A DNA stretch of 64,000 bases from Gilliamella sp. wkB7 (GTDB lineage Bacteria > Pseudomonadota > Gammaproteobacteria > Enterobacterales > Orbaceae), in assembly GCF_001693435.1 (NCBI RefSeq), contig NZ_CM004509.1, forward strand, positions 1,178,001-1,242,000, written 5' to 3'. This document shows positions 1-64,000 of the stretch, one piece after another; position 1 is the stretch's first letter, and each line of letters starts with the position of its first letter. The notes beneath the pieces are model-generated. The model saw nothing but the letters and a program-made list of their open reading frames with translations. It did not search any database and was not told the origin of the DNA. The position numbers and the translations under genes were made by a program.

Positions 1-51
1 AAATTACTTTATTGTTATAATTAGGAGTGTGTAACAAATTGATTGGATGAA

Positions 52-88
52 AAAAACAGACAAACCGTATAATAATTCATCTGTTTTT
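52..88 (-). terminator. possible terminator downstream of purF
   Basis: A 9-bp inverted repeat (AAAAACAGA / TCTGTTTTT) lies just beyond the purF stop. On the minus strand the second arm runs into a T tract. The loop is long (19 nt), so this is only a moderate candidate. Confidence 0.4.
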
Positions 89-115
89 AACATTTTTTTC
101 ATTTTAGATGATTTT

Positions 116-1633
116 TTATTGACCTTCATTATAAATTTCTAGATTTTCTGATTCTTTAGTTGGTGTTAACTTAATCTTATCGCTTCTGTTTATTTCTAGC
201 GAAGACAAATAATTATCATCAATACCGTCAGTAATATATTTCCCATTAAAAACAGAACACTCCAAATGTGTTATGCTTGGATTTAGGATTTTAATTGAAT
301 CAATTAAATCAGAAAGATTTTGAAAAATAAGTTTATCAGCACCGATATCTTTAGCTATTTCATCAACTGTTCGATTATAAGCAATCAGTTCGCTCGCAAT
401 GGGCATATCAATACCGTAAACATTAGGATACCTGATTTCTGGTGCGGCAGAAGCTAAATAAATTTTCTTCGCGCCACACGAACGAACCATTTCAAGAATC
501 TTTTCAGATGTAGTGCCTCTGACGATTGAATCATCAACTAAAAGAACATTTTTACCTTCAAATTCAATACGATTTGCATTGAGTTTTCTTCTAACGGAAA
601 GTTTACGCGCAGTTTGTCCGGGCATAATGAATGTTCGCCCAACATAACGATTTTTAACAAATCCTTGTCGATAAGGCTTATTTAATATTCTTGCAATTTC
701 AAGCGCAGCATCACACGATGTCTCTGGAATCGGTATGACAACATCAATATCAACATCCTTCCATTCTTTTGCTATTTTTTGCCCTAATTTTTGTCCCATT
801 AAAATGCGAGATTGATAAACAGATACACCATTCATCAACGAATCCGGTCTTGCAAAATAAACATATTCAAAAATACATGGATAATATTGAGGATTATCTG
901 AACATTGCTGTGAATATAATTGCCCATCTTGAGTGATATAAATCGCTTCGCCAGGTTCAACATCACGCATAAACTCAAAATCAAGAATATCTAATGCCAC
1001 ACTTTCTGAGGCAACCATATATTCAATTTTTTGATTTTCCAAAACTCTTCTACCAATAACTAACGGACGGATTCCATAAGGATCTCGAAAAGCAACCAAA
1101 CCATGTCCTATAATCATTGCTACACAAGCATAGGCGCCCTTAATAATCGTATGTACATTATGAATTGCGGTAAAAATATTATCTGGGCTAAGAGGGTAAG
1201 TTGGAAATTTATCGAGTTCGCTGGCAAAAATGTTAAGTAAAACTTCTGAATCGGAATTAGTGTTGATATGACGCCTAGCTAACTCAAAAACTTTATTACG
1301 CAATTTATCGGTATTAGTTAAATTACCATTATGAGCAAGAGCGATACCATAAGGTGAATTGACATAAAAGGGTTGTGCTTCCGATGGACTGGAGCTTCCG
1401 GCTGTCGGATAACGTATATGACCAATGCCTAAATTACCTTGTAGACGCTGCATATGATGTTCTTGGAATACATCTTTAACTAGACCATTAGCTTTTCGCA
1501 TACGAAAGCGATTTTGATCATCAATTGTAACAATACCTGCAGCATCTTGTCCTCGATGTTGCAACACAGTCAATGCATCATAAATTGATTGGTTGACCGT
1601 ACTACTTCCTACAATACCTACAACACCACACAT
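116..1633 (-). CDS. purF: amidophosphoribosyltransferase PurF
   Basis: Catalyses the first committed step of purine synthesis: PRPP plus glutamine to phosphoribosylamine, in the cytosol. The protein starts MCGVVG, so Cys2 is the N-terminal nucleophile of the glutaminase (Ntn) domain once Met is removed. The phosphoribosyltransferase half carries the PRPP-binding loop [14 protein letters not shown] near residue 370. At 505 residues it matches the family. It is last in the minus-strand order accD-folC-dedD-cvpA-purF, the same order as in E. coli, with cvpA 18 bp upstream. The start is fixed by the invariant MCG. Confidence 0.97.
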
Positions 1634-1651
1634 ATAATGACTACCTCAAGC

Positions 1652-2140
1652 TTACTGAACTAAAAAAGATGATGAATGTTGGATATAATCAAAAAACCAA
1701 CGAATAATAAAATGAAAATGAGGAATAAGCTGTGAATTGGTCCAATAAGGTGATTTTGATAATGGCGTAAAGGTATCAATGAAAAAGAGTAATGCTGCAA
1801 CAACTAAAATACCGCGCAAGATTCCAAAGCAGATACCTAAAACTCGGTCAGTGCCGGATAAGCCAGTTTTTTGAACTAATTGACCAATAACATAAGAAAC
1901 AACAGAGCATACTAATAATGTAGCAAAAAAAAGTATAGTAATTGCTACTGCAATACGAATGATATCGCTATCAAAGTAGGTCAAGTATGGAGTGATATAA
2001 GTATAAAAATGACCTGCTATAAAAAAAGCTAATCCCCAACTAACAAGAGATAAGGCTTCTCGTATAAAACCTCGAACGATACTAACTGAAGCTGAAAAAG
2101 CAATAATACCTATAATTGTAATATCAACCCAATTCATCAT
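1652..2140 (-). CDS. cvpA: CvpA family inner-membrane protein
   Basis: A 162-residue protein with four predicted membrane helices (about residues 5-25, 28-50, 62-85 and 100-122), typical of CvpA. In E. coli CvpA is needed for colicin V production and for envelope and bile-salt tolerance; the mechanism is unknown. It sits directly upstream of purF (18-bp gap) as in enterics, so co-transcription is likely. Two Met codons stand at the start (MMNWVD); either could be used. Confidence 0.92.
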   Translation of the reverse strand: MMNWVDITIIGIIAFSASVSIVRGFIREALSLVSWGLAFFIAGHFYTYITPYLTYFDSDIIRIAVAITILFFATLLVCSVVSYVIGQLVQKTGLSGTDRVLGICFGILRGILVVAALLFFIDTFTPLSKSPYWTNSQLIPHFHFIIRWFFDYIQHSSSFLVQ

Positions 2141-2262
2141 AATAATCCGCTATTTTATATTAAAAAATATTTTTATCCCGCTAATTATTGTAAATAAATA
2201 ATACGATATGTAAACTTATTAAGTTATAAATTAATTTTATCTTTGATATAACGAGATAATTC

Positions 2263-2844
2263 TTATTCAGCTACAATAATACCTTTCAATTTTGTCAAGT
2301 TATTTAAATTAGTAATAATTTGTTCTGCTTGTTCCCTTTTTGCGTATGGGCCAACTTGTAATTTAATCACTTGATTCGGTTCTGGATTTTTAGGTACGAG
2401 CCTCACGTTATAATTATTTAATCTCAATAATGCAACGAGTTCTTCAATTTTTTGTTTATTTTTTAACGCTGTTAGTTGAATCATAAATGTTTTAGTTTCT
2501 TGTCCTGAAACTGAAACTTTCGAATCTGACTCGTCATTTTCGGAAATATCCGGTAACGTCAATGGGTTTGAATTTTGATCTACACCCGAAATATATGAAG
2601 TGTTAGGTATATTATTGGTATTGTCAAAATCATCACCTGATTCATTAGGTGAGTTTATGAGTTGATTTTGTTGATTAACTATTTCTGGTTGTAAAATTGG
2701 AGTAGCTGAAGTTCGTTGATTAGATTTATCTATTAGGATCCATGGTGCTATTATAGCTAAAATTAACAATAATGTTGCAAAACCAACGAGTTGATTTCTT
2801 ATTCTATTTTGATTAGTGCTGCTACTTTTTTTATTTTTCATCAT
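2263..2844 (-). CDS. dedD: SPOR-domain cell-division protein DedD
   Basis: Bitopic envelope protein of 193 residues: a cytoplasmic N-terminus rich in Lys/Ser/Asn, one membrane helix at about 21-40 (LVGFATLLLILAIIAPWIL), a low-complexity linker, and a C-terminal SPOR domain (about 115-192) starting at FMIQLTALKN. SPOR domains bind denuded glycan strands at the division septum. Position between folC and cvpA matches E. coli dedD. The stretch from here to cvpA (about 120 bp) shows no gene. Confidence 0.92.
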   Translation of the reverse strand: MMKNKKSSSTNQNRIRNQLVGFATLLLILAIIAPWILIDKSNQRTSATPILQPEIVNQQNQLINSPNESGDDFDNTNNIPNTSYISGVDQNSNPLTLPDISENDESDSKVSVSGQETKTFMIQLTALKNKQKIEELVALLRLNNYNVRLVPKNPEPNQVIKLQVGPYAKREQAEQIITNLNNLTKLKGIIVAE

Positions 2845-2856
2845 GATTAATTAAAC

Positions 2857-4128
2857 TTAATCCGCTAAATTAGCTAAAACATCAGATACCGTATAAAACG
2901 AACCACATACTACTATAATATCATCTTTTTTAGCATCTTGTAGAGCCATTTGATAAGCATCGAAAACGTTATCAAATGTTGATACATTATGCTTATTATC
3001 CTCTATTAAATGTTTTTTTAATACGTCACTACGGCATCCTCGTTCGCCATAAAGTGAGGCACAATACCAAGCATCCCCTTTCAATATAGACAAAGTACTT
3101 TTAATGTCTTTATCTTTAAGCATAGCAATAACAAATCTAACTTTACCTAAATGTTTTTTTTCTGACCGCAAGAATGCTAATTGCTTTATTAAATAATCAG
3201 CCGCATGAGGATTATGGGCGACATCAATTATTACAAGTGGGTCTGTATTTATTGTCTGAAATCGTCCAACCAGACTTGAATTCAATAAACCGTCAATTAT
3301 TTGTCTTGTTTCAACTTGCACCGATGAATAACTCAAAGCTGCAATTGCTGTTGCAGCGTTAGCTAAGGGGACTTTAGGAATTGGTAAAGATTGATATTGA
3401 TTTCGACTAGAATAAAAATCCCACTTATCGTTACTCTTTTGCTCATAAGACCAATCATGATTAATGCAATGAATAGGACAATTGATTAACTTAGCTGCAT
3501 CTAAAATTGACATAGGGATATCTGGTTCTCCCACGATAGCAATACTTTTAGACTTAAAGATACCTGCCTTTTCTCGACCTATACTTTCACGTGTATTACC
3601 TAAATAATCAACATGATCAATACCAATCGTTGTCACAATTGCAACATCAGCATCGACAATATTAGTTGCATCAAGCCTACCACCTAAACCGACTTCTAAA
3701 ATAACAACATCCAATTTAGCTTGTTTGAATTGATACAGTGCAGCGAGAGTAGCATATTCAAAATAGGTAAGTGAGATTTCACCGCGCGCATTCTCAATTT
3801 GTGTAAATGCATTTATCGTTTCTTGCTCTGTTGATTCTTGATTATCAATTCGCACTCGTTCTGTAAAACGTAATAAATGAGGAGAACTATAAACACCAAC
3901 GTGCAAATTGGCTGCAAGTAATATCATCTCAAGTGTTTTACAAGTTGTGCCTTTACCATTAGTACCAGCAACCGTAAATATATAAGGTGCTGGTTGCAAT
4001 AAATTAAGGCGCTGAGCAACAGTTTTGACACGCTCCAAACCAAGATCAATTGTTGAAGGATGTAGTTGTTCTAGATAACAAAGCCATGCTGATAAGTCAG
4101 ACAAGGCATTAGGTTTTTCAACTTGCAT
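2857..4128 (-). CDS. folC: bifunctional dihydrofolate synthase / folylpolyglutamate synthase
   Basis: Adds glutamate to dihydropteroate and to folates (Mur-ligase family, cytosolic). The P-loop TVAGTNGKGTT lies at about residues 53-63. The Mur-type central-domain segment VVILEVGLGGRLDATNIV is conserved, as is the DVAHNP motif of the C-terminal domain. Length (423) matches E. coli FolC. It starts 6 bp after accD ends and is followed by dedD with a 12-bp gap, consistent with one operon. Confidence 0.96.
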   Translation of the reverse strand: MQVEKPNALSDLSAWLCYLEQLHPSTIDLGLERVKTVAQRLNLLQPAPYIFTVAGTNGKGTTCKTLEMILLAANLHVGVYSSPHLLRFTERVRIDNQESTEQETINAFTQIENARGEISLTYFEYATLAALYQFKQAKLDVVILEVGLGGRLDATNIVDADVAIVTTIGIDHVDYLGNTRESIGREKAGIFKSKSIAIVGEPDIPMSILDAAKLINCPIHCINHDWSYEQKSNDKWDFYSSRNQYQSLPIPKVPLANAATAIAALSYSSVQVETRQIIDGLLNSSLVGRFQTINTDPLVIIDVAHNPHAADYLIKQLAFLRSEKKHLGKVRFVIAMLKDKDIKSTLSILKGDAWYCASLYGERGCRSDVLKKHLIEDNKHNVSTFDNVFDAYQMALQDAKKDDIIVVCGSFYTVSDVLANLAD

Positions 4129-4134
4129 GATTAG

Positions 4135-5025
4135 TTACATTGTTTCATTATTGGTCGCATCATCAAAAGGTGCTGGAAGTTTCATTAATTTCGCGATTAA
4201 ACCAGCAATTTTTGGTCGCATGTCTTTGCGATGGATAATCATATCAAGTGCGCCTTTCTCTAGCAGAAACTCACTACGTTGAAAGCCTTCAGGTAACGTT
4301 TCTCGAACTGTTTGTTGAATAACCCGAGGACCTGCGAAACCTATTAATGCTTTTGGTTCAGCGATATTAATATCACCGAGCATCGCTAAACTTGCTGATA
4401 CACCACCCATTGTAGGGTCAGTCATAACTGAAATATAAGGTAAACCTTCATCTTGCATTTTAGCTAAAATAGCGCTCGTTTTTGCCATTTGCATTAATGA
4501 AAAGAGCGCTTCTTGCATTCGTGCACCACCACTAGTTGAAAAACAAATTAATGGACACTTATCGGCAATAGCTTGCTCAGCAGCACGGGTAAATAATGCG
4601 CCAACAACTGAAGACATTGATCCACCAATAAATGCAAACTCAAAACAAGCGACCACAACAGGAATGCCAAGTAGTGTTCCTTTCATAACTACCATAGCTT
4701 CTTTTTCACGGGTATCTTTTTGAGCAGCGGTTAACCGATCTTTATATTTTTTAGTATCTTTAAATTTTAAGATATCTTTTGGTGCAAGTTCTGCACCGAT
4801 TTCAACATCCGAACCTTCATCTAAAAATCGGTATAATCTTACTCTTGCAGCAATATGCATATGGTGATCACATTTCGGGCACACCTCTAAATTACGATCT
4901 AGTTCAGCTTGATAAATGATTTGTTCACAATTACTACATTTGGTCCAAACACCACCAGGAATATTCGCCTTTTTATGATCTGACGATATATTATTTTTAC
5001 TTAGAATTTTTTCAATCCAGCTCAT
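4135..5025 (-). CDS. accD: acetyl-CoA carboxylase carboxyltransferase subunit beta
   Basis: Beta subunit of the carboxyltransferase that transfers CO2 from biotin to acetyl-CoA, the first step of fatty-acid synthesis. The N-terminal zinc ribbon has its four cysteines at residues 30, 33, 49 and 52. The crotonase-like core contains the oxyanion segment [11 protein letters not shown] and the [13 protein letters not shown] motif. Length 296 is close to E. coli AccD (304). It is first gene of the accD-folC-dedD-cvpA-purF cluster, so the promoter is expected in the 320-bp gap upstream. Confidence 0.97.
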
Positions 5026-5345
5026 TATGATTCTCTCATTAGATACTCTTTATAAATATTGGGCTATTGTATAATATTTTGTAATAATTCTTAATAGTTG
5101 TTTTAATTTTTCTCTTTTTTGTAAAAATATCTGAGGAAGAGCATACGTTTAAGTATAAAATTAATGACTAAATTCAACAATAATGCCAAATGCCGATAAA
5201 TAAATCATAAAAAGGCAATTAATTATTGAATTTTGCAACAAAATCTGATGATATTTAAAAATATAATTAATATGATCTTAAAAAATTATTAGTATATAAT
5301 TAGCCAAGGTTTATTTTTCAATTTTTTACAATTAAGGGGTTTTAG
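5026..5345. promoter_or_regulatory. divergent intergenic region accD / yeeX
   Basis: 320 bp, very A/T-rich, no ORF. It must carry the outward promoters of the accD operon and yeeX. A TATAAT match at 5295-5300 is a candidate -10 for yeeX (no good -35 at 17 bp), and AAGGGG at 5335-5340 is a good ribosome-binding site. Confidence 0.45.
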
Positions 5346-5666
5346 ATGGACAAGGAAAAAGCAAGTGCACCATCGTTTCAAGATGTATTAGAATACATTC
5401 GCCTATCACGTCGTTTAAATAAATTAAAACGCGAAATTTCAGATAATGAGAAAAAAATTCGCGATAACCAAAAACGTGTACTCTTACTTGAAAACCTAAG
5501 TGAATACATTAAACCAAATATGACGTATGAAGAACTTCAAGCAATTATTGCTAATATGAAAAGCGATTATGATGATCGAGTTGATGATTATATTATTAAG
5601 AATGCTGAAATATCAAAAGAACGTCGTGATATCAGCAAAAAAATGCGCACATATCGTTCGAATTAA
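5346..5666 (+). CDS. yeeX: YeeX / DUF496 (UPF0265) family protein
   Basis: Small, highly charged, mostly helical protein of 106 residues, closely related to E. coli YeeX: both share the PSFQDVLE start region, [13 protein letters not shown], and [10 protein letters not shown]...KERRDISKK. The family is conserved in gammaproteobacteria and its function is not established; the heptad-like pattern suggests a coiled-coil oligomer. A strong AAGGGG Shine-Dalgarno lies six bases before ATG. It is monocistronic, facing convergent yciH with a shared terminator between. Confidence 0.9.
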
Positions 5667-5677
5667 TTTTTGAATAT

Positions 5678-5715
5678 ATAACTCCCATAATGTTATACAT
5701 GGGAGTTATGTTTTA
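5678..5715. terminator. bidirectional terminator yeeX / yciH
   Basis: A perfect 11-bp inverted repeat, ATAACTCCCAT and ATGGGAGTTAT (5678-5688 and 5699-5709), with a 10-nt loop and T-rich flank, lies between the convergent stops of yeeX and yciH. Confidence 0.8.
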
Positions 5716-5724
5716 TCAGTTAAA

Positions 5725-6045
5725 TCATCCGCCAGCAAGTTTAACTTTAAAGCCTTTATCTTCTAACAACGACTTTAGCAAATCTCGTTTATCGCCTTGA
5801 ATTTCAATCGTTCCATCTTTAATAGAGCCGCCACATCCACAACGTTTTTTTAGTTCTCCAGCTAATTTAGACAATTGATTATCATCCAAATCAAAACCAG
5901 AAATAACACATACGCCCTTCCCTTTACGACCCGAAGTCTGTCGTTGAATACGTATGATACCATCACCTTTAGGACGAGATAACTTTACTTCTATTGGTTT
6001 AATTCGTCCTTGTTCAGTCGAATAAACAAGAGGATTATCGGACAT
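5725..6045 (-). CDS. yciH: SUI1/eIF1-family translation factor YciH
   Basis: Bacterial homologue of eukaryotic eIF1, 106 residues. The SUI1 fold is recognised from IRIQRQTSGRKGKGVCVISG and the C-terminal LKKRCGCGGSIKDGTIEIQGD. In E. coli YciH helps discriminate against aberrant initiation complexes. It follows pyrF with a 7-bp gap, the same pyrF-yciH pairing as in enterics. The start is set by the MSDNPLVYSTEQG family N-terminus. Confidence 0.95.
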   Translation of the reverse strand: MSDNPLVYSTEQGRIKPIEVKLSRPKGDGIIRIQRQTSGRKGKGVCVISGFDLDDNQLSKLAGELKKRCGCGGSIKDGTIEIQGDKRDLLKSLLEDKGFKVKLAGG

Positions 6046-6052
6046 AATTAAA

Positions 6053-6757
6053 TTAACTCTTACTTAAATCAAGGGTAGATAAAATAGATTTTAATGCTTT
6101 AGCAGGGTCTTCTGCTCTCGTAATTGGTCGGCCAATGACTAAATAATCGGAGCCCGCCGCTTGAGCACGTTGTGGAGTCATGATACGGCGCTGATCATCA
6201 GGTCCTGAATCTACAGGACGAATACCTGGTGTGATCAATTTAAAATTACTACCAAGTCTAGTTCTAAAACTTTGTACTTCTTTAGCTGAGCAAACCACTC
6301 CGTCAAGCCCACAATTTTTCGCGAGTATAGCTAATTTGGTTGCTTGTTCTAAAGGTGAAACATTAATACCAATATCTTTAAGATCGGCCGCTTCCATACT
6401 CGTTAATACTGTTACAGCAATTAAAAGTGGTGCATCTTTACCATAAGGATAAAGTGCATCTTTTGCCGCCTCCATCATACGAATTCCGCCACTAGCATGA
6501 ACATTAGTCATCCAAACACCTAAATCAGCCGCTGCTGCTACTGCCTTAGCCACGGTATTTGGAATATCATGGAATTTAAGATCTAAAAAAATTTCAAAGC
6601 CTTTATTCATAATCTGTTTTATGAATTCAGGTCCAGCATGAGTAAATAATTCCTTACCAATTTTTAAACGACAATCTTTCGGCTCAACCCGATCAATAAA
6701 ATTCCAAGCTGACTTAACATCAGCAAAATCAACAGCAACAATAATTGGTGATGACAT
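6053..6757 (-). CDS. pyrF: orotidine 5'-phosphate decarboxylase
   Basis: Converts OMP to UMP, the last step of de novo UMP synthesis. The catalytic D-x-K-x-x-D array is seen as D59, K61 and D64 in [12 protein letters not shown]. The phosphate-binding C-terminal signature YLVIGRPIT is also present. Length 234 is close to E. coli PyrF (245). Co-transcribed with yciH. Confidence 0.97.
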
Positions 6758-6791
6758 AACTCATTTATCCCTTTTTTATCTTAAATTTTAT

Positions 6792-7973
6792 CTATCTTTT
6801 TTGTACAAATTCATTTAAATCATTATAAAATATTCGTGCACTTTCTTTATAACCTTTCAAAGTTTGATGAACTAAATCTGGGCGAGCTAAACCGCGTTTA
6901 CGCCATTCTTTAATGGCAAATTTACCACCCATCGCCTTTTGCCAATCCCAAAATAATGTTTTTTCACTTCTAGCCACTTGTTTTTGAATATTCATTATTG
7001 CCGAAAATGATTTAGGTATATCTTTTTGATTAACCATTGTATCAGGTGGCGTCATTATTAAGATAGTGGCATTGGGTAATGATTTACGAATGAGCCGTAT
7101 ATTATTAATTAAATTTTTTCGGTATGCATTGAGATCTAAAGTTTCATCAAAACTTTCATTGGTTCCATACTCGAGTATAATTAAATCACTTTTTGATAAA
7201 GATAGTTCTTTAAACCAACTTGGGCTCCATTTCTGCCATATAGCCTGCCTTGCCCCATTTGTGGCAATTGCTGAGACAATAACTCCAGGTTGCTGGTAAC
7301 GAGTTAACCAAATACCCCCAAGTTCAACTGTACTTTGTCCTGTTATTTTTAGTGGCATTTTAGCAACAACAGATACACTTTGCCAAATATTGGCTTTAGG
7401 GACATAGTCAAATTTAATTCTTTTATTATTATTATCATAAAGCCCAAATAAATTAGACGTGTTTTTTAGAGGTTTAAAAATTAACTGAACCCGCCAATCT
7501 GTATTATAATCTGATTTAGGTTGAATCTGTAATACCGCAGAATTTTGGTTAGGCCTAGCAATAAAGCCACCCATAGGAAAATCTCTATTACTCAAGGTTC
7601 TACTACTTAACACATCCCAATTTTTACTTTTCCAAGTAACTGCTGCATGACTTTGACCTTTTATTGCAATTGGTGTTATCCAGCCAATACCTGCATCACC
7701 ATATTTTCCCTGCATCAATGTTCTAAATTCACCAGTAAAAAAATCTGCTGCGGTATGCGAATCACCAAATTGAGTGATATTAACAACATTATTTGCTCTT
7801 TTATTGGTCATTAATGATTTCAATCGGGTAGCAAATTGTTTTGCATTTGGATCACCAAAATCAATAATTCCAGACCCCGTAGTTGCTTCACTTTCAGCCA
7901 CACTATATCCAAAAGTGAAAGTAACAAAAATAACAGTCAGAAAAGACTTTAAAAACTTATTCACTATGGACAT
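6792..7973 (-). CDS. periplasmic SGNH/GDSL esterase, Ape1/PatB-like
   Basis: Predicted exported serine esterase of 393 residues with a signal peptide (residues 1 to about 27). Block I is FGDSHTA (Ser72), the GDSH form seen in peptidoglycan O-acetylesterase Ape1 and in PatB. A roughly 170-residue beta-rich insert separates it from block III, ILEYGTNE, and the catalytic Asp/His pair is seen in PDLVHQT near residue 367. Its start codon overlaps the stop of the upstream SGNH gene by 17 bp, and an MBOAT acyltransferase heads the cluster. A role in removing or adding acetyl groups on a wall polysaccharide is inferred; the exact substrate cannot be read from sequence. Confidence 0.75.
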   Translation of the reverse strand: MSIVNKFLKSFLTVIFVTFTFGYSVAESEATTGSGIIDFGDPNAKQFATRLKSLMTNKRANNVVNITQFGDSHTAADFFTGEFRTLMQGKYGDAGIGWITPIAIKGQSHAAVTWKSKNWDVLSSRTLSNRDFPMGGFIARPNQNSAVLQIQPKSDYNTDWRVQLIFKPLKNTSNLFGLYDNNNKRIKFDYVPKANIWQSVSVVAKMPLKITGQSTVELGGIWLTRYQQPGVIVSAIATNGARQAIWQKWSPSWFKELSLSKSDLIILEYGTNESFDETLDLNAYRKNLINNIRLIRKSLPNATILIMTPPDTMVNQKDIPKSFSAIMNIQKQVARSEKTLFWDWQKAMGGKFAIKEWRKRGLARPDLVHQTLKGYKESARIFYNDLNEFVQKR

Positions 7974-9393
7974 CCTCTAATTTTTTGAAAATTATTTTTT
8001 CCATAATAGCTTTTGCCAGAATTTTTTGACCTGAAGGTGTAAAGTGAACCCCATCATCAACCCTTACCCTGATTTTCTCTTTATTCGTCTCAACAAAACT
8101 ATTAAATTTTTCGTATGAACAACCGAGCAATTCATTAGTTGTTAGAAAATGTTGTTGAGTTTTTTCAAGCTCTGACTGATATAATTTATTAAGATAAACC
8201 ATACCATCATTTAGTTTTTGCTTACGCATACAAGGTGGAGCAAGCCAAAGGACTTGTACACGATGTTTTTGGACATGATCTAAAATACTGGCAATACGTA
8301 AACGATATTGTTTTTCCCATAGTTTAGATTTAAATCTTGCATTTGTTGCATAACCTTTAACAGGAAAATCCCATGGATCGTTAGCTCCTAAAAAAACGAC
8401 AAGTAATTTAATTGAAGGATCTTCAGATAGTTTATCATTAATCGTTTTTGGCCAATCAAAAGCTTTAGGATAACTTAGTCCAGTACTACGTTTGCTTAAA
8501 TCAATGCTTTCAATTTTATATTGTTTGAATAGCATTTTTTTAACATATGGTGCAACACCTTGCATTAAAGAGTCACCAGCAAAAAAAACTTTATCATTTT
8601 GAGTCAATACGATTGGTATTGGATCATCGATTAATGACGCATCATCAGGCAAAATCTCTAGTTGATCATTTTTATCTATCGGAGTCACTTGCGTTTCTAT
8701 TGTTTTAATATCTGTAGATAATTGTTGAACTTTCTCTTCAACTTTATCTTCAGCTTCAACTTTCTTTTTAGCACCAAGTTTATCTTCAGTATTGCTTATT
8801 GTTTCTTGCTTTGTTTGTTGTGTAGTTTCTGACTTAGTATTTGGATCAACAATCTCTAATTCAGATGATTCTTCCTCTAGTGATTTATCCTCTGTAAATA
8901 ATCTTAGAATATCTTCTTTTGTTTCAAGCTTAATTTCTTTTGATTCAGATCGATTTTCTTCAATAGCTTCTATAGATTCAGTAGATTCATCAGGTTCATC
9001 AGATTGATTAGATTCATCAGTAACCATTTTTTCCTCAGAGATTAAATCATCCTCAGGGGCGGTAATGTCTTCGCTTATATCTTTTTCCAACTCTTCTGGG
9101 TTGGTATCTTCAGCAAGCGTATCGGAATCCAATAGTTCTGAATGATAAGTTTGTTGCCAATAAATTAGTATTGATTTGTAATAAATTGACATCAATACAA
9201 TTGCTGTCAAAAGCAAAATCACACAAATATAACGAGCGGATAAAGTACTTCTAACAATTTCAGAAATAATATGATTTTTAACAAATTTTCTTGATCTCTT
9301 GAAAGCAGCTTTATTCAATGCATTAGGAGATTGCCATTTCAGATTCAAGTAAGTATTTTTCTTATTTTTCGTTACCGATTTTTTATATTCCAT
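7957..9393 (-). CDS. membrane-anchored SGNH hydrolase (DUF459-like) with acidic linker
   Basis: 478 residues: a Lys-rich cytoplasmic start, a membrane helix at about 54-75, a long Glu/Asp/Ser/Thr-rich low-complexity linker (about 85-250), and a C-terminal SGNH domain with block I AGDSLMQG (GDS at 273-275), block III VFLGANDPW and block V DDGVHFTPSG. This pattern matches the DUF459/OpgC-neighbour type of SGNH proteins that work with MBOAT acyltransferases at the periplasmic face. It lies between the MBOAT gene (18 bp upstream) and a second SGNH gene (overlapping). The acidic linker could span toward the wall; that is inference. Confidence 0.75.
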   Translation of the reverse strand: MEYKKSVTKNKKNTYLNLKWQSPNALNKAAFKRSRKFVKNHIISEIVRSTLSARYICVILLLTAIVLMSIYYKSILIYWQQTYHSELLDSDTLAEDTNPEELEKDISEDITAPEDDLISEEKMVTDESNQSDEPDESTESIEAIEENRSESKEIKLETKEDILRLFTEDKSLEEESSELEIVDPNTKSETTQQTKQETISNTEDKLGAKKKVEAEDKVEEKVQQLSTDIKTIETQVTPIDKNDQLEILPDDASLIDDPIPIVLTQNDKVFFAGDSLMQGVAPYVKKMLFKQYKIESIDLSKRSTGLSYPKAFDWPKTINDKLSEDPSIKLLVVFLGANDPWDFPVKGYATNARFKSKLWEKQYRLRIASILDHVQKHRVQVLWLAPPCMRKQKLNDGMVYLNKLYQSELEKTQQHFLTTNELLGCSYEKFNSFVETNKEKIRVRVDDGVHFTPSGQKILAKAIMEKIIFKKLEDVHSE

Positions 9394-9411
9394 AATAAGT
9401 TATCATCATAA

Positions 9412-10812
9412 TCAAAAGTTAGCATAAATAAAGTTTGGCACACCAGAGGGTGCAATATATATTGTCAACCACAATACTGAAATAAAAATGATAGGTAAGT
9501 AATTCAGATTTATTCTACTTATCAGTAAAGTAAACCAATCTGGAATATTTTTTAATATCGGATAAATAAAAAATACTACGTAAATACTTAAAAAAGTAAC
9601 AATATATTTTGGTTCAATCAAAAAGTTATGTGTTAATGCGGTTAAATAATCTAATGCATCAGACAAACTTTCACTGTTAAAAAATAGCCATGAAAAACAC
9701 ACATAATGCCAAGTCAGAAATCTAGCTAATGTAGGAGAACGCTCAGTTATCCAACCACGGCCAAAATAATGTTCACTAATATTAAGCACTATAATACCAA
9801 CTCCGTGACATGCACCCCAAATAATAAAATTAATTCCAGCTCCATGCCACAAACCCGATATTAGCATCGCCAACATCACATTAATCTGCGTACGAATAAG
9901 TCCTTTTCGATTACCACCCAGAGGGATATAGATATAATCACGAATCCAGTGCGATAAACTAATATGCCAACGGCTCCAAAATTCTCGCAAATTACAGGCT
10001 AAATAAGGGAAGTTAAAATTACTTGGTAAACGGAAACCTAATAAAAGAGCAATACCAGTAACTAAATCGGTATAGCCTGAAAAATTTAAGTAAATTTGAA
10101 TGGCATAACCATAAAGTCCTACTAACAAATCAATAACACTAAATTCTAAAGGATTAGCAAAAATTGGCGTAACCCAGTTTTCACTTATGATTCCGCCTAA
10201 ACAATAGACTTTAATTACAGATAAAATTATTAGAGTAAAAGCTCTAAAAGGTTGTAAAATTTTGCGAGGATGACGGGTTGTTATTTGAGGTAAAAAACCT
10301 TTAGCGCGATTAACTGGGCCAGCAATAACACTCGGAAAAAAAGATAAAAACAGTGCAAAATCCCAAAATTTAGCTACTGGTAATTCACTTTTTTTTACTG
10401 AAACAATATAGCTAACCGAATGAAGGGTATAAAATGATATTCCAATAGGAATAAGTACTGTTACAACTGGTAGAGCGATTGGTAAATTAAAGAAATTAAG
10501 TAAGGCCTGCAACTCATAACGGAAGAAATCAAAATATTTAAACAGCGACAAATTAACTATTGATAAACATAATGCCAAAATTAACCATTTATTATCATTT
10601 TCATCTGATCGGGCAATCATGATTGAGAAAAAATAAATTACACAAGTGTAAATAAAAAGAATTAACGCAAACTGCAAGCTAAAACTGGCCACAATAAGAT
10701 AACTTGAAACTAAAAGTAATTTATTTTGTAATTTAGGAAAAAGACGATACCGCCAATATAACGCAAAAAAAACGATAAAGATTAGTCCAAATTCAATAGA
10801 TAAATAACTCAC
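9412..10812 (-). CDS. MBOAT family O-acyltransferase (PatA/AlgI-like)
   Basis: Polytopic membrane protein of 466 residues with about 11 hydrophobic helices. MBOAT signatures are clear: REFWSRWHISLSHWIRDYIYIPLGG and the active-site histidine in ISGLWHGAG. AlgI and PatA members move acetyl groups from a cytoplasmic donor across the membrane to a partner acting on alginate or peptidoglycan. The two SGNH genes immediately downstream are the expected partners. No alginate genes (algK/E/X) are nearby, so wall or surface-polysaccharide acetylation is more likely than alginate. Confidence 0.85.
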   Translation of the reverse strand: MSYLSIEFGLIFIVFFALYWRYRLFPKLQNKLLLVSSYLIVASFSLQFALILFIYTCVIYFFSIMIARSDENDNKWLILALCLSIVNLSLFKYFDFFRYELQALLNFFNLPIALPVVTVLIPIGISFYTLHSVSYIVSVKKSELPVAKFWDFALFLSFFPSVIAGPVNRAKGFLPQITTRHPRKILQPFRAFTLIILSVIKVYCLGGIISENWVTPIFANPLEFSVIDLLVGLYGYAIQIYLNFSGYTDLVTGIALLLGFRLPSNFNFPYLACNLREFWSRWHISLSHWIRDYIYIPLGGNRKGLIRTQINVMLAMLISGLWHGAGINFIIWGACHGVGIIVLNISEHYFGRGWITERSPTLARFLTWHYVCFSWLFFNSESLSDALDYLTALTHNFLIEPKYIVTFLSIYVVFFIYPILKNIPDWFTLLISRINLNYLPIIFISVLWLTIYIAPSGVPNFIYANF

Positions 10813-10875
10813 TACATTCCTTTTTTATATAAACATATATCGAACCTGAAAGTTCTTTAAAAGTATATTAACGTT

Positions 10876-11862
10876 TTAATCACTAATTATCTCAGACTGA
10901 GCTAGCACATTATAAACAATTAATTCTTTATTTAGCCCTGTTACAGATAATAATAAACGCCTAGCCTGCAGCCATAATTCATACAGTGCAGAAATTTTTT
11001 CATTGCTTTTAGTCGCTAATAATCTTACTAATGGTACTTGATCACGATTAACAATAAAACGACCAGCTTTTTGCTTTGCCTTTAATGCATCGCTTAATAA
11101 AGCACAAAACCAAATAATACATTCAATAAATTCTTCATTATCGAATGTTTTTGCAAGTTGCCAATAATCATTATGAGATACAACGCGTAATAAACCGTCA
11201 CAAAATGCCTTTCTTTGCTGCCACTTTTCTGGTTTTAATAAAGCTAGTGCTGCTAATGGCGCATTTTCGCTCAATAATAGCGCAGAGGCAAGCTCATTAT
11301 CGTTACTTTGCTGACAATGTCTCTTTTTTAACCATTCAATGGATTGTTCCAATTTAGGTAAAGATAAAAAATAAGAAAAACAACGACTATGAATTGTTGG
11401 TAATAAATGGCTATTATGTTCATCACTTAAAATAAAATAGGTATTTTCTGGTGGCTCTTCTAATGTTTTAAGTAATGCATTAGCTGCAGCTTCTGTCATT
11501 AAAGCGGCACGCTTAATCCAAATAACTTTATTGCCACCTTGTTGGGATTTCTCGTACACTTTAGTGGTAATTTTTCGAATTTGATCAATACCAATAGATT
11601 GTTTATCTTGTTCATTAGTTATGACGTAAAAATCTGGGTGATGATGGGATATAAATAACTTACAACTGTGGCAACTTGAACAAGGTTCTAATTGCTCTGC
11701 AGACAAACATAATAAACGATTAGCCACCATATTAATGAACTCATCTTCACCACTTCCTTGCACGTAATTAATCAATAACGCATGATGAGTCTTTTTATGC
11801 ATAATTCCTTCGGCAAATTGTTGATAAGGCGATATCAGCCAAGGATAATCATTTAAAATCAT
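10876..11862 (-). CDS. holB: DNA polymerase III subunit delta prime
   Basis: Clamp-loader subunit of 328 residues. The zinc module has cysteines spaced C-x8-C-x2-C-x2-C at [16 protein letters not shown], and the sensor-type motif [17 protein letters not shown] with downstream SRC is conserved. Delta prime lacks a functional Walker A, as here (GSGEDEF). The start overlaps the tmk stop by 4 bp, the usual tmk-holB pairing. Confidence 0.95.
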
Positions 11863-12500
11863 ACATTAGTAACCTGTTGTGTTAACCATGTTGTTAGGAT
11901 CTGTTCAATTTGCATTGTCACCTGATTGATTGATTTAGATGCATCAATGGTAAAAATGGTTTCATCTTGATTTGCCAACTCTAAATAACGTTGACGAATT
12001 CGCTCAAAAAAGGGTAATGACTGTTGTTCAATACGATCGAGTTCACCTCTTGCTCTAGCACGCATTAAACCAATTTGTGGTTCAATATCTAAATATAAAG
12101 TTAAATCAGGCTTAAAATTACCTAAAACTTGCTCTTTTAATGTAGTGATAAAAACTTTATCTAACTGGCGACCACCGCCTTGATAAGCTTGCGTTGATAA
12201 ATCATGCCGATCACCAATAACCCATTTACCGGCATTAAGAGCAGGCTTAATCACATTATCAATCAATTGAATACGAGCGGCATATAACATCAGCAATTCA
12301 GCTTTATCCGTCAAAGGTTCATCATCTAAACCATTTTTAATAAGATTGCGTAATGCTTCAGCAATTGGTGTACCACCTGGTTCACGAGTAAATTGTAAAT
12401 CGCAAATATGATATTGATTTAAAATACGAGCAACGGTATTGACTGCTGTCGTTTTACCCGCACCTTCAATACCTTCAATGACAATAAATTTGCCTGTCAT
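11859..12500 (-). CDS. tmk: thymidylate kinase
   Basis: Phosphorylates dTMP to dTDP. The P-loop [11 protein letters not shown] is at about residues 8-18, followed by the dTMP-binding TREPGGTP and the [15 protein letters not shown] region. Length 213 equals E. coli Tmk. It is the first gene of tmk-holB; the 306-bp gap upstream separates it from the distal end of the CRISPR array and must hold its promoter. Confidence 0.97.
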
Positions 12501-12806
12501 GCTAAATTCCTAAACTATTTATGATGATCATATGTTTAATATCGCGCTATTGTACGCTATTTTTGATTATTAGTTTAGTTAGTTAACTGTTACCTTTATT
12601 TTTAGTGTTTTAAAACGAATTTTACAGCTATCCAAGATTTTTAATAAATATTATTCGATTTTTTATGTTAATGAAAATATAAAAGTAAATATATGTCTAT
12701 TATTGGTAAAGAAATAAAGTTAAAACGTTATTAAGACTTTAAGGAGAAGATATGCTTATAACCCTGTAGCTAAAAGCCTTTCATTACTTTACCTAATTAA
12801 TCTAAC
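12501..12806. other. intergenic: tmk promoter side and CRISPR trailer
   Basis: 306 bp, A/T-rich. No gene is supported. A good ribosome-binding site AAGGAG near 12741 is followed by a five-codon ORF ending in TAG, which is too short to call. Confidence 0.4.
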
Positions 12807-13447
12807 TATATATCCCTGTGTATACAGGGAACACGCCGAAGGGCGTAATTTAGTGCAAATATATAACCGGTTTATCCCTGTCTATACAGGGAACACACGT
12901 ACGCATTATCTGTGCGTACCATTACTATAGCGGTTTATCCCTGTGTATATAGGGAACACGATTTCACAAAAACTGTAATCGATTTCATTTTTGGTTTATC
13001 CATATGCATACAGGGAACACACCTATTAACTAAGGGCGATCAATTATACGCCCAGTTTATCCCTGTGTATACAGGGAACACCTGATAATGTCCTGCAAAA
13101 CCTCGATACAAGCCGGTTTATCCCTGTGTATACAGGGAACACACCGAAATCTCCGCCTATGGTAATATCCGTGTCGGTTTATCCCTGTGTATACAGGGAA
13201 CACATTTTCGCTTTCATCTACAACGAGACTAAAATCGGTTTATCCCTGTGTATACAGGGAACACTTGTTTTTGGGTTAGGTTTGCGGATTTTCGTGCGGT
13301 TTATCCCTGTGTATACAGGGAACACATTTAGGGTCATAGACATTGACTGCACGAGCCCGGTTTATCCCTGTGTATACAGGGAACACGTTAGCCCACAGTT
13401 CGAATTCACGCTCAATAGCGGTTTATCCCTGTGTATACAGGGAACAC
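12807..13447 (-). CRISPR. type I-E CRISPR array, 11 repeats, 10 spacers
   Basis: Repeats of 28-29 bp (core TTTATCCCTGTGTATACAGG, then GAACAC) start at 12807, 12869, 12932, 12993, 13054, 13115, 13176, 13237, 13298, 13359 and 13420. The period is 61 bp with 32-bp spacers, except 62 and 63 bp for the two leftmost units. Read on the minus strand the repeat begins GTGTTCCC and ends GGGATAAACCG, the E. coli I-E orientation, so the array is transcribed leftward away from cas2. The six repeats nearest cas2 are identical; the five distal ones all carry changes, and the last is badly degenerate at its outer end. That gives the leader at the right and the oldest units at the left. No spacer was matched by eye elsewhere in the window. 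Confidence 0.98.
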
Positions 13448-13531
13448 TCTAAATATATATAATTGTTTTATTTAGATTTATTGGCGACCCAAAAATCTAC
13501 CAATTTTTTTAATTTTTTAAAGAACGTTAAC
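13448..13531 (-). promoter_or_regulatory. CRISPR leader
   Basis: 84 bp, A/T-rich, between the first conserved repeat and the cas2 stop. By orientation this is the leader, containing the array promoter and integration signals. An 8-bp inverted repeat (CCTATTGA/TCAATAGG, 13531-13549) overlaps the cas2 end and could be a weak terminator or a leader element. Confidence 0.65.
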
Positions 13532-14744
<1,213 letters not shown>

Positions 14745-14755
14745 AACCGTTTATC

Positions 14756-15427
14756 CTATTGATAATGTTTTATCAAGAATAAACCACAACCAAATCCTTT
14801 ACTTTTGCCAATTCCTTGATAGATGGTTTCTAAAAACAATTCAACATCAGTCACCGTTAACACGCCTTGATAATCAACACTACTATAATGAATTGGTTTA
14901 AGATCACTTTTTTTAATAAATTGCTGTTGGGCATAATTAATTACTCTGCAATTCACTTGTTGATCGTTAGTTGTTGATAGTGAAAATCCTCTGGTTTCAC
15001 TCTGTTTAATTAACCAATTTATTGCAGCTTGATTTTGGCAAATTTTTATCTCATTAGTCTTTAAACCTTGTTGTTTAATCAGATATTTAGCATTCATCAT
15101 TACATCACTACGCTTACCATTTTTAAACACCACTGGATTCGCCCGTAGTGAAAAAAACAATCTCATTCCAATTGTTAATTTTGGTAGATACGGTTTAGTT
15201 TCTATTAAAAATAGTTGATGATTTGAGAGTGGTGCTACTTCCGATAATAGATAATATTGATAATCTTTACTAATTCGCTCTTCACGAAATAAAAAAGTTC
15301 GTTTTTCTTGATTAGGAAAGAGTTGCCATAACCATTGATGAATTGCATAAGGTCCCGAATTTTGCATTTTCTTTTGTATAACATAAGGAAGTTGGTTTAG
15401 TTTTAAAGTAACTCGAGAAAAATACAT
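14756..15427 (-). CDS. cas6e: CRISPR RNA endonuclease Cas6e (CasE)
   Basis: Cleaves pre-crRNA in the repeat hairpin and stays bound to the 3' handle in Cascade. 223 residues; starts MYFSRVTLKLN like E. coli CasE. A histidine in YAIHQWLWQLFP is the likely catalytic His, and the Gly-rich loop GIGKSKGFGCGL near the C-terminus is typical of RAMP proteins. Its start abuts the cas5e stop with no gap. Confidence 0.95.
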   Translation of the reverse strand: MYFSRVTLKLNQLPYVIQKKMQNSGPYAIHQWLWQLFPNQEKRTFLFREERISKDYQYYLLSEVAPLSNHQLFLIETKPYLPKLTIGMRLFFSLRANPVVFKNGKRSDVMMNAKYLIKQQGLKTNEIKICQNQAAINWLIKQSETRGFSLSTTNDQQVNCRVINYAQQQFIKKSDLKPIHYSSVDYQGVLTVTDVELFLETIYQGIGKSKGFGCGLFLIKHYQ

Positions 15428-16171
15428 CTATTCACTCCCTTTCAAATTGCCGGAAAACTGCTGACGACAACTAAATTGCCAGCGCTCACGACTTATTGGT
15501 TGATCTTGCCGAAGCTGAATCTTAATTAAATCAAAGTGATCTTCTTGATTGGCCTGTTCCCAATAATATTCATCAGCAGTGCTTTTTAATAATTTAATGA
15601 TAACTGGATTTTGACGATGACACTCTTGATAATGTTTATCTGCAAAAATAAAAGCCTCACTCAATGTTCCTTGATACAAGATAGGTGATAACGGCAACGA
15701 TAAAGGTGAGTTTTTCCTTCCGGCGTATAATGGAAAAATGGGATTAAGTAATGCTAGTTGTATTTGCGCTAAACTATAGGGTGCATTTTCAGTTTCAGAC
15801 ATTACAATTTGATAGTAAACATCATTATAATATTCACGCTGTGATAATAAAGTTTCCAGCTCATGGGAGGTTTGTCGGATTTCATCAAAACGCGTATACC
15901 AGACTTGCTTTTTGTTAGCTCTCGGAGCTTGAACAGTATGAAAATCTCTAAACCAGCTATTATTAGCAATAAAAGGACGAATCGCAAAATGGTAATGCTG
16001 ATTAAAATGATCAATTTGATTATCATCACGACGAATTCCGAGCGCCGCCGAGACTAATCCCAATAAAGCAGAACGAGAGGGAATAATATTACTGTGGCGA
16101 ACTTCGCCAACAGCAGGTTCGCCCCAAGAGGTAAAAGGGGCATAAACTTGAAAAATAAGATGGTCTGTCAT
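15428..16171 (-). CDS. cas5e: Cascade subunit Cas5e (CasD)
   Basis: Binds the 5' handle of crRNA in Cascade. Family features: LIFQVYAPFTSWGE near the start and the Gly/Arg region IPSRSALLGLVSAALGIRRDD. The start at 16171 (MTDHL) is chosen because AGGAGA stands nine bases upstream and the alternative start at 16201 lies inside cas7e. About 247 residues. Confidence 0.94.
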   Translation of the reverse strand: MTDHLIFQVYAPFTSWGEPAVGEVRHSNIIPSRSALLGLVSAALGIRRDDNQIDHFNQHYHFAIRPFIANNSWFRDFHTVQAPRANKKQVWYTRFDEIRQTSHELETLLSQREYYNDVYYQIVMSETENAPYSLAQIQLALLNPIFPLYAGRKNSPLSLPLSPILYQGTLSEAFIFADKHYQECHRQNPVIIKLLKSTADEYYWEQANQEDHFDLIKIQLRQDQPISRERWQFSCRQQFSGNLKGSE

Positions 16172-16184
16172 CTTGTCCGCTCTC

Positions 16185-17249
16185 CTATTTTTGTGCAACA
16201 AAATCTAAGGCCGCGCTAAGGGTTCCTTCTCCGGTTTCACTATTGAGAACATAGCGACTATCGGCGCATTGGCCATAAACTTTATCAAATTTATCACGTT
16301 GATCTTCTAAACGGGTAATGGCATCATTAACCAGATCTTGACTATGAATTGGCTTAAAATAAGCTACCGCTAAAGATCGAGGTTGTTGACTACCTTTTTC
16401 TATCAATAAGTAGGAAGTATATGCCCGTGAAGCAAAACTATTTTGCATACCTGTTGGTGCTACTTTGGTGGCTGATTCAGTTAAAGCTTTTAAGGTTTTT
16501 TCAACCAATACTTCATCACCATTTAAATTTTCTAGTAATAAATCACGACTGATACAGACATAAGTATAAAACAATGCAGAGGCAAATCCGCGTTCGCCCA
16601 AATGTGCTGAGCCTGCATCAACATCATAATTATTTAAATCATCAACGGCAGTAAAAAAATCATCCTCAATAGTCACGGTACTTACGCCTAATGCATGAGA
16701 AACTTGACACGCAGCTTCGATATTAAATGCCGGACTATCTGCTAACATTCGTCCGAATAATGCAATATCAATACTACTATTTTCTTTACGCAATAATTTA
16801 ACTTCAATGTCGGTAGGCTCGCGTTTTTCAGTAATTAATAAATCAACTAATTGTTTAATTGCTTGTTGTTCATTATTACTAATATGTACTAATTGTTCGA
16901 TTTCTAAATTACTCAATGGATCTTTTGGTGATTTTTCAGCTTTTACTTTACCAAAATGACCCGCAATTTTAATTGTACTCTCTTTAGCTACTTTTTCAGA
17001 TATACCATTATCAATCATTGGTTTATATACCCAATCTCGAGCAAAGCGACGTGAACGAACACCAATATGATCGCTCAATGATTGATAAAAACAGTCAGAG
17101 GTTCGCCAAGCTCTTTTCAAGCTTTGTGACGAAATACGTAAACGGTCAGTATTACCCATTTTAGCTGTTTTTGGTCGACCTAAATCATCACGGTTTAAGT
17201 TTGAGGGGGCATAAGCGGTTAATAGATGTAATTGAATAAATGTAGTCAT
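16185..17249 (-). CDS. cas7e: Cascade backbone subunit Cas7e (CasC)
   Basis: Six copies form the crRNA-binding backbone of Cascade. Starts MTTFIQLHLLTAYAPSNLNRDD, followed by the RISSQSLKRAWR motif, both hallmarks of I-E Cas7. 354 residues, close to E. coli CasC (363). It follows cse2 by 5 bp. Confidence 0.97.
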   Translation of the reverse strand: MTTFIQLHLLTAYAPSNLNRDDLGRPKTAKMGNTDRLRISSQSLKRAWRTSDCFYQSLSDHIGVRSRRFARDWVYKPMIDNGISEKVAKESTIKIAGHFGKVKAEKSPKDPLSNLEIEQLVHISNNEQQAIKQLVDLLITEKREPTDIEVKLLRKENSSIDIALFGRMLADSPAFNIEAACQVSHALGVSTVTIEDDFFTAVDDLNNYDVDAGSAHLGERGFASALFYTYVCISRDLLLENLNGDEVLVEKTLKALTESATKVAPTGMQNSFASRAYTSYLLIEKGSQQPRSLAVAYFKPIHSQDLVNDAITRLEDQRDKFDKVYGQCADSRYVLNSETGEGTLSAALDFVAQK

Positions 17250-17254
17250 GATGA

Positions 17255-17872
17255 TTATTCCTTAGTATTATTTTTAGTTGAAAAGTAATCCATTGCCCAA
17301 CGAACAGAAAGGCGTTTAAACGGATTAGTATCGGCTGGCCAATTATGTTCACGTGCATCCCACTCTTGCATCCATAAAAAGATGCCATCAGCAATGGAAA
17401 TTAGATTAACCCCTTTTTCACCTCGCAACTTGACGGCACGAATTAAACGCTGACAAAATTCTTTTGGGGTTTCACTGGTAAGAAGACGTTCAAATCGCAA
17501 TTCAGATAAATAATTGCGTTCGCCGCCTTTTATTTTTTCACTCAATTGTGCTGCAAATGGCGACTTATCATTATTCTTTTCTGCAAAAGCAGCCACATTA
17601 ACAAATATCTGTAATGCAAGATAATGTACATACGTTTGAGCTAATTTACTGTCGTTATTAATAAGTTTATTAGCTAAAATCCTGTAGCCATCTTGTAAAA
17701 CTATAAACTCAGATAATGAATCTCGGCGTAATTCAGCACGCAATTTGCGCCCATTGTAACTAATACCATTGAATTTACCTTGCCATTGCTGCAACATAGA
17801 AAACCATTCATCAATAATCTTTTTATGATTATCATTTAGGATTATCAGTTTTTTTTGGATAGTGTCTGACAT
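17255..17872 (-). CDS. cse2: Cascade small subunit Cse2 (CasB)
   Basis: Helical small subunit, two copies per Cascade, stabilising the displaced strand. 205 residues from MSDTIQKK. Start 17872 is favoured because AAGGAG is six bases upstream; an upstream in-frame codon at 17896 has none. Contains the family regions FNGISYNGRKLRAELRR and FEHERLL-like SELRFERLLTSET. It is the second gene of the cas operon. Confidence 0.92.
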   Translation of the reverse strand: MSDTIQKKLIILNDNHKKIIDEWFSMLQQWQGKFNGISYNGRKLRAELRRDSLSEFIVLQDGYRILANKLINNDSKLAQTYVHYLALQIFVNVAAFAEKNNDKSPFAAQLSEKIKGGERNYLSELRFERLLTSETPKEFCQRLIRAVKLRGEKGVNLISIADGIFLWMQEWDAREHNWPADTNPFKRLSVRWAMDYFSTKNNTKE

Positions 17873-17911
17873 GTTATTCTCCTTACATGCTATCAAGACG
17901 GTTTGTTATTT

Positions 17912-19420
17912 TTAATTTTTTTTGATATTTTTAAGTTTATTAAAATTGTTAAGTAATTTTTTTCTTGTACTGATTTTTTCGGAACTGATCATTTGTTGAT
18001 ATGGGTCTGAAAAAGCAGCTTTATCGAAAACTTGGATGATATATTTCAATAACGAATCAGCCCAATCCAACAACAAATGAGAACGACCATTTGGATTATC
18101 TTTTTCTTTAATAAGTTGTTTCACAAATTGATAAAAAGATATTTCAGTTTCTTTCCAATAAGCAATATCAACGGAAAATGATTGTTTATTGATACTAGTC
18201 AATGCTTTACGCAGTAATGATAGAGTATCTTGACTAAACTCGAGCGCTCGTGCTATTAACTCTTTAATATCGCTATCTGAGTCAGCAAATATTGGATAAA
18301 CAGGAAAGTTATGTTCATACCAGCAGCGAGCCTTCATATTGTCAAAATCATAACCAAAACACCAAAGGTGATATTTTTCGGATGATCTCAATCTACGATA
18401 ATTATGAACGATGACAACTTGAGCTGGCTGATTCTCACCATTAGTAGTAACCATACCTAACCAATCTCGATAAATTAACCCACCGGGTTGACCTTTGATG
18501 GCAATCGGTGCACCCGTTTTATTGTCCGTTCGATAAGGAGATAAAGGATGCTGCCAGTTTTGATATTGAACACCATAATTTTTAGTTTGATAATGGCTAA
18601 TAAGCTCGGACGACGCTTCACCACAAAGATCACAATTACCTTGCGTTATATTTTCAAAATCCAACTCAATTCTGCGAGGCATGCCCCAAAATGCTTGACA
18701 AAAATTAGCTTGTTCAGGAAATACACTTAAATTTTTTGGCGGTTCACTGGTTATGGTTTTGTTTAACCATGGAAAGACGGTTTCATCATAGCGTTGCGGT
18801 TTTTCATCATCATTAAGCGGCACTATATTTAACCATAATTTTTTCCATAATGGGGTAGATGAATTCAATTTAGGCATTATTAAAGTGGTAATCGGTCCCC
18901 CACCTCGTAAACTGACTCGATGCCCTTGTCCACCTGACGGGGCATTAGTTTGTAAAGTAAATAATGCCATAACTGCACAATGTGGACAGATAGCTTTAAC
19001 AAAATCCCGCTTAATAAAATGATCCGTATTTTTCTTTAATGCATTTTCACCAGGTGCCTCAACCAATAAGCTCGATATTAGCACTTTATTACCATTTAAT
19101 GGTGTAAAGTCTTGCATAAAAGCAGGTTTAGCTGCGCCAAATTGCATTGCAGGTTTAGCTTGTTCAAATGCATTATCAAGCTGTGATTGGGGTATACCCT
19201 CATGCCAATAGTCTAACCATTCATCATTATCTTTAGGAGAAAAAGTGGTTTGCAGTAAACCAATAAGAAATTGGTATGCAGCACCTTGAAAGTCAGGTCT
19301 AAAATAGGCTAAGTCGGAAATGGTTTCATCAACTAATTGACTGGGTTTAATTTTACTAATATGACCATCAAAATAGACAACAGGAATCCATTCATGATCT
19401 AACAGTGATAAAGAAGACAA
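17912..19420 (-). CDS. cas8e: Cascade large subunit Cas8e (CasA/Cse1)
   Basis: Recognises the PAM and recruits Cas3. 502 residues, same length as E. coli CasA, with the N-terminal SLLDHEWIPVVYFDG and the PSGGQGHRVSLRGGGPITTL loop region typical of the family. A CPHC and a CDLC pair (ICPHCAV, GNCDLCGEA) give a likely zinc site. The best start is TTG at 19420, preceded by GGGAG. First gene of the cas operon; the promoter must lie in the 587 bp upstream, and cas3 is not adjacent. Confidence 0.95.
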   Translation of the reverse strand: MSSLSLLDHEWIPVVYFDGHISKIKPSQLVDETISDLAYFRPDFQGAAYQFLIGLLQTTFSPKDNDEWLDYWHEGIPQSQLDNAFEQAKPAMQFGAAKPAFMQDFTPLNGNKVLISSLLVEAPGENALKKNTDHFIKRDFVKAICPHCAVMALFTLQTNAPSGGQGHRVSLRGGGPITTLIMPKLNSSTPLWKKLWLNIVPLNDDEKPQRYDETVFPWLNKTITSEPPKNLSVFPEQANFCQAFWGMPRRIELDFENITQGNCDLCGEASSELISHYQTKNYGVQYQNWQHPLSPYRTDNKTGAPIAIKGQPGGLIYRDWLGMVTTNGENQPAQVVIVHNYRRLRSSEKYHLWCFGYDFDNMKARCWYEHNFPVYPIFADSDSDIKELIARALEFSQDTLSLLRKALTSINKQSFSVDIAYWKETEISFYQFVKQLIKEKDNPNGRSHLLLDWADSLLKYIIQVFDKAAFSDPYQQMISSEKISTRKKLLNNFNKLKNIKKN

Positions 19421-20007
19421 TTTATACTCCCTAATTCCATCAATAATCAGCCAATTACATCAAACCGATTATCTGTTTTAACTTAAATTATTTATACATT
19501 TTTATACATATTTGCTAACCTAAAACGGAAAGATAAGAACAAAATTATTCTTTTTCAATTAATTGTATAATTCCAGAATTTATTAGATAAAGTTTTTATT
19601 ATTTTGTTGAATGACGCATTATCATTTTGAATAATGGCCCAATTTTAAAAATAAAATGATAAAAAATAGCAAATAGTATCTATAATTAATTACTCCACTA
19701 TTGTGGAATTTTTAATCATATACAACATATCTAAACAGAATTTTATGATTTTTTCTAGTAAATATTTGATAAAATGAGATCTATATTTAATTTTTTATAA
19801 AATATCAATATTTTTTTATATTAGTGCTATCAAATCATTGATATTGATGACGCACATAATGCCAAGCATTGACTGAGTTAAAGCTTATATCATAGCTAGC
19901 CATAAATTAGCGACATAAAGCAGATTTGCCTTTATAATTGAGCAGTTAAAGTTAACCATCATAAGTATTATTCATTATATGAGTTTAAATGCAATATTGA
20001 GAGATTT
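19421..20007. promoter_or_regulatory. divergent intergenic region cas operon / frdCD
   Basis: 587 bp without a gene. It must hold outward promoters for cas8e and the frdC-like gene. A 5-bp inverted repeat TCCAC-TATT-GTGGA at 19694-19707 followed by T5 is a weak terminator-like or operator-like element. No remnant of frdA or frdB was recognised in either strand. Confidence 0.4.
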
Positions 20008-20436
20008 ATGAATCCCAAAAAACACAATAACTATCCCATTAACGACAAACAAATAAACATTAATCATTTTGATGTATTTCAACCTGAAACAAAGCGTCCT
20101 TTAGTGATTGCTATTATGCAGAAATTAATCCCCTTTGCGATGATTTGGGGCAGTTTAATGTTGATGTATGGCATAATATGCATGTATATCAACAGTATGG
20201 GACAAGATGAGTTTTACCGCTTTATCTTTTTTTTACGCAGTCCTTTTGTTGTTGTACTCAATTGCCTAGCATTATTAGTTGCTATTTATCATTCAATAAG
20301 TTGGTTTAATTTAGTCCCTAAAGTTATTTTTTCAACAAAGTCAAATAAGAGAGCACAAGATTATTTATTCACTGCCGGTTTATGGTTAGTGACAATCGCT
20401 ATTTCAATTTGCTTAGTGTTATTTGTTTTAAAATAA
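20008..20436 (+). CDS. frdC: fumarate reductase membrane-anchor subunit C-like (orphan)
   Basis: 142 residues, three hydrophobic helices at about 36-58, 75-97 and 117-141. It is recognised as FrdC-like from FFLRSPFVVVLNCLALLVAIYHS-type helix 2 and SWFNLVPKV, which parallel the E. coli FrdC segments FLQNPVIVIINL, ALLHTKTWFELAPKA. The REGT segment around E. coli Glu29, near the menaquinol site, is not conserved. A frdD-like gene follows by 14 bp, but no frdA/frdB flavoprotein or iron-sulfur gene is adjacent. Divergent function is possible. Confidence 0.7.
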   Translation: MNPKKHNNYPINDKQININHFDVFQPETKRPLVIAIMQKLIPFAMIWGSLMLMYGIICMYINSMGQDEFYRFIFFLRSPFVVVLNCLALLVAIYHSISWFNLVPKVIFSTKSNKRAQDYLFTAGLWLVTIAISICLVLFVLK

Positions 20437-20450
20437 ATGGTATTTATCCG

Positions 20451-20807
20451 ATGAAAAATCAAGAAATTCAAACTACACATTCAAAGGGAAATCTTGCAAA
20501 AGGATTATTTGTTTTAGGTGGCACATGGGCTGCGATATTTTTGCCAGCCATCATGATAATAATTGCATTCATTATTCCTTTTGGTAATGCAACAACGCGT
20601 TCTTATATACTTAAAGTGGCAAATACAGAAACTGGTAAATTATTTTTATTTTTAATGATTTCATTGCCGATTTGGTGCGCATTACAAAAGATTATCACGA
20701 TTTTACATCATCATAAAATCTATCCAAAACGGGAAAAAATACTAACCGTTGCACTAGCCCTTGCATGGACTATGCATGCAGTTTATATTTTGTTTGTCCG
20801 AAGTTAA
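20451..20807 (+). CDS. frdD: fumarate reductase membrane-anchor subunit D-like (orphan)
   Basis: 118 residues (E. coli FrdD has 119). Start at ATG 20451 (MKNQEIQ), after the frdC stop; an earlier in-frame start would overlap frdC. GLFVLGGTWAAIFLPAIMIIIAF and LFLFLMISLPIWC align with FrdD GGMWSAIIAPVMILL and LFLFLMIVLPLWC. The histidine-rich segment after LPxWC in FrdD is largely replaced here (ALQKIITILHHHKIY). Three predicted helices. Likely co-transcribed with the preceding gene. Confidence 0.7.
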   Translation: MKNQEIQTTHSKGNLAKGLFVLGGTWAAIFLPAIMIIIAFIIPFGNATTRSYILKVANTETGKLFLFLMISLPIWCALQKIITILHHHKIYPKREKILTVALALAWTMHAVYILFVRS

Positions 20808-20841
20808 CGAAAATAGAGTTTGATATAATTAAACGATAAAA

Positions 20842-20865
20842 AGCGTTATCCAGTTGGGTAACGCT
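20842..20865 (-). terminator. terminator between frdD and the secreted hypothetical gene
   Basis: Stem AGCGTTAtCC / GGgTAACGCT with a 4-nt loop. On the minus strand it is followed by TTTTTAT, so it is a good terminator for the gene at 20881-21738 and may also stop frdD transcription. Confidence 0.8.
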
Positions 20866-20880
20866 GATTAATGTTAAACA

Positions 20881-21738
20881 TCAGTAATACGTCATTTCTC
20901 TAACAATATTAGTTTGTTTGTTTGTTCGATCTTGTCTTATTTTAGTCGCGGTGAGCCAATCATTTTTGTCATCAAAGGTTAAGAATTGAATGGTATAATT
21001 CACTGCATCTTTGCTTGCCGATAAATAAGCTGATTGCATTGTAGTTAAGCGAAAATGATTATCGTATTGATATGAAAAGTTACTTTCATTTTGGGTATTA
21101 TTACTAAACTGATATAAAACTTTAGCTAATTGCTGTTGTTGATAATTAAAGGTATAAGCTGACGCACCATTTTGATCAACACCGGTAAATTTACCCTCAT
21201 CATCAACCCCTTTAACTTTCCACTGTACCTGTTTGCTGATCAGACAATTGTTACTATCATATTGATAACTGTCCGTTTCAGTAAAGATAAAGTCTAACGC
21301 TTTTTTTACTTGTTGTGATTCAACGATTTTACCTTGTTCATCAGTTTTAAATTGGATGATACTGCTTGTTTTATACTCCAGATCTTCAATAAAGTTTTCC
21401 CAACCGACGTTTGTTTTTTGCAAATTTTCGGAATAAACACGTTTATGATCATCTGAGAACAAAATGTATTGGCTTTGAGTAATTAATCCATTTTGATCAT
21501 AATTGAGGATATGTTTAGCCATTGACTCTTGACGATTATTAATTATTGTTGTTGATGTTCTAACTTCTTGTTTAATACCTTGAGCAGGTAAATCAATAAA
21601 ATCCAAAATTTGAAAAATATAATTATTTGCTTGAACCCTATTTTGAGTAGAATTTTCACTACAACTTAAAGCCATTACAGTAGGTGAAAGTAATAACGTG
21701 CAGAGTGTTATAGAACAAGGTAATGTTTGTTTTTTCAT
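20881..21738 (-). CDS. secreted hypothetical protein (YnfC-like pattern)
   Basis: 285 residues with a signal peptide (residues 1 to about 23, then ALSCSENS; a Cys right after the core makes a lipoprotein possible but the lipobox is imperfect). The rest is beta-rich with repeated Tyr-Asp-x-Asn motifs (LNYDQNGL, YQYDSNNCL, YQYDNHFRL), as in YD-repeat-like proteins. The C-terminus ends MTYY, resembling the E. coli YnfC/UPF0257 ending. Function unknown. It is monocistronic between convergent frdD and yejF. Confidence 0.7.
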   Translation of the reverse strand: MKKQTLPCSITLCTLLLSPTVMALSCSENSTQNRVQANNYIFQILDFIDLPAQGIKQEVRTSTTIINNRQESMAKHILNYDQNGLITQSQYILFSDDHKRVYSENLQKTNVGWENFIEDLEYKTSSIIQFKTDEQGKIVESQQVKKALDFIFTETDSYQYDSNNCLISKQVQWKVKGVDDEGKFTGVDQNGASAYTFNYQQQQLAKVLYQFSNNTQNESNFSYQYDNHFRLTTMQSAYLSASKDAVNYTIQFLTFDDKNDWLTATKIRQDRTNKQTNIVREMTYY

Positions 21739-21814
21739 GACTAACCTATAAATAGAGATAAATATTCATCCATTGGTAACAGTGAACTAACTTAAACCAT
21801 AGCTTTACGTACAA

Positions 21815-23548
21815 CTATTTTTTGCGCATTAATAACGCATTTTCCCAATCGACCTTTTTTTCTTGTTTTTGATTTTGTGAATTATCATTTTTATGATCAC
21901 CCTTTTCTATTTTTTCAGCTTTATCGGCATAAATTAGGGTTCGGCTTCCTCTGCGATGAGGTTTATCTAAAAATGACAGTAACGCTTTGGTATATTCATG
22001 TTCGCAAGAATAAAAGATCTTTTCTCGTGAACCTTGCTCAACAATTTGTGCATCTTTCATAACTATGACTTGATGACATATTGAATATATTAGTGCTAAA
22101 TCATGACTAATAAAGAGATAACTGAGCCGATGTTTTTCCTGTAACAATTTGAGTAACTCAATGATTTGCTTTTGAATAGTATGATCTAAAGATGAAGTTG
22201 GTTCATCTAAAATTAATAATTCTGGTTTTAAAATTAATGCTCGAGCGATAGCAATACGTTGTCGTTGCCCCCCAGAAAATTCGGTTGGATAGCGAAAACG
22301 TAAATCAGGATTGAGACCGACTTCTTGCATGATTTCAATTACCGCTTTTTCACGTTCATTTTTACTCAGTTTTTTATGAGCAACTAAACCTTCGCTGATA
22401 ATTTGCTCAACATTAAAACGAGGATTGAGTGACGAAAACGGATCTTGGAACACAACTTGGATACGGCTCCTAAATGGTAACAGTTTTTTACCCTTTAAAT
22501 TCTGTATTGGGTGGCTATCAAATAAGATTTCACCTTCAGATTTAATCAATCGTAAAATAGCCAAAGCTGTCGTACTTTTTCCTGAACCTGACTCACCGAC
22601 AATACCCACTGTTTCACCTTGGTGTATCGTCAAACCAATATTATCAACAATTCTTTTTTGTTCGTGACTAAACAGCCTTTTTTTAGTTATTACATCAACA
22701 TTAAGATGGTTAACGCTAAGCAATATTCCTGGCGTTTGAGGCAAAACAACCGGATCACCACTTGGTTCGGAATTTAGCAAGGTTTGAGTATATTCATGTT
22801 CAGGACGCAAAAAGATACGTTGTTTACTGTTATATTCAACAATTTTACCTTGTTGCATAACGGCTACTTTATCAGCTAACTTTTTGACAATACCAAGGTT
22901 ATGCGAAATAAATAACATACTCATATTCAATTCATTTTTAAGCTCTTTAAGTAATTGAATAATCTGAGCCTGTACGGATACATCTAATGCGGTAGTAGGT
23001 TCATCAGCAATTAATAATTTAGGATGAGTAAGAATTGCCATAGCAATCATAACTCGCTGTCGCTCTCCACCCGATAGCTGATGAGGAAAAGCAGATAATT
23101 TATTTTTTGGTTCTTTAATTCCAACACGATCGAGATATTGCAAAATTTCGCTACGGGCAGCATTAGACCGCATACCACGATGCAACGAAAGTACTTCATA
23201 AAGCTGTTTTTCAACGGTATGTAATGGATTGAGCGATACCATCGGTTCTTGGAAAATCATACTGATTTGATTACCACGAATTTTACGAAGCTCTTTATCG
23301 GGTGCATGCAGCAAGGATTGCCCTTCAAATAAAATATCACCCGTTGGGTAACTCACCTGCTCTTTACGTAATAAACGTAAAATGGATAACGCAGTTACAC
23401 TTTTGCCTGAACCTGACTCACCAACCAAAGCAAGTGTTTCTTGTTCATCAATATTAAAACTAACATTGCTTACAACACGCGATTGTGATTGTGTATCACG
23501 TTTGAAAGCAATACTTAAATCCTCAACAGATAATAAAGTAGAACTCAT
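21815..23548 (-). CDS. yejF: peptide ABC transporter, fused ATPase YejF
   Basis: Duplicated ATPase of 577 residues with two complete nucleotide-binding domains: Walker A GESGSGKS in both halves, signature LSGGERQR and FSGGQRQR, Walker B LLIADEPTTALD and LLILDEPTSSLD. E. coli YejF is about 529 residues; the extra length is a charged C-terminal tail (about 535-577, rich in Lys/Asn/Gln). Energises import of oligopeptides, and of microcin C in E. coli. Its start overlaps the yejE stop by 4 bp. Confidence 0.95.
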   Translation of the reverse strand: MSSTLLSVEDLSIAFKRDTQSQSRVVSNVSFNIDEQETLALVGESGSGKSVTALSILRLLRKEQVSYPTGDILFEGQSLLHAPDKELRKIRGNQISMIFQEPMVSLNPLHTVEKQLYEVLSLHRGMRSNAARSEILQYLDRVGIKEPKNKLSAFPHQLSGGERQRVMIAMAILTHPKLLIADEPTTALDVSVQAQIIQLLKELKNELNMSMLFISHNLGIVKKLADKVAVMQQGKIVEYNSKQRIFLRPEHEYTQTLLNSEPSGDPVVLPQTPGILLSVNHLNVDVITKKRLFSHEQKRIVDNIGLTIHQGETVGIVGESGSGKSTTALAILRLIKSEGEILFDSHPIQNLKGKKLLPFRSRIQVVFQDPFSSLNPRFNVEQIISEGLVAHKKLSKNEREKAVIEIMQEVGLNPDLRFRYPTEFSGGQRQRIAIARALILKPELLILDEPTSSLDHTIQKQIIELLKLLQEKHRLSYLFISHDLALIYSICHQVIVMKDAQIVEQGSREKIFYSCEHEYTKALLSFLDKPHRRGSRTLIYADKAEKIEKGDHKNDNSQNQKQEKKVDWENALLMRKK

Positions 23549-24579
23549 CGATACACTCCCTTGTTTGGATCGAAAGCATCTCTGATTGCTTCACCAATAA
23601 AAATGAGCAATGATAACAAAGTTGCAATAATTAAAAATGAACTAATACCAAGCCAAGGTGCTTGCAAATTATTTTTACCTTGTAGCAACAAACGACCAAG
23701 AGATGGCGAATCAATCGGTAAACCAAAACCTAGAAAATCCAGAGAAGTTAATGTCGTAATTGAACCACATAAAATAAAAGGCAAAAATGTTAATGTTGCA
23801 ACCATTGCATTCGGTAAAATATGACGAAACATAATTTTGCTGTCGCCGACACCCATTGCTTTGGCAGCACGGATATAATCAAAATTACGGGTTCGCAAAA
23901 ATTCAGTACGCACAATACCTGATAAAGCCATCCAACCAAATAGTACTGTTATTCCGAGTAACCACCAAAAATCAAGGGGTAAAATACTCGCCAGTAAAAT
24001 AATCACAAATAGCTCAGGTAATCCACACCAAATTTCGATAAAACGTTGTCCAATCAAATCAACTTTGCCGCCATAATAACCTTGAACAGCACCGATAATA
24101 ACTGAGATAATCGTGGTAAAGAGTGTTAATAAAATGGCAAAAAACATAGAGATACGAAAGCCATATAATATATTTGCCAATACATCAAAACCAGCATCGG
24201 TCGTACCTAACCAATGAGAAAGTGATGGCGAAGTAGGAAAAGTGCTTGGCGTATCATAAATTAACGTATTATAGCTATAACGAAATAGAGGCCATAAAAT
24301 CCAACCATCTGCTTCTATTTTATGCTGCACAGCCGGATCTAAAAAATTAGTTTGAGTATCAAATTGTCCACCGAATTCACTTTCAGGATAAAAATGAAAA
24401 ATAGGTAAATAGTAATTATCCTGATATTTAATAAAAATCGGTTTATCGTTAGCAATAAAATCAGAAAATAGGCTAATTACAAAAAAAATCATAAACAACC
24501 AAAGCGAATAGTATCCACGCCGATTGTGTTTAAATCGTTGCCAACGTTGCTGATTAATAGAGTAATTACTAGTCATCAA
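23545..24579 (-). CDS. yejE: peptide ABC transporter permease YejE
   Basis: 344 residues, permease of the DppC/OppC type with an N-terminal helix, a large periplasmic loop, and the EAA-type motif [23 protein letters not shown] segment near residue 225. Length and domain order match E. coli YejE (341). It overlaps both yejB (upstream) and yejF (downstream) by 4 bp, so translation is probably coupled. Confidence 0.95.
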
Positions 24580-25664
24580 TTGCGAGCCTCAAAGTCTATG
24601 CGTGGGTCAATTATCATATAAGATAAATCGGATAATAGTTTAGCAATTAGTCCGATTAACGTAAAAATATACAACGAACCAAAAATAACTGGATAGTCTC
24701 GTTGAATGATCGCCTCATACCCCAATAGCCCAAGCCCATTGAGTGAAAAAATAATTTCTATCAGTAACGAACCGGTAAATAAGATACCGACAAATGCAGC
24801 TGGAAAGCCCGATACAATAAGTAGAGTCGCATTACGAAACACATGTTTATAAAGAATTTGTCGTTCACTTAGACCTTTGGCTCTAGCGGTTATAACATAT
24901 TGTTTACGGATTTCATCTAAAAATGAATTTTTGGTTAGCATGGTTAACGATGCAAAACCACTGATCACCATTGCAATAGTCGGTAAACAGATATGCCAAG
25001 CATAATCTTTTACCTTACCCCAAAAATCGAGCTGCTCAAAATGGTTGGAGACTAATCCTCGTAATGGGAAAATATCCCAATAACTTCCACCCGCAAACAG
25101 CACAATGAGTAACACCGCCAATAAAAAAGCGGGTATCGCATAGCCAATAATGATTAACGTACTTGACCAAAAATCAAAAGCTGATCCATCTTTAACCGCT
25201 TTGCGGATCCCTAAAGGAATCGAAATAAGATAGACAATGAGGGTACTCCAAAGGCCGAGTGAAATCGAAACAGGTAAACTTTTAATAATTAAACCTATTA
25301 CAGATTCACTTTTAAAAAAACTATTGCCAAAATCGAACATGACATATTTTTTTAATGTTTCAAAATAACGTTCTATTATTGGTTTATCAAAACCGTACTG
25401 TTTTTCGATCATAGCCACAATCTGTGGATCAAGCCCGCGCGATCCTCGATAAGTTGACTCATTTTTAGATTGCTGCAATTTTAGAGCGCTATTATCACCT
25501 CCCGGCAAAATAGCTTGTCCTGCTTCTGGACCATTTTCAATCAGTGCTAATGCTTGATCAACTGGGCCACCTGGCGCTACTTGTACAATAAAGAAGTTAA
25601 TCGTTAAAATAACAAACAGCGTAGGAATAATGAGTAATAATCGTCGAATAAGATAATTAAGCAT
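24576..25664 (-). CDS. yejB: peptide ABC transporter permease YejB
   Basis: 362 residues, DppB/OppB-type permease starting [19 protein letters not shown], with the conserved coupling loop [25 protein letters not shown]. The family-specific insert [14 protein letters not shown] after helix 1 is typical of YejB. One base separates it from the yejA stop. Confidence 0.95.
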
Positions 25665-25665
25665 A

Positions 25666-27627
25666 TTAATGTTTCCGATTTTTAGTCAGGCTAGCTGCTT
25701 TATCTGCATCATACCACCAACTATCTACGCCAATAGCATAAGCGGGTTGAACAGCTGGCTGCCCAAATTTGTTCCAATATGCATAGTAAGTATTGCTGTT
25801 ATACCACATTGGAATCATAGGATATTCTTGAGTTAAGATGCGATCAAGAGCGCGCCCAAGAGGAATGAGCTGAGCTTGATTATCTAAATTTTTAGTAATT
25901 TCAGCGATAATTCCATCAATTGCTGGATTATGTAATCCTGATGCATTCCATGATGAATTAAGATATTCACTTCCCCAAAGGATCATTAAGTCTGATGAAG
26001 GATAATTTTCAGCGCCATAAGTACGTGGCATCATATCATAATCACGCTCACGCAAACGACGTGTAAACTGAGCATAATCAAGTGACACGATTTTCATGGT
26101 GATACCTAAACGAGCTAAGTTTTGCTGAAAAGGTATCGCATATTTAATATCATCCCCAAGATATGTAACAAGTTCAAATTCAAAAGGTTGATTGGTTTTA
26201 GCATTAACGAGTTTACCTTCTTTAATAATCCATCCAGCTTGTTGAAGTAAGTTAGTCGCTTTTAATAAATTATCACGATTAAATCCAAGGCCATCACTTT
26301 TAGGAATGTAAAAAGCATTATCAAACGCCCGTTCAGGAATAATATCTTTATATTGATTAAGCCATTTTAACTCTTGTTCACTTGGCGTACCTATCGCCGC
26401 ATAAATAGTGTTTTCAAAAAAACTGTAAGGTCTTTTGTAACTATCATAATAAAATGCATGATTTAACCATTGAAAATCAAACGCTAAAGTAATTGCCTCA
26501 CGAACTTTAACATCATTAAACAAATCTTTTTGAAAATTAAACGCTAACCATTTGGTATCTACAGCCGTTTGAATCGGTTTTTCCTGTTTGATAATATTAT
26601 TTGAATCAAAATATTGGCCTTGATATTGGGTAAACCAGTTTTTAGGCTGTCCCTCACCACGAAGATCATATTCACCCGCTTTAAAAGCTTCTAGCGAAAT
26701 ACTACTATCCATATAGTATTCAATGCGTTTTTCATCGAAATTATTCATCCCTTTATTAACGGGTAAATCGCTTGCCCAATAGTTAGGATTGCGTCGATAA
26801 ACCACATAATGTCCCATTTTATAATTACTGATATAATAAGGTCCGCTGCCCACAGGAGGTGTAGCAATTGGCTCTGCAAAATTATGATTTTGCCAAAAAT
26901 GTTTAGGTATAACAGGCATATTACCAATAAAAGATAATAACTTTTCCCTATCCGTTTCTGGTAAGTCGATGCGCACATGGTAATCATCCAGCGCTTTAAC
27001 CGTAATACCCTGATTATATACACGATATTGTGGTACGCCTTCAGTCATAAATTTTTGAAAGGTAAATTCAACATCATGTGCCGTAATCGGTTTGCCATCT
27101 TGAAAACGAGCATCGGGATTAATGGCAACTTCCGCCCAACGATAATTGTCAGAATAAGTAACGGATGTCGCAATTAGTGGATAAAAACTGGTAATATCAT
27201 CCGCTAAATTAGTAAAAAGGGTATCGTATAATGACCCTGAGTTTTTTTCTGGCGCACCTCGACTTGCATAACGATTAAAATTATCAAAAGTGCCTATTTC
27301 GGCGAGTTTAATTGTTCCACCTTTTGGTGCTTTTGGATTTACATAATCAAGATGATCAAAATTTTCAGGATATTTAGGCTCACCTAATAAAGAAAAAATA
27401 GTTTTATGATAGATTTTTTCAGTAATTTGAACAGGGCCAACAAAATTAGCTTCATCATTTATTAATGGTTGATTTGATAAATCTGTATCAGTTTTAATCT
27501 CTATTGCCGTTGGTGATTGTTCTGGCTGAGTTTCTTGAGCATTAACCGTCATAGAACAAATAACTAACCCACTTATACAGCTTGTTATAAGTATTGCGTT
27601 TATTTTTTGTTTGATTTGGTTAATCAT
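25666..27627 (-). CDS. yejA: periplasmic oligopeptide-binding protein YejA
   Basis: Solute-binding protein family 5, 653 residues. Signal peptide at about 1-30 (cleavage near VNAQE), then an unusual roughly 60-residue linker rich in Glu/Thr/Gln before the binding domain. Conserved family segments include [19 protein letters not shown] and [24 protein letters not shown]. First gene of yejABEF. It is slightly longer than E. coli YejA because of the N-terminal linker. Confidence 0.95.
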
Positions 27628-28222
27628 CCTAATGTCATTCCTGTTTAATTACTCATATCAATTTTGGTGAGTAGCATAGAAATTATTTTCATCATGATTC
27701 CATACAATTATCCCACCTATAATAGTTCATCTATTTTGCCAAACTTCAACTAAATGAGCAAAACCTAATTCATAAATTCAAGAATAAATACAATCGTTAA
27801 CATTAATACAGATATAACATTCATTAATAGCTGTCTTTATGAGTAGATAAACATAAAACTAAATTCATTTATCCTTTTCAAAAACTAAGTTTTTTGTAAA
27901 AAAGTTTGAGGTTAGCATAACGTTTCAGCATAAAATGCTAAGTTATTATCTGTATTTTTATATTAAACCAGTTATATTAATATCAAAATAAATTTAAGCT
28001 TTCTATTCATTAGAATCTAAATAGATTAGTAAACAACCTTAACAAAACAATTAACGACAAAAAATCGATTTATTAGCACAATATCTATTTAGCACAACGA
28101 TAGGGAATATAATAAAATTAATTATATGAAATTATTTGTTTTTTATATATTTAGCTTTGTTATCCAATAAAGAAGAATGAATGAATCCATCTATGGATAA
28201 TTGAAAAAGGACAATGAATATA
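27628..28222. promoter_or_regulatory. divergent intergenic region yejA / cas3
   Basis: About 595 bp, A/T-rich, no gene. It must carry the yejABEF promoter (leftward) and the cas3 promoter (rightward). No cas-type repeat is present here. Confidence 0.4.
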
Positions 28223-30934
28223 ATGGCGGAATCTTTTTATCAATATTGGGGGAAATGTAGACAAAATGCCAATAATTCTTCCTATCATTTGCTTGCTTAT
28301 CACAATTTGGATGTAGCGGCATGTGGTTATCAGATAGTCAAACACAATTATTTCAATTCTTTTGAATTATTTCAAAAAATAGGCTTTTTATCAAAAGACA
28401 AAGAACAAGCTGCACTTTGGTTTGCCTATTTTTTAGCTTGGCATGATATTGGTAAATTTGCTAATGGATTTCAAAAACTATTTAGGCACAATAACCCTCA
28501 ACTTGTTGCACCTGATCCCTCAAAAGAATATTTATCAAGACATGATTCACTGGGTTGGTGGTTATGGCATGAATCATTATCGCTCAATCCAGAAATTCAA
28601 CTAGCCCAATATAATCAAAGAATTATGAATTTATATGATATTTGGTTATTAATTATGACTGGGCATCATGGAAAGCCTCCTGAACTACTAAAAGATATAA
28701 AAGGTAATTCATCATTTAATCAACAAGACAAAAAAAATGCATCCGATTATATTCAAGCAATTAATCAATTTTTTATTAAAGATAATAAATTACAACATTA
28801 TCCGCAATTTTTTTTCGATAAAACACATCAAGAAAAACTGAACCAAATAAGTTGGTTGATTGCTGGATTAACCGTTATCAGCGATTGGTTAGGATCAAAT
28901 GAGCAGTTATTCTCATTTAATTGGCAAGTTATGCCATTATCGGAATATTGGCAAAATCATGCAATCATTCAAGCTGAAAATGCCATAGCAACTCTACCCA
29001 AATTATCTTCTGTTGCTCAGTTTAAGAATGTCAAAAGTCTATTCCCTTTTATTGAAAAACCAACACCACTACAAGAGTATGCATTATCCTGTCAATTATC
29101 TGATAAGAACCCTGAATTGTTTATTATGGAAGATGTGACAGGCGCAGGAAAAACCGAAGCATCAATGATTTTAGCAAACAGATTAATGTCAGCCCAAAAA
29201 GCACAAGGGATTTATATTGGTCTACCAACTATGGCAACGGCTAATGCCATTTATCAACGCACAGCAAATGTCTACGAAAAATTATATCAAGCAGGCAGTC
29301 ATCCATCATTAGTGTTGGCACACGGCGCTAGCTATATGAATTCAAATTTTACACAATCCATTTTAAAGAAAGATCACATCAGCCAACAAAAATATTCTAA
29401 AGGTGAACAATCTGTCAGTGCTGAATGTAACGAATGGTTTGTTGATACTCGTAAAAAAGCCTTATTAGCTGAAGTTGGCGTAGGTACACTAGATCAGGTT
29501 TTAATGGCTGTTATGCCATTTAAACATCAATCATTGCGTTTATTAGGTTTACAACATAAATTACTTATATTAGATGAAGTTCATGCTTATGACAGCTACA
29601 TGGTAAAACTACTAGAAGCATTACTTCATTATCACGCCACACAAGGCGGAAGCGCCATTATTCTAACTGCCACATTACCTATTTTTTTACGTGAAAAGTT
29701 ACTTAATGCATTTAATAATGGCTTAATAAATAAGCAGCAAACATTATCTTTAAATCAGTCATTACCGTTTCCGCTTATAACGAGACTTAATTATCATGGT
29801 CTGACTGAACAACCAATAGATACCCGAGAAGAAGTAAAACGTCAGGTTGAAATAGCATGGATTGCCGATATTGAAACTGGTATAAGTAAAATTGAACAAT
29901 CAATAAAACAAGGTAAAATTATTTGTTGGATTAAAAATAGTGTAATTGATGCCATTGACTTATATCAGCAACTACAACTTACCTTAAATATAGACACTGA
30001 TCATATTTTACTTTTTCATAGTCGATTTGCTTTTTGTGATCGGTTACAAATTGAAGAAAAAGCCTTAACATGGGCAGGAAAATCCTCAAATAGTGAAATT
30101 CGCCAAGCAAAGGTGATCATTGCAACTCAAGTCATAGAACAATCTTTAGATCTTGATTTTGACGAAATGATAAGTGACATAGCCCCTATCGATCTATTGA
30201 TACAACGTGCTGGACGTTTACAACGGCATGTGCGAGATAAAAATGGTAATATCAAACCGTATAATAAAGAGAATCAACCAAAAGATGAGCGAGCCCCACC
30301 AGTTCTTACTGTGTTTGCGCCACCTTGGCATGATGAACCACAAAAAGATTGGCTGGATAATCCTGCTTTTCGCAATACCAGTTATGTATACCCTAATCAC
30401 GCGTATTTATGGTTTACTCAAAAAATCCTACTCAAGCAAACATATATCAAAATGCCCCAAGAGGCACGTTTATTGATTGATTCTGTTTATACCGAACATA
30501 TTGAGCTTCCTTCAGGATTATCAGAAGTTTACTATAAGGAAAAAGGAAAGTCGCTTAGTCAATCCTCTATTGCCAAACAAAGTGTACTAAACATTAACAA
30601 TGGTTATAGACGAGACATCTATAGCTATTGGGATAAGAATGTTGAATTATCTACCCGATTATCTAAAGATAATATCGATCTGTATTTAGCTTATAATGAA
30701 GAAGAAGAAATAATCCCTTACAGTGTTAATAATGAATATGCATGGGAACAAAGCCGAGTTTCAATCAGCCTATCAAAATGGCAAAGAATAAAAAATACCA
30801 TTCCACAACTTGATCCAATAAGTTTAGAAAAAATTAGGCAACAACTGCATAGACCACAAGCAATCATCGTTCTACTAGAAAAAGGAAAATCTTCATCCTT
30901 TTACTCAAAATTATTAGGTTTTTATGCTAATTGA
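28223..30934 (+). CDS. cas3: CRISPR helicase-nuclease Cas3 (type I-E)
   Basis: Degrades target DNA after Cascade recognition. About 903 residues: N-terminal HD nuclease (LAWHDIGKFANGFQ; further TGHHGKPPE), SF2 helicase with Walker A DVTGAGKTEAS, Walker B/DEVH LILDEVHAYDS, motif III TATLP and motif VI RAGRLQRH, then the Cas3 C-terminal domain. ATG 28223 is preferred: AAGGA lies 11 bases upstream, whereas it is only 2 bases from ATG 28214. It is isolated from the other cas genes by about 8.8 kb and is on the opposite strand. Confidence 0.95.
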   Translation: MAESFYQYWGKCRQNANNSSYHLLAYHNLDVAACGYQIVKHNYFNSFELFQKIGFLSKDKEQAALWFAYFLAWHDIGKFANGFQKLFRHNNPQLVAPDPSKEYLSRHDSLGWWLWHESLSLNPEIQLAQYNQRIMNLYDIWLLIMTGHHGKPPELLKDIKGNSSFNQQDKKNASDYIQAINQFFIKDNKLQHYPQFFFDKTHQEKLNQISWLIAGLTVISDWLGSNEQLFSFNWQVMPLSEYWQNHAIIQAENAIATLPKLSSVAQFKNVKSLFPFIEKPTPLQEYALSCQLSDKNPELFIMEDVTGAGKTEASMILANRLMSAQKAQGIYIGLPTMATANAIYQRTANVYEKLYQAGSHPSLVLAHGASYMNSNFTQSILKKDHISQQKYSKGEQSVSAECNEWFVDTRKKALLAEVGVGTLDQVLMAVMPFKHQSLRLLGLQHKLLILDEVHAYDSYMVKLLEALLHYHATQGGSAIILTATLPIFLREKLLNAFNNGLINKQQTLSLNQSLPFPLITRLNYHGLTEQPIDTREEVKRQVEIAWIADIETGISKIEQSIKQGKIICWIKNSVIDAIDLYQQLQLTLNIDTDHILLFHSRFAFCDRLQIEEKALTWAGKSSNSEIRQAKVIIATQVIEQSLDLDFDEMISDIAPIDLLIQRAGRLQRHVRDKNGNIKPYNKENQPKDERAPPVLTVFAPPWHDEPQKDWLDNPAFRNTSYVYPNHAYLWFTQKILLKQTYIKMPQEARLLIDSVYTEHIELPSGLSEVYYKEKGKSLSQSSIAKQSVLNINNGYRRDIYSYWDKNVELSTRLSKDNIDLYLAYNEEEEIIPYSVNNEYAWEQSRVSISLSKWQRIKNTIPQLDPISLEKIRQQLHRPQAIIVLLEKGKSSSFYSKLLGFYAN

Positions 30935-31074
30935 TCGAAACTCTAACTATTAAATAATCAGTAAAATTAACTGATTTAAACCAAAGATGAAATGCAGCAA
31001 AAAAATAATTAAAAAGCAAGAAAGTGAAGAAAGATCGCATTGTTATAATGTGGTGCTCGGTATCAAATCAACTT

Positions 31075-31098
31075 AAAAAAGGAGCTATTGCTCCTTTT
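31075..31098. terminator. bidirectional terminator
   Basis: AAAAAAGGAGC-TATT-GCTCCTTTT. It sits between the convergent cas3 and the hypothetical gene ending at 31097 and has A/T tracts on both sides. Confidence 0.85.
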
Positions 31099-31813
31099 AT
31101 TTCCAACTTACAATACGAATTGGATTACCATTTGAATCAACAATTGCTGTGACAGTATTTTTAGTAATCTTACCACTATTACTCTTTTTACCGTAAAATG
31201 TGGTGGTAATTGTTAACGTATTATCGTCATTTTCGACATATTTAGTTTCAAGATGTTTATAAGTACTTACATCTTTTATTTTAAATTTTATTAATTTTTC
31301 AAGTTTACGGTGAGCACCATCTTCACCCGAGAATTGAGCGCTAATTATTTGCTGTCTTTCTAATATTGTCTGTAACTCATCGTGTTTAGTTTTATATTCT
31401 GAATTATCAGGAACAAGTTCTAATAGTTTACTATATAAATCAAATCGTTTCTGTAATTCAGATTCAGGGGTTGCACTAAGCTCATTTGACAAATCTGTAA
31501 TTTGTTTCTGAGTGTTAGTCTTTGTCAACTCGGCTTGAACCTGATCTTTCAATTTTAACAATGCTTCGTCTTCTGTAACCTGGTATTTATTGACTAAAGA
31601 AATTGCTTCATCATATTTTTTTTCTGTGATTAACTGATTAATTTGTGAAAAAATATTATCTTTATTTGAATTGAACTCAGAAATGAGCGCTTTCTTATCT
31701 TTGTCTATCTGATTATCGCCATCACTTAATGAAGTTTGTGTAAAAAACCAAAATGCGCCAACAATCAAACAACCACCCAAAAACCAAGCTAAAACTCTCT
31801 GCCATGTTTTCAT
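31097..31813 (-). CDS. membrane-anchored hypothetical protein with helical repeats
   Basis: 238 residues. One N-terminal membrane helix (about 7-26), then a charged helical region (about 30-160, TPR-like spacing and coiled-coil tendency: KKYDEAISLVNKYQ, ELQKRFDLYSKLLELVP), and a beta-rich C-terminal domain (about 160-238) ending RIVSWK. No family recognised. It lies alone between cas3 and a 916-bp gap; nothing ties it to CRISPR function. Confidence 0.75.
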   Translation of the reverse strand: MKTWQRVLAWFLGGCLIVGAFWFFTQTSLSDGDNQIDKDKKALISEFNSNKDNIFSQINQLITEKKYDEAISLVNKYQVTEDEALLKLKDQVQAELTKTNTQKQITDLSNELSATPESELQKRFDLYSKLLELVPDNSEYKTKHDELQTILERQQIISAQFSGEDGAHRKLEKLIKFKIKDVSTYKHLETKYVENDDNTLTITTTFYGKKSNSGKITKNTVTAIVDSNGNPIRIVSWK

Positions 31814-32729
31814 AAAAATCCTTAATCCATTGACTATTAAAAAAGACTGCTTACTTTACAACAATTTAGTTATTTAACAAATATTCTTTTGTTAATAACA
31901 TGATATAAAACTATAATTTTTAATTTGAAAATACATCATAATATAAAAGCTAAAGTCATAAAACCTTTTGCTATAAGTTATCTTAACATTCTCAACAAGT
32001 TATCCGCATTACCTTTTTTGTGTATAAACTCACCGATAATAGTAAAATTGTGTTTTTGATCACATTAAATTTATCAAAATGAGGGATATGTTTAATTACT
32101 AATTAGCGTGAGGATTAAAAAAATAGATATTCTATCCATAAAATAAATAGGTCAACTTTTAGATTTAATGAATTTATTAAAGAATAGTATTAAAAATCAT
32201 ATGTATTACTGTATCGCCTTTAAATAATAAATTTATTTACCAGTAAAGGTTACTAAAATTGATTTGCTCCTTAACAGACAAATTTAACTTTATGTATATA
32301 GGAAACACTAAACGTTTATAAGCTTGTATTGGTATAGTATCGATTTATCACTATATATAGGGATAAGAAACAATTTAATTATAACTACTTATTAAATAAT
32401 TAAAATAATCAATTAAAAACTCTAACAATTTTTTTCTTAGTTTTATACTTAAATATATCCATCATCTGAAATGTTTCGACAAAATAACTGATTGCACAAC
32501 GATAAAAAATAGTTTTTAACCTATCGATAGGATAGTGAATAGGATTTTAGTTTGAATAAATAATAGGGTCGAGTTTTATTTAAAAAATTAATTATATTAG
32601 TAAGTTATAATTTATTTTGTAAAAAATATTCAGGAGTCTATACCATTTTATTATTAAAATTATTAATTACACCTGATTTGTTATATTTTAGTTTTAACTT
32701 ATACCATATCAATATGTTAAAAAATTGAA
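31814..32729. other. 916-bp gap containing a CRISPR remnant
   Basis: No gene is supported on either strand. The only recognisable structure is the degenerate repeat-spacer-repeat unit at 32281-32371, listed separately. Confidence 0.5.
32281..32371. CRISPR. decayed CRISPR remnant (two degenerate repeats, one 32-bp spacer)
   Basis: Bases 32281-32308 match the 28-bp repeat of the main array at 20 of 28 positions without gaps, ending GGAAACAC. Exactly 32 bases later, 32341 onward (CGATTTATCACTATATATA) matches the 29-bp repeat at 15 of its first 19 positions and then needs a small indel. Both are in the same orientation as the main array. The exact 32-bp spacing makes chance resemblance unlikely. 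No further unit was seen one period to either side. Confidence 0.6.
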
Positions 32730-32963
32730 TTAATTTTGTTGGACTAAATGCAAAATATTGAGTATTGCGGTTTTTGCTTGATGACTGTTTTTCCAACAAG
32801 TTGAGCCTGTTAATAATGCACCCTTGTTAAGAATTTCATCCAAAGAAGCATTGCGTAATTTATCAAAAGAATCAAGTTGCATTTCTTCAAGTCTTTCAAT
32901 AATTTTAGTGCCAACAAATTTTAGTTCTAATAATTGCTGGCGTTCGGTTTCTGAAAAAGCCAT
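32730..32963 (-). CDS. Cdd1-like helix-hairpin-helix protein
   Basis: 77 residues, helical. LLELKFVGTKIIERLEEMQLDS is a helix-hairpin-helix-like segment and GSTCWKNSHQAKTAIL matches the conserved end of the Cdd1 (pathogenicity locus) family, whose function is unknown but which may bind DNA. Start at 32963: AGGA overlaps the earlier ATG at 32969 and is well spaced for this one. Downstream member of a three-gene minus-strand cluster. Confidence 0.65.
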   Translation of the reverse strand: MAFSETERQQLLELKFVGTKIIERLEEMQLDSFDKLRNASLDEILNKGALLTGSTCWKNSHQAKTAILNILHLVQQN

Positions 32964-33009
32964 ATTCATCCTATTAGGTTATATAGTTATATTTAATATT
33001 AAGTTACTT

Positions 33010-33525
33010 TTAAACTGGATTGTTGAGTTTTTTCCACTTTCTGATTTTCGATCTAAACGATTTAAATGGCGCAACAGAATTGATGTGAATAAAACGAGCG
33101 ACTGTCCAAGATTCAGGATAAGGTTTAGTCCAATTTCGAACATCTTTAATAAATAAGGTATCATCACTTAAAGACTCAATCCAATTGTTCCAAATCGTAA
33201 TTTGTTGTTTAAATGATTGGATTAATTCTGATAGAGATAGACCTTGATACGTATCATAGAATGTTTGATACAAACTACCTAAACGATTCCATTTATACTC
33301 AGGTGCAGGTAACTCGGGCGTTTTTCCTGCTAGTTCGTCATCATCCCAAGATTTAACTAATTTTAACCAGCCTAACTGATAAGCAATCATTTGGGCTGGG
33401 GTACGATCAACACCGTCAATTAAAAGATCTTTTTCAGATTCTAATAAATCAGTAAATTCATTAATAAACAGCTTGGCAGTTTTGTTTATTTCATCCAATA
33501 ACTGTTGTTTACTTGCATAAGCCAT
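33010..33525 (-). CDS. ClbS/DfsB family (DUF1706) protein
   Basis: 171 residues, predicted four-helix DinB-like bundle. Family features: starts YASKQQLLDEI, then DRTPAQMIAYQLGWLKLV and a C-terminal WTVARFIHINSVAPFKSFRSKIRKWKK. ClbS hydrolyses the cyclopropane warhead of colibactin and protects producers from self-damage, but most family members are uncharacterised. It lies 13 bp after a PchB-like gene. There is no colibactin-type synthase in the window, so a self-resistance role cannot be inferred here. Confidence 0.8.
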   Translation of the reverse strand: MAYASKQQLLDEINKTAKLFINEFTDLLESEKDLLIDGVDRTPAQMIAYQLGWLKLVKSWDDDELAGKTPELPAPEYKWNRLGSLYQTFYDTYQGLSLSELIQSFKQQITIWNNWIESLSDDTLFIKDVRNWTKPYPESWTVARFIHINSVAPFKSFRSKIRKWKKLNNPV

Positions 33526-33538
33526 ACAGAAACTATCC

Positions 33539-33853
33539 TTATTTTTCTTTATTATTAAATTGTTTTAATTCTTCATCAATAAAATAACGAACCAAATTAG
33601 CATATAACTCTTTAATTACATCACCATTTAGCCCTAACTCATTTGCCCAAATCTTTCGTTGTTCAAGCATACTGTCAAAACGGGCTTTTGCTTGTACATC
33701 ATTAGCATTTTTCTTAAATTTACTGGCCGCTTTGACATACTCAAAACGAGTAGCAAATAGCTTAATAACAGTATGATCAATTTTATCGATCTCAGTACGA
33801 ATATCATTCATATCATAGCATTGTTTAGGCGATCGCTTAGAGTTATATTCCAT
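33539..33853 (-). CDS. PchB / chorismate mutase type II family protein
   Basis: 104 residues, AroQ-type all-helical fold. IRTEIDKIDHTVIKLFATRFEYVKAASKFK and the tail YANLVRYFIDEELKQF match the isochorismate-pyruvate lyase PchB subgroup rather than PheA/TyrA mutases. It could make salicylate or act as a secondary chorismate mutase; there are no siderophore genes in view. First gene of the cluster with ClbS-like and Cdd1-like. Confidence 0.75.
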   Translation of the reverse strand: MEYNSKRSPKQCYDMNDIRTEIDKIDHTVIKLFATRFEYVKAASKFKKNANDVQAKARFDSMLEQRKIWANELGLNGDVIKELYANLVRYFIDEELKQFNNKEK

Positions 33854-34275
33854 GTTATTTAACCTTTAGATAGTTATTAATATTGTAGAAATAGTGATGG
33901 TATGTTACCTCTAAAACTTTATTACTAAAGTTTGATTAGTCCATAATCTTCAATTAAATTGATTTCAAGAAACAAAGCTCATTTACTTTATCCACAATAT
34001 AATTTTTGGCTTGTTCAATATAATAATAACAACCAACAAATATACTACACCGTTACTTCAAAAAAGTAACTCAATTATAAATTTACTAACATTATTAGTT
34101 TTTGTGTCGAGTAACATAATTTTAATAAGATTGACCGCAAAATTTTGTTTGTTAAATACACTACGTGTTAATTTTCAGTTTATGCATCGCTAATTTAGTT
34201 TTATATTTAATTTAAGCACAACCATTATTTATAGAATGATATATTTTTTAAAGGAATACTGTCAGTATGACTCAA

Positions 34276-34422
34276 CATATACCTAAAAATTCTGGTTGTA
34301 AATGTTTCTTACTGGTGCTTAATGAATAATAAAATAGACTTTAAGCCTTGTGTTTGTTGGGTTTGATGTGTTTTAAAGGGTTTAAAAGAATGTTACTGAT
34401 TCTTGAATTGGTGGGCCAAGGG
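34276..34422. repeat. left end direct repeat (attL region)
   Basis: 147 bp that align with 46800-46947 (148 bp) with about 21 substitutions and one 1-base gap. The inner end (GAATTGGTGG-GCCAAGGG) copies the 3' end of the tRNA-Ala gene, so this is the left attachment site. The outer 125 bp resemble the DNA between the integrase and the tRNA at the right end. Confidence 0.85.
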
Positions 34423-34485
34423 AAACAGAATCATATAGATAAACACACTGAAAATACTGGAAGATTAACTTTTAAAAATCGAATC

Positions 34486-34511
34486 GTATACCTAAACGTA
34501 TACCTAAAACA
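34486..34511. repeat. integrase arm-type repeats, left end
   Basis: Two direct copies of GTATACCTAAA-like sequence (GTATACCTAAAC, GTATACCTAAAA) about 65 bp inside attL. The same pair occurs at 46789-46811 near attR, with an inverted copy at about 46757-46769 and a single copy at 34277-34287. Position and symmetry fit arm-binding sites of the tyrosine integrase; this is inference. Confidence 0.5.
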
Positions 34512-34686
34512 AAAAGTGCCCCCCAATATTAGGTATTTTAATCTTGCCAAATTGAAAGGTTAAAAATTGGTTTTAGAATTTTGACGGTGTAAAAATTTAT
34601 CTAGGTGAGCGGTATCCGTTAATTATGTTTTAGATTTTTTATACCTCCCCCCCATAAAAATAAAATTTTATAAAAAAGTATGCACG

Positions 34687-34783
34687 GTGTTCACTACCTG
34701 CTTGAAGCCTTATTCTAAAAGGGTTTGAGTGGTGTATACTTGAATGTTTACTATTCACAAGTATACACTTTAGGTATTCACTC
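34687..34783 (-). repeat. iteron-like sites TAGTGAAYAS, left cluster
   Basis: Read on the minus strand: TAGTGAACAC (34687-34696), TTGTGAATAG (34751-34760) and GAGTGAATAC (34774-34783). The last two flank part of an interrupted palindrome (GTGTATACTTG 34732-34742 with CAAGTATACAC 34758-34768). They match the tandem cluster at 45221-45327 and lie just downstream of the primase gene. Confidence 0.5.
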
Positions 34784-34791
34784 AATAAAAA

Positions 34792-34809
34792 ACCGCCAAT
34801 TAGGGCGGT
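34792..34809 (-). terminator. terminator of primase gene
   Basis: ACCGCC / GGCGGT stem with a 6-nt loop. On the minus strand it is followed by a T6 run, 27 bp past the primase stop. Confidence 0.85.
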
Positions 34810-34836
34810 CTTATTTTAGTGGTTCAATTTGAGCTA

Positions 34837-37182
34837 CTAGTTAGGATCTTCGGCTTTAGGTAGCCAATCTTTACACATATCTGGGTTTATTTCTAAATTA
34901 GTTTTTACCCCTATATTAGTTCGTTTTTTAATGTACGCCTTTCTATTTTCTTTTATGGCGTAATTTAATGATAAACCGAACCCACTCAAGGACAATGGAT
35001 TATTAAGCCCTGTATTTCGCACATACTCAATATAAGCATGATATAAATATTTTTTAGGGTTAAATGGTATTATGCCTAAATTACCCATAAGCATACCATC
35101 GGGATGATCCAGCACATCAAGATAACTACAAAAATCTACCAAGTGGTCAGATTCGCGTTTAATCGCCGTCGCTTCGTCTGATTGTTGTTGCTGGTGTAGT
35201 CTTTCTTTGGCTTCTGCTGGACTGGTAAACTCATTTAATAGCAACCTCACAATTGAGGGTAGCTCTTGCTCTATTTTGCTAACCAAGTTTAAATCTCGCT
35301 CTTTTTCAGGGATAACCTCGCCAAAGTGAAAGATAACCCGACGCCGTGATATACCGCCGTTACGCTCATTAAATCTCATTGCCTCGTTATTGATAACCAA
35401 GACTACCGCAGGGATTTTACAAGAATAGGGTTGCTTGTGTTTTGGGTCTATTGTGACTTCATCACCGCCAGTAATCGCTTTTAATCCTGCACCACTGCCC
35501 ATATATCGCGGTTGGTCTGGTAATATGACTAATGAGTAACCCACGATTAAGGCTCTGTCCCTTGCCTTTTCTAATGCGTCCATAGTGCCTATTACAGTAT
35601 TGTTTTTACCTGATAACATCGTCGAAATTTCAGCAAAAACACTTTTACCGCTACCGCCTGCGCCTGTAACCTCTAAGAATAATTGCCAGTCATGACGATT
35701 AGCCAATATCATATATAGCGCAGCTAAGATATTTTTAGCCTTATCTTGATTGCCTGATGCTCTTTTTAGCCATTTAGCAAAGTTCGGTGCGTGAGTTTCG
35801 AAAGATTCATTTTCTTTGGCAGGGTAATAATCAATATCATTACTTACCAATAACCAATCTTGCTTATTGTGTGGTCTGAAAGTTTGTGTCTTCAGCTCAT
35901 AAACACCATTTTTAAAACAAATTAAATCCTTTTGAGAGCTTCCCATTGCAGGTAAAGATAGTCTGAGGGTTTCAACCGCAGAACTTATGCGCATAGGGTT
36001 AAATGGCTCACCTGATTGATTAAATAAATCGGCTAATGTTCGCATCAAAACTTTATCGCTAATGGGTTGCCATGCATTAGCTTGATAGTAATAAATTTCA
36101 TCGGTAGTAAGATTAATAGCAAGGTTATTATCATAATATTGATTAAGCAGTTCGGCGCGCTGATTTGATGCCATTTGCGATAAATTCATGTTTTGGGTTT
36201 CAAGTTTTTTCAAGTTTTGGTTGTTCGTATTTGTTAAGGTTTGAACGTTAATTTTTGATAAGTTTTTATCGAATAAAGCTGAAGTTTTCTGAAGTCCGAA
36301 TTGTTGTCTATAATCATCCCAATCACATTTATAATCAGTGTCAGGGATTGTGTAATAACCATTTACCGCTTTAGCCGCTTCTATCGCTTTTTCTTTACCT
36401 GTGTTTTTATGATTACCTATATCATTATCACCCGCAATAATAATATTTACGGTAGTATTAACCTCACGAATAGCGTTAGCCACATGAATAAGGTTGCCTG
36501 CATCAATAGCAGATATCACCATTGACCGATGGCGGAATTCCGCTATCGATATACCTGTGGCTAATCCCTCGCAAATAATAATCTCGGTAGCTGTGAGTAA
36601 TTCTTTTTTTACCTCGTCAGGCTTGCCCAAATTTGGGCTAACCCATATAAAAGCACCTTTCTTATTTGAGCCTCTCATTAAGCGCTTATTTCCGTTTGGC
36701 TCGATAAATTGACCGCCTGTATATTCACTGTTGATATTAATCAAAGGTACAAAGATACGCCCATCATCTAGCAAGGTTAAATCGAACGTTAACCCTTTTT
36801 CAGTGAGGTAATCCGACTGCCCTAATATTGCTTTAGATAGTAAATATTCAACCTTTTTAAATATGGTCTTACTCTGTAGGTCGGATTTCAAATCCGAGCT
36901 TGTGGCTTTATGATTATTTAAATTTAAGCATTCAGCTACCTTACTACTAGCTTTTTTAGAATCACAATGATAATAGTTTTTGATAAGTTCTAAGCCGTCA
37001 CCGCTACCGCATTGATTGCAGATATAAGTACCGCGCCCATTTTTATTATCAAACCTAAATCTATCTTTACCACCGCAGACAGGGCAAGGACAATGCTTTC
37101 CATTACCCACCTCAATGCCTAATGAACTAAAGATTGATTGCCATTTACCCACCGCTTCGGCTGTAATTTCGTTTATTTTCAT
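34837..37182 (-). CDS. P4 alpha-like primase-helicase
   Basis: Replication protein of 781 residues. N-terminal zinc ribbon (CPCPVCGGKDRF...YICNQCGSGDGLEL), Toprim-type primase motifs (IICEGLATGISIAEF; IIAGDNDIGNHKNTGK), a linker, then a D5-type SF3 helicase with Walker A EVTGAGGSGKSVF and downstream VLVINNEAMRFNERNGGISRRRV. This architecture is that of phage P4 alpha. ATG 37182 is favoured over an upstream GTG because AAGGTGG is correctly spaced. Last gene of a minus-strand operon starting near Rha. Confidence 0.92.
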   Translation of the reverse strand: MKINEITAEAVGKWQSIFSSLGIEVGNGKHCPCPVCGGKDRFRFDNKNGRGTYICNQCGSGDGLELIKNYYHCDSKKASSKVAECLNLNNHKATSSDLKSDLQSKTIFKKVEYLLSKAILGQSDYLTEKGLTFDLTLLDDGRIFVPLININSEYTGGQFIEPNGNKRLMRGSNKKGAFIWVSPNLGKPDEVKKELLTATEIIICEGLATGISIAEFRHRSMVISAIDAGNLIHVANAIREVNTTVNIIIAGDNDIGNHKNTGKEKAIEAAKAVNGYYTIPDTDYKCDWDDYRQQFGLQKTSALFDKNLSKINVQTLTNTNNQNLKKLETQNMNLSQMASNQRAELLNQYYDNNLAINLTTDEIYYYQANAWQPISDKVLMRTLADLFNQSGEPFNPMRISSAVETLRLSLPAMGSSQKDLICFKNGVYELKTQTFRPHNKQDWLLVSNDIDYYPAKENESFETHAPNFAKWLKRASGNQDKAKNILAALYMILANRHDWQLFLEVTGAGGSGKSVFAEISTMLSGKNNTVIGTMDALEKARDRALIVGYSLVILPDQPRYMGSGAGLKAITGGDEVTIDPKHKQPYSCKIPAVVLVINNEAMRFNERNGGISRRRVIFHFGEVIPEKERDLNLVSKIEQELPSIVRLLLNEFTSPAEAKERLHQQQQSDEATAIKRESDHLVDFCSYLDVLDHPDGMLMGNLGIIPFNPKKYLYHAYIEYVRNTGLNNPLSLSGFGLSLNYAIKENRKAYIKKRTNIGVKTNLEINPDMCKDWLPKAEDPN

Positions 37183-37192
37183 TACCGCCACC

Positions 37193-37567
37193 TTAGTGAA
37201 TTGTCGCGTTAGATTCAGCTTTGATATCTTCGACTAAACCAATAAACAATGTTGAAAGCAATTTTTGCCCGAACGGAGTTAATGAAATAGGTTTATCTGC
37301 GTTTTCTGTGTACATGTCTTTTAACGCGCCATAAGTGCGATTTAATCCCTCGCTTTCGCCGAAATTCTCAATCAGGTATTGCTTCAGGTTGATTTTTAAC
37401 CCTAGTACAATTAAATCTTTGTTAATATCAATTTTAGTACCCTCATGAATAAATACTTGACTATCATTTTTGTTAATCTGCTCAATTAAAAACAAACTTG
37501 CCACTATTGCCATAACTGAATCAACGATGATATGGTGAATTGCGGTTACTTTTTGCTGATTATTCAT
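37193..37567 (-). CDS. small hypothetical protein of satellite operon
   Basis: 124 residues, mixed helix/strand, no family recognised. Contains a hydrophobic stretch at about 12-28 (IIVDSVMAIVASLFLIE). AAGGAG stands eight bases before ATG. Lies immediately upstream of the primase gene (10-bp gap), so probably co-expressed. Confidence 0.7.
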   Translation of the reverse strand: MNNQQKVTAIHHIIVDSVMAIVASLFLIEQINKNDSQVFIHEGTKIDINKDLIVLGLKINLKQYLIENFGESEGLNRTYGALKDMYTENADKPISLTPFGQKLLSTLFIGLVEDIKAESNATIH

Positions 37568-37572
37568 GATAA

Positions 37573-37752
37573 TTACTCCTTGATTTGTTCCATATATCTT
37601 CTAACTTCGGGCGGTAATCGTTTGGTTAAATCTGCTAGCAAGTGCGGAATGTCAGCCTTGCCAAAAGAAATAATTTCCACATATTTGTTATTTTTGAGTC
37701 TTAGCGCGGTAATAGTCCCGTTACTATTGTATTTGAAGTCAAATTCTTTCAT
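37573..37752 (-). CDS. 59-residue hypothetical protein
   Basis: Starts MKEFDFKYNSNGTITALRL and ends RRYMEQIKE. Its ATG overlaps the TGA of the upstream small ORF (ATGA), indicating coupled translation, and it stops 6 bp before the next gene. The charged sequence with no membrane helix suggests a small soluble protein. Function unknown. Confidence 0.65.
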   Translation of the reverse strand: MKEFDFKYNSNGTITALRLKNNKYVEIISFGKADIPHLLADLTKRLPPEVRRYMEQIKE

Positions 37753-37958
37753 TTTCGCCCCTTAGATTCAGTTTCACTACTAAATAGCTTCTTAGAATCA
37801 GTTATTAAGTCTGATATAGCCCATAGCACATATGAGCGTAACTCGTCACTTAATTTTGTATCTTTATCACATTCAGACATTAACAGGGTTGTAATAGCGT
37901 TCGCTTGGTCGAGTTTAGAGTTGATACTATCAACTGCATCTAATGAGATATTAGCCAT
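37749..37958 (-). CDS. 69-residue hypothetical protein
   Basis: Helical (MANISLDAVDSINSKLDQAN...LLMSECDKD...LWAISDLITDSKKLF). It shares the WAxxDLIxDxxK pattern near its end with the neighbouring 78-residue ORF upstream (LLWATGDLIEDAYKEL), so the two are probably distant paralogues. AAGGAG lies eight bases upstream of ATG. Function unknown. Confidence 0.7.
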   Translation of the reverse strand: MANISLDAVDSINSKLDQANAITTLLMSECDKDTKLSDELRSYVLWAISDLITDSKKLFSSETESKGRK

Positions 37959-38187
37959 TGTTTTTATCTCCTTTGAAATCGATATTTAACAGTTCCTTGT
38001 AAGCATCTTCGATTAAGTCCCCAGTTGCCCAAAGTAAGTTCCCTATATCGCAATGTTCAATAAAAGGTTCTTCCAGTCCCTCATCTTTATAATTGTGATT
38101 ATCCAAAATTACCTTAATCATGCTTTGTGCTTGTGCTAGTTTAGTTTCAATATTATTTATTAATCGGTGGTTATGAGCATTATTCAT
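37951..38187 (-). CDS. 78-residue hypothetical protein
   Basis: Start at 38187 (MNNAHNHR), with GGAGG eight bases upstream; it overlaps the end of the Icd-like gene by 8 bp and the next small ORF by 8 bp. Helical, LAQAQSMIKVIL and LLWATGDLIEDAYKEL. Resembles its downstream neighbour. Members of such paired small ORFs are common in P4-type islands but uncharacterised. Confidence 0.7.
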   Translation of the reverse strand: MNNAHNHRLINNIETKLAQAQSMIKVILDNHNYKDEGLEEPFIEHCDIGNLLWATGDLIEDAYKELLNIDFKGDKNNG

Positions 38188-38389
38188 GACTGTAACCTCC
38201 CCAAGTTCTGACTCGTTCAATGATTGGCGTTATTCGAATTCTGGCGATAAAGATAAGAGATTGCTTGCCTAAATTTTTACGTGCTTGTCGTTCGGTTGTT
38301 GCTGTAGTTTGGATAACTTGAGCGGTTGAAAGGTCGTAAAATTTAAATAGTTTTTGTGTGGATACAATAGGGGTAGGGGTAGTAGTCAT
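38180..38389 (-). CDS. host cell-division inhibitor Icd-like protein
   Basis: 69 residues from MTTTPTPIVSTQKLFKF to the GGYSHE end. The pattern of an N-terminal FKFYDLS segment followed by TTATTERQARKNLGKQSLIFIARI resembles the Icd-like family of P4-type elements (ERxARRxLAxxxVLxFAxRL). A near-ideal GGAGG lies eight bases before ATG 38389, so this internal start is probably used although the frame is open upstream into the Ash-like ORF. Confidence 0.6.
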   Translation of the reverse strand: MTTTPTPIVSTQKLFKFYDLSTAQVIQTTATTERQARKNLGKQSLIFIARIRITPIIERVRTWGGYSHE

Positions 38390-39049
38390 AATGACAGCCT
38401 CCAGTAGATAATTATTAAGATAATCACCGCTAGAGGTTCCAATCTCGTTGGCGGTGACGTTAGCAGGGTTGGAACTACTAGCTCTACTGGATGCTAGCCA
38501 TCCTTTCGGATGCCCCACTAACGCCACCATAGAAAAAGATTTGATAAATAGGCGTGCGTAAGCATTGACACAAAAAAAGACGCTTAGGGCGTCATGTGTC
38601 GCCAGTAGGATAAACAGGGTTCCAATCCTGACACTAGATTTTGCTAGTGCAAGATTAATATAGCCCAAATTCTGAAATTCATGCAAGCGATTTTTTATTT
38701 TCGTGCGAATTATTGCCACTTGTCGCGAGAAACTCACCAAACCAAACAAGAAATAATTTACTATCTTAATACCACCAAAAAGTGGTATTTGTTTTCTTGG
38801 TCTCTTTTTTATGGACTGACAAAACCAAGTTATTAGTATTCTGCTTTCTCTTTTTATGGACATGCAAAACCATTTTTTTAAATTCAACCCCATGTAATGA
38901 GTTTTCTGACGCATACGCGCGCGCGTAGTGATATCAATAAAATCTTCCCTAACGTGTCGGAAAATTGCGCCGTAGTGATTCTCATGGTGATTATTTAAGG
39001 TTTGGGTATACATCGGAATTGCTAAATTGTTATATAAGCTTGTAGCCAT
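38180..39049 (-). CDS. Ash-family-like long ORF with nested Icd-like gene
   Basis: 289-codon open frame beginning at ATG 39049 with AGAGGG upstream, 12 bp after the Rha stop. The segment SMVALVGHPKGWLASSRASSSNPANVTANEIGTSSGD (about 173-210) has the Ash-family hallmark (GxPxGxxxSxxA...P..VT..EIGTSSG). The N-terminal half is basic and contains two similar Lys/Arg-rich segments (SIKRESRILITWF, SIKKRPRKQ), possibly from repeated leader DNA rather than a folded domain. Whether the whole frame is translated is uncertain. Confidence 0.45.
   Translation of the reverse strand: MATSLYNNLAIPMYTQTLNNHHENHYGAIFRHVREDFIDITTRARMRQKTHYMGLNLKKWFCMSIKRESRILITWFCQSIKKRPRKQIPLFGGIKIVNYFLFGLVSFSRQVAIIRTKIKNRLHEFQNLGYINLALAKSSVRIGTLFILLATHDALSVFFCVNAYARLFIKSFSMVALVGHPKGWLASSRASSSNPANVTANEIGTSSGDYLNNYLLEAVIMTTTPTPIVSTQKLFKFYDLSTAQVIQTTATTERQARKNLGKQSLIFIARIRITPIIERVRTWGGYSHE
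38431..38650. ncRNA. candidate P4 CI-like regulatory RNA region
   Basis: Contains GGTTCCAA (38435-38442), its complement GTTGGAAC (38468-38475) and a second GGGTTCCAA (38617-38625), plus a 6-bp hairpin CACTAG/CTAGTG (38632-38649). P4 immunity uses a short CI RNA whose seqB pairs with seqA and seqC in the leader of the alpha operon; the arrangement and location upstream of the alpha-like gene fit that model. Based on pattern only. Confidence 0.3.
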
Positions 39050-39060
39050 GATTAAGCCCT

Positions 39061-39714
39061 CTAACGTGTCCTTAAATTCTTTATATTTTTATTAGAGGCG
39101 ATTAAATCAGACAATGCATTAATTCTTCGTCCAACCTCCCTTATCGCTTCGGTAGGGTTATCTATTTCATTAAATACCGCTGATTCGATTTGTTGTAAGA
39201 TAATTAGCGCTCCTAATTGTTGTTCGTTAGCGGTTTGTCTCTCTCCTGAGTATAACCCTGTAAATCTGTTTTCAGCTTTGGCGAGATTAATATAATGGTA
39301 TGGTTTAACATCTTTCATCATTGATAAAGCGTAACGGCTCTGATGATAGAAAGGTAAGTATTCGCGTTTTACTTTTTCGCGTTCTCGGCTATTAGCAAAG
39401 GCTTTAGTTACTCGCACTTTAAAATCAATAATTTGTTTATGATTTTTACCTCTTGCAATTCGACTAATTAAATCGAATTGATTCTCATTGAGTAGCACAT
39501 AAGTAATTGTTACACCTCCAACGCCTCTTTTTCTCGATGCCTTTTGAAAAGGCAGTGAGCCAAATTCCTTTAAATCATTCTTATTCGAACGAATCAAATT
39601 CATTAAACTTTTATGAGTAATTCCCATTTCTTCAGCCACTAGACGGCTATCAATTCGCGGCTCTTTGGATTGCGTCAATTCAATGTCGTTATTTTTAATA
39701 ATTAGATTTGTCAT
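39061..39714 (-). CDS. Rha family phage regulatory protein
   Basis: 217 residues. The N-terminal pRha domain (about 10-100) is recognised from PRIDSRLVAEEMGITHKSLMNLI and YVLLNENQFDLISRIARG; a C-terminal helical segment (about 120-215) follows. Rha proteins interfere with host growth in phages and occur in satellite regulatory regions. It begins the operon leading to Ash/Icd and the primase. Confidence 0.85.
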   Translation of the reverse strand: MTNLIIKNNDIELTQSKEPRIDSRLVAEEMGITHKSLMNLIRSNKNDLKEFGSLPFQKASRKRGVGGVTITYVLLNENQFDLISRIARGKNHKQIIDFKVRVTKAFANSREREKVKREYLPFYHQSRYALSMMKDVKPYHYINLAKAENRFTGLYSGERQTANEQQLGALIILQQIESAVFNEIDNPTEAIREVGRRINALSDLIASNKNIKNLRTR

Positions 39715-39932
39715 TTTTTGTCTCTCTTAACGTGTCGAAAAATTCCCCTTTTAGCTGAATTTAGGCAAGGGGATAACGAAGCTCAATTTTGAGCTTTGCT
39801 TTAAAATCAATTGGTTAATTTAGTTTTTTTTAGCTAGACACTTAACGCGAGATTGGCTATCATTGGAGGCGTCATTATTCCAACGCTAGCCCTTTATCAT
39901 TTCGCGATATAAAGGGCTTTGCTTTATCAACA

Positions 39933-40133
39933 TTAAGCCACCTCACGGCGTTCTACTCTGCGAGATTCAAGCCAAGAGTGAATTTCATCAGCACGATACC
40001 CGACTCGACGCAAACCAATTCTTATCTTTTGTGGGAATGTTTTGTCTCTCTGTTCCAACGTATAGAGGCTAGTGTCAGATTTGAAGTGTAGTAATTTTTT
40101 AACTTCTTTCTTTGATAAAATTGTATTTGTCAT
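39933..40133 (-). CDS. AlpA family excisionase/transcription regulator
   Basis: 66 residues, MerR-like winged helix: ILSKKEVKKLLHFKSDTSLYTLEQ, then FPQKIRIGLRRVGYRADEIHSWLESRR, the AlpA signature. AlpA-like proteins control integrase expression and excision in P4-type elements. AAAGGAAA lies upstream of ATG. A GCCCTTTAT/ATAAAGGGC hairpin (39889-39917) follows the gene. Confidence 0.92.
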   Translation of the reverse strand: MTNTILSKKEVKKLLHFKSDTSLYTLEQRDKTFPQKIRIGLRRVGYRADEIHSWLESRRVERREVA

Positions 40134-40617
40134 CTTTTATTTCCTTTATTTATCATTGGTTATCATTATGATACTGTATAAGCGCCCAGCATTCCATTAA
40201 ATTAGGAATTACTTTAAAATAAATGTAATTCCGCCAAAATAATCAAGTTCCATTAAAATAATCAATGTCACACTAACAGTATAAAAAATGGTCTCACATA
40301 GAAAAAAGTTAAAATATACATCATTGTTTTATTTATTTTTGTGTTGAAAAATTTCATTATGTTTAAGATAATCAGTTTCATTTGGTCTCATTCAGTCTCA
40401 TTCAGTACCAATAAGCATCAATAAGTATCATTCAGATAGTTACAAACATTTGTTAATTTTTACAGATTTTTATATTTTTTACGGCACAATTTAGGGGGAA
40501 AAAAGGAAAAAAAGGGAAAAATGGATAAAAAAGATATTAATATTCAATAAGAAGATTGTTTTCTAAAGCGGAAATGACCAGCGGACTTTTAGACAATTGG
40601 TCATTTAAATTAGAAGA
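40134..40617. promoter_or_regulatory. 484-bp gap upstream of alpA
   Basis: No gene supported. It carries three CTGAATGA direct repeats and two copies of AATAAGYATC (40388-40437), and a purine tract (40491-40535). As AlpA is read leftward from here, these repeats may be its operators. Confidence 0.4.
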
Positions 40618-41253
40618 TTAGTTTTGAGTATAAGAGAGCGCCAACTTGGCTTTTTCATAAAATGACGATTTGGATAAACCATCTAAATTTAAGTTATGTT
40701 TTTTTGCCATTTCATCTATGGCTTTTTTGATTACTGCAATATTAGGTTTTTCAGCAGTTCCATAAGAGTTACTTTGTTTATCGGCAATTAACTTTAATAA
40801 CATGCCCGTCATTTTATAGATATTTGTTTGTTCCTCATCTTTCTTATACATCCCTCTTTGGCTTTTAGAGAGGTCAGTACCTGTATCTAATAATTCCTGA
40901 CCTCCCAACTTGTAAAGAGTTTCTCGCCACTTTTGCGTACCAGTTATATTTATAATAGCTTTTAATGCGCGCTGTTTTACTGGCTCAGGCGTGACCTCTT
41001 CATCAATCAAAGTATAAGCGATGGTAAACATAATATCTGATGAGTATTTCTGATAAAAGCCCCCGCCATACGAGGAAAGACAACGCTCAATATAGTTTCG
41101 ATAAGAGCGGAAATCAGCCAATTTATCTTGTGGTATTTCTTTTATCTTAATATATGGATCTAGGCCACATAATAGTAAAGCTAATTCTTTGGATTCAATC
41201 ATAGGTAATTTTGTCGCTTGTTCAAAAATCCCCATTTTGGCAAAACTTACCAT
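40618..41253 (-). CDS. hypothetical cargo protein
   Basis: 211 residues, predominantly helical, soluble. No family recognised. Ends with a segment rich in helix formers (AVIKKAIDEMAKKHNLNLDGLSKSSFYEKAK) that looks like a replication- or DNA-binding-type helical tail. AGGTGG upstream of ATG. It is divergent from the baseplate-like genes, in the cargo zone between alpA and int. Confidence 0.65.
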   Translation of the reverse strand: MVSFAKMGIFEQATKLPMIESKELALLLCGLDPYIKIKEIPQDKLADFRSYRNYIERCLSSYGGGFYQKYSSDIMFTIAYTLIDEEVTPEPVKQRALKAIINITGTQKWRETLYKLGGQELLDTGTDLSKSQRGMYKKDEEQTNIYKMTGMLLKLIADKQSNSYGTAEKPNIAVIKKAIDEMAKKHNLNLDGLSKSSFYEKAKLALSYTQN

Positions 41254-41388
41254 TCACACCACCTAATTATCAACGGATGTAATAAATACACTTTAACATA
41301 CAGTTAGATACATTATAACACTGTATCTATATACATGAAAATAATCGTGATAAAATTGGAGGATCAAAATAAATTTTAGGAAAGAATA

Positions 41389-42156
41389 ATGACCTTTCAA
41401 TCTATATTAAATAAATCAGCGACAAATACAGGTTTAATTATTACAGAGGCTGGTACGTTCAGCCTAGATATTAACACCGTAGAGCAGCACACATCAAAAT
41501 TACGAGTAACAGAAAATCCGATAGAGAACGGGGCGAATATTGCTGACCATGCGGTTTTAGACCCTAAAGAAGTCACCGTTAACGGAATTGTTGTTAGTTA
41601 TGAAACCAAGCAGAATTCAATAACGGATTCAATAACGGCTTCAATTGATAAACTGCTCGGAGTTGATGGTTCTGAATATCCGTTACCAATGAAAATCAGA
41701 CCTATAACGGAGCAGGCAGAGAAACAGCTCAGGCGGTATTATGAATCGCGTAATCAGACCATCGAAAAAACAGTTAATAATGTCGTTGCTGATTTTCTCC
41801 CCGATTATCAATCGCCACTACTCAATAATCTATCATCAGACCGTATCAGTGATGCCCATGAAAAACTGCTAGCAATACAACGTAGCGGCACGCCTGTAAC
41901 ATTACAAACAAATACTCGGCAATATAAAAATATGGTGATAACGTCAGTCGGACTGACTCAAAAACAAAATACATCAGGTGAGTTCACCATAACTTTTCGT
42001 GAGGTATTTATCGTCGAAACCCAAACGGTTAACGGTTTTAAAATGCATAAACCGAAAGTTAGAAACTTGGGCAGAGTCCAGCCGCAGGAGGTTACGGGCG
42101 AAGCTAAACGCGCGATTCTTGAAAGATTATTTGGTAAAAAGCCATTTTTTGGATAG
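41389..42156 (+). CDS. Dit-like phage tail/baseplate protein
   Basis: 255 residues. The first part (about 20-200) resembles the Dit-like N-terminal domain of siphophage/myophage baseplate proteins: FSLDINTVEQHTSKLRVTENP, a DHAVLDPKEVTVNGIVVSYE strand pair, and VTLQTNTRQYKNMVITSVGLTQKQ...GEFTITFREV. A good AGGAAAG precedes ATG. Followed by a second baseplate-like gene; no other tail genes are present in the element. Confidence 0.65.
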   Translation: MTFQSILNKSATNTGLIITEAGTFSLDINTVEQHTSKLRVTENPIENGANIADHAVLDPKEVTVNGIVVSYETKQNSITDSITASIDKLLGVDGSEYPLPMKIRPITEQAEKQLRRYYESRNQTIEKTVNNVVADFLPDYQSPLLNNLSSDRISDAHEKLLAIQRSGTPVTLQTNTRQYKNMVITSVGLTQKQNTSGEFTITFREVFIVETQTVNGFKMHKPKVRNLGRVQPQEVTGEAKRAILERLFGKKPFFG

Positions 42157-42174
42157 GTAATAGGAATATATAAC

Positions 42175-42510
42175 ATGCATACTATACAAATAACATCAGA
42201 TGACGTATCAGAGCAGTCATTATCACTATACAATATGAATCTAAAATTGACGTTGCGCTATAACTCTATTTTGCGAGGCTATCAATTTGATTTATTCGAT
42301 ATTGATAAAAATAAATTTATTACGAAAAATAGAGAGTTATCGGTTGGTGCTCCATCGCTCATTGAGTGTAATTTACCGTTTGTACTGATACTGGTTGATA
42401 AATCTGGGCGCGGAGTTAACGCGAAATCTAAAGAGGATTTCAACAGTAGAATGCAAATTGTGATAATGGAAAAAGGGGAGTGGCGTGCGTCACTTAAACG
42501 CAAAGAGTAG
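42175..42510 (+). CDS. DUF6983-like phage baseplate protein
   Basis: 111 residues, beta-rich: LKLTLRYNSILRGYQFDLFDIDKNKFI followed by PSLIECNLPFVLILVDKSG resembles small proteins that sit beside Dit-like genes in phage tail modules. Starts 18 bp after the Dit-like stop with AGGAA upstream; the pair forms a two-gene plus-strand unit ending in a terminator. Confidence 0.6.
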   Translation: MHTIQITSDDVSEQSLSLYNMNLKLTLRYNSILRGYQFDLFDIDKNKFITKNRELSVGAPSLIECNLPFVLILVDKSGRGVNAKSKEDFNSRMQIVIMEKGEWRASLKRKE

Positions 42511-42518
42511 ATAGTTGT

Positions 42519-42540
42519 AAGCCCTTTGACGGGCTTTTTA
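42519..42540 (+). terminator. terminator of baseplate-like gene pair
   Basis: AAGCCC-TTTGAC-GGGCTT followed by TTTTA, 9 bp past the stop codon. Confidence 0.85.
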
Positions 42541-42663
42541 AATTCAACCCCATGAAAGGGATTTGTAAGTTGTCTTTATTATGAAGATAACTGTTTTAAT
42601 TTAACGAAACTACATAATTTTTGCAGTTCCCGATTAAATATTTTTAGTTTGTTAATTCGATTG

Positions 42664-42975
42664 CTATTTTTTCTTTTTATTGAAAGAATACGTGATGTTT
42701 TCTAACCGACCTATAGCAACTATATATGCAATTAGAAAAAATATAGCAGACGCAATAATAAAATCGTTGTGCAAATCACGAAAAAAATTTTTTCTAGCAC
42801 AAATACTACAGTGTATTCCTCCTAGCAAATACATCCAAATTATCAGAATACGTCGAGTCCATTTTAATGGTTTGTTGTATTTATAATCCTTTTCCGTAAA
42901 ACGAGAACGGCGGAAATAATAGCAGGCGCACAAAGTGGCTATAGATAAAAAATAATAAATAAAAATGATAAACAT
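42664..42975 (-). CDS. candidate immunity protein, copy 2 (membrane)
   Basis: 103 residues with a membrane helix at about 2-20 and two more hydrophobic segments (about 42-56 and 73-90). Residues 1-36 are identical to those of the neighbouring copy; the C-terminal two thirds differ strongly, but both end in a Phe-x-Lys4 tail. Located 21 bp downstream of copy 1, which follows the PAAR effector gene. Immunity to the effector is inferred from position, small size and membrane location. Confidence 0.75.
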   Translation of the reverse strand: MFIIFIYYFLSIATLCACYYFRRSRFTEKDYKYNKPLKWTRRILIIWMYLLGGIHCSICARKNFFRDLHNDFIIASAIFFLIAYIVAIGRLENITYSFNKKKK

Positions 42976-42996
42976 TATTCCGATTCGCTATCTTTA

Positions 42997-43308
42997 CTAT
43001 TTTTTCTTTTTATCAAAAGGATGTATGATATCTTCTACCCAACATACCGCAAATATATATGCAATTAGAAAAAATTCAGCTGAAAATATTATAAAATCAT
43101 TTTCTACGTCACGGAAGAAACCTGTTCCCATAAGAATACTTGCGTGCGTTCCCGCTAACAAATACGACCAGATTATCAGAAGTCTTCGCTTCCACCTTAA
43201 CGGTTTGTTATATTTATAATCCTTTTCAGTGAAACGAGAACGGCGGAAATAATAGCAGGCGCACAAAGTGGCTATAGATAAAAAATAATAAATAAAGATA
43301 ATGAACAT
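42997..43308 (-). CDS. candidate immunity protein, copy 1 (membrane)
   Basis: 103 residues, same architecture as copy 2. The shared start is MFIIFIYYFLSIATLC, continuing through YKYNKPL; divergence begins at residue 38. AAAGGAT precedes ATG. It starts 15 bp after the PAAR-DUF4225 stop, the classic effector-immunity spacing. Confidence 0.75.
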   Translation of the reverse strand: MFIIFIYYFLSIATLCACYYFRRSRFTEKDYKYNKPLRWKRRLLIIWSYLLAGTHASILMGTGFFRDVENDFIIFSAEFFLIAYIFAVCWVEDIIHPFDKKKK

Positions 43309-43323
43309 TTTTAATCCTTTATA

Positions 43324-44517
43324 TTATTGAATTTTATATTGTTCACCGTTAGGGCGCGTACATAAATAATAGTGCGGCGGCTCTTCATCAGCAAATGTGA
43401 TGACTATAACTATTTGACAGCTATCCGCTAAATTCCGCACATTTGTAATTGTTTCAGACTCAGGAACAACTAGCGCGGGCTCATCAGTTTCTTTATTATA
43501 AAAGAAAACATTTTTAACGTCATTAAAAATGCTGGACAATGAGGCTATATCAACGGCTACTTCACCTGCCAGCGCTAACTTTTTCATTTGCGTATAATGT
43601 CTAACTAAATCCTGCCGCCCGTAATGCCATAATTTTTTTATTGGTGTTCCAAGTTCATCCTTTTTAGGTACTAGTTTGAGTTTGCCACGCACAGATATTC
43701 CTATATCAACCAAATCATAAACCAGCGTTCCTACTGACTCAGACATACCTAATTCCCGAGCTGCTGCCTGATAGGTGGATTTCAAAAAACCGTCCTGACC
43801 AGTTACGCCCTCCTGTATGCTGTTCAAACCATGAGCGCCAACATATGCACCAATTACACAACCGATCCCAGTTGTGCACATAGCCGCACCAGTTGCAATC
43901 ATAGCTAAACCACCAAAAATGGACAATCCTCTTATTATCCATTCTCTTGATTGTTCGCTAAGACTTTTTTCTTCTTCCTTGATTTTCCCCGCGCCTTGCT
44001 CATACGTCATAGCGCCACTGTCTACTTGCTCAACAATATCATTAGCAAATACTTCGACTTCTTGCTTGAACGCCTGCTTAATATCATCATGATATAGATG
44101 TTTTTCGCATAACTCATCAGCACATTGTAAGAGACGGCGTGCATCAATTCTAATTAAATTGTTTTCGTCATCATTCGTGGAACTCAATTGTTTTTGATTG
44201 CCTGTAAACGAATTAGATTGAACAGAGCCACCACTAACCCCAACGTACATAGTGCTTTTTAACGCTAAAATCCTATGGCCACCAACTGGCGAGCATTTAC
44301 ACGCAACAATACAACCATCATAGGCAACGGGTTTACCGTCGATAATAAAGTTGTCTGCTCCCTCTATAATTCTGCCTGTGCTATTGCATTTAGGACAGGA
44401 AGCCAAATCACCTAATAGAGCGATGCCCTCGCCATCACTATACCCCTGACCTGACGCGGTGATAATCCTACCACCATAATTAGTTGCATCACCCAAAATA
44501 GCTACTTGCTTACTCAT
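43324..44517 (-). CDS. PAAR-DUF4225 T6SS-type effector
   Basis: 397 residues. The PAAR-like domain (about 1-95) starts MSKQVAILGDATNYGGRII and holds a Cys pair CPKCNSTG and HRILALKS; it would cap a VgrG spike. The C-terminal region has the DUF4225 signature: IRGLSIFGGLAMIATGAAMC, TGIGCVIGAYVGAHGLNSIQEG, then SESVGTLVYDLVDIGISV...YGRQDLVRHYTQMKKLALAGE. DUF4225 often follows PAAR in secreted toxins; its activity is not known. A strong GAGGAGG ribosome-binding site is present. Two small membrane genes follow directly. Confidence 0.85.
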   Translation of the reverse strand: MSKQVAILGDATNYGGRIITASGQGYSDGEGIALLGDLASCPKCNSTGRIIEGADNFIIDGKPVAYDGCIVACKCSPVGGHRILALKSTMYVGVSGGSVQSNSFTGNQKQLSSTNDDENNLIRIDARRLLQCADELCEKHLYHDDIKQAFKQEVEVFANDIVEQVDSGAMTYEQGAGKIKEEEKSLSEQSREWIIRGLSIFGGLAMIATGAAMCTTGIGCVIGAYVGAHGLNSIQEGVTGQDGFLKSTYQAAARELGMSESVGTLVYDLVDIGISVRGKLKLVPKKDELGTPIKKLWHYGRQDLVRHYTQMKKLALAGEVAVDIASLSSIFNDVKNVFFYNKETDEPALVVPESETITNVRNLADSCQIVIVITFADEEPPHYYLCTRPNGEQYKIQ

Positions 44518-44798
44518 ACTACCTCCTCACATTGTCTTTATATCCATTGTGAATATGTCTATAGTTTATACAATATAGCCGTGTTAGTCTGATTTTTTGT
44601 GTAAATGAATGTAAGAAATTACTGCTAAGTTATCTATTGCCTTTTTATCAATAAAATCAAAGGGCGCAAAATTGCGCTCTGTTTTTATGGACTCAAGGAA
44701 CTATAACCTAGCCAAGAGAAGAATTTTAAAAATATCTTTACAACAGGGCTTTTTGGTGCTTTTTGTACCCATAGTGATATCAATAAAATCTTTACAGC

Positions 44799-45053
44799 TT
44801 ATAAATATTGGTTTCTTTTCACACAGTGACAATCCTTATAGCTGGGAGGGTGGGTCAAAAGTTCATAACGAAGCATCCTAAAAATCACCCGTCCCCATTT
44901 ATACGTATAACCGCGAATTGAAATAATTTTTTTGCTCGCTATTACTAAATGGGTAACCAAATAGCTATGGTTGAGTAACTCGAATAAATGTAATAAACCT
45001 GCTGACTTTTTAGCAGATTGCAAATGTAATACCTGCATGGTGGAAATCACCAT
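44799..45053 (-). CDS. doubtful small ORF
   Basis: 84 codons from MVISTMQVLHLQSAK. GGAGG is present but 17 bases upstream of this ATG; it suits a 16-codon ORF in another frame better. No family recognised. The frame overlaps the leader-like repeat region, so it may be non-coding. Confidence 0.2.
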   Translation of the reverse strand: MVISTMQVLHLQSAKKSAGLLHLFELLNHSYLVTHLVIASKKIISIRGYTYKWGRVIFRMLRYELLTHPPSYKDCHCVKRNQYL

Positions 45054-45212
45054 AGAGCATTTATTCTTTTCCTCCAATAATAGCCCTGGATCAACCTTAA
45101 AATCACCCTAACTTAACATTATGATTAATAATTATTTTAATTATAAAATAACGCTATATAAATATTTTTATATTTCAATTAGTTAATTACAGGATCAAGA
45201 TTATTTTTAAAT

Positions 45213-45327
45213 GTGTATAGTAGTGAACAGTAGTGAATACTAGTGAATACCAAAAAATATATATAATAAGTATATAATATATTGATATATATAAATTAAT
45301 ATTAGATTGGTGAATAGTAGTGAACAC
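45213..45327 (+). repeat. iteron-like sites TAGTGAAYAS, right cluster
   Basis: Three perfect 10-bp tandem units TAGTGAACAG, TAGTGAATAC, TAGTGAATAC (45221-45250), preceded by a weaker unit (45211-45220), and two more, TGGTGAATAG, TAGTGAACAC (45308-45327), 57 bp further on across a very A/T-rich stretch. P4 alpha binds short iterons containing TGAACA at ori and crr; this would be the ori candidate. Confidence 0.6.
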
Positions 45328-45498
45328 TTTATATTAAAAGTTTAAGATTATGGGGAGGTAAGCATAAAAACAGCCTAATGACTGGGTAAATAAAGGGTGA
45401 CATTTTAAAAAGCACCCCTCAGATATGAGGAGTGGTTATTATGGAGAATTGAAGTATGTAACCCAAATATGAGGCACGGTATGAATAGCGCGATATGG

Positions 45499-46749
45499 TT
45501 AATGATTAACTAGCTTTAAATTGCGGTTACCTGATAGTGAGACATTTCCTTGGCTTGCTTGCTCGACAAAGTCACCCCACCAGTCAAGCATAATTCTGCG
45601 CTGTTCTAGGTAAGTAGCACGGTTATAGGCTCGCCTGACGCTATTAGTATCAACATGGGCTAGTGCCGCTTCAATAATATTAGGGTCAAAGCCTTGCTCA
45701 TTTAATATCGTGCTTGCTAAAGCTCTTAAGCCATGCGCAACAAGCTTATCTTTATATCCCATGCGCTTTATTGCCATGTTAGCAGTACTACTATTCATCG
45801 GGGTTGTATAAGGCGGTTTCATACTTGGGAATATATGCTCTCTATGCCCACTTATAGGCTTCATAATTGATAATATAGCCATAGCCTGCTTATTGAGTGT
45901 AATAGTATGCTCTCGCCTCATTTTCATTTTTTCGGCAGGAATAACCCATAAGCAATTGTCTAGATCAATCTCTTGCCATTTTGCCCCTACCGCTTCATTT
46001 GGGCGTGTCATTGTTAATAATTGCCATTCAATCAAGCAACGCGTTTGTAATTCGATTCTGGCCATAGCAAGGGATTGCATAAATTGGGGCAGCTCTTGCG
46101 CGTTTATTGTTGGCATTTGCCCTTTTATAGGGCTTTCAAAAGCATCTTTTATCTTGGCTGCTGGGTTAGCATCAATCAAGCCTATATTCACCGCATAAAA
46201 CATAATCTCATTGATACGTTGGCAAAGTCTTTTAATTGTTTCTAATTTACCATTAGCTCTTAGTGGCTCCATGGCCTTAATAAATTCTTTTGCTTTTAAT
46301 TTAAAGATTGATTTATCACCAATATAAGGAAATAAATGTAACTCTAACGATTCCCACGTTCTTTTTAAGGTGCTTTCAGTTAGTCCTTTGCCACTTTTAA
46401 CTTTAAACCAATCAGCGGCTACCTTTTTAAAGGTGCTAGTAATTTCGTCATGCTTACGTTGTTCTTGTTCTGCTTTGTGCTCTTGAGGATCTACACCTTG
46501 CTTTATTAATTCTCGCGCTTCATCTCGTTGTTTTCGCGCTTGCTGTAGTGAAACCTCAGGATAACTACCGAAGCTAATTAATGCGCCCTTTTTGGTATAT
46601 GGACGCGTATACTTAAAACGCCAGATTTTAGAATTATTCGATTTAACTAAGAGATACATACCACCGCCATCAAATAAAGAGTAATCTTTATCTCTTGGTT
46701 TGGCTGCTTTTATTTGGGTGTCTGTTAATGGATGTGTTTTCCTTGCCAT
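45499..46749 (-). CDS. int: P4-type tyrosine integrase
   Basis: 416 residues. N-terminal DUF4102 arm-binding domain (LTDTQIKAAKPRDKDYSLFDGGGMYLLV), core-binding domain, and C-terminal catalytic domain with the first Arg in LTMTRPNEAVG, HGLRALASTIL (H-x-x-R) and Tyr in RRAYNRATYLEQRR. Placed 184 bp from tRNA-Ala, its likely target. The start lacks a clear ribosome-binding site. Confidence 0.95.
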   Translation of the reverse strand: MARKTHPLTDTQIKAAKPRDKDYSLFDGGGMYLLVKSNNSKIWRFKYTRPYTKKGALISFGSYPEVSLQQARKQRDEARELIKQGVDPQEHKAEQEQRKHDEITSTFKKVAADWFKVKSGKGLTESTLKRTWESLELHLFPYIGDKSIFKLKAKEFIKAMEPLRANGKLETIKRLCQRINEIMFYAVNIGLIDANPAAKIKDAFESPIKGQMPTINAQELPQFMQSLAMARIELQTRCLIEWQLLTMTRPNEAVGAKWQEIDLDNCLWVIPAEKMKMRREHTITLNKQAMAILSIMKPISGHREHIFPSMKPPYTTPMNSSTANMAIKRMGYKDKLVAHGLRALASTILNEQGFDPNIIEAALAHVDTNSVRRAYNRATYLEQRRIMLDWWGDFVEQASQGNVSLSGNRNLKLVNH

Positions 46750-46932
46750 AATTATTTTAGGTATACGATATATAAGTATATTGCGTCTGTATACCTAAGC
46801 ATATACCTAAAAATTATGGTTGTAAATGTACCTTACTGATACTTAATGGGCAATAAAATAGACTTTAAGGCTTGTTATTACTGGGTTTGGTGTACTTTGT
46901 TGGGTTTAAAAGAATGTTACTGTTTATTGAAT
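46750..46932. promoter_or_regulatory. int upstream region with arm-type repeats
   Basis: Contains GTATACCTAAG and ATATACCTAAAA in direct orientation (46789-46811) and an inverted TTTTAGGTATACG (about 46757-46769). Expected to hold the int promoter and integrase arm sites. Confidence 0.55.
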
Positions 46933-46947
46933 TGGTGGAGCCAAGGG
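46800..46947. repeat. right end direct repeat (attR region)
   Basis: 148-bp partner of 34276-34422 (about 85% identical). The last 15 bases are the 3' end of tRNA-Ala including its encoded CCA. Confidence 0.85.
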
Positions 46948-47008
46948 GGATCGAACCCCTGACCTCAACGCTGCCAGCGTTGCGCTCTCCCAGCTGAGCT
47001 ATGGCCCC
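46933..47008 (-). tRNA. tRNA-Ala(GGC)
   Basis: 76-nt cloverleaf with encoded CCA. Acceptor GGGGCCA pairs with TGGCTCC (one G-U), D arm AGCTCAGCTGGGAGAGC, anticodon stem CAACG/CGTTG with loop CTGGCAG giving anticodon GGC, T arm with GGTTCGATCC. It is the integration target of the neighbouring element. Confidence 0.97.
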
Positions 47009-47100
47009 AATAGAAAGGTAGAAACTTCGGGTAATGATATGCAACTAAAGATTAAGTGTCAATCTATTTGATTTTATTTGTCTGATAATTAATCAAAAAA

Positions 47101-47127
47101 ATTCTGCCACAATAAGTGTGGCAGAAT
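47101..47127 (-). terminator. terminator of yajC-secD-secF
   Basis: Perfect 11-bp stem ATTCTGCCACA/TGTGGCAGAAT with 5-nt loop, followed on the minus strand by a T7 run, just after the secF stop. Confidence 0.9.
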
Positions 47128-47133
47128 ATGGGT

Positions 47134-48135
47134 TTAAGGTAATATTGAAGGTTGATCGGCGCCTTCAGCCTCTATTTTTGGAGGCATAAAGTGCTCACGT
47201 TTAACACCTAGTTTAAGTGACATGTACGCAGCCACATAAATCGATGAAATCGTTCCAAGTACAATACCAACTCCTAGTGTTTCTGAGAAGCCTTTCAACA
47301 TAGATCCACCAAAAATATAAAGGATAACAACCACAGCAAGCGTTGTACCTGATGTCATTAAGGTTCGATGCAATGTCTGAGTCAAAGAAATGTTAATAAC
47401 ATCGTAAGGTGATGCTCGACGTATTTTTCTAAAGTTTTCACGAATTCGATCGAATACCACAATGGTATCATTAAGTGAATAACCTATTATTGATAGCATC
47501 GCCGCAATAATTGTTAGATCTAATTCACGTTCAAACAGTGATAAATACCCAGCAGTTATTACAACATCATGCGCTAATGCAACTACAGCACCAGTACCAA
47601 ATCGCCATTCAAAACGAAATGCGATATAAATTAGAATACAAACTAATGCTGCACAAATTGCCAAAATACCATCTTGAGCAAGTTCAGCACCAACCGTTGG
47701 TCCAACAAATTCAATTCGTTTAATTTGTGCATCTTCATCAATTTCTTTATGTATTAAATTAGAAATTTTTGTACCTAATGCATTATCGATTACTGATGAT
47801 GTATCATCGTCCTCTTGTTTGGCGGAAGGTAATCGAATGATAATATCTTTACTGCTACCATAGTATTGTACAATCGGTTCATGATAACCCGCATTACGCA
47901 AACTATTACGTAGATCATCAAGATTAACGTCTTTGGTCACGGTTATTTCAACAGTCGTACCACCTGTAAAATCTTGTCCAAGATTAAAACCTTTAACAAA
48001 GATAATAACAAATGATGCCACTACCAATAACATTGAGATAACAAAAGCAACAAAGCCAAATTTTAAAAAGTCGAGGACTCTGCGGCCATGATTCAATTCT
48101 CTTACATCATGATTTTCATTTTTATTAACAGTCAC
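47134..48135 (-). CDS. secF: protein translocase subunit SecF
   Basis: RND-type partner of SecD that uses the proton motive force to assist Sec export. 333 residues, six membrane helices, with the family segments FTGGTTVEITV and YSLNDTIVVFDRIREN. It lies 9 bp downstream of secD. Confidence 0.97.
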   Translation of the reverse strand: MTVNKNENHDVRELNHGRRVLDFLKFGFVAFVISMLLVVASFVIIFVKGFNLGQDFTGGTTVEITVTKDVNLDDLRNSLRNAGYHEPIVQYYGSSKDIIIRLPSAKQEDDDTSSVIDNALGTKISNLIHKEIDEDAQIKRIEFVGPTVGAELAQDGILAICAALVCILIYIAFRFEWRFGTGAVVALAHDVVITAGYLSLFERELDLTIIAAMLSIIGYSLNDTIVVFDRIRENFRKIRRASPYDVINISLTQTLHRTLMTSGTTLAVVVILYIFGGSMLKGFSETLGVGIVLGTISSIYVAAYMSLKLGVKREHFMPPKIEAEGADQPSILP

Positions 48136-48144
48136 AATAAACCT

Positions 48145-50001
48145 CTAAATTGATAACTTATTAACACGGCGACCGCCATAAATAAGATTGGCTAATGCAC
48201 GAGTACCTACAATCGATGTAAACATTGATGTAATGATACCTATACCCAATGTTATCGCAAAACCTTTGATTGACCCTGTACCGACGGCATAAAGGATAAT
48301 CGCAGTAATTAATGTAGTTAGGTTAGCATCAAATATACTGCTCCAAGCTCCTGCATATCCTTCATTAATTGCATGTTGAACACCACGACCATTACTGAGC
48401 TCTTCTTTTATTCGCTCATTAATCAGAACGTTGGCATCAACCGCCATACCGACCGTTAATACTATTCCAGCAATACCTGGCATACTCAATGTGGCTCCAG
48501 GCAATAGGGACATGATTCCGACAATTAAAATAAGATTAGCGACTAATGCAAGGCTTGCAAATACACCAAACAAACGATACATAACTAACATAAAAATAAC
48601 AGAAACTAATAAGCCCCATACGCAAGATTCTAAACCTTGTGTAATGTTCTCTTGTCCCATTGATGGCCCAACTGTACGTTCTTCAATAATTTGAATTGGT
48701 GCAATCAGTGCCCCTGCTCTTAATAATAGGGATAAGTTTTTAGCTTGATCAACGCTACTAATGCCCGTTACTTGGAATCGTTCACTAAAAATACCTTGAA
48801 TTGTCGCAACGTTAATAACTCGTTCTTGTTTTTCAAGAATCGGTTTATCATTTTCATCACGTTTGCCGGTATCTTTATATTCAACAAATAATGTAGCCAT
48901 TGCTTTGTGAATATTTTTTTGAGTGAAGTTTAACATTGCCTTACCACCTGAACTATCAAGGGTAATGGAAACTTCTGGTTGACCATATTCATTAACTCTG
49001 AACGTCGAGTCGGTAATATGATCTCCCGTTAAAACGATACGTTTATAAAGTAAAACAGGACGTCCATTTTCCATATATTTGATTTCAGATCCGTAAGGTA
49101 CACGCATTTCACCTGCAAGCATGGCTGGTAAATTGGCGGTGTTTTCTTCATTTACTTGTCTAAATTCAAGGGTAGCAGTTGCACCTAAAATACGTTTAGC
49201 TAATGCTGTATCTTGAATACCAGGCAATTCAACGACAATTCGATCTGCACCTTGGCGTTGGACGATCGGTTCAGCCACACCTAATTGATTTACACGATTA
49301 CGTAAAATGGTTGTATTTTGTTGAACAGCATCATTTTTAGCTTGTTGTAATCGTTGTTCACTAACGCTTAAAGTAATACTGTTTTCAGTTTGAGAGATAA
49401 GTTTGAAATCTGGGAGGCCATTGATCTTAGTAATGGCTTTGTTACGGTCTTCGGTATTATCAAATTGTATGACAATTTGTTGGTTACCGTCTTTATTAAG
49501 TGCTTTATATTTTAATTTGCTATTATTAAACTCAAATTTTAAATTTTCGATGGATTGTTCAGTGAGTTTACTTAATGCAGTGGTCATATCAACTTCCATT
49601 AAGAAGTGAACACCACCTCGTAAGTCTAAACCGAGTTTCATCGGCTCTGCACCTAATACAGTAAGCCATTTTGGTGTTGCTGGTGCCAAATTCAAAGCAA
49701 CAATATAAGCGTCACCTAGCTCTTTGGAAATCAGCTCTTTAGCTTTTAGCTGGGTATCGTTATCACCAACACGGATTAAGACAGATTTATTTTCAAAAAC
49801 AAATGATTTGGTTTCAATGTGATTATCTGCCAAAATTTTTCTGATTTTATCTTGTGTGGTAATATCAATGTCAGAAGTATTTGAACCAGAAATCTGTATA
49901 GCAGGATCTTCACCATAAATATTTGGAAGTGCATAAAGAAGGCCGACGCAAATCACGACGACCAACATAATGTACTTCCACAAAGGATAGCGATTTAACA
50001 C
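48145..50001 (-). CDS. secD: protein translocase subunit SecD
   Basis: 618 residues, N-terminal helix, large periplasmic P1 domain (KLGLDLRGGVHFLMEVD motif), and five C-terminal helices with GIAGIVLTVGMAVDANVLI. Length matches E. coli SecD (615). Follows yajC by 60 bp. Confidence 0.97.
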   Translation of the reverse strand: MLNRYPLWKYIMLVVVICVGLLYALPNIYGEDPAIQISGSNTSDIDITTQDKIRKILADNHIETKSFVFENKSVLIRVGDNDTQLKAKELISKELGDAYIVALNLAPATPKWLTVLGAEPMKLGLDLRGGVHFLMEVDMTTALSKLTEQSIENLKFEFNNSKLKYKALNKDGNQQIVIQFDNTEDRNKAITKINGLPDFKLISQTENSITLSVSEQRLQQAKNDAVQQNTTILRNRVNQLGVAEPIVQRQGADRIVVELPGIQDTALAKRILGATATLEFRQVNEENTANLPAMLAGEMRVPYGSEIKYMENGRPVLLYKRIVLTGDHITDSTFRVNEYGQPEVSITLDSSGGKAMLNFTQKNIHKAMATLFVEYKDTGKRDENDKPILEKQERVINVATIQGIFSERFQVTGISSVDQAKNLSLLLRAGALIAPIQIIEERTVGPSMGQENITQGLESCVWGLLVSVIFMLVMYRLFGVFASLALVANLILIVGIMSLLPGATLSMPGIAGIVLTVGMAVDANVLINERIKEELSNGRGVQHAINEGYAGAWSSIFDANLTTLITAIILYAVGTGSIKGFAITLGIGIITSMFTSIVGTRALANLIYGGRRVNKLSI

Positions 50002-50061
50002 GACGTATTCTCTTGTGGGATTAGGTAATTAACACAATGAACTATAATAGGAAACACACTA

Positions 50062-50394
50062 TTATAGTGATTTCATTGTCCCTTTTGGTAAAACAGATGT
50101 GATAAAGTCACGTTTGATCACAACTTGAGTTGAATCATTTAATTCTAACGCAATATAACCATTTTCGTTAACTTTCGCTACTCGACCAATAAGTCCACCG
50201 TTAGTTAATACTTCATCACCTTTAGAAATAGCAGCCATTAAGTCACGATGAGCTTTAGCACGTTTTTGTTGTGGGCGCATAATCATAAAATAGAAAAACA
50301 AACCAAATACAACTAACATGATAGGTAAGAAATAAGGATTATTTTCAACTGTAGCGCCATCAGCAGCATAAGCATTAGAGATTAAAAAGTCCAT
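50062..50394 (-). CDS. yajC: preprotein translocase subunit YajC
   Basis: 110 residues, single membrane helix at about 20-40 (FLPIMLVVFGLFFYFMIMRPQQKR), then a small soluble domain (ISKGDEVLTNGGLIGRVAKV). Part of SecDF-YajC. In E. coli tgt precedes yajC; here the upstream neighbour is nuoN, so the operon context differs. Confidence 0.96.
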   Translation of the reverse strand: MDFLISNAYAADGATVENNPYFLPIMLVVFGLFFYFMIMRPQQKRAKAHRDLMAAISKGDEVLTNGGLIGRVAKVNENGYIALELNDSTQVVIKRDFITSVLPKGTMKSL

Positions 50395-50546
50395 ACAGGT
50401 CCTCTTGATTCAAATAAAATATTAAAGGTCAGAATTATAACACAAGAAACAAATCTGTTATTAACTATTTCTTGTCAAGAAGTTTCAGATTCACTATACG
50501 TTTAAGTATAAAAAATAGCGTTCTATATTGGATAATATCATGATAA

Positions 50547-50574
50547 TTCCGCCAACATAATAATGAAGGCGGAA
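50547..50574 (-). terminator. possible terminator downstream of nuoN
   Basis: TTCCGCC/GGCGGAA stem with a 14-nt loop 10 bp past the nuoN stop. The following bases are A/T-rich but without a T run. Confidence 0.4.
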
Positions 50575-50583
50575 ACGTGTTTA

Positions 50584-52575
50584 TTAGGTTGTTAAGTATT
50601 GCGCCATGCTTACCAAGTTGAATAACCATTTTGGATAAATGCCGCAAATCAAAATTAATAGTGCAGATAAACCAATAATAAGTTCACTTGTTTTTATATC
50701 TTGCCATTTCAACTTAATTACTGGATTGTTTAGCAATTGATCATCGCGATAAGTTGGTCTGATATAAAGATTGATTATCAAACGTGCATAGAAATAGAGT
50801 CCTAATGCACTACCTATTACTACAGCGGCTATCAACCACCACAATTCCGCAGTGACACCTAATAATACCAGTAAAAATCTACCTACAAAGCCTGCCGTAA
50901 GCGGAACCCCCGCTAATGATAATAAACCTATTCCCATGGTTAATGCTAATATCGGTCTACGCCAAAATAGACCTGAGAGGTCAACTTCGTTTTCATGATC
51001 TTGCAGCTCGTTTGAATGAGACTCTAGACTAATAACACCCAAAATACAGATGTTTGCCAAAATATAACCGATCAAATAGACGCCAATGGTTTCTAAAGCA
51101 AGCACTTGATATTGAACAGAGATTAAAGCGATCAATAAATACCCGAAATGTGCAATTGAGGAGTAAGCAAGCAACCGTTTCAAACTGGTTTGCATTAACG
51201 CAACTAAATTACCCCATAAAATAGACAAAAAGGCCATGATGACCAAAATCATACGAATGGTTTCATTATTAACAATCGGCGCCAATAAAAACAATCTTGC
51301 AATAGCACAGAATAATGCAACTTTACCAACTGTTGATAATAGTAAAGCCACAACAGTAGGCGCACCTTGATAAACATCAGGCAACCAAAGCTGGAATGGA
51401 ACCAATGATAATTTAAAGCCTATACCAACGAGCATTAAACAAACTCCCATTAGTAATAAATTACTTGGATAAGACATCGTTGAGAGTTGATAACTTAAAC
51501 CACTAAAAGTAAGCTCGCCTGTTGTTGCATAATAAAAGGCAATTCCCATCAATAAAAATGCACTCGCCACAGCCGATAAAATCATATATTTAACGGCGGC
51601 TTCTAAGGAGTGCGTTTGAATATATTGATACCCTATTAATCCGACAAAAGGTATTGAAAGCAATTCAATACCAATAAAGAATGAAATTAAATGGCTAGCA
51701 TACACAAGCGTTATACCACCCAAGGTCATAAACAATAAAATGACGTAAAAAAGACCATGATGTAAATGCTCTTGTACAAACCAACGATAGGCCAAACAAG
51801 ATACGGTAATGGCTATAATTAAAATTAAGCTAGTATATAATAATCCATAACCATCACAGGTAAAAAGTGCAGTGATTTGACGAGCTTTCCAGTATGCTTC
51901 AGAAGAATCTGTTTGTGGATTGATATCATTTTTATTGCTATCAACCGTCATAGTCGTCGCATCAGTATTAGCATTACTTTCAGCAGGAGTACTCACTTCG
52001 GTATTAGCGTTCGTTACAGTATTAGTACCAGTTTCTCCATTAGTGTTAGTACTAGATTCAGTATTAGCGTCAGTCCCTGAATTAGTATTAGTTTCTCCAT
52101 TAGTGTTAGTACTAGGTTCACTATTTGTGTTGGTTCCTGAATTAGTATTAGTTTCGCTATTAATGTTAGTACTAGGTTCAGTATTTGTGTTGGTTCCTGA
52201 ATTAGTATTAATTTCGGTATTATTACCTTCATTTTTGGTATCAATTTGCGTATTAACACTATTTTCACTAGACGAGATACCAGTTTCAGTTGGCACAGCA
52301 TCTACGGCAATAGTTTCCTCATTTGAAGGCACAGCGTCTTGAATTGATGTATCAGAATTATCTGACATTTGCATATTATCATTACTAATATTAGTAATCA
52401 TTTGGGTGCTAGATGAAATATTGTATCCAATAATGACGGCACAAGCTAAAGCACATCCTAAACCACATATGGTTGTCAAGGCGCATATTTTTGTATTTAT
52501 TTTTAAGGAAGCTAATAAGATAAGCAAAACAATGATAGTCAAGCTTATTACAAATATAGGCGATAATGCTATCAT
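50584..52575 (-). CDS. nuoN: NuoN-like complex I membrane subunit with large Thr/Asn-rich insert
   Basis: 663 residues versus about 485 in E. coli. Two N-terminal helices (about 6-23, 30-51), then a roughly 175-residue Thr/Asn/Ser/Glu-rich insert (about 52-226) containing 20-residue repeats, then the normal antiporter-like core: GIELLSIPFVGLIGYQ (Glu kept), GFKLSLVPFQLW (Lys kept), VGKVALF (Lys kept), LKRLLAYSSIAHFGYLL. Lys395 of E. coli is replaced by Arg (GFVGRF). By analogy with E. coli the insert would face the periplasm. Last gene of nuoJKLMN; no soluble-arm genes are present. Confidence 0.9.
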   Translation of the reverse strand: MIALSPIFVISLTIIVLLILLASLKINTKICALTTICGLGCALACAVIIGYNISSSTQMITNISNDNMQMSDNSDTSIQDAVPSNEETIAVDAVPTETGISSSENSVNTQIDTKNEGNNTEINTNSGTNTNTEPSTNINSETNTNSGTNTNSEPSTNTNGETNTNSGTDANTESSTNTNGETGTNTVTNANTEVSTPAESNANTDATTMTVDSNKNDINPQTDSSEAYWKARQITALFTCDGYGLLYTSLILIIAITVSCLAYRWFVQEHLHHGLFYVILLFMTLGGITLVYASHLISFFIGIELLSIPFVGLIGYQYIQTHSLEAAVKYMILSAVASAFLLMGIAFYYATTGELTFSGLSYQLSTMSYPSNLLLMGVCLMLVGIGFKLSLVPFQLWLPDVYQGAPTVVALLLSTVGKVALFCAIARLFLLAPIVNNETIRMILVIMAFLSILWGNLVALMQTSLKRLLAYSSIAHFGYLLIALISVQYQVLALETIGVYLIGYILANICILGVISLESHSNELQDHENEVDLSGLFWRRPILALTMGIGLLSLAGVPLTAGFVGRFLLVLLGVTAELWWLIAAVVIGSALGLYFYARLIINLYIRPTYRDDQLLNNPVIKLKWQDIKTSELIIGLSALLILICGIYPKWLFNLVSMAQYLTT
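52021..52222. repeat. 60-bp tandem repeat within nuoN
   Basis: About 3.3 copies of a 60-bp unit (each begins ATTAGTA and ends with CCTGA on the plus strand; units at 52021, 52081, 52141 and a partial at 52201). Neighbouring units differ at few positions. Encodes 20-residue Thr/Asn/Ser repeats in frame with nuoN. Confidence 0.9.
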
Positions 52576-52581
52576 AAGTTA

Positions 52582-54126
52582 TTACTCTCCAACTCGTTCT
52601 GCAGTTATATTTTGCTGTGTTTGATTCACCACAGAATAAGACATATCTAAAACTATTTGCGGATATAAGCCAATAAAAACAAGTACAATAAATACACTAG
52701 CAAGTAGCAAAAGATCTCTTTTACCAAGTTGATGCTTTGTTACACAGCTTTTTTCAACAATGCCATAAAATATAGGTTGCATCCGAATAATAAAAGAAAT
52801 AGACAATAGTAATAAACCAACAACAAGCAAAATTGTATAAGATGAAAAAGATGAATAACTGCCAAGCAACATCATATAATTTCCAACAAAATTAGCTGTA
52901 CCTGGAATACCTAAAATTGCTAACATAAAAAATAAAGTGAAGGAAGATATATAGCGTACTTGTTGTTTAAGACCCGTAAATTGATTAATGTTGCGTGTTG
53001 AATAACATTCTACTAACAAGCCACTAATCATGAACATGCCAACGATAACTAAATTAATAGCAATCATTTGTATTACAATGCCTTGATAAGCAATAACAGA
53101 ACCACTATAGATAATTGCAGTTACAAATCCCATCAAAGCGATATGTACATAAGCAATTAATTTTTTAATGTCGGTTTGAATAAATGTCAGTAATGCCGAG
53201 TAGATAACCGTAAGGAGTGCCATTATCATAATTAACGGCATAATCATAACAGAAGCATTAGGAAAAAGTGGAATAACAATACGTAACAAGCCGAATGTCG
53301 AGGTTGTGAGTAATAATCCACTTATCATCATTGAGCCAGTAGTTGATGATTCAATGTGTGCATCAATAAACCAGCTATGAAAAGGTACAAACGGAATACG
53401 TATAATAAAGGCAGCTAAAAAACCTAACATTAACATAAATTCAGTATAACTTGAAATAGGTGTTTTGGTTAGTTCTTGGTAATCAAATGTCCAATGACCA
53501 GATAAAGTCCAATTAATTAAAGCTAATGAGACAATTGAAATTAACATCAGTAAACTACTAATTTGTGTATAAATTAAAAATTTACTTGCTCCATTAAAAC
53601 GTAATTGAGAATTTGAGTCTCGCCTTCCCCATAAAGAAATTAGGAAATAGATCGGGATTGCCACTGCTTCCCAAAAGAAGAATATTAAAAATAGATCAGT
53701 TATGACAAATAACATCATAATGGCAGATGTCATAAATAAAATGCATAAATAAAATAAACCAAAATTATTAGGGCTTTCTTTGCTTGAATAACCAATCGTT
53801 AGTAACACAATAAATAGAGTTGAGGTAATTAAAACTAGTGATAAGCCATCTAAGACTAAATGAAAGTGAATATTAAGCAAAGGAATCCACTCAATATTAA
53901 CTTCTTTTTTCCAATTATTGCCTTGTTGTAAAACAGCTATCCCCTCTTGCCATAAACTAAGTGATAGCAATAAAGTTATAAAAACGGTTATGAAAGCAAT
54001 AAGCATCGGTAATTGATACCAACGCGATACCATTCGAGAGGATCTTACAATCCGCAATAAAAATACATGGCATAACCAACTAATAAATCCACCTATAACA
54101 GGTAAAAAAACAAGCCATAACAACAT
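52582..54126 (-). CDS. nuoM: NuoM-like complex I membrane subunit
   Basis: 514 residues, about 14 helices, antiporter-like. E144 of E. coli is kept (FFFWEAVAIPIYFLISLWG). K234 is Arg (IIRIPFVPFHSW), K265 is Thr (LLLTTSTFGLLR), a TM histidine is Ile (MIAINLV), and E407 is Asn (FVGNYMMLLGS). These residues matter for pumping in E. coli, so energy coupling is doubtful. It starts 17 bp after nuoL; nuoN follows by 6 bp. Confidence 0.92.
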   Translation of the reverse strand: MLLWLVFLPVIGGFISWLCHVFLLRIVRSSRMVSRWYQLPMLIAFITVFITLLLSLSLWQEGIAVLQQGNNWKKEVNIEWIPLLNIHFHLVLDGLSLVLITSTLFIVLLTIGYSSKESPNNFGLFYLCILFMTSAIMMLFVITDLFLIFFFWEAVAIPIYFLISLWGRRDSNSQLRFNGASKFLIYTQISSLLMLISIVSLALINWTLSGHWTFDYQELTKTPISSYTEFMLMLGFLAAFIIRIPFVPFHSWFIDAHIESSTTGSMMISGLLLTTSTFGLLRIVIPLFPNASVMIMPLIMIMALLTVIYSALLTFIQTDIKKLIAYVHIALMGFVTAIIYSGSVIAYQGIVIQMIAINLVIVGMFMISGLLVECYSTRNINQFTGLKQQVRYISSFTLFFMLAILGIPGTANFVGNYMMLLGSYSSFSSYTILLVVGLLLLSISFIIRMQPIFYGIVEKSCVTKHQLGKRDLLLLASVFIVLVFIGLYPQIVLDMSYSVVNQTQQNITAERVGE

Positions 54127-54143
54127 GAATGATTACACCTTTA

Positions 54144-55991
54144 TTAAATAAAAATCAGCAACATTAATATAATAATGCTACCTATAACAATAGATACCAT
54201 ATACCATCGAATATGCCCATTTTCTAAGCTGACAATATATGAGTTTATTTTTTTTATGCCCAACATAATCCAATTATCCCAAATCGCCAATGGATCTTTT
54301 TTAAGCATGTTAGCTAAATACACATAAGGTTTTACAAAAATGATACTTAGCAAATAATCAAATCGCCAATCGCAACTACATAATCTTACAATAAATTTAA
54401 CCATTGGCGTATTTAATACCTCTTGTACTTCACTATTTGGGTGCGCATAAAAAATATAAGCAATAACAAAGCTTAATATGGTTACGGCTGCTAATAATAA
54501 TTGAAACGATAGCTGACTATTAGTATCCAGTTTGGCAATTGGAATAATATTTTGAGTCGGTATTGGGAAATAGATAAAAATGGCCGTCGCAAATATGAGT
54601 AAGATAAAAATTGGACAATAACTAATCCATTTAGTTTTCGCAAATTCAGCAATTTTTGGTTTATGATAAAACACTATAAAAATTAGGCGCCAAATACTTA
54701 AACTGGATAGCAAAATACCTAATAAACCTATCGTTCCTGCCATTAAATGATCTTTAATCATTAATCCCCAAATAATATTACCTTTAATATAAAATGAAGC
54801 TGAAATCCAAGGAATCGCACTTAACGATAACATAATAATCAAAAATATGGCATAGAGAACTGGAAATGATTTTGCAAGTCCACCGAGTTTATTAATATTT
54901 CGCTCACCTTGACATTTTTTGAGTAATATTGCCGATGCTAAGATTAATAAAGTACTTGTTATAACATAGTTAATTAAACAATTAAGCGATGACCCCCAAC
55001 TTTGAGTTGCAAAAGCATAAAACAAATAACTAATTTGAGCTAAATTAATATAAGTTACAATTCGTTTAACATCACTTTGTACTAAAGCAATTGAGCTTGC
55101 AAATAAGACCGTCAGCGAAGCGAAAATAGTCATGATGTCTAACGTATCACTAGACATGATAAACAAGTTACTTAATCTTAAAATCAAGTATACGCCAGCT
55201 AATATGACTGTAGATGATTGCATTAAAGCTACCGCAGGCATTGGCGCTAATGTTGTTTCGACAAACCAAGATTGCATTGGAAAAAGAGCAGACTTACTAA
55301 TGGCTCCTAAAAATAGCATTAATGTGATCCAAAAGATAATATCGGAGTCAATCGCTAAATTATCATGAGCTTGGGTTAAAATCTCACGTATATTTAAGGT
55401 ATCTAAAGTTTGATAAAGTAAGAACACACCAATGATTAAAAAAATATCCGTTAAATGCATAAGCACAAAAGCTTTAGCGGCAGCATAACCATTTCGCAAT
55501 TGTTTATAATAGATACCAATAAGTAAGTAAGTACTTATACTTACACCCTCCCAACCTATTAACATAACCAATAGATTATCAACCAATATAATGGTTAACA
55601 TACTCGCGATTAATAAATTGCTATAGGCATAAAAAGTATAAACATCTTTTTTTGATGTTAAATAACTTGCCGCAAAGAAATAAATTAGTAATCCCAAAAA
55701 AGCAATTATCACTAAGAAAGTTAACGATAAACCGTCTAATGTTAATGATAAAGGTACGACAAAATCCCCAACTGAAAACCAAGTCCATAATGGTCTGCTG
55801 TACACTAACAACATATCCGGTACTGTGTTTTTTATAAAATCAATACAGGTAAACATAGTAATAAGATTTGTTATTAGCATTGTACTAAAACCGATAATCA
55901 TGACATTAATCGGTCGAAGATGTCTACCCAAGCAAACTAGCAATAAAAAAGACAGCAAGGGAATAATAATAGTTAAGTAAAGTAAATTCAT
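54144..55991 (-). CDS. nuoL: NuoL-like complex I membrane subunit
   Basis: 615 residues (E. coli 613) including the C-terminal lateral helix and final anchor. E144 (GWEGVS), D178 (LTDIF), K229 (ISKSALFPMQSW) and K399 (FYIKGN) are kept; H254 is Gln (LMQSST), and the HAFFKALL segment of E. coli has become YVITSTLL, losing H338 and K342. Overlaps nuoK by 4 bp. Confidence 0.93.
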   Translation of the reverse strand: MNLLYLTIIIPLLSFLLLVCLGRHLRPINVMIIGFSTMLITNLITMFTCIDFIKNTVPDMLLVYSRPLWTWFSVGDFVVPLSLTLDGLSLTFLVIIAFLGLLIYFFAASYLTSKKDVYTFYAYSNLLIASMLTIILVDNLLVMLIGWEGVSISTYLLIGIYYKQLRNGYAAAKAFVLMHLTDIFLIIGVFLLYQTLDTLNIREILTQAHDNLAIDSDIIFWITLMLFLGAISKSALFPMQSWFVETTLAPMPAVALMQSSTVILAGVYLILRLSNLFIMSSDTLDIMTIFASLTVLFASSIALVQSDVKRIVTYINLAQISYLFYAFATQSWGSSLNCLINYVITSTLLILASAILLKKCQGERNINKLGGLAKSFPVLYAIFLIIMLSLSAIPWISASFYIKGNIIWGLMIKDHLMAGTIGLLGILLSSLSIWRLIFIVFYHKPKIAEFAKTKWISYCPIFILLIFATAIFIYFPIPTQNIIPIAKLDTNSQLSFQLLLAAVTILSFVIAYIFYAHPNSEVQEVLNTPMVKFIVRLCSCDWRFDYLLSIIFVKPYVYLANMLKKDPLAIWDNWIMLGIKKINSYIVSLENGHIRWYMVSIVIGSIIILMLLIFI

Positions 55992-56290
55992 CCTTTCATT
56001 TCACTCAGTGAATCAATGTTAAAGATTTTACGGCGATAAATTAATTTCGTAAGCAACGCAAGTCCTACACAAGCTTGAGCTAATACAGTAATCACCGCTA
56101 AAATAGCAAGGAGTTCTCCTTCCGATTGTTGCCAATAGCTACCTGCAGAAACTAATGCAACAATAGCACCATTATTCATAATCATAAGGCTTAACAACAA
56201 AAAATAGAGATTACGTCGAATCATTACCCCTAATAAACCTATCACAAATAAAATTGAGGCAAGAATAAGGCTATACATAAGAGGAATCAT
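55988..56290 (-). CDS. nuoK: NuoK-like complex I membrane subunit lacking both key glutamates
   Basis: 100 residues, three helices, aligning with E. coli NuoK over its full length without gaps (GLILAAILFVLG versus SLILASILFVIG; VIRRNL; VAGSYW versus VSAGSYW; NIDSLSEMKG at the end). Glu36 of E. coli is Met here (LLSLMIMNN) and Glu72 is Gln (VLAQACVG). Both are essential for coupled electron transfer in E. coli. Lies 1 bp after nuoJ. Confidence 0.92.
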   Translation of the reverse strand: MIPLMYSLILASILFVIGLLGVMIRRNLYFLLLSLMIMNNGAIVALVSAGSYWQQSEGELLAILAVITVLAQACVGLALLTKLIYRRKIFNIDSLSEMKG

Positions 56291-56291
56291 A

Positions 56292-56783
56292 TTACTTCTC
56301 CGACAAGAGTCGATGCATAAAATGATAAGAGATCACAATTGCACCTAATAATAAAAAACCAGCGAGTTCAGATATCAAAATGTAAGCATATACTGACATT
56401 TCGTGCATCAATTCATGCGACTCATTGATCTGTGAATAGTCAGTACTAACTACACCATAAATAAGAACAACGAGTAAAATAAATGCTAACACTAAAGGCC
56501 CTAACCAAATTTTAGGGCTGATACCTCGTTTTCTATTTTCAACATTATCTATACGAATTCGCAATACAATGGCAACAGATAGAAACAAAGTCACTGTGCC
56601 GGCAATAAATAATAAAATGTATAAAACAACAGAAAAATATGCATCAAGCAAAATAAATATTAAGGCCGAAGAAAAAAGCGAAACCATAAAGTACAAAAGA
56701 GCCTTATCAACACGTAAGCAACTAATTGCTTTTATACCGGCAAACACCGCAATAATCGACGCAATATAGAAAACAATAAGCAT
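56292..56783 (-). CDS. nuoJ: NuoJ-like complex I membrane subunit
   Basis: 163 residues from ATG 56783 (MLIVFYIASIIAVF lines up with the E. coli start MEFAFYICGLIAIL); the alternative TTG at 56798 has no ribosome-binding site. Five helices. The conserved third helix, ALEIIVYAGAIMVLF in E. coli, is VLYILLFIAGTVTLF here: the Glu and the Tyr-Ala-Gly hinge that link quinone chemistry to pumping are altered. First gene of the cluster; nothing of nuoI or earlier genes is found upstream. Confidence 0.88.
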   Translation of the reverse strand: MLIVFYIASIIAVFAGIKAISCLRVDKALLYFMVSLFSSALIFILLDAYFSVVLYILLFIAGTVTLFLSVAIVLRIRIDNVENRKRGISPKIWLGPLVLAFILLVVLIYGVVSTDYSQINESHELMHEMSVYAYILISELAGFLLLGAIVISYHFMHRLLSEK

Positions 56784-57134
56784 CAAATAATAATCCAATA
56801 TGCATTTATAGTTTTGTTAGTATATACCCAAATCATATCAAGATACAGTTTACTGACATTGTGTTAACAGAAAACAAACATAAAAAAATGAAATTTGGTT
56901 AAAAAATGATAGAAAATTTTGTTTTTATCAATCAATAAAGTATGACAAATATAATTAAAACGTTAAAAAAAATAAAAATTATAAAATTTTATGATTTAAA
57001 TTCAATATGGTATTGTTATAAAGTATATAAGTTAAGCACATTAACTAACATTTATCCCAACACCTTTAAATTGTCATGCTCATTAGGCAGCTTAAAGTTT
57101 GTTTTGACTTAATAAAGATAAAAACGAGAAGATA
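56784..57134. promoter_or_regulatory. divergent intergenic region nuoJ / ppc
   Basis: 351 bp, A/T-rich, no coding remnant of nuoA-I. Must contain the promoters of nuoJKLMN and ppc. Confidence 0.5.
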
Positions 57135-59780
57135 ATGAACAGTGAATATTCCTCTATGCGAAGCAACGTCAATATGCTAGGTACTTTACTAGGTGATGCA
57201 ATTAAACGGGCAGCAGGCAATGATACTTTTGATTTAGTTGAACAAATCAGACAATTATCAAAATCAGCTCAACAAGGTAATAAGCAAGCTCATAATAAAT
57301 TACTTAAATTAATTGAAAATCTTAACGATGAAGATTTATTACATGTGGCTCGTGCATTTAATCAGTTCTTGAATTTAGTTAACACCGCGGCAGAATATTA
57401 TGGAATATCCCCACATGGTGAAGCATCAAGCAGTCCCAAAAAAATGACAGAACTGTTTAGTACGTTAAAAAATCTTAACTTCTCAAATCAGACGATTACT
57501 CAAGCCATTAATGACCTTTCGATTGAACTTGTGTTAACTGCCCACCCTACAGAGATCAATCGTCGAACCATGATAAATACTTATACTGCGATTAATAACT
57601 GTTTATCGCAACTTGATCATGACGATTTAGCTGATTATGAAATAGAGCGAATTATGCGCCGTTTAAAACAGTTAGTTTGTCAAGCATGGTACACCGATGA
57701 GATTCGTAAAAAAAGACCAACACCACTTGATGAAGCTAAATGGGGCTTTTCGGTTATTGAAGATAGTCTTTGGGAAGGTGTACCGCTTTTCTTGCGTGAA
57801 TTTAATGATCAGTTAGTCGATGCTTTTAATGAACAATTATCTGTTGAGCACGTTCCAATTAAATTTACTTCGTGGATGGGTGGTGATCGCGATGGCAACC
57901 CTAATGTAACAGCAAAAGTGACTGAAAAAGTCATGTTGCAAGCCAGATTAAAAGCAATTGAGCTTTTTTTAGCAGACATTCAAATTCTGGTTCGTGAATT
58001 ATCCATGACTGAGTGCAGTCAATCTGTCATCAATCTATTAGATGAAAATAATAAAACAGCAACTGAACCTTATCGCGCGGTAATGAAACAATTGCGCGCA
58101 CGTTTAGTAAAAACCCACAGTTTTATAGTATCATTATTAAATAACGAACAAGTATTACCTCCAGCGGATATTTTAATTAAAAACGAACAATTGTGGATGC
58201 CACTCTATACGTGTTATGAATCATTAATCGAAAATGGCATGTCAACGATTGCACACGGACCATTGCTTGATACTTTACGACGTATAAAAAGTTTCGGTCT
58301 GCAACTGGTTAGATTAGACATTCGTCAAGATAGTTCAGTGCACACTGAAGCACTGGATGCATTAACCAAAGAACTTAACTTAGGCAGTTATGCAGAGTGG
58401 TCAGAAGAAGAAAAACAAGCTTTTTTGTTAACTGAACTTCAATCAAATCGTCCACTGTTACCTTACCATTGGCAACCAAATGAAATGGTTCAAGAAGTTT
58501 TGGATACCTGTCGAGTTATAAAAAAAGCAGGTGAAGAGTCCATTGCTTCATATGTGATCTCAATGGCCAAAGCGCCTTCAGATATCTTGGCTGTTTACTT
58601 ACTATTAAAAATAGTTGACTGTCAAAAAGTGATTCCTGTAGCACCATTATTTGAAACCTTAGACGATTTAAATAATGCCAAGACAGTTATGCAAAAACTG
58701 CTTGATATTCCATGGTATCGCGAAAAAATTAATGGTAAGCAGATGGTCATGATCGGCTATTCTGATTCAGCTAAAGACGCTGGAACGCTTGCTGCATCAT
58801 GGGCTCAGTATCGTTCACAAGAAGAGTTAGTTAAATTATTCGAAAAATATAATATTAATTTAGTTTTATTTCATGGCCGTGGTGGTTCAATTGGTCGTGG
58901 GGGTGCCCCTGCACATGCTGCATTATTGTCACAACCCCCAGGATCATTAAAAGGAGGACTTCGAGTCACCGAACAAGGTGAAATGATTCGTTTTAAACTC
59001 GGTTTACCCGAAGTGGCTCTCAGTAGTTTGATGTTATACGCATCAGCCATTTTGCAAGCAAATTTATTACCACCACCTGAACCTAAACAGGACTGGCGAG
59101 ATATTATGGACGAAATGTCTGATATCTCTTGTCGTTGTTATCGTAGTTACATTCGTGAACGTTCTGAATTTGTTGATTATTTTAGAGCAGTAACCCCAGA
59201 AACTGAATTGGGTAGATTACCACTCGGTTCTCGTCCACAAAAAAGACGAACAGGTGGCGGTATTGAAAGTTTAAGAGCCATTCCATGGATTTTTGCTTGG
59301 ACACAAAATCGTTTGATGGTTCCCTCTTGGCTTGGTGCAGGAACAGCACTTAAACAAATTATCGAAGAAGGTAACAAAAATCTACTTAAAGACATGTATC
59401 ATAATTGGCCTTTCTTTAATGCACGTTTAGGTATGCTCGAAATGGTGTATGCTAAAGCAGCACCAAATATCCATGAATATTATGAGCAAAGACTTGTCGA
59501 TCCAGCCTTGTGGCCGTTGGGAGAAGAATTAAGAAATCTTTTAACTCAAGATATCAACACGGTACTTACTATCACCGATGATATCAGTTTGATGGCTGAT
59601 CTACCATGGATTGCAGAATCTGTTGCATTACGTAATACCTACATTGAGCCACTAAATTTATTACAGGCTGAATTATTAAGTCGTTCCCGTAATCGAAATG
59701 AGGATGAAAATAGTAACGTTGAACAAGGATTAATGATCACCATTTCTGGTATCGCTGCAGGTATGCGTAACTCGGGATAG
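57135..59780 (+). CDS. ppc: phosphoenolpyruvate carboxylase
   Basis: Carboxylates PEP to oxaloacetate, an anaplerotic step that also feeds fermentative succinate formation. 881 residues (E. coli 883). Active-site motifs [38 protein letters not shown] and the C-terminal [10 protein letters not shown] are intact. Monocistronic, with a terminator after the stop. Confidence 0.98.
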
Positions 59781-59797
59781 TTGAAAACAGCAAAAAA

Positions 59798-59823
59798 ATA
59801 AAAAGAGCAATTGCTCTTTTTAT
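59798..59823. terminator. bidirectional terminator ppc / Sel1 gene
   Basis: A perfect 26-bp palindrome, ATAAAAAGAGCAA followed by TTGCTCTTTTTAT, between convergent genes. Confidence 0.88.
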
Positions 59824-60878
59824 TTTTCTAATAATTCATCTAAATAAGCTTTAGCATCTTGGTCTCCTTGCTCACTCGCTTTAGTAAACCAATATATTGC
59901 TTTATTAATATTTTTTTCTATTCCTTCCCCATCTAAATATTTAATAGCGAGATTATATTGAGCATCAACACTACCCTGTTCAGCCGCTTTGATATACCAT
60001 TCAATGGCTTTTGCAATATCTTTTGAAACGCCTCCACCTACATCATACATAACCCCAATATTATATTGAGCATCAGCATTACCGGCTTCCGCAGCTTTAG
60101 TAAACCAATTTGCTGCCTGTACATTATCAGGTTTAGTACCCGTGCCCGTTGCGTACATGATACCTAAATTATACATGGCAAGCACATGACCTTGTGTAGC
60201 TGCTTGAGTATAAAAATAGATAGCCGCGACATAATCTTTAGTCAACCCATCACCATGCTCTGACATCAATCCCAAATAGTATTGGGCTTCTGGATTACTT
60301 TCTGTCGCTGCTTTACTGAACCAATCTGCAGCCAGCATACGATCTTGTTGGACACCATCACCAAAAAAATACATAATGCCTAGGTTTAGATAAGCATCTA
60401 AAACACCTTGATTACCCGCTTCAACAAAGTAGTTAACCGCACTTGATGGATTTTTGTCGGTGCCCTCACCATTTTTATACATTAAGCCTAAATTATATTT
60501 GGCTAATGCATAATCTTGATCTGCAGCAAGTTTGTAATATTTGAACGCTTCATATGGATCAGCAATGGTCCCCAAACCGTTTTGATACATATAGGCCAAA
60601 TTATTTTGTGCTTTCGCTAAACCTTGCTCTGCGGCTTTTTTATACCAGAATAGTGCTCTGATATCGCTAATTTCAACACCTAATCCTTGTTTATAAATAG
60701 TACCCAGAGAATATTGTGCCTCAGCATTCCCGTTTTCAGCAGATACACGCAAAGAAGGAATCAATGCCCCAGGTTCGGCAACTTGTAGATCCGTATCTGA
60801 TTGCACTTTAGTTTCATTTGCCAAAGCACCATAAGAGATGGATAAAACTAGTACTAATAAGATTTGAAATTTTTTCAT
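59820..60878 (-). CDS. secreted Sel1-repeat (TPR-like) protein
   Basis: 352 residues with signal peptide (about 1-20, cleavage after YGALA). The mature part is eight Sel1-type repeats of 36 residues (pattern AQYxLGxxYxxGxGVxxDxxxAxxWxxKAAEQG), ending LDELLEK. Such periplasmic repeat proteins act as scaffolds or in protein-protein contacts; the partner is unknown. Confidence 0.9.
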   Translation of the reverse strand: MKKFQILLVLVLSISYGALANETKVQSDTDLQVAEPGALIPSLRVSAENGNAEAQYSLGTIYKQGLGVEISDIRALFWYKKAAEQGLAKAQNNLAYMYQNGLGTIADPYEAFKYYKLAADQDYALAKYNLGLMYKNGEGTDKNPSSAVNYFVEAGNQGVLDAYLNLGIMYFFGDGVQQDRMLAADWFSKAATESNPEAQYYLGLMSEHGDGLTKDYVAAIYFYTQAATQGHVLAMYNLGIMYATGTGTKPDNVQAANWFTKAAEAGNADAQYNIGVMYDVGGGVSKDIAKAIEWYIKAAEQGSVDAQYNLAIKYLDGEGIEKNINKAIYWFTKASEQGDQDAKAYLDELLEK

Positions 60879-61011
60879 AAATTTTTTATTACCATGTCAT
60901 GGTCGATAATTATACATAACCATCTAAAAAAAAATAGTTTTTATTTTATTGATTCATTTATCTACAGTACCTAATTTTAACTATAATTATTTTTCACTTG
61001 CAATATTTAAT

Positions 61012-62478
61012 TCATGATATTCCAAGTTTGTCCCAAATTTCATCAATATGGGCAACAATTTTGGGTTCTTTTTTTATTATTTTCCCCCATTCTCGACTGG
61101 TTTCACCTTCCCATTTATTGGTTGCATCTAACCCCATTTTAGAACCCAACCCAGAAATAGGTGAAGCAAAATCTAAATAATCAATCGGAGTATTGTCGAT
61201 AAAAGTCGTATCACGATGTGGATCCATACGTGTTGAAATTGCCCACATGACATCTTTCCAGTCTCGAGCATTAATATCATCATCACAAACAATCACAAAT
61301 TTAGTGTACATAAATTGACGTAAATAAGACCATACACCCATCATTACACGCTTGGCATGCCCAGGATATTGCTTTCTTATAGTAACAATAGCAATACGAT
61401 ATGAGCATCCCTCCGGTGGTAAATAGAAATCCACAATTTCAGGAAATTGTTTTTGCAAAATTGGAATAAACACTTCATTTAATGCAAGTCCCATAACTGC
61501 AGGTTCATCAGGTGGTCGCCCAGTATAAGTTGAATGATAAATAGCATCTTTACGATGTGTTATATGGGTTACAGTAAAGACTGGAAATTGTTCAATTTCA
61601 TTATAATAACCAGTATGATCGCCATAAGGCCCCTCCTGTGCTAACTCATTAGGGTCAATGTAACCTTCAAGAATAATTTCAGCCGTTGCTGGTACATCCA
61701 AATCGTTGGATAATGATTTAATTACTTCTGTTCGTTTCCCCCGTAACAGTCCTGCAAAAGCATATTCAGGTAAAGTATCGGGTACGGGTGTGACCGCAGC
61801 TAAAATGGTCGCAGGATCAGCGCCAATTGCAACGCTAACTGGAAATTTTTCGTTAGGATGTGCTTGTTGCCACTCAGCAAAATCCAGCGCACCACCACGA
61901 TGTGATAACCAGCGCATAATTAATTTATTATTACCTAAGAGCTGTAAGCGATAAATACCGATATTTTGTCGATCTTTATAAGGACCTTTGGTAATAGTCA
62001 ATCCCCAAGATAATAAAGGTGCAACATCCTCGGGCCAACAGTGCATAATGGGCAAACGGGTTAAATCAACTTCATCATTTTCAAAGACCATCTCTTGACA
62101 GGATGCTGAAGATCGTTGTTTAACTGGCATATTTAAAATTTGTTTATATTTAGGTAATACATTAAAAAATTGGCGAATGCCTTTAGGTGGATCGGGCTCG
62201 CGTAAAAACGCTAACAATTCCCCAATTTCACGCAAAGCCGAAGTGTCTTCGCGTCCCATTCCCATAGCCACGCGTTTAGCCGTACCGAATAAATTACACA
62301 AGACTGGCATATCATAACCAATCGGATTTTCAAACAATAAGGCTGGTCCTTCATTACGTAATACCCGATCGGCAATTTCTGTCATTTCAAGATAAGGATT
62401 AACAGGATAAGTAATTCTTTTTAATTCGCCTTGTTGTTCAAGATAATCTAAAAATTCACGAAAATCAGAAAAGTTCAT
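61012..62478 (-). CDS. ubiD: 4-hydroxy-3-polyprenylbenzoate decarboxylase UbiD
   Basis: Prenylated-FMN-dependent decarboxylase of ubiquinone synthesis. 488 residues (E. coli 497), with motifs [23 protein letters not shown] and [14 protein letters not shown], including the catalytic Glu-Arg-Glu region. Needs UbiX, which is not in the window. Monocistronic here. Confidence 0.96.
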
Positions 62479-62569
62479 TTATTATCACTCTCTATTACTT
62501 ATTAATCTTTTATAGATCATATGTAAAGGTACCTTTTAATCCTTAAAGTGGTTATCTCTTTAATCGTAA

Positions 62570-62986
62570 TTAGTCTTCATCAAAATTTTCACTGTAAATG
62601 GGTGTTTGTTTATTTTGATTACACTCTACAATTTTAGGTAGTAAAGCTTCAAATTGGTTTTTATCAATTTCGATAAATGTGTCGGGTTCAACTTGGTAAA
62701 ATAGATATTGTTGAGTCTGATCATCAAATTGGAAAGAAGCTAACCAATAATTACGATCATCACTATTTTCATTAGCAAATATTTTGATAATACTACTTTC
62801 TCGCTTTTCCGGTTGGTTATGTAATTTATAATCAATTATTTTTTCAGCAATTTGAGAATCATATTCATCAAAAATAATATAATCACTTTCATTTGTTTTA
62901 CATTTTTCAATATTGATTTCGGCATAACTGCACGTTATCGAAAAAAGTAAACAAAAAAATACAATGATATACTGGCTTAATTTCAT
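62570..62986 (-). CDS. small secreted hypothetical protein
   Basis: 138 residues with a clear signal peptide (MKLSQYIIVFFCLLFSITCSYA). The mature part is acidic and ends FDED; two cysteines (CKTN near residue 29 and VECN near 123) could form a disulfide. No family recognised. It is 10 bp downstream of nudB, so probably co-transcribed. Confidence 0.7.
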   Translation of the reverse strand: MKLSQYIIVFFCLLFSITCSYAEINIEKCKTNESDYIIFDEYDSQIAEKIIDYKLHNQPEKRESSIIKIFANENSDDRNYWLASFQFDDQTQQYLFYQVEPDTFIEIDKNQFEALLPKIVECNQNKQTPIYSENFDED

Positions 62987-62996
62987 TTTTTACCTC

Positions 62997-63449
62997 TTAA
63001 CTCAATTTAAGAAAGTTGTTAATTTTACTTATAGCCTGACTATTATTAGGCGAAACAGTTAGGTCAGCTGCATCTCCCATAGTTAGCCATTGATAAGCTA
63101 AGTGCTCGGTTAGAACTGGAATTACTTCTTTAGCAAGAGGCAAATAAAACCAATGTTCTTTATTTATTTTAACTTCTGGCGAATATCTATGTCGAAACTG
63201 TGGGAAAATCTCAAATTCAACCGTATAGTTAGCATCAATTAGTTCAAGATTTTCCTTTATAATATCAATGCCTGTTTCTTCTAAAACTTCACGAATTGCT
63301 GTTTGACGTGGCAATTCATCTGTCTCCATGCTACCTGTTACTGATTGCCAAAATAATGGATCATCTTTGCGTTGTAACATAAGGTAACGATTGGTTGTCT
63401 GGCAGTAAATCACCACCAGAACCGACTCAGGTTTTTTATATTCTCGCAT
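62997..63449 (-). CDS. nudB: dihydroneopterin triphosphate diphosphatase NudB
   Basis: Nudix hydrolase of folate synthesis, 150 residues. Nudix box GSMETDELPRQTAIREVLEETG fits G-x5-E-x7-REVLEE-x-G. Starts YKKPESVLVVIY like E. coli NudB, and lies 10 bp after aspS as in enterics. Confidence 0.92.
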   Translation of the reverse strand: MREYKKPESVLVVIYCQTTNRYLMLQRKDDPLFWQSVTGSMETDELPRQTAIREVLEETGIDIIKENLELIDANYTVEFEIFPQFRHRYSPEVKINKEHWFYLPLAKEVIPVLTEHLAYQWLTMGDAADLTVSPNNSQAISKINNFLKLS

Positions 63450-63459
63450 CTAAATATTG

Positions 63460-64000
63460 TTATTTTTTAGCGACTTCAATACCAAGTTCCATTAATGCAG
63501 CAGAATTTGCTGGACTTGGTGCATCAGTAAGTAAACACGTTGCCGCTGTTGTTTTAGGAAATGCAATTACATCGCGAATATTATCTGTTCCTGAGAGCAA
63601 CATACTTAATCTATCTAATCCAAAAGCTAAACCTGCATGAGGCGGCGTACCATATTTTAATGCATCGAGTAAGAAGCCAAATTTTTCACGTTGATCTTGT
63701 TCACCAATTCCTAATATTGAAAATACCGCTTGTTGCATTTCACTACGATGAATACGTACTGATCCCCCACCAACTTCATAACCATTGATCACCATATCAT
63801 AAGCATTTGCTACTGCATTTTGAGGATTGTTAATTAACTCTTCAGGTGTGTAATCTTTTGGTGAAGTAAACGGATGATGCATAGCACTTAAACCTTCATC
63901 GGTTTCTTCAAACATTGGAAAATCAACAACCCAAAGTACCGCCCATTTGTTTTCATCGGTTAGGCATAAATCCTTGCCAACTTTCAAACGTAATGCACCT
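63460..64000 (-). CDS. aspS: aspartyl-tRNA synthetase, C-terminal part (cut by window edge)
   Basis: Only the last 180 or so residues are in the window; the frame is open to base 64000 and the start lies outside. Class II motif 3 is seen in [13 protein letters not shown], with the bacterial AspS context [16 protein letters not shown] upstream. Charges tRNA-Asp. Confidence 0.95.

Follow-up and report, generated by a model that had tools for sequence, protein, structure and literature searches.

The window analysed here, a stretch of 64,000 nucleotides from the genome of a Gilliamella strain (sp. wkB7; 2.90 Mb, a single contig, 99.99% complete), carries on its minus strand five open reading frames for the complex I membrane subunits NuoJ, NuoK, NuoL, NuoM and NuoN (Table 1). 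Gene calls and Pfam domains (Oxidored_q3 in NuoJ, Oxidored_q2 in NuoK, Proton_antipo_M in NuoL, NuoM and NuoN) confirm the original prediction, made from this DNA alone, that the genes are intact and contiguous, and the locus indeed continues upstream of nuoJ with a 351-bp gap and a divergent ppc gene. For nuoJ, the ATG start agrees with the starts of its relatives, while a longer reading frame opens at a TTG codon (56798). The packing had been described as tighter than it is: junctions of at most 4 bp were claimed throughout, but next to the 1 bp between nuoJ and nuoK and the 4-bp overlap of nuoK and nuoL there are 17 bp between nuoL and nuoM and 6 bp between nuoM and nuoN. With regard to a promoter before nuoJ, the scanned region held 53 promoter-like matches against 51.7 expected from shuffled sequences, which is no excess.

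Table 1 The nuoJKLMN module and features discussed with it; positions are those of the window
Feature	Position	Strand	Remarks
nuoJ	56292-56783	-	163 aa from ATG; PF00499 42.8 bits, cut-off 33.2 (scored from TTG at 56798)
nuoK	55988-56290	-	100 aa; PF00420; NF004319 107.7 bits, cut-off 101
nuoL	54144-55991	-	615 aa; TIGR01974 404.2 bits, just below cut-off 407.5
nuoM	52582-54126	-	514 aa
nuoN	50584-52575	-	663 aa; TIGR01770 347.3 bits, cut-off 332.6
NuoN insert	51871-52428	-	hydrophilic, acidic, Ser/Asn/Thr-rich; about residues 50-235, after the first two hydrophobic stretches
Gap between nuoJ and divergent ppc	56784-57134	.	351 bp; ppc at 57135
Promoter-like site ahead of yajC	50461-50434		TG-extended; overall scan not above shuffles
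yajC-secD-secF	47134-50394	-	neighbour outside the module; Pfam
frdC	20008-20436		

The remainder of complex I was sought with profiles for NuoD (PF00346), NuoH (PF00146) and NuoA (PF00507), none of which has a complex I match in the source genome. For these three proteins the predicted absence of nuoA-I is thus borne out, and a complete nuoA-I operon elsewhere in the genome, which would have spoken against the prediction, did not come to light. Across the Orbaceae, NuoA and complex I-type NuoD were each found in 0 of 44 genomes. PF00346 does match in five of the 44, but all these matches are weaker and split, are classed as hydrogenase type and lie away from nuoJKLMN; three of these five genomes also have NuoH (three of the 24 genomes of the genus), each time within 6 kb of the hydrogenase-type NuoD-like gene. 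In a 295-genome draw from the order, every genome outside the Orbaceae that has NuoJ also has NuoD (84/84), the PF00346 matches of 11 surveyed genomes, two of them Orbaceae (E about 1e-32 to 1e-44), being classed as hydrogenase type by score; one genome that is 60% complete (G165) has a piece of NuoD without NuoJ. No point was found in favour of a normal complex I with its remaining genes dispersed elsewhere or absent from the assembly. The one-contig genome, the family-wide lack of NuoD and NuoA and the confinement of NuoH to the vicinity of hydrogenase-type genes make its probability negligible, and a hidden complex I was rejected.

The orphan state of nuoJKLMN in Gilliamella is already published: the available passages of Nguyen (2024; PMC11325843) describe it for 95 of 95 genomes and suggest that the genes are a remnant. 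In the literature searched, supplements aside, no test of the function of nuoJKLMN or of selection on these genes was found; one other match, a Streptomyces paper, was unrelated, and the passages available of PMC11434166 make no mention of complex I. The presence of the module extends well beyond one genus. NuoM was detected in 42 of 44 Orbaceae genomes from five genera and in 39 of the 39 good ones, the two genomes without a match (G031 and G014) being 59% and 74% complete and excluded from the 42. All five frames are open in each of the 42 clusters, even though the identity of NuoM falls to 53% across the family. Rows L025 and L026 duplicate L110 and L111 and were dropped, and L130, which carries only NuoJ, does not enter the alignments. 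In a tree with 20 of the 42 family rows, the Orbaceae module forms one clade.

A comparison of dN/dS among relatives, proposed along with the original prediction, indicates purifying selection on all five genes. By the NG86 method, which ignores base composition, and from non-independent pairs with 0.1 < dS < 1.0, values of 0.163, 0.109, 0.099, 0.078 and 0.106 were obtained for J, K, L, M and N, respectively. This range of 0.08–0.16 is similar to that of a working complex I: E. coli and a relative that has complex I (L128) gave 0.148 for J, 0.080 for L, 0.094 for M and 0.100 for N, with K not computable and this control pair above the dS range (dS 1.2–1.6). We are confident that the module is maintained and has a function, since its frames are open in all 42 clusters, dN/dS is low and no good genome lacks NuoM.

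The published suggestion of a decaying remnant of genome reduction, five leftover genes without function, does find some points in its favour. The catalytic subunits are gone, many positions that are invariant in complex I are not kept (12 of 18 in J, 6 of 12 in K, 76 of 121 in L), and the invariant columns of J and K are no longer significantly slower-evolving than others (p 0.11 and 0.09). The same columns are still slower in L (p 3e-7), M (p 1e-10) and N (p 4e-10), however, and neither the broken frames nor the relaxed dN/dS expected of a pseudogene remnant were found; the core of NuoN even has a dN/dS of 0.063. A remnant is therefore very improbable, and was rejected on the basis of the open frames and dN/dS.

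Key residues were scored in the 42 clusters with E. coli numbering, using a list of key positions of which several were confirmed in passages of the cited papers. The predicted changes (E36M and E72Q in NuoK; K234R, K265T and E407N in NuoM; H254Q, H338Y and K342S in NuoL; an altered hinge in NuoJ) all hold for the source genome, and close relatives have the same changes instead of the normal residues that would have argued against the prediction. Tyr59 of NuoJ is Phe in 42/42 clusters, Glu36 of NuoK is lost in all, and Lys234, Lys265, His322 and Glu407 of NuoM are changed without exception, whereas position 72 of NuoK varies (Glu in 25, Gln in 17). NuoM has Glu144 together with Arg234 in 42/42. 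As a side observation, Ser319 of NuoM is His in the 41 clusters (of 42) in which the loss of His322 goes with it, a displacement of the histidine by one helical turn. In NuoL, His338 is replaced by Tyr (42/42), Lys342 by Ser (40/42) and His254 by Gln (39/42), but Glu144 (39/42), Asp178 (42/42), Lys229 (40/42) and Lys399 (41/42) are kept; alterations of these residues (E144V/Q, K229R, K399E) occur in four genomes (G060, G061, G064 and G065). NuoN retains Glu133, Lys158, Lys217, Asp229 and Lys247 in 42/42 and has Arg in place of Lys395 in 41/42. These retained residues were missing from the original list.

The description of the cluster as having lost its pumping residues is therefore half right: NuoK Glu36 and the four NuoM positions are changed throughout, but the proton path is not simply lost, as Glu133, Lys217 and Lys247 of NuoN are present in all clusters and Glu144, Lys229 and Lys399 of NuoL occur together in 38 of 42. 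The Glu/Lys pairs concerned (Glu144/Lys229 in L, Glu144/Lys234 in M, Glu133/Lys217 in N) are conserved with MrpA and MrpD (PMC13073174). Their conservation is nevertheless a weak sign of transport: in E. coli NuoN, E133A has no effect and K217A retains most proton pumping (PMC13073174), the former in agreement with PMC3046159, and MrpA variants E113Q and K196A still allow growth at 80 mM NaCl (PMC4938563).

NuoN is the best conserved part of the module also in terms of complex-I-invariant columns, of which it retains 43 of 51, followed by M (51/80), K (6/12), L (45/121) and J (6/18). Its insert region measures 68–216 residues in the 42 Orbaceae proteins as compared to 9 in E. coli, is net negative in all of them and has a dN/dS of 0.376; the AlphaFold2 model of NuoN was poor (mean pLDDT 38.7) and left unused. 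Lost columns have become fixed again no more often than the background (20/76 against 0.37 in L, 9/29 against 0.44 in M), which means that constraint is seen and new fixation is not; new fixation as proof of a new function was therefore rejected. The idea that loss is greatest in the subunits nearest the missing arm was also rejected, the distal NuoL having lost about as much as J.

The best explanation as a whole, to which we assign a probability of roughly 45%, is that nuoJKLMN in the Orbaceae encodes a maintained redox-free membrane complex that moves ions in the manner of an exchanger. The rest of complex I would have disappeared no later than the base of the Orbaceae, and the five remaining proteins may still assemble in the order L-M-N-K-J and move ions by themselves. 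In such a complex, NuoN could serve as an MrpD-like proton conduit and NuoL as a second ion conduit similar to the N-terminal part of MrpA, whereas NuoM, with Lys265 and Glu407 gone, would mainly be a spacer or contain a rewired path, and J and K would cap the side formerly occupied by NuoH and the peripheral arm. The net reaction may be exchange of H+ for Na+ or K+, powered by existing ion gradients and contributing to pH and salt balance; that cation/proton exchange is the function can be put forward tentatively, at somewhat less than an even chance. With still more reserve, it can be envisaged that JKLMN became a stand-alone secondary exchanger at the root of the family and took over housekeeping Na+/H+ exchange. 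NhaA was found in 0 of 44 Orbaceae genomes, with a control search that detects the E. coli protein, and Nqr/Rnf also in 0 of 44; of the NhaA, NhaB, NhaC and CPA antiporters the search covered NhaA, whose absence offers weak support for exchange. Thus, the predicted complex-I-derived, maintained assembly that no longer couples NADH oxidation is supported by the missing NuoA, NuoD and NuoH, the open frames and the selection, and its reading as an antiporter is plausible.

Precedent for such a function exists, as NuoL can restore a Bacillus subtilis mrpA deletion and NuoN, in some circumstances, an mrpD deletion (PMC4938563). A protein complex can be an exchanger without these complex I residues, because Mrp itself has histidines at the two NuoK glutamate positions and Glu at the position of NuoJ Tyr59 (PMC7419157). 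The module has counterparts of MrpA-N, MrpD and MrpC with Glu/Lys pairs (N in 42/42; L with Glu144 in 39 and Lys229 in 40 of 42; M with Glu144 and Arg234), but Phe occupies the place of the Mrp cation site (MrpA Glu706, at NuoJ 59) in 42/42 and NuoK positions 30–44, where equivalents of MrpC His37 and His40 were sought, contain no His in 42/42. That no Mrp cation-binding residues were recognised, together with the intact Glu133, Lys217 and Lys247 of the well conserved NuoN, would fit a passive or gated conduit by which NuoN, and perhaps NuoL, admits protons to regulate pH or to dissipate surplus proton-motive force. We consider this unlikely in view of the purifying selection on all five genes and the presumable cost of an open leak. 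Judged from sequence comparison, the module is probably a redox-free complex that acts either as an Mrp-like proton/cation exchanger or as a proton conduit.

The module might also work with a partner encoded elsewhere, such as a redox enzyme, NDH-2, a protein resembling DabA, or FrdCD, which is an orphan as well. NuoL/N-like subunits do pair with other partners, as in DabB and hydrogenase-4, and FrdC, encoded within the window, is kept in 43 of 44 genomes. Constraint on frdCD is weaker, however (dN/dS 0.295 and 0.215), in a comparison of 14 loci the only genes next to the cluster in most genera are yajC-secDF and ppc plus the gene beside it, and the annotated replacements (Obg, MoaC/MoaE, a peptidase, an autotransporter) have nothing in common. 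A partner elsewhere is thus also improbable, and a hydrogenase partnership was rejected as a general solution since matches occur in just five of 44 genomes. A non-transport role, as a membrane scaffold or in connection with SecDF, is suggested by the position of yajC after nuoN in 39 of 42 loci. This partnership is weakened by the promoter-like site ahead of yajC in the window (though such sites are overall not above shuffles) and by three loci that have no yajC within 3.2–4.7 kb downstream and still keep the module open; with the conserved proton-path residues of NuoN added, such a role seems quite improbable.

A long-standing question about complex I is whether its antiporter-like subunits transport ions on their own, and the Orbaceae offer a natural experiment in which a membrane arm without redox arm is under selection throughout a family. 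The sequence data suggest that this insect-gut family keeps part of the membrane half for a job of its own, perhaps ion exchange. If transport is indeed its function, the module would allow proton and cation paths in NuoL, NuoM and NuoN to be studied in a minimal system, with natural variants such as Arg395 in NuoN and Arg234 and Asn407 in NuoM, and the published remnant suggestion on the bioenergetics of common bee-gut symbionts would be corrected. An exchanger derived in this way would also reverse the usual account, which builds complex I up from an Mrp-like antiporter.

As compared to E. coli-type complex I (NDH-1), the Orbaceae module has the same membrane subunits L, M and N with J and K, but lacks NuoA and NuoD family-wide and the Q-module and linker proteins NuoD and NuoH in the source genome, has the altered NuoK and NuoM axis residues described above and carries the enlarged NuoN insert. 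NuoL/N-like subunits are used outside complex I in the DabAB bicarbonate system and in group 4 hydrogenases; the Orbaceae module differs from the former in that no DabA-like (DUF2309) gene occurs among its annotated neighbours, and from the latter in that hydrogenase-type matches are rare and distant. The Gilliamella nuoJKLMN described by Nguyen (2024; PMC11325843) comprises the same genes, read there as a possible remnant; the present tests of selection, residues and the whole family point to function and argue against that reading. Another related system is the Mrp (CPA3) Na+ or K+/H+ antiporter, of which MrpA-N, MrpD, MrpC and MrpA-C are homologous to NuoL, NuoM/N, NuoK and NuoJ, respectively (PMC7419157). 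The Orbaceae module departs from it in having its MrpA counterparts unfused, three antiporter-like subunits instead of two, no MrpB, MrpE, MrpF or MrpG among the annotated cluster neighbours and no equivalent of Glu706 or His37/His40; like Mrp, it does without a redox arm and keeps the Glu/Lys pairs in NuoN and, for the most part, in NuoL.

The genes nuoJ, nuoK, nuoL, nuoM and nuoN stand in the complex I order, the same as in E. coli. Upstream of nuoJ a 351-bp gap separates the cluster from the divergent ppc gene, and nuoN is followed on the same strand by yajC-secD-secF. All five genes are complete, which confirms the original prediction of an intact, contiguous cluster. Its further claim, that nuoA-I are missing, holds for the three complex I subunits sought, as NuoA, NuoD and NuoH had no match in the host genome (2,901,642 bases in a single contig, 99.99% complete). 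The orphan state as such was already known, since it was published for Gilliamella (Nguyen 2024, PMC11325843, available text). Further ORFs lie from position 13827 on, on the same strand as a putative Cse2- and Cse1-like pair.

Table. Positions of the nuo cluster and other features in the window
Feature	Position	Strand	Remark
nuoJ	56292-56783	minus	complete
nuoK	55988-56290	minus	complete
nuoL	54144-55991	minus	complete
nuoM	52582-54126	minus	complete
NuoM residue 328 (E. coli 319)	53143-53145		site of gained His
nuoN	50584-52575	minus	complete
NuoN insert	51871-52428		low-complexity, acidic, Ser/Asn/Thr-rich
frdC	20008-20436	plus	orphan fumarate reductase membrane anchor
frdD	20382-20807	plus	orphan fumarate reductase membrane anchor
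Two ORFs resembling Cse2 and Cse1	17255-19420		type I-E CRISPR-Cas; putative, by eye
Probable prophage	38447-47008		adjoins tRNA
C4 antisense and isrK RNAs	38447-38650		Rfam; within probable prophage
Integrase-like ORF	45499-46749		by eye; in probable prophage
tRNA	46936-47008

The orphan module is a family-wide trait of Orbaceae. Five genera are covered by the 42 of 44 genomes with a match to the window's NuoM. All 39 genomes of good quality (completeness of 90% or more, contamination of 5% or less) are among these, whose two exceptions are 59% and 74% complete. NuoA and Nqr/Rnf were found in 0/44. The NuoD family (PF00346) was matched in five of the 44 (G002, G015, G023, G064 and G065), in each case by weaker, split matches with E values of about 1e-36 to 1e-38, where most true NuoD reach 1e-95 or lower, and these are classed as group 4 hydrogenase large subunits. 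In the first three genomes, the hydrogenase-type genes have NuoH-like and additional antiporter-like genes as neighbours and are found on contigs other than that of nuoJKLMN. Among 295 genomes drawn from the order, true NuoD accompanied NuoJ over the cut-off in 84/84 genomes outside Orbaceae and in 0/22 within the family.

In a KLMN tree of 28 rows, 20 of them Orbaceae, the family groups together as a single clade with SH-aLRT support of 100, and the stem leading to it measures about 1.0 change per column. This stem attaches towards E. coli-type complex I; where exactly it joins is unsure because the tool warns of long branches. The deepest Orbaceae-like NuoM seen, of 528 amino acids on a 2.3-kb metagenome contig (P0119; 43-44% identity), has Arg at position 234 but Leu at position 407.

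The suggestion that the Gilliamella genes are the leftover of a lost complex I has, in the literature searched, no published test that we could find. It is contradicted by the five frames, which are open in all 42 clusters, and by dN/dS. Median NG86 values for Gilliamella pairs with 0.1 < dS < 1 were 0.163 (J), 0.109 (K), 0.099 (L), 0.078 (M) and 0.106 (N; 0.063 minus its variable loop, 0.376 for the loop alone), which bears out the expectation that the module is being kept. The complex I control, a single pair at higher dS (E. coli versus L128, a relative that has complex I), gave 0.148 (J), 0.080 (L), 0.094 (M) and 0.100 (N), K not being computable, and the flanking genes 0.043 (ppc), 0.065 (secD), 0.045 (secF) and 0.117 (yajC). 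Thus, nuoJKLMN is constrained about as strongly as working complex I and, the NuoN core excepted, less than ppc or secDF. Over 21 genomes, constraint is weaker still on frdC (0.295) and frdD (0.215), which therefore look less needed; FrdC occurs in 43/44 genomes, and frdA/B are absent among the ORFs listed beside the pair. The module also remains intact where its neighbours change: ppc was not found upstream in 8/42 loci, and yajC was not seen within the 3.2-4.7 kb examined downstream in 3/42. The annotated replacements are unrelated, and two neighbours have no Pfam match. It is very likely that nuoJKLMN has a function. It may work with a further partner; among 14 loci compared, no conserved neighbour besides ppc and yajC-secDF adjoins it across most genera.

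Compared with eight complex I sets, the Orbaceae clusters keep 43/51 complex-I-invariant columns in NuoN, 51/80 in NuoM, 6/12 in NuoK, 45/121 in NuoL and 6/18 in NuoJ. In L, M and N the rate of change at such columns remains below that at other columns; in J (p 0.11) and K (p 0.09) the difference is not significant. The predicted loss of proton-pumping residues (E. coli numbering) stands for NuoK E36, NuoM K234 (Arg), K265 (Asn, Thr, Ser or Gly) and E407 (Asn), and NuoL H338 (Tyr) and K342 (Ser in 40), all changed in 42/42. NuoK E72 is kept in 25 clusters and is Gln in 17; this change and that of NuoL H254, still His in 3/42, are later or variable within the family. NuoJ Y59 is Phe and NuoM H322 Leu throughout, and in 41/42 NuoM S319 has become His, which places a histidine one turn of the helix ahead of the lost H322, as though this side chain had been shifted along it. 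That re-fixation at changed sites shows a new function is unsupported, lost columns being re-fixed no more than background. Kept in 42/42 are NuoM E144 and NuoN E133, K158, K217, D229 and K247, with NuoN K395 Arg in 41; NuoL keeps E144 in 39, D178 in 42, K229 in 40 and K399 in 41. The NuoN insert varies from 68 to 216 residues, always in frame, in 42/42.

The leading reading, which we favour, is that nuoJKLMN would work by itself as a cation/proton exchanger in which NuoN is the proton conduit. What leads us to it is the stated homology of NuoL to MrpA-N, NuoM/N to MrpD, NuoK to MrpC and NuoJ to MrpA-C (PMC7419157, in part), the rescue in B. subtilis of MrpA loss by E. coli NuoL and, under some circumstances, of MrpD loss by NuoN (PMC4938563, in part), the Glu/Lys pairs retained in L and N, and, as possible support, the absence of NhaA, the antiporter family sought, from all 44 Orbaceae genomes. 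Against an exchanger count a NuoM without Lys265 and Glu407 and a NuoL altered in 4/42. The Glu/Lys pairs are also not always needed, which counts against this reading: MrpA E113Q and K196A mutants still grew at 80 mM NaCl (PMC4938563), and of the E. coli NuoN mutants reported in PMC13073174, K247A and K395A are severe, K217A mild and E133A silent. Alternatively, the module may be a proton conduit.

The exchanger reading finds both likeness and difference in Mrp. The Glu/Lys pairs of Orbaceae L and N are common to Mrp (PMC13073174), and the NuoK and NuoJ residues lost in Orbaceae are missing there too. However, where histidines replace the NuoK glutamates in Mrp and Glu706 stands in place of NuoJ Tyr59 (PMC7419157), Orbaceae have gained neither, which is a further point against an exchanger: NuoK 30-44 holds no His in 42/42, and NuoJ 59 is Phe in 42/42.
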